Shown one piece after another: positions 1 through 29,737 of a stretch of 29,737 nucleotides of DNA. Below the pieces are notes generated by a model. It saw only the letters and a program-made list of their open reading frames with translations. It ran no database searches and had not been told where the DNA came from. Where the stretch lies: positions 1-29,737 of the IMG/VR virus record IMGVR_UViG_3300025073_000135; one strand, 5' to 3'. This stretch comes from a virus. Position numbers and translations under genes: made by a program. Numbering within the stretch: the first letter of the stretch is position 1; the number at the start of each line of letters is the position of its first letter.

Positions 1-133
1 GGATGGGATAGCGTAGAGCCGCAGCATTGAGTATATAGCGCACTCACCTCATGTGTGGGGCGCAGCGACCTGGAGGGGCTGAGTGTATCGGGTAAGTCCG
101 ACCATAGGCCCCGATGGTTGCGAAAGGGAATGA
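1..133. other. Leader upstream of terminase
   Basis: No convincing gene is seen. Frame 1 is open from the window edge to a TGA at 28-30 (ending in GWDSVEPQH), which could be the end of an upstream gene or chance. A 7-bp stem pairs CGACCAT near 99 with ATGGTTG near 113, with a GC-rich loop, just upstream of the AAGGGA ribosome site of the first gene. The position before the small terminase would suit a packaging (cos or pac) site, but nothing in the sequence proves this. Confidence 0.3.
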
Positions 134-559
134 ATGGCTAAGACCAAGAATCACAAACCAGAGAAGAAACACACATACGACTTAAAACCTAATGGGAAGA
201 ATGCAACGGGCGCGCCTGAAAGGTATACAGTCGAATTTCTGAAAGATTTGTGTGGCAAATTGCATATATGGGCCAAACAACCTGATAATTATATACTCGG
301 CGAGTTTTGTTTTGACAACGGTTTTGCGCTGCAAAGACTATCGGAGTTTTGCGAAAAATCAAAAGAGTTTTCGGAAATGTTGTCATTGGTCAAGACTGCT
401 TGTTGCAATAAATTACAGAAGAATGCTCTGACCAGAAAGACCGATGCGACGATGACAAAGTACATATTGTCAAACCATTACGACTGGAAGGAAAAGACCG
501 AAACAGAAGTTACAGGCCTTAGCGAGATGATAGAAGCCATGCGTAAGCGTTATGAATAG
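134..559 (+). CDS. terS: Terminase small subunit (putative)
   Basis: Likely the DNA-recognition subunit of the packaging motor. The 141-residue length is normal for the family. A basic N-terminus is followed by a helix-turn-helix-like segment at about residues 52-80 (around GEFCFDNGFALQRLSEFC) and a helical part ending in the KYILSNHYDWKEK motif, which resembles the xILxNxxgWkdK motif common to many phage small terminases. An AAGGGA ribosome site precedes the ATG. The large-terminase ATPase gene follows after 3 bases, which is the usual order. Identification rests on this motif and on context; no enzymatic residues are expected in this protein. Confidence 0.75.
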   Translation: MAKTKNHKPEKKHTYDLKPNGKNATGAPERYTVEFLKDLCGKLHIWAKQPDNYILGEFCFDNGFALQRLSEFCEKSKEFSEMLSLVKTACCNKLQKNALTRKTDATMTKYILSNHYDWKEKTETEVTGLSEMIEAMRKRYE

Positions 560-562
560 CCC

Positions 563-1429
563 ATGCAATTCAAAAAGTTTATCGAAGATCATTTTTTAAT
601 CGACGATAAAGATACAGGTGCATATGTTCCGTTTTTGTTCAGGAAGGTTCAGAAAAACTATTACGATATACTGTGCAAAGAATATGGCGAGAAGCTGAAT
701 TTTAGAGGGCTGCGGGAAATAGACTTAAAGGCGCGCAAAGAAGGGTTTACATCGTTCTGGTTAGGTATATTCTGCGCCGACATACTGCACAATGTTAATC
801 CCGTTCGGTACTTAGAGATCAGCTATAAAGAAGACGCGACACGGCAGCATTTCCGACGAGCGAAAGCATATATTTTATCGTTCTTTGAAAGAAACCCGAA
901 GAAGTGGACAAAGGAACTTGACCGGTTAGTGTTCTCTTCAATCACAGAAGGCGCAGAGTTTGTTTTAAGGCACAATGGCGCAAGTTTCTATGTGGGAACA
1001 GCTTCAACGAAGACTGGCGAGCGTGGTGGCACGGTACAAGGGGTATTGTTCACCGAAGCCGCGCATTTCCCGAATACCGGAATAATATCGGCACCGGAGA
1101 TCATCGAAGGAACAAAAAGCATGGTAGCGATTAATTCTGGGATGGTGATACAGGAAACAACCGCTAACGGGTTCAACTATTTCAAAAAGACTTGGGATAT
1201 GGCGGTTAGCGGTGAAGTAGACTACAAACCCAGGTTCTTCTCATGGCGAGAGTTCTACTCACAGGATGAGTACAAGGCGATATGCGCAGGGTTCACAGAC
1301 AAACGGCTGATACTGCAAGAGTTCCCTGATACGCCACAAGATGCCTTTTTAACATCAGGCGAAACGTATTTCAGCAAGGATGCATTGCATCAGTATCTTT
1401 TGGAGATTAACAATGCCGCCGTTAAATGA
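563..1429 (+). CDS. terL: Terminase large subunit, ATPase part
   Basis: ATP-driven motor that pumps DNA through the portal. In the 288 residues I see a Walker A-like LKARKEGFTS (55-64), a Walker B-like VLFTEAAHF (161-169, catalytic Glu 165; Thr where Asp is common, as in the xSEvA subfamily), a coupling motif ETTANG (198-203), and the QEFPDTPQDAFLTSG signature (252-266) that normally precedes the nuclease domain. The ORF then stops, and the nuclease domain lies in the +1 frame in the next gene, overlapping by 17 bases. No strong ribosome site precedes the ATG, so translation is probably coupled to the small terminase gene. Confidence 0.92.
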   Translation: MQFKKFIEDHFLIDDKDTGAYVPFLFRKVQKNYYDILCKEYGEKLNFRGLREIDLKARKEGFTSFWLGIFCADILHNVNPVRYLEISYKEDATRQHFRRAKAYILSFFERNPKKWTKELDRLVFSSITEGAEFVLRHNGASFYVGTASTKTGERGGTVQGVLFTEAAHFPNTGIISAPEIIEGTKSMVAINSGMVIQETTANGFNYFKKTWDMAVSGEVDYKPRFFSWREFYSQDEYKAICAGFTDKRLILQEFPDTPQDAFLTSGETYFSKDALHQYLLEINNAAVK

Positions 1430-2093
1430 ATACCGCGATTTGAAGAAAGGCGAGCAGATATATGTGGGTGTTGACACTTCGGACGGATGCGGAGATTGGT
1501 CAGTAGGTCAGTTCTTTTCATCGAAGAGATTTGATTTTCCGCTGGTGTTGGCAATGCCAGAGATAGCGACGAGTTTCACTGATGAGCTTTTCCCGATACT
1601 TGAATACGTTTATGACTGTACAGGTATTGAGCCGTTGGTAGCATATGAGCGGGCAAAGGGTGGAGCTTGCGAGATGGACAGACTGGCACGCCTTAACAAG
1701 CAAGGAAAATTTGACATATTCAGGATGCCGATTCAAGACCCATCAACCGGCACAATAGAGAAAGCCGATAAGTTGGGCTGGGACACAAACACAGCCACAA
1801 GACCGCAGATGCTGTCACACCTGAAAGAAGCGGTTGATAATAGGTTGATTCACATATACGACAAAGCAACGATCAACGAGATGTTCAGTTTCGTCAGGGT
1901 TCAGCATAGCAGTTCAGTTAAAGCGGAGGCCGAAAAGAACGCACATGATGACCGGGTAATGGCATCGGCCATAGCGTATGAGATGTATTTGCTTTATCCA
2001 GATTTAGGACGTAATAGCGGGGCATTACAGGCGGCACAAAGAGCATATGAGCGCAGTCTACAAAGAACAGAACGAGGAAGCGGAGGATATTAA
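1413..2093 (+). CDS. terL: Terminase large subunit, nuclease part
   Basis: RNase H-fold nuclease that cuts concatemeric DNA at the start and end of packaging. The start chosen is ATG 1413, because GGAG at 1402-1405 lies 7 bases upstream; an in-frame ATG at 1380 is less well placed. The three acidic metal-binding sites of the fold are visible in 226 residues: Asp21 in YVGVDTSDG, Glu79 in LVAYER, and Asp169/Asp170 in NAHDDRVMA. In most phages this domain is fused to the ATPase. Here it is a separate ORF with its own ribosome site, so the two chains may associate. A sequencing error that split one gene is the main alternative. Confidence 0.9.
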   Translation: MPPLNEYRDLKKGEQIYVGVDTSDGCGDWSVGQFFSSKRFDFPLVLAMPEIATSFTDELFPILEYVYDCTGIEPLVAYERAKGGACEMDRLARLNKQGKFDIFRMPIQDPSTGTIEKADKLGWDTNTATRPQMLSHLKEAVDNRLIHIYDKATINEMFSFVRVQHSSSVKAEAEKNAHDDRVMASAIAYEMYLLYPDLGRNSGALQAAQRAYERSLQRTERGSGGY

Positions 2094-2674
2094 TGTCAAG
2101 CAACGAATTGAAGTCGTCAGCAATTAACCTTGAGAATGGCCAGAGGTTTACCGTTAAAGGCAATCATGTGCTGATTGAGTGCGAAAGCGATTCGGACACG
2201 TTTGGATCAGGTATTATCAAGCATGAGGCGTATAAAAAGTATTCGCGGCGTGGCTGGATTCGTCAGTCAGGCGGGGTCTTTGTCGGGCTTGCGAAGGTTG
2301 AGGTGCGTCTGGGTGATGTGGTCTATTATGATTCCTACACCGGTCAAGATGTAGAGATGAACAAACAGGATTATAAGATTATCGCACCTGAAAACCTGCT
2401 GTGTAAGGTTGACGGTGACAGTCTGATAGTTATTGGCAAGCGCACGATAGTTACACCGATTGAGAATGAGGACAAGAAGACTGATGGCGGGATTATCTTA
2501 TCAGTTGCCCAGCAAGAGAAGTATTCGGATGTTGGGGTAGTGGTTGACAGTGACGTGTACAACAAGGGCGAAAAGGTTCTGCTGTCACCCTATGGATATT
2601 CTCAAATCCTGCTCGATGGTAAGACGTATTTCATCGTCAACACAGAGGACATTTTAGGCGAAATCAATGGCTAA
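2093..2674 (+). CDS. Tandem GroES-like co-chaperonin domain protein
   Basis: The 193 residues read as two GroES-like beta-barrels in a row. The second (about 111-192) is clear: KRTIVTPIENEDKKTDGGIIL matches the GroES start and mobile loop, with the chaperonin-binding GGIIL at 132-136. NKGEKVLLSPY and the ending DGKTYFIVNTEDILGEI follow the GroES pattern. The first (about 21-106) is more diverged: GNHVLIE, a loop containing GSGII at 38-42, VRLGDVVYYDSYTG, and an ending DYKIIAPENLLCKV. A role in folding capsid or portal proteins with the host chaperonin is inferred. GGAGG lies before the ATG, which overlaps the nuclease stop (TAATG). The 3' end overlaps the portal gene by 8 bases. Confidence 0.75.
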   Translation: MSSNELKSSAINLENGQRFTVKGNHVLIECESDSDTFGSGIIKHEAYKKYSRRGWIRQSGGVFVGLAKVEVRLGDVVYYDSYTGQDVEMNKQDYKIIAPENLLCKVDGDSLIVIGKRTIVTPIENEDKKTDGGIILSVAQQEKYSDVGVVVDSDVYNKGEKVLLSPYGYSQILLDGKTYFIVNTEDILGEING

Positions 2675-4733
2675 GAAATTTAAGTTGACCGAAGAAAAGA
2701 AGAAGGAAATAGCGGCTTATCTATGCTCATTATATTCAATTTACGAGCAGAACGATAAAAGCGTTATAGACAACCTTGACGAGTGGTGGTCGAGGTATAC
2801 CGGTCAACATTCTGCGAAAAAAGATAAATCGTTCCCTTGGAATGGTGCCGCAGACATACAGACTGGTATTGTTTCTTACTCATGTTCGGGCATAGAAGCG
2901 CGGTATTCATCGGCGTTAAACTCCGTGCAGCTGGTCAATATCAGTTCGCAGGTCAGCGCGGCGTCAAACGCAGCAGCAAAGAACGCACAGAACTGGCTTA
3001 ACAACTTCTGGCGGCATAAGTCGGGTGTCAATGACGTACTGCTCGAAGCATTCCAGTACAACACCGTAGAGGGGTCATTCTTCATTCAGATCGTTCCTGA
3101 TGTGTCTAAACGTAAGGTCAAGAGGTTTTCAGTACGAAAGATAGTTGATGGCGCAAAAGCTATGTTCCAATCCCTCGTTGGTCAAGACGGTGAGATGCAA
3201 GCCGAGGACAAAGAGATCAATGACTTCATCGCTGCACGGTGGGTGAATATCCCCAGACGGTTAATCAAGTTTGATAACTCAGCTAATACAATCCAGAAGT
3301 GCGGGGCAGTCTGCATTGAGTTTGAGAAGTCACCGGCTGAAATCTTTGAATTAAGCAAACGTAAAGACAACCCGTGGTATAACGTCAAAGATATACTAAG
3401 ATCAATCAAGCCCAATGATCTACCAACCGCCGAAAATGAATCTGATGATGACGATACAAAGAATGACTATATTGGCTATTCCAATACTCTTACGCACAAA
3501 AAGAAATTCTATCAATGGTGGATTGCCTATAACGTAGGAACGCCGGACGCACCGGACTATAAAGAAATGACGTTTATCATTTCAAAGGACACCGGCAATC
3601 TGGTCTATGACGAGGAAAACTCATTCTTTGATAAGCGTAAGCCGGTTGTGTCAGGGAAATGCCGGAGGATTGCCGGAAAGATAGACGGGCAGGGCATACC
3701 AATGTATATCGGTGCGCTCAATGACGCAATTGACATAGTGATAGATCAGGCACTGGATAACAACACGCTATCTAACACGATCACCGGTACATATATACCT
3801 GGTGCAGGGTTTGATCCTGACAAGCACAAATTAGAGCCGGGGAAATTCGCACCGGTTAAGTCAAATGATATTATCAAGCAATGGAAATTTGAAAGCCGTC
3901 TGCAGGACATAGCAGGGATTGAAGGTATATTGCAGGGGTTCCTTGAAAGGAAATCACTTGTCTCTGATTACTCATTAGGCCGTGAAAGCTCGATCAATAA
4001 GAAAGCGACTATGCGCGGCACGGCGATGCTTCTGCAAGAGTACGGCCTAAACCTTGACCCGCTTATGCAGAACACACAGGAAGCCCTAAAAGAAGGAATT
4101 AAACAGACTTTACAGTGTGCCTACGAGTTCATGCCAGCCGAAGGGATTACATACAGCTATCAGGACAAAGAGACGCAGGAATACAAACAGGCAACGCTTA
4201 CGCGGCAAGACCTTGAATTCATTGATGATTGGGATATAGTCGTATTGCAGGGTGCTGTTGATGTTATGGTCAATGCCGATAAGCAAGGTGCTGTGGCGTT
4301 ATACCAAGCATTGGGGCAAGATCAGACCGGCGAAACCAACACATACTTCCTCAAGGAGAATTTGGTTGATAAACTGGCACCACGCGATAAGTCGAAGGTT
4401 ATGCGCTCACCTAAGGAAATGCAGATGTTGCAGATGATTCAGCAGAAAGCACAGGAATTACAACAGCGTGAAGCCATGATAATGCAGACCGAAAAGGTTA
4501 TGAGTGATGCCAAACAGCAGATGATCGGTGAGTACGCAAAACATGAGGAAGAGAAGTTTATACACGCTATGGATGTTAAGGGCGTACCACCTGAACAGCG
4601 GGAACAGCTTATAGCGCAGTTTAGACAGCAGTTTATCAGCCGTAAGATGGCAGAGCGGAACGGGAACCCTGCACCTGAAATACCGCCACAAGAATCAGCA
4701 CCAGTAGCACATCCCGGCGCACCGATGGAATGA
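2667..4733 (+). CDS. Portal protein
   Basis: Dodecameric ring at the head vertex through which DNA enters and leaves. Its 688 residues are close to the large portals of P22-like podoviruses. Visible family signs are the early KSFPWNGAADI segment (the PxPGAxN-like motif near residue 50 of large portals), the central MYIGALNDAIDIVIDQALDN helix, a glycine-proline TYIPGAGFDP loop, and SDYSLGRESS before a long helical barrel. The last 150 residues are Gln/Met-rich helix (around 580-660) ending in a Pro-rich tail. It sits directly after terminase and the GroES-like gene. Confidence 0.88.
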   Translation: MAKKFKLTEEKKKEIAAYLCSLYSIYEQNDKSVIDNLDEWWSRYTGQHSAKKDKSFPWNGAADIQTGIVSYSCSGIEARYSSALNSVQLVNISSQVSAASNAAAKNAQNWLNNFWRHKSGVNDVLLEAFQYNTVEGSFFIQIVPDVSKRKVKRFSVRKIVDGAKAMFQSLVGQDGEMQAEDKEINDFIAARWVNIPRRLIKFDNSANTIQKCGAVCIEFEKSPAEIFELSKRKDNPWYNVKDILRSIKPNDLPTAENESDDDDTKNDYIGYSNTLTHKKKFYQWWIAYNVGTPDAPDYKEMTFIISKDTGNLVYDEENSFFDKRKPVVSGKCRRIAGKIDGQGIPMYIGALNDAIDIVIDQALDNNTLSNTITGTYIPGAGFDPDKHKLEPGKFAPVKSNDIIKQWKFESRLQDIAGIEGILQGFLERKSLVSDYSLGRESSINKKATMRGTAMLLQEYGLNLDPLMQNTQEALKEGIKQTLQCAYEFMPAEGITYSYQDKETQEYKQATLTRQDLEFIDDWDIVVLQGAVDVMVNADKQGAVALYQALGQDQTGETNTYFLKENLVDKLAPRDKSKVMRSPKEMQMLQMIQQKAQELQQREAMIMQTEKVMSDAKQQMIGEYAKHEEEKFIHAMDVKGVPPEQREQLIAQFRQQFISRKMAERNGNPAPEIPPQESAPVAHPGAPME

Positions 4734-4739
4734 GGTAAA

Positions 4740-4871
4740 GTGATAAGCGTGTTAACAAAGTGGACATTGTTGTTAGTGCCATTTGCGATTATGTGTGTCG
4801 GTGTGTCAATGATTGCTGTGAATGTGTATAGACTGGTAGCGTTTTGGATAAATAAATACAGGGCGGTGTAA
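4740..4871 (+). CDS. Small single-span membrane protein
   Basis: A 43-residue ORF from a GTG start, preceded by GAGG at 4732-4735 that overlaps the portal stop. It ends 1 base before the next ATG. It reads ISVLTKW, then a hydrophobic stretch of about 20 residues with WTLLLVPFAIMCVG and a second VNVYRLVAFWI part, ending in basic KYR. One membrane helix is likely. Its tight packing between portal and the next head gene supports it being real. I do not recognise a family. Confidence 0.5.
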   Translation: MISVLTKWTLLLVPFAIMCVGVSMIAVNVYRLVAFWINKYRAV

Positions 4872-4872
4872 A

Positions 4873-5142
4873 ATGGCCAAGAAGACGAAGAAAGAGAATG
4901 CCTACATGGACGCACCTATTGCGTATAAGCCACCAAAGCCGTCAATGACAGTTAAGTCAACGCACATTAAAGGTATCAAGAACATGGTTGGGAAAAAGGT
5001 AAAGTTTGTTGTCACTGGCAAGGTTAAAGGCGTTAATGAGGAATACGATAATCCGAAGGTACACCGTGGAGAGGTTGAGATTCATAGCATTAAACACGCC
5101 GGCAAAGGATATGGCAAGCATTTAGGCGGAGTGGTTAAATAA
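4873..5142 (+). CDS. Small basic head-associated protein (capsid-staple-like position)
   Basis: An 89-residue, Lys-rich protein. A Pro-containing extended N-terminus is followed by a small beta domain: GKKVKFVVTGKVKGV, then an alternating VEIHSIK strand. Short proteins with this pattern (a flexible N-terminus, then a hVtGkV strand pair) often lie just downstream of portal in podovirus and siphovirus head clusters, and some are capsid-stapling or decoration proteins. That assignment is by shape and position only. The next gene starts on the last base of this one's stop codon. Confidence 0.6.
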   Translation: MAKKTKKENAYMDAPIAYKPPKPSMTVKSTHIKGIKNMVGKKVKFVVTGKVKGVNEEYDNPKVHRGEVEIHSIKHAGKGYGKHLGGVVK

Positions 5143-5405
5143 TGTTTACCCAGAACGAGTTAGAAGAAGCTTTAGCGACTATTGACACTCCGGGTTGGGG
5201 TGTGATCATGCGCCATGTGCAATCCGACATTAACGGATATATAGGACGACTAATTGACTCAGATGACGTTGAGGACGAGAAGCTAAAAGGGAACATACAG
5301 TCACTGCAGAGAGATATTCTTCCGTTGCGTGAAGAGTTTAGGCGTATGCTGGAAGAAAAGGTAATTGAAAACAATAAAAAGAAAAAGGCGATTGATGCGC
5401 AATGA
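5142..5405 (+). CDS. Hypothetical acidic helical protein
   Basis: An 87-residue ORF with overlapping stop and start (TAATG) to the gene before. It is largely helical and charged. The N-terminal TQNELEEALATIDTPGW segment is followed by a long predicted coiled-coil-like part with LKGNIQSLQRDI and a Lys-rich C-terminus. I recognise no family. Its place between portal and scaffold suggests a head assembly or virion role, which is inference. Confidence 0.6.
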   Translation: MFTQNELEEALATIDTPGWGVIMRHVQSDINGYIGRLIDSDDVEDEKLKGNIQSLQRDILPLREEFRRMLEEKVIENNKKKKAIDAQ

Positions 5406-5568
5406 ATGGATTGTGCAGAAGATTAAGGAAATTGATGTATGTGAGAAATTTGGCGAATTGGTCATACAGTTTAAGGCTGGATTGATAGTAAATGTATCGT
5501 ATAAGGAAAGCATAGAAATACCGAGAGAAGGTGATTCAATTGGGTTGCAAGAAAAAGAAGGGCGGTAA
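5395..5568 (+). CDS. Hypothetical small protein
   Basis: A 57-residue ORF overlapping the previous gene by 11 bases. The ATG at 5395 is preferred over one at 5365 because a purine-rich AAAAAGG lies just before it. It has an amphipathic N-terminal helix (NEWIVQKIKEIDVCEKF) followed by short strands (LVIQFKAGLIVNVSYKE). It is the last gene before the terminator at 5631-5679, so it closes the first transcription unit. No family recognised. Confidence 0.5.
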   Translation: MRNEWIVQKIKEIDVCEKFGELVIQFKAGLIVNVSYKESIEIPREGDSIGLQEKEGR

Positions 5569-5578
5569 GAAGTAACTA

Positions 5579-5608
5579 TTGACGATCTTTGAAAACTGAA
5601 TGTCAAAT
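5579..5608 (+). promoter_or_regulatory. Candidate sigma-70-type promoter
   Basis: TTGACG at 5579-5584 and TCAAAT at 5603-5608 are separated by 18 bases. The -35 box matches consensus at five of six positions and the -10 box at four of six. It lies in the only sizeable gap of the head region. The transcript would begin just upstream of the hairpin at 5631-5679, so it would either be terminated early or read on into the scaffold-like gene. Confidence 0.3.
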
Positions 5609-5630
5609 AGTAGGCAACTGAAAGAATCAG

Positions 5631-5679
5631 AGCCGCTATGTGTGTACGTCGAATGACGTGCTACATGGTGGCTTTTTTT
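5631..5679 (+). terminator. Rho-independent terminator
   Basis: A long stem runs from AGCCGCTATGT (5631) to ACATGGTGGCT (ending 5673) around a GAAT loop closed by ACGTC/GACGT, with only wobble pairs and a one-base bulge. It is followed by a run of seven T ending at 5679. It separates the portal group from the scaffold-capsid group and probably lowers read-through so the two are expressed at different levels. Confidence 0.8.
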
Positions 5680-5729
5680 GTTTGTCAAGTTCTACCCCGA
5701 AAGGGCGAACTAAAACGAGGAGATAGACA

Positions 5730-6533
5730 ATGCCAGATCAGATTGTTCCACCCGCAGAACCGGTAACGCCGCCTGCGAACGAACCGCCAAAAGAAACACC
5801 GCCGGTAACACCGGCACCGTCAGTAGTTGAGGAAGCGAAGTATAAGGCCGCAGTACGCGAGATGAATATTAAGCAGCAGGAAGCGGCTTTGCTTCGTAAA
5901 GAACTCGACCTGATGAAACAGCAGCTTAACGGTATGCAGCCGATGGCTCCGCAGCCACCGCTGTATCAGGAGCCGCCGGAACACGTCAAACGTCAGCTTG
6001 AAGAACAGTTCGGGCTTCCGTATCAGCAGATTGAGTTAATGAATCGGATGCTTGAACTGAAAAACAAGGACACTGTCGAGTTCAAAGCCAAATTGGATGA
6101 AATCGAGAATGCGCTTGCGGAAGACCGTTACGAAAGCACCAAGCACAGATTAAAGGCCGAAGATCCAATCTTTGAGGAGTTCATGCCTGAAATTGAGGCA
6201 AAACTAAACCTTCTACCCGTGAAGAAACGGACGAACAAAGATGAGCTTGCAAAGATCAAATCAGAGGTCATTAATGCACATATGCCAGACATTATCAAAA
6301 TGGCAGAAGAGCGCGGCAGGCAGAGTGTAACCGCAAGACCACCCGCCCCGCCCGAAGTAAATATTGCTGGTGGTGGTAGTACTCCTGCCACTCCAAGCCC
6401 GAAGACAACCCACCTTACAGCAGAACAAAAGGCATACATTGAGCGTTCTGGTGGTAGCGTGCAAGCCGTTGAGGAGTTTGTGAGCGGAAAAGTGAAGCCC
6501 CAGAGCCGTTGGGGAAGCTACACAGCAGAATAA
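5730..6533 (+). CDS. Scaffold-like head assembly protein
   Basis: Likely internal scaffold that guides capsid shell assembly and then leaves the head. The 267 residues have the usual scaffold make-up: a Pro/Glu-rich disordered N-terminus (1-35), a coiled-coil stretch with many Gln, Glu and Leu (about 36-70 and 90-140), charged helices, a Gly/Pro/Thr linker and a short C-terminal helix region near EQKAYIERSGG that could be the coat-binding end. A strong GAGGAGA ribosome site precedes the ATG. Its position, shortly upstream of the capsid gene, fits. The identification is by composition and synteny, since scaffolds conserve little sequence. Confidence 0.75.
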   Translation: MPDQIVPPAEPVTPPANEPPKETPPVTPAPSVVEEAKYKAAVREMNIKQQEAALLRKELDLMKQQLNGMQPMAPQPPLYQEPPEHVKRQLEEQFGLPYQQIELMNRMLELKNKDTVEFKAKLDEIENALAEDRYESTKHRLKAEDPIFEEFMPEIEAKLNLLPVKKRTNKDELAKIKSEVINAHMPDIIKMAEERGRQSVTARPPAPPEVNIAGGGSTPATPSPKTTHLTAEQKAYIERSGGSVQAVEEFVSGKVKPQSRWGSYTAE

Positions 6534-6551
6534 AAACAGGAGATTACTAAC

Positions 6552-7037
6552 ATGGCATACGTCAAAAAAGCAGACAGAGCAAAACTGGAAATGGAAGCGA
6601 AAGAGCAGGGCGGCAAGACCACGCAGCCTACCGAAGCGGTAGCACCTGTAAAGGTCAAGCGGGATTGGTCAAGGAAGGGAAAACTCGACGTCCCAGTTGA
6701 ATACCACAAGAAATACCCCGGTATGCACCCTGTGTGGGTTCGTAGGGATTCGGATTCGATGGAAGAAAAAGAGGGCGAAGGGTATGAATACCCGACGCTT
6801 ACCAAAGATGAGCGCAAGTCGAGAGGCCCGCTCTCACAAGGATCTTCCGAAACGTCTTTTATTACTCGCGGAGATTTGATTCTTATGCACATCTCCGAAG
6901 AGGATTTCAAAGATAAATTCGCGGCTGAAATAGCACCTATCCAGAACCGTCAGCGTTATATCGCTGAATCTGCAGAACGAAACAATAAGTTGCGCGGCGT
7001 AACAGCCGATACTTCCGAAACATTGGAAGACAAATAA
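6552..7037 (+). CDS. Head-region hypothetical protein
   Basis: A 161-residue soluble, charged protein between scaffold and capsid genes, with an AGGAG ribosome site. The middle contains HPVWVRRDSDSMEEKEGEGYEY, similar in pattern to a family of phage head-cluster proteins with a RWVnDxxxxixxxxxxGYe core. The C-terminal 40 residues are helical (AAEIAPIQNRQRYIAESAERN). The biochemical role is unknown. Conservation next to capsid genes suggests a virion or assembly function. Confidence 0.6.
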   Translation: MAYVKKADRAKLEMEAKEQGGKTTQPTEAVAPVKVKRDWSRKGKLDVPVEYHKKYPGMHPVWVRRDSDSMEEKEGEGYEYPTLTKDERKSRGPLSQGSSETSFITRGDLILMHISEEDFKDKFAAEIAPIQNRQRYIAESAERNNKLRGVTADTSETLEDK

Positions 7038-7055
7038 TGAACAAAGAGGTTAACA

Positions 7056-7538
7056 ATGGCTACACGGACGAAAGAAAAGATTAAAAGGAATGGGCTTTCT
7101 CAGGGCAATATCGTCTATTACCCCGAAGCGGCTTCGCAGACGTTTAAAGCCGATCAGCTTGTTTATCTTACGACTGATGGGCGCATTGCTGAATGTGCAG
7201 ATGACGCCGTTTTGTGCATTGGCATTGTAAAAGCTGATGCTACGGGAACGACAAGCACAATGTTGCCAGTTGACGTTATCATGCCGGGAGATATTTTGGA
7301 AGTTACCGTCTATCACGCGACTGCCGCAAGTGCGTTATGTGCGGATGCGAGTGTGGGCATTCCCTATGCGCTCGATGTGGTTTCAAACGTCTGTTATTTG
7401 GATATTTCAGATACCGGGCATGATCTGTTCCATATCATCGGGCGTTCCCCGCGTGATTCTGCAACGGACGTATATCCGCGTGTATTCGTGACAATCCCGT
7501 CATCGCTGTTGCAGTCTAACGGCGCGGCGCAGGCATAA
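7056..7538 (+). CDS. Capsid decoration-like protein
   Basis: A 160-residue beta-rich protein directly before the capsid gene, with an AAAGAGG ribosome site. The pattern ADQLVYLTTDGRIAECADD, then AVLCIGIVKADATG and MPGDILEVTVY, matches the barrel-like proteins (DUF2190-type and similar) that bind capsid surfaces and stabilise the shell. The assignment rests on this fold pattern and on location. A head-fibre base is an alternative. Confidence 0.6.
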   Translation: MATRTKEKIKRNGLSQGNIVYYPEAASQTFKADQLVYLTTDGRIAECADDAVLCIGIVKADATGTTSTMLPVDVIMPGDILEVTVYHATAASALCADASVGIPYALDVVSNVCYLDISDTGHDLFHIIGRSPRDSATDVYPRVFVTIPSSLLQSNGAAQA

Positions 7539-7565
7539 TTCAATTAAAAAGGAAGGTGAAATACA

Positions 7566-8468
7566 ATGACTATGAAAGGTGAAGCATTTGCAAATCTGCT
7601 TAATCCTCAGTACTCCAAAATTTACAATGACGGAGTGATGAAGGTTGAGCCGCAATTCGATCAGATATTCGACGTTCTTACGTCGAAACAGTCGTATGAA
7701 AAACGCGGTGGCATTACCGGATTCGGCGTTATTCCCGAAAAAAATAAAGGCGCGAACGCAACCGAACTGACGATGGTTCAGAAGGACGCTAAGACGCTGA
7801 CGCACAAAACGTATGCGGCATATGCCCGTATTGAAAAAGAAGCGTCAGACGATGACCTGTCTGGAGAATTGACGAAGATTCCCCAGCTTCTTGGTGTCGC
7901 TGCACGCCAGACCGTCGAACTGCTGACGGCTGGTTTCGTTGACCTGTTTCAGACCAACACCTGCGCTGATGGTAAGGCAATTATTGCCACTGATCACCCG
8001 TGCAAAGGAGATGGTGCGACCACATGGGCAAACCGTCCTACGACGAATGCCGCGCTGTCTGTAACGTCGCTTGAAGCCGCTTTGACCGGTATGCGCCAGA
8101 CCGTTGACGATTGGGGCAATCCGCAGCCGTTGTTCCCTACCATGCTTGCGATCCCAGGAATGAATGAGTTCACTTCAATCCAGCTTCTCAAAAATATGGA
8201 AAAAGCGGGTACGACCACCCGCGACGTGAACGCCATTCGTGAACGCGGACTGAAATCTGTTATTTGGGACTACTTGCAGCTGTCCGGCTCGTGGTACTTG
8301 ATGACCGACCCCAAAGAACGCCAGCTTCTGTTCTATTGGCGCGAGAAGATAAACGGACGTGCTGTTGCCGCTCCTGATACCACCGATGACGCACTGTTTA
8401 TGTCACGCTTCCGTTGTTCGTATGACTGTGTTGACGCGCGTGGTATCTATGGTAGCTATGGTAGCTGA
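7566..8468 (+). CDS. Major capsid protein, HK97 fold
   Basis: Building block of the icosahedral head. It has 300 residues, normal for this class. The order of elements matches HK97-fold capsids: an N-terminal arm with FDQIFDVLTS, an E-loop area with GFGVIPEKNKGA, the spine helix region YARIEKEASDDDL and AARQTVELLTAGFVD, an ADGKAIIATDHP motif, an A-domain with LEAALTGMRQTVDDWGNPQPLFPT, and a C-terminal WDYLQLSGSWYLMTDPKERQ strand set. A GGAAGG ribosome site lies before ATG 7566. There is no signal peptide, unlike the tail genes that follow. Confidence 0.88.
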   Translation: MTMKGEAFANLLNPQYSKIYNDGVMKVEPQFDQIFDVLTSKQSYEKRGGITGFGVIPEKNKGANATELTMVQKDAKTLTHKTYAAYARIEKEASDDDLSGELTKIPQLLGVAARQTVELLTAGFVDLFQTNTCADGKAIIATDHPCKGDGATTWANRPTTNAALSVTSLEAALTGMRQTVDDWGNPQPLFPTMLAIPGMNEFTSIQLLKNMEKAGTTTRDVNAIRERGLKSVIWDYLQLSGSWYLMTDPKERQLLFYWREKINGRAVAAPDTTDDALFMSRFRCSYDCVDARGIYGSYGS

Positions 8469-8479
8469 TAAGGGTAAAA

Positions 8480-8497
8480 ATTCACTTGGAGGTGAAT
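8480..8497 (+). promoter_or_regulatory. Hairpin carrying the ribosome site
   Basis: ATTCAC (8480-8485) can pair with GTGAAT (8492-8497) around the loop TTGGAG, so the Shine-Dalgarno GGAGG is partly in the loop and partly in the stem, three bases before ATG 8500. Such a small hairpin may tune translation of the following gene. It could also be chance. Confidence 0.3.
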
Positions 8498-8499
8498 AC

Positions 8500-9585
8500 A
8501 TGTTTAAGAGAATAATTACCCTTGTTGCAATCATGTCGTTTTGTAATTTCACGGCATTTGCAGCCATAGGTGATATGATCGCCGCCGGAGATAATACCGC
8601 CGGTGATGATTGTTTTACGGTGGATTCTTCTGGTAATACAAACGTCAAGAACAATCTGACTGTTACGGGTGCTACTGCATTCGATGAAGAGATTGATATT
8701 GATCTCGACGCTCGTGACGAGGAGTTCAATATCACGACTTCATCGAATGTGCCTGCTGGTTATGGTGTTGTTCAGGTTGTTAATACCAGTTCAGCGGTAT
8801 CTGAACAGCATTATCTGTTGGAGTTGTGGCAGAAGAATCAATCCGATGACGCAGATGGTGATTTCATCACCTGTAAGGCAAGCGCAACCGCGGTTACCGT
8901 GTTTAAGGTTGAAGAAGCTGGTAATACGACCGTCGGCGGTACGCTGGCCGTTACCGGGGCCCAAACCTTCACGGGCGCGACTGGAGTACTCGGTGCAATG
9001 ACAATGGGTACGGCGGCGGCTGATTGCGGAGTGTTCTCGATGATCAAGGGCACGACCGGTTCCGATCCTACGTTTAGTATCACGCAGGCGGCAACTGCTG
9101 TGACGATTGATGAAACCGTTGGCGATATTGCTATTACGGCGGCCGATGATATTACTGTCACTGCAACGGGTGCAAATATATCGCTTGTCGGAGCGACAGC
9201 TGTTACTGGCGCGTTGTCCGCAACAGGTGCATTAACGGCGAGCAGCACGCTTGCCGTTACCGGCAATATGTCATTCTCTGCTGGCTACAAGCAGAGTTAT
9301 GTGGTAATGGCAGATTCCGGCACGCTTACCGTTTCGTCGGCAACCATTGTGATTGCGTCGAAGGCAACCGAACAGGAGATCACACTTCCAACCGCTGTTG
9401 GTAATGGTGGTCTTACGTTCACGATCAAGAAAAGTGGTGCTGCTGGTGTTGTTACTGTAACTACGAATGCAAGCGAAACAATTGACGGAGCAGACGGTTA
9501 TACGGCGATTGATGCGCAGTATGATTTCATCACTATTGTTTCAGATAATGCCAACTGGCATATCGTTAGCCGATACATTCAGTAA
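8500..9585 (+). CDS. Head/tail fibre-like protein with signal peptide
   Basis: The ATG at 8500, with GGAGGTG just upstream, gives 361 residues; longer in-frame ORFs upstream overlap the capsid gene. Residues 1-21 (MFKRIITLVAIMSFCNFTAFA) form a classic Sec signal peptide with an AFA cleavage site. The mature part has repeats of the type TLAVTGAxTFTGA, a beta-prism pattern seen in phage fibres, and ends in a domain (about 265-361, EQEITLPTAVGNGGLTFTIKK to FITIVSDNANWHIVS) found at fibre C-termini of many phages. A surface fibre or decoration role is inferred. A signal peptide on such a protein is unexpected. Confidence 0.75.
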   Translation: MFKRIITLVAIMSFCNFTAFAAIGDMIAAGDNTAGDDCFTVDSSGNTNVKNNLTVTGATAFDEEIDIDLDARDEEFNITTSSNVPAGYGVVQVVNTSSAVSEQHYLLELWQKNQSDDADGDFITCKASATAVTVFKVEEAGNTTVGGTLAVTGAQTFTGATGVLGAMTMGTAAADCGVFSMIKGTTGSDPTFSITQAATAVTIDETVGDIAITAADDITVTATGANISLVGATAVTGALSATGALTASSTLAVTGNMSFSAGYKQSYVVMADSGTLTVSSATIVIASKATEQEITLPTAVGNGGLTFTIKKSGAAGVVTVTTNASETIDGADGYTAIDAQYDFITIVSDNANWHIVSRYIQ

Positions 9586-9594
9586 GTAAATAAA

Positions 9595-9629
9595 GCCCCC
9601 TTGCCTTGTTCTATTCAAGGTGAGGGGGC
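9595..9629 (+). terminator. Strong hairpin without T-tract
   Basis: A 14-bp stem pairs GCCCCCTTGCCTTG (from 9595) with CAAGGTGAGGGGGC (to 9629) around a 7-base loop, just after the fibre-like gene. No U-tract follows, so it may be a weak terminator or, more likely, a 3' stabiliser of the capsid-fibre mRNA that limits expression of the genes beyond it. Confidence 0.55.
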
Positions 9630-9642
9630 ATAAGTTGGGGAA

Positions 9643-9825
9643 ATGTCAAAGAGATTCAGTGAAAAACACGGACGCACAATTTCAAATAAATCTTTTATGA
9701 AGAAAGGCGGGCAGTTGCCATGTCGGCGTTGTGGTTTCTATTTTGAGAAGTACGGGAAGAATACGGCAAAGATTCTTGGTGACGAAATTATCTGCACAGA
9801 TTGTTTCGATAGCGAAACGGATTAA
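9643..9825 (+). CDS. Small zinc-ribbon protein
   Basis: A 60-residue basic protein with CRRC (about 27-30) and CTDC (about 51-54), a two-knuckle zinc ribbon. A purine-rich TTGGGGA precedes the ATG. It has no signal peptide, in contrast to the genes on each side. Function is unknown. A DNA- or RNA-binding or adaptor role is possible. Confidence 0.6.
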   Translation: MSKRFSEKHGRTISNKSFMKKGGQLPCRRCGFYFEKYGKNTAKILGDEIICTDCFDSETD

Positions 9826-9840
9826 GAGGAAGGTCAAAAC

Positions 9841-10221
9841 ATGAAACGCATTATATTAACGCTTTATCTGTTGTCGTTTTGTTCAATTCTATATGCTGTT
9901 GAGCCAACAACCCCATATTTGGGAAACGATCCAAGGCCGTGTAATGTAACTATCAGCTCTACGGCGTGTACGCAACTAATGACTACACAAGCAGACTATA
10001 TCGGAGATTGGTTGTTGATTAATCATGGTGATTATTCGATATATTTATCAACGTATTCAATAGCGTTTTCATCTAACGCGACAAATGCCAGCAATGTAAT
10101 GCTATTGAAGACTGACGAAAGCATTAATCTGAATGGCCGCACGACGAAGAATATTTATGCAATTACTGCCGACGGTAGTGCAAGCAACAGGCTTGATATG
10201 TTCTATGTGACTCAGAAATAA
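9841..10221 (+). CDS. Small signal-peptide protein, beta-rich
   Basis: A 126-residue protein with a GAGGAAGG ribosome site. Residues 1-19 (MKRIILTLYLLSFCSILYA) are a clear Sec signal peptide with a cleavage site after LYA. The mature chain of about 107 residues looks all-beta, with Ser/Thr-rich strands and only two cysteines (in RPCNV and TACTQ), which could form a disulfide. It lies directly before the adaptor gene and is probably a minor virion protein. No family recognised. Confidence 0.6.
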   Translation: MKRIILTLYLLSFCSILYAVEPTTPYLGNDPRPCNVTISSTACTQLMTTQADYIGDWLLINHGDYSIYLSTYSIAFSSNATNASNVMLLKTDESINLNGRTTKNIYAITADGSASNRLDMFYVTQK

Positions 10222-10231
10222 GAGGAAGGAC

Positions 10232-10945
10232 ATGAAAAGAGCAATCTTTGCACTATGTATGTTTATGAATACGTCGGCTTATGCTCTTAATTTGGGTGAG
10301 ATTGAGACGATGGTTAGGAGTCTTGTCAGGGACAATACCCCTGCTACCGGTAGTCCCGTATTCTCCGATACGCTGATTGACGAGTATATCAACATCGTCC
10401 AGCGTGAAATAGCCATGAATACATGGTGTATTGAGGATTATCATACCTATACCATTGCTGTCGGTCAGGAAGAATATCAGTTTGAGTCAGACATGGTGGC
10501 GATTACCCGCCTGACCATAGACGATGAATTGATCTCGCAAAAGAGTGTGTCAAAACTTGATGATGAAGATGGTTCGTGGGATGTAAGCAAGGCGACATCC
10601 ACGCCCTCGTATTACTATGTGCGTCACACGACTGTCAGTGTTATTGGTTTTGACACTATTCCTTCGACAACCACAGACACGTCATTTACTGCATGGTATA
10701 TCAAAAACCCCACCGAATTGACCTCCGACACTGACGAGCCATTTGACGGACAGGACAGATTAGATCCGTTCCACTATGCCATTGTATTGGGCGCGTCAGC
10801 TCTTATCAGCTATGCCTATGGAAAACCGACCGACGGAGACAAATACTATATGCTCTACGTTGACCGCATAAACGTGATGGAACGTGTCATAAGGGTTACG
10901 CCTGACTATGTGCCTTCATTCATGGGAAATAGCAATAAAAAATGA
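10232..10945 (+). CDS. Head-to-tail adaptor protein with signal peptide
   Basis: After residue 18 the sequence reads as a phage adaptor (P22 gp4/T7 gp11-like role, linking portal to tail). It has an N-terminal LGEIETMVRSLVRD helix, then FSDTLIDEYINIVQREIA, a beta domain with TYTIAVGQEEYQF, and a C-terminal helix DPFHYAIVLGASALISYAYGK. Residues 1-18 (MKRAIFALCMFMNTSAYA) are a Sec signal peptide ending in AYA, added exactly before the domain. A cytoplasmic portal-binding protein is not expected to be exported, so this is a key oddity. A GAGGAAGG ribosome site precedes it, and its stop overlaps the next start (ATGA). Confidence 0.8.
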   Translation: MKRAIFALCMFMNTSAYALNLGEIETMVRSLVRDNTPATGSPVFSDTLIDEYINIVQREIAMNTWCIEDYHTYTIAVGQEEYQFESDMVAITRLTIDDELISQKSVSKLDDEDGSWDVSKATSTPSYYYVRHTTVSVIGFDTIPSTTTDTSFTAWYIKNPTELTSDTDEPFDGQDRLDPFHYAIVLGASALISYAYGKPTDGDKYYMLYVDRINVMERVIRVTPDYVPSFMGNSNKK

Positions 10946-13251
10946 GAATGATTAATAGACTAATCATTGCCGGACTGCTTTCAATGTGCGTGGCGATTAA
11001 GTCGCACGCAGAGGAAGCAGTACTGCCATTATTTGATTTCAGTGGTGGGTTAGTTACCAACTATTCAGCCGAAAGAATACCCCAAAACTGTACCCCTGAC
11101 TGCCTAAACGTGACATTTTCAAAAGACATTGGGGTTACACCGCGTGAAGGAAGTCTGAATTTCCTTTCTGCAGCACTTACCGAAAAACAACCCATTCGCT
11201 CAATGTACGAATACATACAATCCGACGGTGATAAATATCTGATATTTAATTCGTCATGGTCGTGTTACTATGCGCTTTCTGATGGCATAGCAACGTCAAT
11301 TAAGAGTGGATTAAGCAGTTCCTATAAAGACAGCTACACGACAGCCGGTGGGTATCTGTACCGTGATAATGGATATGACGATCCAGGTAAATGGGATGGA
11401 ACGACTTATACGGCATTGACGGTGGCTAATTCTACCAGCGTACCGAAAGGTCGTTATATCTACTGGTATAACAACGTCTTATTGAAAGCCGGTATGACGA
11501 ATGATCGGAGCCGGTTCTATTGGAGCGTTACCAATGACCCCGATGACTTCGGAAGTAGTGGTTATGGCTGGAAATTTATAGCCAAAGACGACGGGGAAAA
11601 CATTACCGGCGGCCTGAAAGTAAAAGATACGTTTATTTGGACGAAAGAACACTCTACATGGGAGCTGGTGGGAAAGAACGTGGCAACGTGGCAATTGACT
11701 TGTTTAGATCCTAATATCGGATGCTTGTACGGTGACACGATGGATGTTTATCAGGGTATGCCAATATGGTTAAGTCACTTAGGGATTGTTGTATGGACTG
11801 GTGGCGGTTTTAAGCTGGTATCCGAGCCAATAGACAACGAAATAAAGGCACTTAGACAGCTTGACACCAATTCAAGCCTAAACACGCTGACCACAGCAGC
11901 GGACTGGGGCGCTGGTAGTGGCACGAACATTGATACCGCGACGTATAGTGGCAGTGTGGCAATGGTAAGTAATGATGAATATATAGATCAAAGCCAAACG
12001 ACAAATAATGGATGGTCTCTTATATCGGATGAGACGTATTATCAGACGTTCAAACCAGGAACAACAAATTATCTAACCACAATAAGTCTATATTTGCAAA
12101 AGGTCGGAACAATTTCAGCTGGTTTATATGTTGTTCTGGGTAGTTCGTCGGGTGCAAATCTTGCCACAAGTTCGACTGTAAATGACAGCAGTGTATCAAC
12201 TGATTTCTCATATATAGATTTTGACTTTTCTACATCGTATGAATTAATAAAAGATCGTGAGTATAGAATATATTTGTATGGAGGTATTGGCACCGTACGT
12301 CGAGCGAAAACCTCAACCGATTCATATGCAAGAGGCGCTTATACAATACCTGGGTATGGTGAGAACGGTGATATACAATTCAAAGTATATCTTTCGAGTA
12401 ATGAATTAACCAGCTCATACACTACCAAATCCATCAATGCCGGTTCTTCATGGGGCAGCTGGGGCACATTTCAGGTAGACGATACAATCCCTTCTGGAAG
12501 CGATATTGACTACTACGCCGTAACCTCAACCAGTGCCTACAATCTCACCACGAATGCTCCTTTTGTCGTTACCGATGGTGCGGCTATTCCTTCCGCTGTC
12601 GGTCCATATGCGCTGTTCTATGCATCATTTACTCGTACAAGCGTAACAGCAACACCGAAATTAGATGAAATACGGGTGCAGAGTTACGGGGTAAATAACT
12701 TTACTCCGTGTGGCAAGGTATTTAATGACGAATACTGGCTATTCGTTTCGACGGATAGCGAAACACAGTATAACAATGTAGTTTACGTCTATGACCGTTA
12801 TGGTCGGTGGACGAAATACAATAACATCTATGCTCAATCATCCTGCCTATACCGCAATAAATTCTATACGGGCAATTCCAATTCTGACGGAACGATTAAG
12901 CAACGGATGGTAGATGGTATCTATACCGATGACGGCGTGGCATACGATGCGTACTACAAAACTCCGTGGCTTGACGCTGGTAATCCGATGGCTCAAAAGG
13001 TGTGGAACAAGATATATACGCACGCCGATAATAGCGGTGGTTCAATGGGCGTTGATTACCAGATTGACGGATATACCACCGCATTTACCACTAATACCGT
13101 TGACCTATCCGGCTCAATTCTTGTTGCCGCACGCACGCCGATAGCAAATCAACTCAAAAGCTACTTTATACAGCTAAAAGCACGCCTATTGAATGGAAAA
13201 TTCAGTCTTAGGGGCTGGAACATTATTTATGATACGCAACCTGTTCAGTAG
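10942..13251 (+). CDS. Tail nozzle/stabilisation protein with signal peptide
   Basis: A 769-residue protein that matches the podovirus tail nozzle (T7 gp12/P22 gp10-like role). It starts with PLFDFSGGLVTN and CTPDCLNVTFSKDIGVTPREG. Propeller-type repeats follow with GRYIYWYNNVLLKAG and FYWSVTNDPDDF, then DTFIWTKEHSTWELVGKN and PIWLSHLGIVVW. An inserted, Ser/Thr-rich jelly-roll-like stretch lies near residues 320-500, and the C-terminal part has VYVYDRYGRWTKY. Residues 1-23 form a signal peptide ending in SHA, immediately before the domain. The start overlaps the adaptor stop; a second ATG lies two codons in. It is co-translated with the adaptor. Confidence 0.8.
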   Translation: MRMINRLIIAGLLSMCVAIKSHAEEAVLPLFDFSGGLVTNYSAERIPQNCTPDCLNVTFSKDIGVTPREGSLNFLSAALTEKQPIRSMYEYIQSDGDKYLIFNSSWSCYYALSDGIATSIKSGLSSSYKDSYTTAGGYLYRDNGYDDPGKWDGTTYTALTVANSTSVPKGRYIYWYNNVLLKAGMTNDRSRFYWSVTNDPDDFGSSGYGWKFIAKDDGENITGGLKVKDTFIWTKEHSTWELVGKNVATWQLTCLDPNIGCLYGDTMDVYQGMPIWLSHLGIVVWTGGGFKLVSEPIDNEIKALRQLDTNSSLNTLTTAADWGAGSGTNIDTATYSGSVAMVSNDEYIDQSQTTNNGWSLISDETYYQTFKPGTTNYLTTISLYLQKVGTISAGLYVVLGSSSGANLATSSTVNDSSVSTDFSYIDFDFSTSYELIKDREYRIYLYGGIGTVRRAKTSTDSYARGAYTIPGYGENGDIQFKVYLSSNELTSSYTTKSINAGSSWGSWGTFQVDDTIPSGSDIDYYAVTSTSAYNLTTNAPFVVTDGAAIPSAVGPYALFYASFTRTSVTATPKLDEIRVQSYGVNNFTPCGKVFNDEYWLFVSTDSETQYNNVVYVYDRYGRWTKYNNIYAQSSCLYRNKFYTGNSNSDGTIKQRMVDGIYTDDGVAYDAYYKTPWLDAGNPMAQKVWNKIYTHADNSGGSMGVDYQIDGYTTAFTTNTVDLSGSILVAARTPIANQLKSYFIQLKARLLNGKFSLRGWNIIYDTQPVQ

Positions 13252-13939
13252 TTTAATCATCATTCTGTCGGTTTCTCTTTCATGGGCTCAAGCCCCTGAA
13301 ATTGTTGACCCTATTTTAAACGGTCTGCAAAATCGCAGGGCGATAGATTCAAGGCAAAATAATGTAACCCTGCATGGTAATCAAGCAGTTTACGGCGATA
13401 AAATCTTTGAAAATGACGTGTATTTTAATGGTACAGAGTCGCATTCAGGGGCTTGCACGTTCAGCGGAGCCACCACCATCACCAATCTCACGGTGACGCA
13501 CTCGACGATTACGAATATAACGACGACGAATTTAAACACTCCCTATATATGGAACAAAAGCATACCGAGAAGGAGTGGAACCTCTCCAATAACTTTAACA
13601 AACACTTCCGACACGACTTGGGTTGATATTTCTGGGAGTGCATTTGAGATACCAATTTCTTCATCACATTACTTAGTTTCAATCCATGTTCGTGCTACAG
13701 CACCAGCCGGAACTGACTATCAGGTAAAGATTGGGGGGTTTTCGTTTAATATAGACACGTCGGACGTTGTGTATGGACAGGGGTTTTGTGATGGCTGTGG
13801 AAATGGGGCAAACGATATACATTATTTATATTTAGATACTTTCACGTCATCAACTCTAACGTTTACATTTCACAATGGAGATAATGCAGACGCTGGAACT
13901 ATATATCAACTATCCTTTTTGCTGCTTGTTCCGTATTGA
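13229..13939 (+). CDS. Fibre/spike-like protein with signal peptide
   Basis: The ATG at 13229 overlaps the nozzle gene by 23 bases and gives 236 residues beginning with a signal peptide (MIRNLFSSLIIILSVSLSWA, cleaved after SWA). An upstream ATG at 13193 would spoil this leader. The mature part has a helical start, strands with TVTHSTITNITTTNLNT, and a C-terminal beta-sandwich-like region from about 130 (DTTWVDISGSAFEI to YQLSFLLLV) that resembles trimeric fibre heads. It contains a CDGC motif near residue 190. It is likely a tail or collar fibre. Confidence 0.65.
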   Translation: MIRNLFSSLIIILSVSLSWAQAPEIVDPILNGLQNRRAIDSRQNNVTLHGNQAVYGDKIFENDVYFNGTESHSGACTFSGATTITNLTVTHSTITNITTTNLNTPYIWNKSIPRRSGTSPITLTNTSDTTWVDISGSAFEIPISSSHYLVSIHVRATAPAGTDYQVKIGGFSFNIDTSDVVYGQGFCDGCGNGANDIHYLYLDTFTSSTLTFTFHNGDNADAGTIYQLSFLLLVPY

Positions 13940-13969
13940 GTCGCCTACATCATCAAATATTGAGGTGTC

Positions 13970-14023
13970 ATGAAAAAAAAGATCGTGATTCAAGTATTAA
14001 CCAAATTTATAAAAGGAGAATGA
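13970..14023 (+). CDS. Micro-ORF, 17 residues
   Basis: MKKKIVIQVLTKFIKGE, with GAGGTG 2 bases before the ATG. Its stop overlaps the ribosome site and start region of the next gene (TGATATG), so it may act as a leader that feeds ribosomes to the ejection-protein gene. It is a basic amphipathic peptide. It may be a chance ORF. Confidence 0.35.
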   Translation: MKKKIVIQVLTKFIKGE

Positions 14024-14024
14024 T

Positions 14025-15344
14025 ATGGCTATAACCCAAAGTGAAGTTGACAAAGCACGCAGTATGGGTGGTGCCGCGCCTTGGAAAAATAAATATTATT
14101 TACGTTATGTTGACGAATTTACTAAGGCCGGATTAACGCCAACGGAATCATTTAATGAATTTAAGGTTCCTTGGAGTGGCGATCTTGAAGGTACGTATTT
14201 AACGAAATACGGTACGCAAGTATATTCAAAAACTGTCGATAACTATAACGCAGAAGCACGGAAGTATGGCAAGCTAACCGGCGTTACACAGGATATTATT
14301 TCAAATAAATATCCTGATAGTGAAGAATGGAAAGACCTGCCCTCTTTAACAAGCGAAATAGAAGAAAGAACAAAAACACTTCCACAGCAGGCTGCACAAT
14401 ACTGGGAAGATACTGTTAAGCCGAAACTTGATAAAGCCATTGCCGATGGTGATTATGATACCGCTAATAGTATCTACGGCACGATTGAAACACAGAATGC
14501 GTATGGTTATGACCTTACACCTTATAAAGACAAAATAGCGACATTAAAAACAACCACAGAGGCAGAAGAGGAAGCGGCTTACGCAGAGTCACCAGAAACT
14601 ACTGAAATTAAGACAAGAATACAGAGCATTATTGACAACCCCGAAACGGTTGACCCTGAAAAAGTAAGGACATGGACGCAGTATTACAACAATTTGTACT
14701 CAGAAGAAGATAGGAAAGCCGCCACACGGCTTACGGAGTCTTTTTCGGCTGTTGGCGATATTGGAAGTTCAGCACACCAGCAAGCCGTAGCGGACTTGAT
14801 CAGAGAGACACAGCTTGGACGCGAGCAGATGGGATATAGTGCCGCGTCCAATGAATTGGGTCAAAAACTTACACAGACAGGAACAGGAATTGACCGCTTA
14901 TTGGGAATAGCATCAGCAAACGACCAAAGACGCTTGATACCTTTACAGAATGAATTTCAATCGTTTCTTGCCAGGCAAAACGCTGGATTCCAAACAGAAG
15001 CAAACAGACTTGACGCTGGCTATAAATCCGTTGCACAGCAGCGACAGATTGACTCACAGGAACGCTCAGACCGTGAAATGGTGAACCTTTACAAATCGAC
15101 ACAACCAAGAGAGGCGCAATGGTGGCAGCCGTTACTTGATACAGCGATAATGGGCGCAGGCTATGCCATTGGTGGCCCCGTCGGTGGCATGGTTGCTTCT
15201 GGTGTTAGTGGACTTCTTAAAGGAAGTCAACCTACATCGTCTATTGGATATCAAAATCTCGCAAGTGCAAGTAGACCATATTATAATCAACCTTCTCGAA
15301 TATCAGATATTAACAGTTCTTTTCCAAGTCTTTTAAGGAGATAA
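14025..15344 (+). CDS. Ejection-type internal virion protein 1
   Basis: A 439-residue, mostly helical, Gln/Glu-rich protein without a signal peptide. Residues 230-340 are long helices (AVADLIRETQLGREQMG and IPLQNEFQSFLARQNAGF). A C-terminal glycine-zipper hydrophobic stretch (WWQPLLDTAIMGAGYAIGG and GMVASGVSGLLKG, about 360-400) could insert into a membrane. Such proteins in podoviruses leave the head first and form the DNA-ejection channel across the envelope. AGGAG precedes the ATG. It begins the three-gene ejection block. Confidence 0.65.
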   Translation: MAITQSEVDKARSMGGAAPWKNKYYLRYVDEFTKAGLTPTESFNEFKVPWSGDLEGTYLTKYGTQVYSKTVDNYNAEARKYGKLTGVTQDIISNKYPDSEEWKDLPSLTSEIEERTKTLPQQAAQYWEDTVKPKLDKAIADGDYDTANSIYGTIETQNAYGYDLTPYKDKIATLKTTTEAEEEAAYAESPETTEIKTRIQSIIDNPETVDPEKVRTWTQYYNNLYSEEDRKAATRLTESFSAVGDIGSSAHQQAVADLIRETQLGREQMGYSAASNELGQKLTQTGTGIDRLLGIASANDQRRLIPLQNEFQSFLARQNAGFQTEANRLDAGYKSVAQQRQIDSQERSDREMVNLYKSTQPREAQWWQPLLDTAIMGAGYAIGGPVGGMVASGVSGLLKGSQPTSSIGYQNLASASRPYYNQPSRISDINSSFPSLLRR

Positions 15345-15345
15345 T

Positions 15346-16290
15346 ATGAACGCACAGGAAGCTATTGCGCTACTTGAACGAAAAAGAGTATCAGACGAAG
15401 AACAAAGGCTAAGACCGGCACAGTTATTGTCGCAGGGATTGGTGGGCGGCGTGAATTATGGAATGGCGAACAGGGCAGAAGAGAAAAAACAACTTTCCGA
15501 ACGCAAGAAGGCTATTTCCGAAAATAAGTTCAACCTATGGAAAGAGAAACTGAAAGACTATGAGTTGACCGACACAATGGGTGAGCCATTAGACGCACAG
15601 TCTTTGAACGTGGTGCATGGCTATATTGCGGAGAACGACGATCTACCGCCAACGGTGAGATTAAAGACGATTAAACAAGAGAAATCCGGCGGCACTGGAT
15701 GGCAATGGAATCCAAAATCAGGGAAGTATGAAAATACAGGCATCCCGACCGGAACGGAAAAGAACGATTTCATTAATCCCCCAAAGGCAGAAAAGCCATT
15801 TGACGAACAGATGGACGGATACAATAAGAAACAACTCATGCGCGGATTACCAAAAGCACAGAAAGAATTTAATGACAATATGACGGAAGCCGATATACTC
15901 GAACGTAATATAAAAGAAGCGTTAGCTGTTGTTGATAACATACCGACAGGAATTATTGGTAGCGGGAAAATAGCCGTTATGGAAGCGGCAGGGTCAAAAT
16001 CGCCTGTACTATCTGACATTCAAAAGGTTAAATCCACTCTTTCTAAAATGCAGTTGATGAACTTGCAATTCACAAAAGGCGCGATCTCTGACGCTGAAAT
16101 GAAGTTCTTTGCAAATTCAGTAGCTAATGGTGATATTAGCGTATTGCCTAAGATGAAAACGGCTTTTGAAATGGCATTACAAGACATTGAACAGCGTCGG
16201 AAATCAGCACGAAAGTCATTCAATGATACATACGGAGAATTGTCAGGTGGCAAGGTAGACGACAATGACCCTCTCGGGCTGGGGCTATAA
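15346..16290 (+). CDS. Ejection-type internal virion protein 2
   Basis: A 314-residue helical protein with an AGGAG site and a 1-base gap from its neighbour. The first half is charged (LERKRVSDEEQRLRPAQLL). The second half (about 180-305) carries a region I recognise from phage DNA-injection-type proteins, with VVDNIPTGIIGSGKIAVME, LMNLQFTKGAISDAEMKFF and a final helix AFEMALQDIEQRRKSA. It ends in DPLGLGL, typical of this group. It is likely stored in the head and ejected with DNA. No signal peptide. Confidence 0.65.
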   Translation: MNAQEAIALLERKRVSDEEQRLRPAQLLSQGLVGGVNYGMANRAEEKKQLSERKKAISENKFNLWKEKLKDYELTDTMGEPLDAQSLNVVHGYIAENDDLPPTVRLKTIKQEKSGGTGWQWNPKSGKYENTGIPTGTEKNDFINPPKAEKPFDEQMDGYNKKQLMRGLPKAQKEFNDNMTEADILERNIKEALAVVDNIPTGIIGSGKIAVMEAAGSKSPVLSDIQKVKSTLSKMQLMNLQFTKGAISDAEMKFFANSVANGDISVLPKMKTAFEMALQDIEQRRKSARKSFNDTYGELSGGKVDDNDPLGLGL

Positions 16291-18420
16291 ATGGACTACA
16301 AGGAATTTTCTAAGTCTATCAAACAAAAATATCCGCAATACGAAAGTGTCGATGATCTGACTTTAGCACAAAAGGTTGTTGATAAATACCCTGTCTACAA
16401 GGAAAAGGTTGAATTTAAGGAGTTGGAGCCAATACAGGAACAGCCAAAGGCAACAATCGGAAGTGAGGTTAAACGATCACTTGGATTTGCTCTTAATCCT
16501 GTCAAACAAGTGAATGCCATGCAATCGCCTACTGGTAAAGGAATCGGCCAGGGGGCTATTCAGGCGGGTACGCTTGGTTATGGTATGCCGACGGCCAGAA
16601 AGAGCGCAGAAGCCATTAATATGGCGTTTGGTCAGAAAGCCGATACTGGCGATGTAAGACCGCCCACTGGAAAGGAAGAGATTGCAGGCGCACTACTGAC
16701 AGCTCCCTTCGCTGGGTCTACGCTGGCGAAACTGGCAACGAAAGGTAATGTACTTGCCCGGGCCGGAAAAATGGCAGGCGCAGGCTACGCATACAATCCG
16801 TCAACTACCGAAATTGAACCGGCGATCAGTGGCAAACGTGCCACCGATGCGGTTATCGGCTCCGCATTTGTAGGCGTGCCATTGGTTGCCAAAGGTGCAA
16901 AGGAAGTAGTGGCACGTTCTGGAAGGTGGGTGTCAAAGAACGTGGGAGGAATAACCGATTCGACGGTATCGCTTATCAAGAGAATTGGCGCAGATAAGGT
17001 ATTTGACCCCGCAAAGGCACAGGCAGACTATATCGGTAAGGTGATAGTGCCAAAAGCCAAAAACACCATAGTCGATATGATTTCAAAAGACACACAGAAC
17101 GCAGTAAAGGGATTGCGTGATATTGGCGTTGACGCTGACGATATATCTACCATTCAAAAGCTAAACCCAAAAAGCAAGACCATCCTGAATAAAGCCATAA
17201 AGGGCGAAGATGTTGAAGAATTGCGCTCTGACTATATTGGAAAAAAAATCGTTCCGCAGGTAAAAGAGAAAGTAGCGACATTGATAGAAAAGAACGCCCC
17301 CGGCTTTCAAAATGCCATGACCAAACTTGGTATACCGGAAAATGAAATAAATATACTTAGTGCCGTATCACCGTCTAAACGTAAAGTTGTTGCGGATATT
17401 GTCAGGGGTCAATCTGGTGAAGCTTCGCAAGTAATAAAGACCCAAAAAGAAATGGCTGATGATTATTACAGAAAGACGCTTGATAAGTTGCCGAAGGGAA
17501 CGACCGTTGACGCGAAGGGAACATATTACAAGTTGTTGAATAATATGATGCGTGAGGGGTGGGTTGATAAAAACGGCATGGCTCTTGAGGGTGCAGGAAT
17601 ACCGAACAAGACGCGCGACTACTTAATAAAGATTGCCAACGACCTTAGAAAGACCATGCCGGGAATTAAGAAAACATTGGCACAAGAGCATAGTGATATG
17701 CAGCGCGGAATGAGTGTCACGTTTGGTGGGAAAATTCCTGTGCGTGAGTATTTTACAAAGCTGAACGAGCTGGAATCTGCAATATCAGGAAATATGAAAT
17801 TTGATCGGATAGTGTTTGACGTGCAAGATAGTTTAAGACGTTCAGCTGAAAAATCAGCACCGTCATTAGTCAAGGCAAATAAAATCTGGTCAGATGCCAA
17901 AAACCTTGAATCGCTTAGCAAGACATTCAAGAAACTTGGCGACGATCAACTACCTTTCGATGTTGCATTAGAACAAAAGATGATGCAGTTATCCGACAAC
18001 AAGAAATACAACCTTAGAAACAACTGGAAGAACATAATCGGTCAAGATTTAATGAATGACCTTGATACGCATTTTGTCGGCAAACGAATTGTCAACGATC
18101 AGGATTCAGGACTATCCGCAATGCTGCAATCGAAACTAAAACAGCTTGGCGACCCGTCAAAGCCGGTCGAACGCAACACATGGAGAAACATACTCGGTAA
18201 AGATACGTTTGACGATCTTGACGCTCATTTTGCGAACAGGGATTTTGAATTAGTGTCGAACGTGCCCGGTGCTGGTGGTGGGATATATACCGGGCGCAGT
18301 GGAATGATAAAGGCAGGAGTAAGTGGCGTAAACAAGCAGTATTACAAGAACGTAAGACCGGCTATTGAAAAAGTAAAAATATCCGGTGCCGATCTATTAA
18401 AACAAGCGTTTGGTAAATAA
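16291..18420 (+). CDS. Ejection-type internal virion protein 3
   Basis: A 709-residue protein starting directly after the previous stop. Its N-terminus has the motif FSKSIKQKYPQYES then LTLAQKVVDKYPVYKEKVEF (about 6-42), which is frequent at the start of large podovirus ejection proteins. Residues 90-210 are Gly/Ala-rich with hydrophobic stretches (GALLTAPFAGSTLAKLA) that could cross a membrane. The rest is helical with repeated elements (DYIGKVIVPKAK near 245 and DYIGKKIVPQVK near 315; LRNNWKNIIGQDLMNDLDTHF and RNTWRNILGKDTFDDLDAHF near 570-645). The last 13 residues recur downstream at 19288-19326. No muramidase motif is obvious. Confidence 0.65.
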   Translation: MDYKEFSKSIKQKYPQYESVDDLTLAQKVVDKYPVYKEKVEFKELEPIQEQPKATIGSEVKRSLGFALNPVKQVNAMQSPTGKGIGQGAIQAGTLGYGMPTARKSAEAINMAFGQKADTGDVRPPTGKEEIAGALLTAPFAGSTLAKLATKGNVLARAGKMAGAGYAYNPSTTEIEPAISGKRATDAVIGSAFVGVPLVAKGAKEVVARSGRWVSKNVGGITDSTVSLIKRIGADKVFDPAKAQADYIGKVIVPKAKNTIVDMISKDTQNAVKGLRDIGVDADDISTIQKLNPKSKTILNKAIKGEDVEELRSDYIGKKIVPQVKEKVATLIEKNAPGFQNAMTKLGIPENEINILSAVSPSKRKVVADIVRGQSGEASQVIKTQKEMADDYYRKTLDKLPKGTTVDAKGTYYKLLNNMMREGWVDKNGMALEGAGIPNKTRDYLIKIANDLRKTMPGIKKTLAQEHSDMQRGMSVTFGGKIPVREYFTKLNELESAISGNMKFDRIVFDVQDSLRRSAEKSAPSLVKANKIWSDAKNLESLSKTFKKLGDDQLPFDVALEQKMMQLSDNKKYNLRNNWKNIIGQDLMNDLDTHFVGKRIVNDQDSGLSAMLQSKLKQLGDPSKPVERNTWRNILGKDTFDDLDAHFANRDFELVSNVPGAGGGIYTGRSGMIKAGVSGVNKQYYKNVRPAIEKVKISGADLLKQAFGK

Positions 18421-18437
18421 TGGGATGGAGGTTGACA

Positions 18438-19217
18438 ATGAAGCTGCTTTTAATTGGAATTATGTTTACGCTGTCAATCCCGGTAGGTGCCGCTACCGTT
18501 GAAACATTTACATCCACTGGAACGTATACATGGGTTTGCCCTGTGGGTGTCACGTCGGTCAAGGTTGAGTGTTGGGGCGGCGGTGCCGCAGGGCTGACGG
18601 CTGCTTCTGGACATGGCGGCTTTGGTGGCGGTGGTGGTTCTTATGCTCGGCTAAACGCATTAACCGTTATTCCCGGAAACTCGTATGCGGTTGTTGTTGG
18701 TGGCTGGGGCATAACCAATACCAGCATATCCGATGCGTCGGTATTCGGTGGACCAACGTCATTTGTAAGCACCAGCACTTGCCTTGCTACTGGTGGTGGT
18801 CGTTCTTCCAACTCGTCGTATGGTGGATTGGCGAGTGCATGTATTGGCGATGTTGCGTATGGCGGAGGCAATGGAGGGTCTTACGCATCAACAAGTGGCG
18901 GCGGTGGCGCTTCGAGTGCTGGGTCTGCCTCAGATGGGAACAATGGTGGCGATGCTTTAGCAATTGCTCCATACACACCCGGGGCTGGTGGTGTCGCTCC
19001 GACTGGTGGGTATGCAGGTGGAGATGGCGCTGCAAATAATCAAAACGCTACGCCAGTTCCTTTAACCAATTATGGAGCAGGCGGTGGCGGTGGCGGTGGT
19101 TTTGCAACATACACAGGAAGCCGTGGTGCTGGTGGATTAGTTAAATTGACTTATACAATGGCAAAGAATAAAAAACAGTATTGCGGAACAAGCAGAATAC
19201 TACTTTTTAATCGTTAA
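18438..19217 (+). CDS. Glycine-rich tail-tip/fibre protein with signal peptide
   Basis: The start at ATG 18438 is chosen because GGAGG lies 6 bases upstream; ATG 18420 overlaps the previous stop. Residues 1-18 (MKLLLIGIMFTLSIPVGA) are a signal peptide. The 259-residue chain then follows a domain known from phage tail and bacterial surface proteins: TFTSTGTYTWVCPVGVTSVK, VECWGGGAAG, many glycine runs (GGFGGGGGS, GAGGGGGGG), and an end GLVKLTYT, followed by an extra basic tail of about 19 residues. Polyglycine-rich sandwiches of this sort act as receptor-binding tips. The gene interrupts the ejection block and is flanked by a duplicated 3' end. Confidence 0.65.
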   Translation: MKLLLIGIMFTLSIPVGAATVETFTSTGTYTWVCPVGVTSVKVECWGGGAAGLTAASGHGGFGGGGGSYARLNALTVIPGNSYAVVVGGWGITNTSISDASVFGGPTSFVSTSTCLATGGGRSSNSSYGGLASACIGDVAYGGGNGGSYASTSGGGGASSAGSASDGNNGGDALAIAPYTPGAGGVAPTGGYAGGDGAANNQNATPVPLTNYGAGGGGGGGFATYTGSRGAGGLVKLTYTMAKNKKQYCGTSRILLFNR

Positions 19218-19266
19218 ATTTATATTAAAGATAATCTGAAATGAGGGTATATGTATAGAAAGTTCA

Positions 19267-19326
19267 ATGATGACAAGAAACGCGGATTCCGGTGTCGATC
19301 TACTCAAACAAGCATTTAGAAAGTGA
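19267..19326 (+). pseudogene. Remnant copy of the ejection protein 3' end
   Basis: This short reading frame ends in SGVDLLKQAFRK and a stop, nearly the same as the ejection protein's SGADLLKQAFGK ending at 18420. The 39 bases at 19288-19326 match 18382-18420 at 31 positions, mostly with synonymous changes. It looks like a leftover of the original 3' end after the glycine-rich gene was inserted with its own copy of the end. It is unlikely to be functional, though a 19-codon ORF (ATG 19267) remains. Confidence 0.65.
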
Positions 19327-19334
19327 GGATTATG

Positions 19335-19544
19335 ATGAAAATTGACGGGAAAAAGGTGTATGTGTGGTGTGGAATCGTGATTGCTTCGGGCGTTGCTATG
19401 TATTTCACCAATATTCTGAACGCGAAAGAACTGTTTTTTGTCGTTTCCTATTTCGGGGAATGTATATTCTCTCGTCATGCATCGGCGAAGATTGAAAAGA
19501 AAGACTTTAAGGTTTCAGACCCCGGCGTGGCCAAATTTCTTTAA
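19335..19544 (+). CDS. Small membrane protein (holin-like possibility)
   Basis: A 69-residue ORF. ATG 19335 has GAGG 6 bases upstream; ATG 19332 and GTG 19323 are alternatives. It has a basic start (KIDGKKVYVW), a membrane helix (CGIVIASGVAMYFTNIL), a second hydrophobic stretch (ELFFVVSYFGECIF) and a charged tail. This topology suits a small holin or a membrane anchor for tail proteins. A separate holin candidate lies at 23212, so the role remains open. Confidence 0.55.
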   Translation: MKIDGKKVYVWCGIVIASGVAMYFTNILNAKELFFVVSYFGECIFSRHASAKIEKKDFKVSDPGVAKFL

Positions 19545-19554
19545 GAGGTGAACT

Positions 19555-19839
19555 ATGGGAATGGATATTAGGCAAAAAACACCGCTTCAGTATGTATTAG
19601 AAGCTCCGACGACAGGGCTTATTGACGAGGTTGATTCTACTGGAAATACCATTTACCTCGGCTTTCCACTTAACAATGACGCTACTGTTAAAACATCGGA
19701 AGCGAAATGGCGCATTATAAAAATATCGAAGTCTGGTTATGTGACTACTAAGGCGTTTGCCAATGCTTCAGAAGGATTTGACCAAATATGGGACGACCGC
19801 GCGAATGGCGCAAAGATTACCTATACCACATTCGCATAG
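19555..19839 (+). CDS. Conserved phage tail-region small protein
   Basis: A 94-residue beta-rich protein with an AAGAGGTGA ribosome site. The ending AFANASEGFDQIWDDRANGAKITYT fits a pattern I know from many phage genomes (YADGxxxFdxIWDdRxxLtY) in small proteins next to tail fibre genes. Their function is not known. It has no signal peptide and lies directly before the fibre gene. Confidence 0.65.
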   Translation: MGMDIRQKTPLQYVLEAPTTGLIDEVDSTGNTIYLGFPLNNDATVKTSEAKWRIIKISKSGYVTTKAFANASEGFDQIWDDRANGAKITYTTFA

Positions 19840-19846
19840 AGGGACA

Positions 19847-21385
19847 ATGAAAAAACTACTGTATGCCATTTTAGCGATTCCGATATTGTGCAATTCCTTG
19901 TATGCCGCCACGAGTACTATGGGTTGGAATTACTACGAGAAGCCAGGGGAAAAGATTATCACTACACCTTACGCGATCTTTTCCAGTTCGCGGATTATAT
20001 TCACGTCTTCACTTGGTGGTATTCAGTGGTACAATGGCACGCTTTCCACCGCCCCAGTGACCAGTGGCGGGGCAAGCGCACACGCCGACCTGACACAGCT
20101 TGACTATGCGTCATCTGGACATACAGGGTTCGCGTCGGTTGAAGATACCGGAACACTGAAAGCTGATATTGCCACCCACTATACAGAGTTAAAAGCGACA
20201 GGTGCGGCATTGTCGGCACTTACGGTGACAGTTGCTGGAATACAGGCATCCACCCCATCCGCGACAAGTGTGACAAACTGGAACTATGCATATAGTGCAA
20301 TCGATAGTAGCGAAAACTGGAATACGGCGTATGGGTGGGGTGATCATGGGGCGGCAGGGTATGCGTTAGAGGTTGACACCCTGACCATAGGAACGGGCTC
20401 TACGCAAGCCGCTGCTGGAAATCACGACCATAGCGGAGTGTACGCCGTGATTGGCGATACCCTAACCGTAGGCGCACAGGTTCAGGCCTACGACGCTGAC
20501 CTTGACGATCTGGCTGACGGATCTCTGACTGGTTCTAAGGTGGGCGCAGGTGTGCCGTTTGCTTCCCTTCCTTACGGTGACGCTGACAATACGGTGGCGG
20601 TTGGCTCACATACCCACGCGGGTGTTTACCAACCCGCTGACGATGATTTAACCGACCTTGCGGACGGAGAATTGACTGGCTCTAAGGTCGGGGATGGCGT
20701 GGCTGCGGCGAACATAGCCGCTGGCTCGCTCGATACTGACGTGATCGTGTCCAGTATCGCTGTCAATGCCGTGTACCCTGACGCCGTGCAGGGCGTGGCG
20801 TATGAGCATATCAGGGCTGGGACGTCCACTATTGCCTATTCGCTCCCTTCTACGTTAAACCAAGACCTTCAGATCGTGAGTGTTGGCACCGCAACCGTTT
20901 CCCTGTCATGTTCCGGCAATGCCACAACGGTGACGAATGGGCTATATACCACGTCGGTTACAGCCGCAGAGGGTGTGCGGGTGGGTACCGCCACGGTTTC
21001 ACTGGCGTGCAGCGGTGAATCGGCCTACGTTAATGAGATTGTGATAGGTGCGTGCTTTCAGGTGTATGGTGCTACCACTACCGCAGGGGTAAAGCCTATA
21101 CAAATATCGCCAGTTCGTGACTATGCCATGACCATAACCACCATGACGATTACCGTGATCGGCGGTACGAACGTGGTGGGAATGATCGAACAGAGAGCGG
21201 TTAACGCGCAGTCCTCCGCGGGAACAGACATATGGAGCGATGACGTAACAGCCGTGACTACACATATTGGCGGTACGTTCGCAGATGCTACCGTTCCAGC
21301 CAACTATGCCATGTATTTCGTACCTACCGAATGGACAGGTGCAGTAGATACCGTGATTTTCGCTGGAAAAGCGACGAGGGATTGA
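19847..21385 (+). CDS. Tail fibre protein with signal peptide
   Basis: The ATG at 19847 (after GAGGGACA) gives 512 residues. Residues 1-20 (MKKLLYAILAIPILCNSLYA) are a signal peptide ending in LYA. The mature part is a typical modular fibre: an N-terminal region, NWNYAYSAIDSSENWNTAYG with GWGDHGAAGYA, two HxHxGVY repeats (GNHDHSGVYA and GSHTHAGVYQ), two DLADGxLTGSKVGxG repeats, then two VGTATVSLxCSG strands and a C-terminal beta domain from about 410. It is probably trimeric and used for host binding. The signal peptide and the three cysteines of the mature chain are unusual for a fibre built in the cytoplasm. Confidence 0.75.
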   Translation: MKKLLYAILAIPILCNSLYAATSTMGWNYYEKPGEKIITTPYAIFSSSRIIFTSSLGGIQWYNGTLSTAPVTSGGASAHADLTQLDYASSGHTGFASVEDTGTLKADIATHYTELKATGAALSALTVTVAGIQASTPSATSVTNWNYAYSAIDSSENWNTAYGWGDHGAAGYALEVDTLTIGTGSTQAAAGNHDHSGVYAVIGDTLTVGAQVQAYDADLDDLADGSLTGSKVGAGVPFASLPYGDADNTVAVGSHTHAGVYQPADDDLTDLADGELTGSKVGDGVAAANIAAGSLDTDVIVSSIAVNAVYPDAVQGVAYEHIRAGTSTIAYSLPSTLNQDLQIVSVGTATVSLSCSGNATTVTNGLYTTSVTAAEGVRVGTATVSLACSGESAYVNEIVIGACFQVYGATTTAGVKPIQISPVRDYAMTITTMTITVIGGTNVVGMIEQRAVNAQSSAGTDIWSDDVTAVTTHIGGTFADATVPANYAMYFVPTEWTGAVDTVIFAGKATRD

Positions 21386-21386
21386 T

Positions 21387-21857
21387 ATGAAACACCTCAT
21401 TCCTTTCATCATCCTGTTCCTCTCAACCTCGTGCTACGGGGCGGAGTTTCTTGTGATGGCGAAAAATAACTGGATGGTGGATGCTGACCAGACGAACTGG
21501 ACAGCAGACCAGAAAGCCGAAGCCGAAAGACAGTACAAGATCGGCGACATTGTTCAGGTGTTTCCTGATGGCGCTTGCCCCGAAAATCCGTGTGTTGGTA
21601 GTCCGTTCTACATTATCCGCATTTCTGGTTTGTCTTACGATACCGCGCAGAAATACACGCAAGCGATCACCACGACGACGATTAACGCCGATGGCGTGTC
21701 AATGACTTCAATGGTCAAGCGTCGTCTATATGGAGTGCGCGCCGCCGATCTTCCGACTTCCGTTAAAACAACACTCAAGGAAACGCGCGCCTACAACACC
21801 ACATGGACAGCCGTGAAAACGTATATCACCAACAAGGTTACGGCGGTGAACGAATGA
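21387..21857 (+). CDS. Tail-region small protein with signal peptide
   Basis: A 156-residue protein starting 1 base after the fibre stop. Residues 1-18 (MKHLIPFIILFLSTSCYG) form a signal peptide; the Cys is not in a canonical lipobox. The mature sequence has YKIGDIVQVFPDGACPENPC and SPFYIIRISGLS, a pattern known from small phage tail-cluster proteins (KxGDvVxVxPDG then fxiixVpgl) that normally lack a leader. A CPENPC pair could form a disulfide. It overlaps the next gene by ATGA. Confidence 0.65.
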   Translation: MKHLIPFIILFLSTSCYGAEFLVMAKNNWMVDADQTNWTADQKAEAERQYKIGDIVQVFPDGACPENPCVGSPFYIIRISGLSYDTAQKYTQAITTTTINADGVSMTSMVKRRLYGVRAADLPTSVKTTLKETRAYNTTWTAVKTYITNKVTAVNE

Positions 21858-22903
21858 AGAAAGCACTGTTGATGCTGATGCTGTTTCCCATGCTTTCATT
21901 CGGAGCAACAATCACCCGCTATGTGAATACTGGCTCGACTGCTGGCGGGAATGGAACGACAAATGCAACGACGGGCGATAACAGGGCGTACCCTGACCCC
22001 GCTACAGGAGAGGCCGCTGAACAGACCGACCTTGTAGCCGCAGGAAATATAATAGATTTTGAATGTTCTGGAACATTGCCAATCACCGCTTTAACGACGG
22101 TGGATGGATGGACTACAAGTACAACCTGTTACATTTCTTTTGTAGGCGATTGGAGAATGCCCGAATCGGGAAATCCGTGGGATGCGACCAAGTTTCGCCA
22201 TGATTCTGCCGCTTTAATTTATAACATAACCGAATGTGTCCATCTCGAATATATGCAATTCTCATCATCGTATACCGGAAATGGATGGATATTCCCAACA
22301 GGAACACCCGATCTAACAATAAAAAATTGCATATTTCGTGGAGGCACACAGACAACCCCCGAAGATAATTGGGCGATCTTCACAAACGGATCGCCATCAA
22401 CAACAACAATAATAAATTGCTTATTCTACGATTTTCCAACAGTTAATACTTCGATGCGCGTCATTTGGACAAATTCTACCGGTCATATATTTAATTTTTT
22501 TAACAATACAATGGTCGGTGGGTATTATTTCTGGCGGGCAATAGTCGTGAATGCTTACAACAACATTATTCAAGGTGCAGTTGATTGTTGCCTGAATGTG
22601 ACATTCTTAAACGAAGATGGAAACATTGCCAATACATCTGAATTTTCAGGAGCATCATCACATAACTCGGTTTCAGTTTCATTTTTCAATGCCGAAGGGA
22701 AAGACTATCATCTGTCATCGACCGACACCTACGCGCTTGACGGCGGCGTAAGCGACCCTGGGTCTGGATTATACTCAACCGACATCGACGGCGACACCCG
22801 TTCCGGCACATGGGACATCGGGGCTGATGAGTACGTTTCAGCGGAGCCTCCGGTAGTAATAGATGAGGGCTGGATTCCGCAGGTAATTATATTCGGGTGG
22901 TGA
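21854..22903 (+). CDS. Beta-helix tailspike-like protein with signal peptide
   Basis: The 349-residue protein starts within the previous stop (ATGA). Residues 1-17 (MKKALLMLMLFPMLSFG) are a signal peptide. Repeated short strands (LTIKNCIFRGG, TIINCLFYDF, FNFFNNTMVGG, VVNAYNNIIQG) form a right-handed parallel beta-helix ladder at about 160-270. The end DIDGDTRSGTWDIGADEY is the hallmark of secreted bacterial beta-helix (pectate-lyase-like) proteins. The role may be a tailspike that binds or cuts host polysaccharide. No catalytic residues can be named. The secreted-type C-terminus suggests origin from a bacterial exoprotein. Confidence 0.7.
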   Translation: MKKALLMLMLFPMLSFGATITRYVNTGSTAGGNGTTNATTGDNRAYPDPATGEAAEQTDLVAAGNIIDFECSGTLPITALTTVDGWTTSTTCYISFVGDWRMPESGNPWDATKFRHDSAALIYNITECVHLEYMQFSSSYTGNGWIFPTGTPDLTIKNCIFRGGTQTTPEDNWAIFTNGSPSTTTIINCLFYDFPTVNTSMRVIWTNSTGHIFNFFNNTMVGGYYFWRAIVVNAYNNIIQGAVDCCLNVTFLNEDGNIANTSEFSGASSHNSVSVSFFNAEGKDYHLSSTDTYALDGGVSDPGSGLYSTDIDGDTRSGTWDIGADEYVSAEPPVVIDEGWIPQVIIFGW

Positions 22904-22908
22904 GGACT

Positions 22909-23148
22909 ATGAGCGAACACAGGCGTGCGAGTGACAATATTACCGAGCCACAGACCTTAGACGAGTTTGTCAGGGCTATCTATGCACGTCAATCACAAGT
23001 AATAGAGAAGGTGGAAAAGATTGACAAGACCGTATTTGGTAATGGCAAGGCAGGACTATGTGATCGCCTGATTACCGTTGAAACTACCATTAAGGTCATA
23101 GGGGCTATTATTGTGGTCGGTGCTGGATATATAGCGTTATTTAAATGA
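22909..23148 (+). CDS. Coiled-coil tail-anchored membrane protein, XhlA-like
   Basis: A 79-residue protein with GGTGAGG before ATG 22909; a GTG at 22897 is a weaker start. Residues 18-45 form a helix that may be a coiled coil, followed by VFGNGKAGLCDRLITVET, similar to small phage lysis-associated proteins with GNGxxGLxdRlxxlE, and a C-terminal membrane helix (62-77). The pattern resembles haemolysin XhlA-type proteins that help holins. It overlaps the next small ORF by ATGA. Confidence 0.6.
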   Translation: MSEHRRASDNITEPQTLDEFVRAIYARQSQVIEKVEKIDKTVFGNGKAGLCDRLITVETTIKVIGAIIVVGAGYIALFK

Positions 23149-23300
23149 TAGGGATTTTGGTGGAGCGTGACATTTTACAGAGGATGATAAGCCATCCAGA
23201 GGAAGGCGACTATGGGCTGGTGGAAGAAGTTAAAGGCATTAGCAGAGCTGAAAACGCTGTTAAATCTGATAACGGAGGGCAGAATGAAAGAGCTTGTTAA
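23145..23300 (+). CDS. Overlapping small ORF in holin region
   Basis: A 51-residue ORF that starts in an ATGA overlap with the XhlA-like gene and ends inside the holin ORF in another frame. It begins MIGILVERDILQRM and has a charged, helical middle (EEGDYGLVEEVKGI). Its stop lies 14 bases past the internal holin start at 23284, so it could couple translation to that start. It competes with the longer holin reading; only one of the two is likely to be main. Confidence 0.35.
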   Translation: MIGILVERDILQRMISHPEEGDYGLVEEVKGISRAENAVKSDNGGQNERAC

Positions 23301-23520
23301 GTCGGTTGCGGGCTGGATTAAGATTATCGGTTATGTGTTTGCTGGCGCGTCTTTGGTTGCTGGCTATTTGCCGGTAGATAAGGTAGTGGCTTTCACGATC
23401 ATCCTTTCGGCACTGGTAAAGATTTCCGAAATTATCGCACCGCTTACCAAAACAACTGCCGATGATGAGATTGTGGCGGCGATCAAGAAAGAAGGAACGG
23501 AACACGGTCTGTTGAAATAG
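23212..23520 (+). CDS. Putative holin with two possible starts
   Basis: The 102-residue reading has a basic amphipathic N-terminus (WWKKLKALAELKTLLNLI), then two membrane helices (about 34-52 GWIKIIGYVFAGASLVAG and 57-76 VVAFTIILSALVKISEII) and a charged end. GAGGAAGG lies before ATG 23212. A second start at 23284 (Met25) has GGAGG 4-5 bases upstream and gives a 78-residue form without the basic leader. This resembles dual-start holins of lambda, where the longer form inhibits. Placement between the XhlA-like protein and the amidase supports lysis. Confidence 0.65.
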   Translation: MGWWKKLKALAELKTLLNLITEGRMKELVKSVAGWIKIIGYVFAGASLVAGYLPVDKVVAFTIILSALVKISEIIAPLTKTTADDEIVAAIKKEGTEHGLLK

Positions 23521-23536
23521 TCTAATCGGGGGTGTT

Positions 23537-23665
23537 ATGGACTGGTCAGACCTTGTGTACTGGCTCAAGCGTAACGCACGGATTGGCATATGCTACCGAT
23601 TTACATGTATAGGATGGCGTGATAGTATCAGAAAGCTCAAAAGACTGTTTAAAAGAGGTGTTTAA
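23537..23665 (+). CDS. Small basic protein of lysis region
   Basis: A 42-residue ORF with a GGGGGTG ribosome site. It starts MDWSDLVYWLKRN, contains RFTCIGWRDSI and ends in a very basic RKLKRLFKRGV. Its stop overlaps the next start (TAATG). The function is unknown. The basic amphipathic end may bind membrane. Confidence 0.45.
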   Translation: MDWSDLVYWLKRNARIGICYRFTCIGWRDSIRKLKRLFKRGV

Positions 23666-23811
23666 TGAAGCTTCTTTCAGAAACACAGTCTATCTGTATC
23701 AAGTGCATGGAACACAGGTGGGAGAAAATCTGTCATTGCTATACCTGCCCGAAAGGACTGAAAGAGCGTAAATTTAAAAATAGAAAATTAAATAAAGATA
23801 CTTTTACATAA
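23665..23811 (+). CDS. Small Cys-rich zinc-ribbon-like protein
   Basis: A 48-residue ORF overlapping the previous stop, with GAGG upstream. Cysteines occur as CIKC (11-14) and CHCYTC (23-28), suitable for zinc binding. The C-terminus is Lys-rich and runs 24 bases into the opposite-strand HNH gene. The end may have been changed by that insertion. Confidence 0.45.
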   Translation: MKLLSETQSICIKCMEHRWEKICHCYTCPKGLKERKFKNRKLNKDTFT

Positions 23812-24288
23812 ATATCGTTTAATTGTTCCTTTGGAAGTAGATAGTAACTTTGCAGTTTTTCTAAGGGTTTTCATATCTAAGAATGATTCCCATAATATAT
23901 TTGTATCAAAAATCTTCTTTTTTGCATTAAATCGCGGCTTAAATTTGCCGATTTTAACACCATCCCAGTAGTCTATTGATGTTAGCATGTCGTGTATCCT
24001 TTTTGGTAATAGTTCGAGATTTTCTATCCTATTATCATGCCTAACATTGTTTTTGTGATGAATAACATAGCCATTAGGTATTTTGCCATAATGTTTTTCC
24101 CATAATATTCTGTGGACGTACTTTTGCGCAAATGTAACATATCCATTATTATTAAATTTCCTTATTCTTGGTCTGTTATTTCTTGCACATCTGTCACACA
24201 TACGATCAACAATATCGTGTGAATCTGGACATTTAACCATTTTTACATTCTTACAAAGAATACACGTTCTTTTGACAATATAATACAC
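23788..24288 (-). CDS. HNH homing endonuclease
   Basis: A 166-residue nuclease of the free-standing HNH_3 type. It carries CxxC pairs at 9-12 and 31-34 and the core VHRILWEKHYGKIPNGYVIHH with His59 and His77-78, then HDNRIENLELL (Asn86, Asn90). The C-terminus holds a helix-turn-helix-like TLRKTAKLLSTSKGTIKRYL. It starts at GTG 24288 with GGAGG 5 bases before. It is oriented against the late genes and visibly more AT-rich than they are, which points to a mobile insertion between the lysis genes. Confidence 0.85.
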   Translation of the reverse strand: MYYIVKRTCILCKNVKMVKCPDSHDIVDRMCDRCARNNRPRIRKFNNNGYVTFAQKYVHRILWEKHYGKIPNGYVIHHKNNVRHDNRIENLELLPKRIHDMLTSIDYWDGVKIGKFKPRFNAKKKIFDTNILWESFLDMKTLRKTAKLLSTSKGTIKRYLCKSIFI

Positions 24289-24291
24289 TTA

Positions 24292-24304
24292 AACCTCCGA
24301 GGTT
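24292..24304. promoter_or_regulatory. Palindromic shared ribosome site
   Basis: AACCTCCGAGGTT is a near-palindrome. On the + strand it supplies GAGG for the amidase ATG (24309), and on the minus strand GGAGG for the endonuclease GTG (24288). One short element therefore serves two divergent genes. Confidence 0.55.
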
Positions 24305-24308
24305 AATA

Positions 24309-24773
24309 ATGGAACTAATAGACATCCAAGAGTATATTGCAAATTTCAAAAATCCGAGAAAGTGGAGCCATATAATTATTCATCACAGCCTTACAAAAGA
24401 TGGCAATGTTAATGACTGGTCAGCTATTACAAATTACCACAAGAACGTAATGCAATTCGCAGATTGTGGCTACCACGCAGGATTGGAGATAGTGGACGGC
24501 TCAATAGTCTATCAGGTAGGGCGTCCACTTGACCTACAAGGGGCGCATACTCTGGGAATGAATGATCGGGCTATCGGTATCTGTATAGTGGGAAATTTCG
24601 ATATTGTAGCACCTTCTAATGCTCACTATTTCCTGACCGCCAACCTATGCAAGGCGTTTATGGGTAGGTTCGGGATCCCGTCTTGTAACGTCCTGCCCCA
24701 CAGGGAATACGCCTATAAGACTTGTCCAGGCAAGCTATTTGACATGATTCGGCTTAGGAACGAGATTTCTTAA
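24309..24773 (+). CDS. N-acetylmuramoyl-L-alanine amidase (endolysin)
   Basis: A zinc amidase of the T7-lysozyme/PGRP (Amidase_2) family that cuts the bond between muramic acid and L-alanine in peptidoglycan, causing lysis. Its 154 residues match T7 lysozyme length. Zinc ligands by alignment are His25 (IIIHHS), His131 (LPHREY) and Cys139 (KTCPG), with Tyr55 (GYHAG) and Lys137 as the catalytic pair equivalents. It has no signal peptide, so it needs a holin. It is the last + strand gene, and its 3' end overlaps the minus-strand gene by 20 bases. Confidence 0.93.
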   Translation: MELIDIQEYIANFKNPRKWSHIIIHHSLTKDGNVNDWSAITNYHKNVMQFADCGYHAGLEIVDGSIVYQVGRPLDLQGAHTLGMNDRAIGICIVGNFDIVAPSNAHYFLTANLCKAFMGRFGIPSCNVLPHREYAYKTCPGKLFDMIRLRNEIS

Positions 24774-24921
24774 ACCAACCCGATTCCTGCCACTCATAAC
24801 CGGCATCAATCATCTGCTGTCTTTTTCTATGATCAATATGTTCAATTAGTAATATCAATATCGTCAAATTTCCAATAATAGTAAATGCAATCACGGCAGC
24901 GTCAATTGCCTCTTTGCTCAT
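24754..24921 (-). CDS. Small membrane protein
   Basis: A 55-residue protein, last in the minus-strand operon. AAGGAGAGAG lies before ATG 24921, which overlaps the upstream stop (ATGA). A membrane helix (about 7-27, DAAVIAFTIIGNLTILILLI) is followed by a charged part with HRKRQQMIDAGYEWQESGW. The GYEW-type ending after a helix is common in small phage membrane proteins. Function unknown. Confidence 0.6.
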   Translation of the reverse strand: MSKEAIDAAVIAFTIIGNLTILILLIEHIDHRKRQQMIDAGYEWQESGWFKKSRS

Positions 24922-25103
24922 ACTCTCTCCTTTTTAATCCATCCCTTCCTAATCCACTTGATACCAAATTCTTCAGCTTTCGCGCATGGTTCACGCCGAC
25001 CACATATAGCACAAGTCTGTATCATACAAGACCCTATTCTAACACTTGATTTACCGTATTTAATCCCACATTCAAGACATACCCATAGTTGCTTATTACC
25101 CAT
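24918..25103 (-). CDS. Zinc-ribbon protein, WxCxxCG family copy 1
   Basis: A 61-residue protein with LWVCLECGIKYG and CAICGRREPC, two zinc knuckles, then a basic tail. It belongs to the same family as the product at 25942-26097 (WICHDCGMEHG, then VCKEEKSVTEGRDYG) but has lost the TWH and VTEpRD residues. It overlaps the genes on both sides. The role is unknown. Confidence 0.6.
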   Translation of the reverse strand: MGNKQLWVCLECGIKYGKSSVRIGSCMIQTCAICGRREPCAKAEEFGIKWIRKGWIKKERV

Positions 25104-25284
25104 GCCTACAATCCTTTAATACTTTCTTGATCTTCTTTAGTGCAGCTCTGGCAAGGGAACGGGTACGGAAACAATCTATTGGAAGTTTTGCATGACCATT
25201 ATATGTACCAGCTATAATTGAATCAACCTCATAGAAAAACCATACCATATCACCATGTTCAGGCATCCACTTTTGTTTTTTCAT
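25096..25284 (-). CDS. Hypothetical small protein
   Basis: A 62-residue basic protein. The start at ATG 25284 is chosen for AAAGGA just before it, although the frame is open to 25302. It reads KWMPEHGDMVWFFYEVDSI, then CFRTRSLARAALKKIKKVL, a pattern of a short strand region followed by a basic helix. Phage genomes often carry such (PxxGdxyWyi...F.teeeA..a) proteins. Function unknown. Confidence 0.55.
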   Translation of the reverse strand: MKKQKWMPEHGDMVWFFYEVDSIIAGTYNGHAKLPIDCFRTRSLARAALKKIKKVLKDCRHG

Positions 25285-25294
25285 TTTAGATCCT

Positions 25295-25537
25295 TTAACC
25301 ATTATGTATGCAAATTTCGTATTTACATATTGGACATTTTATTGCTGTGTAATAATCACCCTCACCAACTATGAATTTATCCGAACCACATTTAATGCAA
25401 AAAAGTGTTTTGCATGGGATTTCGTCGTAACATTGACCAATGTGGAAATTATCATCTTCAACTGTTTTAATTAAATCTTTAAACATTTTATCTTCAAGAT
25501 CAGGTGGATATATTTCAGAATCAACTTTTTTATTCAT
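25295..25537 (-). CDS. Zinc-ribbon protein
   Basis: 80 residues from ATG 25537, which has GGAGG upstream and overlaps the previous micro-gene by ATGA. An acidic N-terminal half is followed by a four-Cys ribbon: CIKCGSDKF, and CPICKYEIC near the end. Likely a nucleic-acid-binding or structural zinc protein. No specific family. Confidence 0.6.
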   Translation of the reverse strand: MNKKVDSEIYPPDLEDKMFKDLIKTVEDDNFHIGQCYDEIPCKTLFCIKCGSDKFIVGEGDYYTAIKCPICKYEICIHNG

Positions 25538-25593
25538 TCCAACTCCTCCGCGCTTGATATTTCCGTCCCGCAATCCGAACACTTGAATTTCAT
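25534..25593 (-). CDS. Micro-protein with zinc half-site
   Basis: A 19-residue ORF, MKFKCSDCGTEISSAEELE, joined to both neighbours by ATGA overlaps. The CSDCG knuckle resembles the start of larger phage zinc ribbons, so it may be a minimal or decayed member. The exact fit into the overlap chain favours translation. Confidence 0.4.
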   Translation of the reverse strand: MKFKCSDCGTEISSAEELE

Positions 25594-25700
25594 TTCACCA
25601 CCTTTGAGATTATCAAGCCTATTATCAATATCGCTTTAACGATTGGAGCCGAAGCGAATACGCACAGCAGAACATACCACCACATCGGAATCGTAATCAT
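25590..25700 (-). CDS. Small membrane protein
   Basis: A 36-residue, almost wholly hydrophobic protein (TIPMWWYVLLCVFASAPIV, then AILIIGLIISK). It is linked by ATGA overlaps to both neighbours. One or two membrane spans. No family recognised. Confidence 0.5.
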   Translation of the reverse strand: MITIPMWWYVLLCVFASAPIVKAILIIGLIISKVVK

Positions 25701-25945
25701 TCAATTTCCTTTAACGCTTTTTCTCTGTCATGCCAATCGGGTTCACCATCATCCCCATACGGGAATACCACTTTATCATACTCCCTCACCGCATCCCTGA
25801 TCTGGGTGCGGATAAAGTCCTTTATTCTTTCAAAATCATATTCATTACAGTTGCAGTCAAGTTCGAAACCTTCGTCGATAAATCCCCCGTCTTTAATTTT
25901 CGTATCAAGTTTCTTGTTGAACAATTCTTCCCAGTTCTTTTTCAT
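25697..25945 (-). CDS. Hypothetical protein, FIRTQI family copy 1
   Basis: An 82-residue acidic protein. It starts NWEELFNKKLDTKI and has IKDFIRTQIRDAVREYD in the middle. The product at 29533-29715 shares WEDEF and KKFIRTQITKAYEQG, so the two are paralogues of a family frequent in phages (W..eFd, then IkdFI...i.xA). Function unknown. ATGA overlaps on both sides. Confidence 0.6.
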   Translation of the reverse strand: MKKNWEELFNKKLDTKIKDGGFIDEGFELDCNCNEYDFERIKDFIRTQIRDAVREYDKVVFPYGDDGEPDWHDREKALKEIE

Positions 25946-26097
25946 TTCCTGATCTCCCGTACCCCGTAATCCCTACCCTCGGTGACAGACTTCTCTTCCT
26001 TGCATACGTCGAACTTACCATAGTGCCATGTGCTTATGCTTATAGGCGGTCTACCGTGTTCCATTCCACAATCATGACATATCCATGTTACTTGCAT
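25942..26097 (-). CDS. Zinc-ribbon protein, WxCxxCG family copy 2
   Basis: 51 residues from ATG 26097; the frame is open to 26145 but that would overlap the whole end of the preceding gene. The sequence TWICHDCGMEHG, STWHYGKFDVC, VTEGRDYG is the full form of a family of small phage proteins with a CxxCG, a TWH and a VTexRD(F/Y)G motif. The second CxxC is incomplete (VCKEEK), so zinc may be bound by Cys and His. Ribosome site weak. Confidence 0.6.
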   Translation of the reverse strand: MQVTWICHDCGMEHGRPPISISTWHYGKFDVCKEEKSVTEGRDYGVREIRK

Positions 26098-26243
26098 TGT
26101 ACGCCCCAATCCAGCCGTGATCCTATTAGTGGGCAAGATAAGCACTTATATCCATTATTGCATTTATCCATTGACAACATTACAGGGCAGCCGTAGGTTA
26201 TATTTACTGGCACCACCACCTCGCGCTCGACGGTTTCTTTCAT
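26088..26243 (-). CDS. Small Cys-rich protein
   Basis: A 51-residue protein with GAGAGGA before ATG 26243. It has CPVMLSMDKCNNGYKCLSC, a Cys-rich cluster, and a further Cys near the end. It overlaps the next gene by 10 bases. Likely zinc-binding; no family recognised. Confidence 0.5.
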   Translation of the reverse strand: MKETVEREVVVPVNITYGCPVMLSMDKCNNGYKCLSCPLIGSRLDWGVQCK

Positions 26244-26416
26244 TTAATCCTCTCATGATTCCAAAATTTCAATGCGTCTGCCTCTGATTTATACCACATA
26301 CTCCTCAAATGACAGTCGGAGCACTCAACGCGCCAGAGTCCTTGCGCTGTCGCTATGACAAAGAACGTGGCGCCGCCGCAGGCGCACGGATTTAATTTGT
26401 CGTCAGGTTTGTTCAT
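26240..26416 (-). CDS. Lar-like restriction alleviation protein
   Basis: 58 residues from ATG 26416, with GGAGGATTTGGAG upstream; it overlaps the preceding gene by ATGA. The order LNPCACGGATFFVI, WRVECSDCHLRSMWY, SEADALKFWNHER matches the Lar family (LkPCPFCGg, yrVeCxxCgxxt, teeeAixxWNxR), whose Rac-prophage member lessens type I restriction by the host. Lar-like proteins are very common in phages and most are untested, so the anti-restriction role is by family only. Confidence 0.75.
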   Translation of the reverse strand: MNKPDDKLNPCACGGATFFVIATAQGLWRVECSDCHLRSMWYKSEADALKFWNHERIK

Positions 26417-26553
26417 CTCCAAATCCTCCCTATCCAACTTTTGAGACGGTACCAGAGGGTTGGCTGAAAGTGTGGGCATATAGGTTGTCCAAATATTGCA
26501 ATTCCCCTCGAACATAGTATATTCTTACAATCCCCACAATAACCCTTATCCAT
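26413..26553 (-). CDS. Small zinc-ribbon protein, WYRLK paralogue (short)
   Basis: A 46-residue protein: YCGDCKNILC, then CPHFQPTLWYRLKSWIGRI. It is a short relative of the next upstream gene (YCGDC, then CPHFKPSIWYRLKRWIGGG), and they share 16 identical bases (26441-26456 and 26828-26843). It ends where the longer relative continues into a hydrophobic segment. ATGA overlap with the Lar-like gene. Confidence 0.55.
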   Translation of the reverse strand: MDKGYCGDCKNILCSRGIAIFGQPICPHFQPTLWYRLKSWIGRIWR

Positions 26554-26556
26554 TGG

Positions 26557-27030
26557 CTACCTCGCTCCTTTCAGAAATTTAATCAAGCACTCTCTGTGCA
26601 GTGGCATACCGTCAACGGATTGATTTACGCTCTTTCCTTCGCCAGTACTGATTCTTTTGCCCCATTCATCATACGACTTAACGTCTTCTCCGCACAAAAC
26701 ACATTTACCATAATTAAATTCATTTTGAACATTTGTGACGTTTTCTTCGCCAATTTCGCCACCAAACCCAACCGATGGAACAGTTCCCATCGCTGCCAAG
26801 AAAATCACACCACCCCCAATCCATCGTTTGAGACGGTACCAGATGGACGGCTTGAAGTGCGGGCAGTCGTTGTTAGCGTTTAACTCATGTGGTTTATTTT
26901 CAATCCGCATCGTACCTTTTGAGTGCCATGAATTAAAATGTTCTTTTTTCCCTGTGTAACATTTTGAAATTCCTTCATAAAATCCTTCATGTCTATACCT
27001 CGCACAATCCCCGCAATAAACCTTACCCAT
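26557..27030 (-). CDS. Two-module zinc protein with hydrophobic linker
   Basis: A 157-residue protein. Module one (1-70): VYCGDCARYRHEG, a Cys, and CPHFKPSIWYRLKRWIGG. A hydrophobic stretch (GGVIFLAAMGTVPSVGFGGE, about 72-91) that resembles a membrane helix or an internal signal peptide follows. Module two: YGKCVLCGEDVKSYDEWGK, then GMPLHRECLIKFLKG, a second Cys/His site. It looks like a fusion of the short WYRLK gene with another zinc protein. Function unknown. Starts inside the previous gene's end. Confidence 0.6.
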   Translation of the reverse strand: MGKVYCGDCARYRHEGFYEGISKCYTGKKEHFNSWHSKGTMRIENKPHELNANNDCPHFKPSIWYRLKRWIGGGVIFLAAMGTVPSVGFGGEIGEENVTNVQNEFNYGKCVLCGEDVKSYDEWGKRISTGEGKSVNQSVDGMPLHRECLIKFLKGAR

Positions 27031-27187
27031 TGACTACCTCGCTATTCCTCTTTTCTCGCAGTCTATTCTCCACCGATACGATCTCCGATTCCATCAATGC
27101 CACGCACTCTCTCCGTAGCTGGTTAAGGTCAGCACCTTTTTTTCTACTCGCCTTCTGAAAATCGAAAAGTATTTTGTTTATGGTCAT
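27023..27187 (-). CDS. Small coiled-coil-like protein
   Basis: A 54-residue protein, GAGAG before ATG 27187. It is basic and helical (ILFDFQKASRKKGADLNQL, then VALMESEIVSVENRLREK). Possibly a short coiled coil. It overlaps the next gene by 8 bases. No family recognised. Confidence 0.5.
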   Translation of the reverse strand: MTINKILFDFQKASRKKGADLNQLRRECVALMESEIVSVENRLREKRNSEVVNG

Positions 27188-27190
27188 CTC

Positions 27191-27442
27191 TCAATCCTTT
27201 TGTGCCATAACTTTATCCAAAATTGGTCTAACGCATTCAGAACATAGGTCATATTCACGTCCAAGATCGAATCTTATTACTGCTTTTGCTTTTTTCTTAA
27301 ACTTATCAAATACATATGCGTTTTTTCCACATAGATCACATACAACATGTTGCTCTATCGTTGTGGTTACAGTTTCCTCTTCGACCATTTTTGAAATGGC
27401 ATTGGTACTTAAAAACAAAACAAGCGCAAGTGCTATTTTCAT
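27191..27442 (-). CDS. Signal-peptide zinc-ribbon protein
   Basis: An 83-residue protein starting in an ATGA overlap. The first 17 residues (MKIALALVLFLSTNAIS) look like a signal peptide. The rest has VVCDLCGKNAY, EYDLCSECVRPIL, a four-Cys ribbon known from small phage proteins (CDLCGk, yDLCxxC) that normally have no leader. Met19 has no ribosome site, so the longer form is preferred. An exported zinc ribbon would be unusual. Confidence 0.6.
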   Translation of the reverse strand: MKIALALVLFLSTNAISKMVEEETVTTTIEQHVVCDLCGKNAYVFDKFKKKAKAVIRFDLGREYDLCSECVRPILDKVMAQKD

Positions 27443-27714
27443 CCCTCAATCCTCTCTTTCCAGTCGGTTAGGGCTGAATTATATTGGTGATACTTACCAA
27501 ATGCCCCAACGGGAATCTTTCTCGGCGGCATCAGCCCCAGCACCCTCGCCCTCTCGTTCTTCGTCCCTTCAATCACACCTTGCTCCCGGGCGGCGGTGAG
27601 GAGGGATTGGATTGCGTTGTATTTAACACATGAAACCTTGCCATCGAAAATACAATTTTCCAGACATACAACCTCACATCCTGACGCTCTACAAATCTCT
27701 TTATTCATATCCAT
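27439..27714 (-). CDS. Hypothetical protein with Cys-rich N-terminus
   Basis: 91 residues from ATG 27714, with GAGG 5 bases upstream. The N-terminus has CRASGCEVVCLENC. The C-terminus contains LTAAREQGVIEGTKNERARVLG, then YNSALTDWKERIEG. Cys and helix parts suggest a metal site plus a helical tail. ATGA overlap with the gene after it. No family recognised. Confidence 0.55.
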   Translation of the reverse strand: MDMNKEICRASGCEVVCLENCIFDGKVSCVKYNAIQSLLTAAREQGVIEGTKNERARVLGLMPPRKIPVGAFGKYHQYNSALTDWKERIEG

Positions 27715-27716
27715 AA

Positions 27717-27764
27717 TCACCTCACCTTTCCTAAGTTACCACCAACCCACATTAACCAGTTCAT
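27717..27764 (-). CDS. Micro-ORF, 15 residues
   Basis: MNWLMWVGGNLGKVR, with AGGAG before the ATG and ATGA overlap with the alanine-repeat gene. It looks like the start of a membrane protein cut short. It may act as a coupling leader to the next gene, whose GAGG lies at its stop. It could be chance. Confidence 0.3.
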   Translation of the reverse strand: MNWLMWVGGNLGKVR

Positions 27765-28402
27765 GAATTCTCCTTTAACATTTCAATCCCATGCTTGACG
27801 ATTTTCTTTTTCATGGCGGCATCGGCGGCGGCACGGGCGGCATAGGCGGCGGCATAGGCGGCATCGGCGGCACAGGCGGCACGGGCGGCATAGGCGGCGG
27901 CATAGGCGGCATCGGCGGCACAGGCGGCACGGGCGGCGGCATCGGCGGCGGCACGGGCGGCATAGGCGGCACGGGCGGCGGCATCGGCGGCGGCACGGGC
28001 GGCATAGGCGGCGGCATAGGCGGCGGCATAGGCGGCATAGGCGGCATAGGCGGCATCGGCGGCACAGGCGGCACGGGCGGCGGCATCGGCGGCGGCACGA
28101 TTTTCTTTCGTATCGTTTGACAGCACTGCTTTTGCCGCGTCTATCGCCTGTCGTGGACGTTTGTCTTTGGGATATTTCTTTTCATAAATATCAATAACCT
28201 GTTCAGCGGCATATATTGCGTATGCGATATACTGTTTCCTTTTCATAACTCGCACGATCGTCCAGTTGCCCCAATCAAGTTTTTTTTCAGCTACCAGCTT
28301 TTCCAAAACCTTCACCGCGTCGGTTTCCGTTTGTGCGTTAAACCACGCCGTGCCATCCAAACACGCGCCTTTTTCTTTCAGCCATTCTTTGGTTATTTTC
28401 AT
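27761..28402 (-). CDS. Alanine-repeat protein (putative immunity-type)
   Basis: A 213-residue protein. The N-terminal 100 residues (WLKEKGACLDGTAWF, then IAYAIYAAEQVIDIYEKKY) match a family of phage and bacterial proteins often labelled putative immunity protein. From about residue 102 to 195 it is an alanine array with units AAY, AAD, AAC and AAR, predicted as long helix. It ends in MKKKIVKHGIEMLKENS. GGAGAGGGC precedes ATG 28402, overlapping the previous stop (ATGA). The function is not established; the array probably differs in length between strains. Confidence 0.65.
   Translation of the reverse strand: MKITKEWLKEKGACLDGTAWFNAQTETDAVKVLEKLVAEKKLDWGNWTIVRVMKRKQYIAYAIYAAEQVIDIYEKKYPKDKRPRQAIDAAKAVLSNDTKENRAAADAAARAACAADAAYAAYAAYAAAYAAAYAARAAADAAARAAYAARAAADAAARAACAADAAYAAAYAARAACAADAAYAAAYAARAAADAAMKKKIVKHGIEMLKENS
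27814..28098. repeat. GGCGGC-NNN tandem triplet array
   Basis: About 285 bases of GGCGGC or GGCGGCGGC separated by ATA, ATC, ACA or ACG (+ strand). A 48-base unit is repeated exactly in tandem at 27841-27888 and 27889-27936, and 54 bases from 27901 recur at 28045. On the minus strand it codes the alanine array. All frames are open through it, giving false Pro- and Gly-rich ORFs. Such arrays expand and shrink by slippage or unequal crossing. Confidence 0.9.
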
Positions 28403-29091
28403 GCCCTCTCCTTTGCGATCAGGTGTTCGAGGATTGCCTCAGTAACGTGCCAGTAGTGGCGCCATTCCTTGCGAAACTCGTCGGGAACAGGCATTTCACC
28501 AAATTCCATGTGCTTGTCAAATAACCTTTCCAATTCGCTCGGCTCCTTCGGTGCGGGCTTTTCCTCGACGTAGGGGATGGGATTATAATTACAACACCTG
28601 ATAGTGTTTTCATTATCTATTTCATGCAAAGTCCTCATTGAACATGCAAGTTGTTGACATGATTGATGTTTATGACAAATCATCATCTGCGGCTTTTCCT
28701 CGGAGAGATTGGCATTGTGCGTCATTTTAATGTTGTCAATGTGTGCGTTTACTGCGTCATAGTATTCCTTATTCGTCTTTTCCTCGGCGACCTCCACGAA
28801 GAGGTCGAAGAGGTTGATAATACCATCCGATAATTCAGTGTAAAGCGTAGGCCCATTTTTATGAACGCCATACTTTCCTTCGTACCCAGTCCTCAAATTT
28901 CGATAGTGTTTACCTTCGACGAGTTCGCTTAGGATGAGTTCGTGGTCATTTATGATCTGAAACCATTCTGGATACTTTTTGCAGTCAGGAATTGCAATAT
29001 GGCAATTAGCAAATCTTACAAAACCATACTCGGCTATACCAATCTCACCTACCTTAATCCCCGCCTGATCTTTAATCGCTCTTACGCGCAT
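28399..29091 (-). CDS. Hypothetical modular protein
   Basis: 230 residues from ATG 29091 (GGGAGAG upstream). N-terminal 1-45 is a small beta domain (RVRAIKDQAGIKVGEIGIAE) of a type common in phages. A helical middle (FVEVAEEKTNKEYYDAVNAH) is followed by a Cys/His cluster (CHKHQSCQQLAC near 145-156 and CC near 171) and a C-terminal helix region (LERLFDKHMEF, WRHYWHVTEAILEHL). It seems to fuse several small phage modules. Function unknown. Confidence 0.6.
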   Translation of the reverse strand: MRVRAIKDQAGIKVGEIGIAEYGFVRFANCHIAIPDCKKYPEWFQIINDHELILSELVEGKHYRNLRTGYEGKYGVHKNGPTLYTELSDGIINLFDLFVEVAEEKTNKEYYDAVNAHIDNIKMTHNANLSEEKPQMMICHKHQSCQQLACSMRTLHEIDNENTIRCCNYNPIPYVEEKPAPKEPSELERLFDKHMEFGEMPVPDEFRKEWRHYWHVTEAILEHLIAKERA

Positions 29092-29093
29092 GA

Positions 29094-29300
29094 TTACTCT
29101 CCCTTCTTCGGTGGTTTTGGCAATGGCATCCAATGGGTAACCGCTGGTGGAAAATTAATTCTTTCGCATGATGAATGTTTTGGTATGTTACAGAACATCG
29201 TGCAAACAGTTCCGTGTGATAATTTAACAATATATTGCTTTCTGACACTATTTTTAGCGACTACAACTGGTAACTTCTTTTTCACGCTTATCCATTTCAT
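29094..29300 (-). CDS. DUF551 family protein
   Basis: 68 residues from ATG 29300 (AAAGGAGAG upstream). It begins KWISVKKKLPVVV and ends VTHWMPLPKPP, the two hallmarks of DUF551 proteins of phages and enterobacteria. The family has no known function. Confidence 0.8.
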   Translation of the reverse strand: MKWISVKKKLPVVVAKNSVRKQYIVKLSHGTVCTMFCNIPKHSSCERINFPPAVTHWMPLPKPPKKGE

Positions 29301-29302
29301 GA

Positions 29303-29536
29303 TTACTCTCCTTTGATTTTGATTGGCTTGCCGCACGACGGGCAATACTTATCAATATACCCATACCGCTTTACTGTGCAACTACTGGCAAACTGAACGC
29401 CATCCCTCACCCACTCGCAATACTCGGTCATCTGGTCTGACTGCTTTTTTAGAAGTTGCATATTTATATCCCCATCTTCACAATATGCGCTTTTGCCCAG
29501 ACCCAGCCCATACCACGTTTTCGGATCGGTTATCAT
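29303..29536 (-). CDS. Zinc-ribbon phage protein
   Basis: 77 residues from ATG 29536, which overlaps the upstream stop (ATGA) and has AGGAG before it. The C-terminal half has YCEWVRDG, SCTVKRYGYIDKYCPSCGKPI, the pattern of a common small phage zinc protein (C..W, sC, fCpxCGkxI). The N-terminal 40 residues are less ordered. Function unknown. Confidence 0.6.
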   Translation of the reverse strand: MITDPKTWYGLGLGKSAYCEDGDINMQLLKKQSDQMTEYCEWVRDGVQFASSCTVKRYGYIDKYCPSCGKPIKIKGE

Positions 29537-29715
29537 TTTGAGGCTCCTTTTCCGTCGATCTTTCCCTGCTCGTAGGCTTTGGTGATTTGGGTGCGGATGA
29601 ATTTCTTTACCTTTTCTATATCCTGCCATCTATCAAACGGTGGATGTTGTGATCTAATTTCAAAATCACCATACCATCCATCTTCAAACTCATCTTCCCA
29701 CGTTTCATTGTTCAT
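29533..29715 (-). CDS. Hypothetical protein, FIRTQI family copy 2
   Basis: A 60-residue acidic protein with GAGGTGA before ATG 29715. It reads TWEDEFEDGWYGDFEI, then IEKVKKFIRTQITKAYEQG, a paralogue of the 25697-25945 product. It is the first gene of the minus-strand operon inside the window; the promoter must lie beyond the edge or further genes precede it. Confidence 0.6.
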   Translation of the reverse strand: MNNETWEDEFEDGWYGDFEIRSQHPPFDRWQDIEKVKKFIRTQITKAYEQGKIDGKGASK

Positions 29716-29737
29716 GATTTCACCTCTAAGAGTTCGG

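Follow-up and report, generated by a model that had tools for sequence, protein, structure and literature searches.

What might a chain of 21 very small genes, all on the minus strand, be doing in a phage genome? We addressed this in a window of 29,737 nucleotides, the whole stretch of DNA analysed (IMG/VR record IMGVR_UViG_3300025073_000135). Because near-identical records carry an integrase and a CI-like repressor (both in record L003), the gene content identifies the source as a temperate phage. The portal protein, used to look for a host, had 0 matches in two genome sets, one order with 399 genomes and one phylum with 395. A sequence-only reading had described the chain as 21 ORFs joined mostly by ATGA or other short overlaps and translated as one coupled unit. 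All 21 ORFs are indeed present and unbroken from 29715 to 24754, listed here in the order of translation behind the end of a probable preceding gene:

Preceding gene (probable), 29712..29737, minus: 3′ end; frame already open at the record edge, stop codon TGA at 29714-29712, joined to g01 by an ATGA overlap
g01, 29533..29715, minus: 60 aa; weakly similar to g15 (..IRTQI..)
g02, 29303..29536, minus: 77 aa; one CxxC (CPSCGKP) close to the C-terminus; sub-threshold zinc-ribbon matches
g03, 29094..29300, minus: 68 aa; DUF551 (Pfam PF04448, 1.5e-7; PHROG 7704)
g04, 28399..29091, minus: 230 aa; 7 Cys; no family named
g05, 27761..28402, minus: 213 aa; all-helical Imm5_like domain followed by an alanine-rich tail of repeats and a helix at the C-terminus
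g06, 27717..27764, minus: 15-aa ORF; 4-nt overlaps with both g05 and g07; too short for testing
g07, 27439..27720, minus: 93 aa; GTG start; 5 Cys, without CxxC
g08, 27191..27442, minus: 83 aa; N-terminus resembling a signal peptide, followed by two CxxC (CDLC..CSEC)
g09, 27023..27187, minus: 54 aa; without Cys pair
g10, 26557..27030, minus: 157 aa; N part resembling g11 and C part resembling g08, with a hydrophobic stretch between them; two CxxC
g11, 26413..26553, minus: 46 aa; short paralogue of the g10 N part; frame rank 5 of 6 (stops excluded)
g12, 26240..26416, minus: 58 aa; Lar-like; first knuckle CxC, not CxxC
g13, 26088..26243, minus: 51 aa; one CxxC
g14, 25942..26097, minus: 51 aa; belongs to an unnamed Cys4 family of phages; Phe in place of the third Cys; without Shine-Dalgarno motif
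g15, 25697..25945, minus: 82 aa; resembles g01
g16, 25590..25700, minus: 36 aa; hydrophobic peptide, likely membrane
g17, 25534..25593, minus: 19 aa; single CxxC (MKFKCSDCGTE..); too short for testing
g18, 25295..25537, minus: 80 aa; two CxxC (CIKC..CPIC); sub-threshold RING/zinc matches
g19, 25096..25284, minus: 62 aa from the start with a Shine-Dalgarno motif; longest frame opens at 25302
g20, 24918..25103, minus: 61 aa; g14 paralogue, both CxxC pairs intact
g21, 24754..24921, minus: 55 aa; hydrophobic stretch; C-terminal motif in common with g20

Neighbouring genes overlap by 4 nt at 12 of the 20 junctions (11 ATGA and 1 GTGA), and the remaining junctions are also near-contiguous, with all 20 spacings falling between -10 and +10 nt; among the plus-strand genes of the same phage, such an overlap occurs at 1 of 25 junctions. 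Shine-Dalgarno-like motifs, scored 4-13 nt upstream of the start, precede 19 of the 21 chain starts as against 18 of 143 other same-strand ATGs, the only chain starts without one being those of g14 and g19. For g19, a start at 25284 fits better than that of the longest frame because a Shine-Dalgarno motif is present there. Junctions and motifs together argue strongly for the predicted coupled translation of the chain. When the six frames are ranked by a codon-usage model trained on the plus-strand genes, the annotated one comes first for 14 of the 21 chain genes if stops are excluded and for 18 if they are counted, and a rough gene caller recovers 18 of the 21 (g11, g13 and g14 are missed).

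The chain probably continues beyond the record end at 29737, though the evidence for the preceding gene is weak because only 7 codons of it are present. Promoter-like sites occur at chance level (16 found, 16.2 expected), with no promoter and no terminator for the chain visible in the record, and scanning the window gave no Rfam match and no tRNA. At the opposite end of the chain, g21 and a convergent amidase gene share 20 bases at the amidase 3′ end. A search for contigs reaching to the right of 29737 gave none. Because the region upstream of this position is absent from all records found, we can only infer that the chain is joined to the CI-side genes of L003, a record with an AlpA-like gene at its left end.

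The products are rich in cysteine pairs. A strict CxxC occurs in 10 of the 21 (g02, g08, g10, g11, g12, g13, g14, g17, g18 and g20), compared with a mean of 3.0 and a maximum of 9 in 5,000 shuffles of the residues inside each protein. The earlier count of at least twelve CxxC-type products is reached only by adding other close Cys pairs, seen by eye in g04, g07 and g15. To call about half of the set zinc-ribbon proteins is generous, because two CxxC pairs are found in only four products (g08, g10, g18 and g20). We also considered whether this cysteine-pair content is unique to the array and rejected the idea. With one caller applied to 105 sequences of at least 4 kb, the window among them, the window run ranks fifth for CxxC share among 53 runs of 8 or more small genes, although that caller split the operon and scored the window run at 3 of 8; the share is therefore high, not unique.

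Alignments between products indicate that part of the gene set arose by duplication, with g10/g11 (z 16.1 against shuffles) and g14/g20 (z 12.8) as paralogues. Weaker similarities link g20 to g21 (z 5.7), g01 to g15 (z 5.0, with 1 of 200 shuffles as good) and g08 to g10 (z 4.2); the two paralogous pairs and g08/g10 aside, the Cys proteins show no alignable similarity to each other. Relatives elsewhere are clear for 5 of the 21 genes, weak for 2 (g08 in L024, 0.009; g19 in L012, 0.003) and were not found for 14. In particular, searches gave no relatives of g04 or g10 in IMG/VR and none of g10, g18 or g20 in INPHARED, and 0 stretches matched when the g10/g11 motif was searched as a degenerate pattern.

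The g14/g20 pair belongs to a widespread unnamed phage family, whose profile HMM, run among the 21 proteins, picks up g14 at 8e-25 and g20 at 5e-9. The family pattern, WxCxxCG-(H/Y)G-WHxGxCDxC-VTExRDFG, which was built partly on g14 itself, is present in 78 IMG/VR stretches and in 5 INPHARED records, Synechococcus phage S-EIVl among them; of 37 members, none matches Pfam and 1 matches PHROG. Within this family g14 departs from the four-Cys, two-CxxC arrangement through its Phe at the third Cys, whereas g20 keeps all four Cys and has lost the WH/VTE part. The g14 model (pLDDT 84) had no usable structural match in the PDB, and a profile from the g14 alignment found nothing among PDB sequences beyond weak matches to rubredoxins (best 0.006) that cover the first CxxC.

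Which products can be named? The earlier answer, that only the Lar-like, DUF551 and alanine-repeat proteins can be, is nearly right, except that the Lar match lies below the Pfam and NCBIfam cut-offs and that g14 and g20 can additionally be placed in their unnamed family. The assignment of g03 is clear: it matches the whole DUF551 model at 32.6 bits (cut-off 22), a family with no function assigned. Proteins of the Lar family have two CxxC knuckles. The resemblance of g12 to the Lar/RalR restriction alleviation family extends over most of its length and reaches 1.6e-7 against PHROG_599, but g12 scores 22.4 bits against Pfam Lar PF14354 (cut-off 28.6) and 26.3 bits against NCBIfam TIGR03655 (cut-off 39.6), and its knuckles are CxC and CxxC.

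The alanine-repeat protein, g05, resembles Imm5_like (PF21805), Imm5 (PF14423) and PHROG_38757, its domain scoring 32.6 bits against Imm5_like (cut-off 25); PF21805 is matched by 18 of 28 aligned sequences, g05 included. It differs from these families in its long alanine-rich tail, whose repeat number varies between near-identical relatives, and in having no visible toxin partner: Pfam and PHROG scans found no toxin family among the neighbours, most of which match no known family. In the PDB, the g05 model fits best to chain B of 7JTU, an SsdA toxin-immunity complex (157 residues superposed at rmsd 4.0, Z 10.6), although Z values below about 13 are common for helical models; Foldseek gave an E of 4.5, and in BFVD a match (E 0.06, prob 1.00) was to A0A6J5RNF9, 'Imm-5-like'. 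Relatives of g05 frequently lie within runs of small same-strand genes, and those of both g05 and g14 have different gene neighbours, the remainder of the set being absent. No other window gene matched the 36 g05 loci at E up to 0.01; matches from a looser search were rejected as falling within the range of shuffled queries (best shuffled E 0.0007). Literature searches on alanine-repeat Imm5 phage proteins and on signal peptides in virion proteins returned nothing on point among the papers listed.

Three alternative accounts of the chain bear on this evidence. The earlier suggestion of anti-defence factors would make it an island in which most small proteins block different host defences, with restriction relieved by g12 and a toxin-type defence effector countered by g05. 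A lead comes from g12 and, less directly, from g05, whose domain is above its cut-off and whose model has the SsdA complex as best PDB match; the claim depends, however, on one sub-threshold Lar match with an atypical first Cys pair, and the structural score of g05 lies in the range common for helical models. No other gene gives a defence or anti-defence lead, and PADLOC, which models defence and not anti-defence, matched 0 of the 19 products scanned. We regard such an island as unlikely. Less probable still is a zinc-ribbon take-over complex, in which the Cys-pair proteins would be one related set acting jointly on the host machinery for transcription or translation. The CxxC excess, the two paralogous pairs and the similar stoichiometry that tight coupling would yield are all in its favour, but most of these proteins cannot be aligned with each other, g14 is minus one of its four Cys, g17 is one CxxC in 19 aa, and the relatives of g05 and g14 occur without the rest of the set.

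A further account concerns only the smallest ORFs, several of which (g06, g09, g11, g13, g16 and g17) might be non-functional spacer frames that keep ribosomes moving. At 15 and 19 aa, g06 and g17 are short enough to invite it, the codon-usage ranking with stops excluded puts another frame ahead of the annotated one in g06, g11, g13 and g17, and the caller's misses include g11 and g13 besides g14. All six carry a Shine-Dalgarno motif at near-contiguous junctions, though, and g11 is a clear paralogue of g10, so that we consider spacer frames somewhat unlikely.

We think it probable instead that the chain is the accessory, promoter-distal tail of an early operon in a temperate tailed phage, holding individually dispensable host-interaction genes gained by duplication and acquisition. 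Its transcription would run leftward, opposite to the plus-strand late genes, with ribosomes passing from gene to gene by termination-reinitiation at the ATGA junctions. Duplication and loss of small Cys-pair proteins would have shaped its content (g10/g11 and g14/g20, probably also g01/g15 and the g08-like part of g10), together with acquisition of circulating phage cassettes such as DUF551, the Lar-like protein, Imm5_like and the g14 family. Each product would most likely work by itself in early infection, a small adaptor that engages a host protein or a nucleic acid. Early expression, extension of the operon past the record and host targets are presumed in this proposal.

The closest architectural parallel is the ren-nin-Q segment of the lambda PR operon (J02459), a run of short same-strand genes within the early operon of that temperate phage. 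Between P and Q, lambda genes overlap by 4 nt at 6 of 10 junctions, and CxxC is found in 6 of 11 proteins, against the 12 of 20 and 10 of 21 given above; the genes here are more numerous and smaller. By analogy, the chain may work like a lambda nin-type gene chain, its placement relative to replication or Q-like genes lying outside the records found, and each product would most likely be dispensable by itself, as in the nin region, whose genes are reported to be deletable without loss of plaques (PMC10695390). We do not file the chain as a nin homologue because no Nin family is among the Pfam or PHROG matches of its products. It is an ordinary chain in kind, although most of its proteins are uncharacterised. 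Lambda-nin style organisation occurs in an environmental temperate phage without detected sequence relation to Nin proteins.

A more novel reading, to which we give little credence, combines two proposals. The operon end would be a bank of duplicating modules in which small Cys-pair domains undergo copying, fusion and decay (g10 assembled from parts like g11 and g08; the broken metal site of g14), and g05 would be an immunity-type phage anti-toxin evolving by in-frame gain and loss of alanine repeats, so that the way it binds toxin-like defence effectors is tuned or retargeted. Two phage proteins that recur in metagenomes, are common there and are still poorly characterised merit study: the g14 family and the Imm5_like protein with its changing alanine tail.

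On the minus strand, an unbroken run of small open reading frames extends from 29715 to 24754. A sequence-only reading had described 21 genes here (g01 to g21, numbered from 29715 down), joined by ATGA or short overlaps, and this description held: all 21 are present, and of the 20 junctions, none of which falls outside the range -10 to +10 nt, 12 are 4-nt overlaps (11 ATGA, one GTGA). On the plus strand of this record, a 4-nt overlap occurs at only 1 of 25 gene junctions. A Shine-Dalgarno-like motif is found 4-13 nt 5′ of 19 of the 21 starts, versus 18 of 143 other ATGs on the same strand of the region; it is missing at g14 and g19 only, and the g19 start is better placed at 25284. Scored against codon usage from the late genes (the plus-strand genes of this record), the annotated frame is the best of the six for 14 of 21 genes with stops unscored (about 3 or 4 expected by chance), and for 18 of 21 with stops scored. 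The coupling signals, like the paralogy and the families, are visible in the sequence itself. Taken as coupled reading frames, the set is real; its smallest members, g06 (15 aa) and g17 (19 aa), are individually putative.

This organization resembles the P-ren-nin-Q region of phage lambda (J02459), where 4-nt overlaps are found at 6 of 10 junctions (12 of 20 here) and 6 of 11 proteins contain CxxC (10 of 21 here). Passages of PMC10695390 state that the lambda nin genes can all be deleted with plaques still formed, and that interruptions of the nin region are polar on Q. By analogy, our chain would work like the nin chain; because no Nin family matched among its products in Pfam or PHROG, we call it nin-like and do not claim homology. 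Most likely, an early leftward message would be translated along its whole length by reinitiation, so that shortly after infection or induction numerous small proteins would be made in comparable amounts; these probably act singly on host targets. We infer the timing, host targets and dispensability of the chain genes from lambda.

Similar runs occur elsewhere. CxxC is found in 45 of 228 small genes neighbouring g05 relatives in small-gene runs (for 6 of the 36 loci the caller reported no homologue), and in 49 of 353 small genes near g14 relatives versus 18 of 328 elsewhere in the same loci (65 of 79 ORFs usable). With one gene caller, the CxxC share of the window's run is fifth among 53 long runs. 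The chain belongs to a common type, among whose richer examples it ranks. It is real, well described and ordinary in kind.

Strict CxxC occurs in 10 of the 21 products, compared with a mean of 3.0 and a maximum of 9 over 5,000 rounds of within-protein residue shuffling. A classical zinc ribbon usually needs at least two such pairs. The earlier estimate that about half of the products are zinc ribbons is therefore best taken as an upper bound, since two pairs are present in g08, g10, g18 and g20 only, g12 combines CxC with CxxC and g14 has lost one cysteine. The N-terminus of g08 (27191-27442, minus strand) is signal-peptide-like, and a hydrophobic stretch separates the two Cys-pair parts of g10 (26557-27030, minus strand); these features suggest Cys-pair proteins that are exported or tied to the membrane.

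When 19 products (all but g06 and g17, with only residues 1-102 of g05) were compared all against all, two clear paralogous pairs emerged, g10/g11 (z 16.1) and g14/g20 (z 12.8). Weaker pairs, g20/g21, g01/g15 and g08/g10, reach z 4.2 to 5.7, a range in which several further pairs are probably chance. On visual inspection, g10 seems to consist of a g11-like part, the hydrophobic stretch and a g08-like part. Duplication and loss would account for the paralogues, fusion and decay.

A pattern based on g14 and a previously known family found 79 ORFs in 78 IMG/VR stretches. A profile from 59 of these (dropping one out-of-range coordinate, those above 90 aa and duplicates) matches g14 at 8e-25, a value to be read knowing that the pattern derives partly from g14, and g20 at 5e-9. 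Despite lacking most of the motif, g20 still matches family members at up to 1e-7 (blastp). When g14 and g20 were aligned with 35 of the 59, none of these 37 sequences matched Pfam and one matched a PHROG. Thus g14 and g20 are members of a common, unnamed phage family.

Clear relatives were found for five of the 21 genes (g03, g05, g12, g14 and g20) and weak ones for g08 (0.009) and g19 (0.003); for the other 14, the searches found no relative. g03 is DUF551, above cut-off. The proposal that the set holds anti-defence factors survives as a lead for g12, which matches PHROG_599 (Lar-like) at 1.6e-7 but falls under the Pfam and NCBIfam cut-offs, and for g05, which is above the Pfam Imm5_like cut-off; PADLOC matched none of 19 chain products.

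We compared g05 with 36 relatives (31 IMG/VR loci, four genome loci and Methanosarcina virus MetMV). A tail with at least 30% alanine is present in 28 of 32 g05-type ORFs of at least 140 aa. Two pairs of near-identical loci show in-frame length differences, 60 nt for L006/L039 and 45 nt for L020/L021, located within the repeat tail or where it begins. An AlphaFold model based on g05 plus 27 relatives has high confidence over residues 1-110 (block pLDDT 79-96) and the last helix (83-95), with a low-confidence tail (about 41-63). In the PDB, the model is most similar to 7jtu_B (Z 10.6, rmsd 4.0, 157 residues). According to PMC7901873, 7JTU contains the deaminase toxin SsdA and SsdAI, its all-helical immunity protein, which chain B would be. 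Because helical models commonly reach such Z values and Foldseek alone gives E 4.5, the predicted likeness to an immunity protein is a lead. In two related loci (L037 8001-8636, L041 10001-10636), a glycine-rich (GGGIEA)n repeat replaces the alanine tail and follows the initial ~50 residues of the g05 domain. In the window, the alanine-repeat DNA can also be read on the plus strand as an open frame of Gly-Gly-Ile/Thr repeats (27791-28120), probably a by-product of the repeat.

The source record is an IMG/VR fragment of 29,737 bases. Positions 1-14730 are matched at 100% identity by two further IMG/VR records, L002 and L003, whose remaining parts match at 99.9-100% up to position 23240; the operon is unmatched in either. 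L003 extends 5,370 bases left of position 1 and encodes there a CI-like HTH protein and a tyrosine integrase, by which we judge the phage temperate; a weak AlpA-like match in this extension (0.062) is under Pfam's cut-off. Next to the integrase and repressor genes, an ORF (L003 1282-1791, plus strand) has a lipoprotein-like product containing a collagen-like GDKGDDGDKGDGGDDG stretch and is perhaps a lysogenic-conversion gene. The large terminase is split into two overlapping plus-strand frames (563-1429 and 1380-2093), not an error of one assembly, since both other records are identical there.

At the right end, for which we found no IMG/VR record with the exact sequence, an open frame entering from the record end stops at a TGA overlapping the ATG of g01, so that the chain probably continues beyond it. 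Promoter-like sites were no more frequent than chance. At the far end, g21 overlaps the convergent amidase gene by 20 bases. This gene sits between the operon and an HNH_3 endonuclease gene (23788-24288, minus strand, 2.1e-19) on the strand opposite to it.

By a crude rule, Sec-signal-like N-termini were found in 9 of 30 late genes versus 27 of 678 genes of g05-bearing loci, alternative starts having been tried for the late genes but not for the controls.

Late genes with Sec-signal-like N-termini (crude rule)
8500-9585, plus strand
9841-10221, plus strand
10232-10945, plus strand
10948-13251, plus strand
13226-13939, plus strand
18438-19217, plus strand
19847-21385, plus strand
21387-21857, plus strand
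21854-22903, plus strand

Such N-termini are odd for virion-module genes, and one of these genes matches a structural PHROG.
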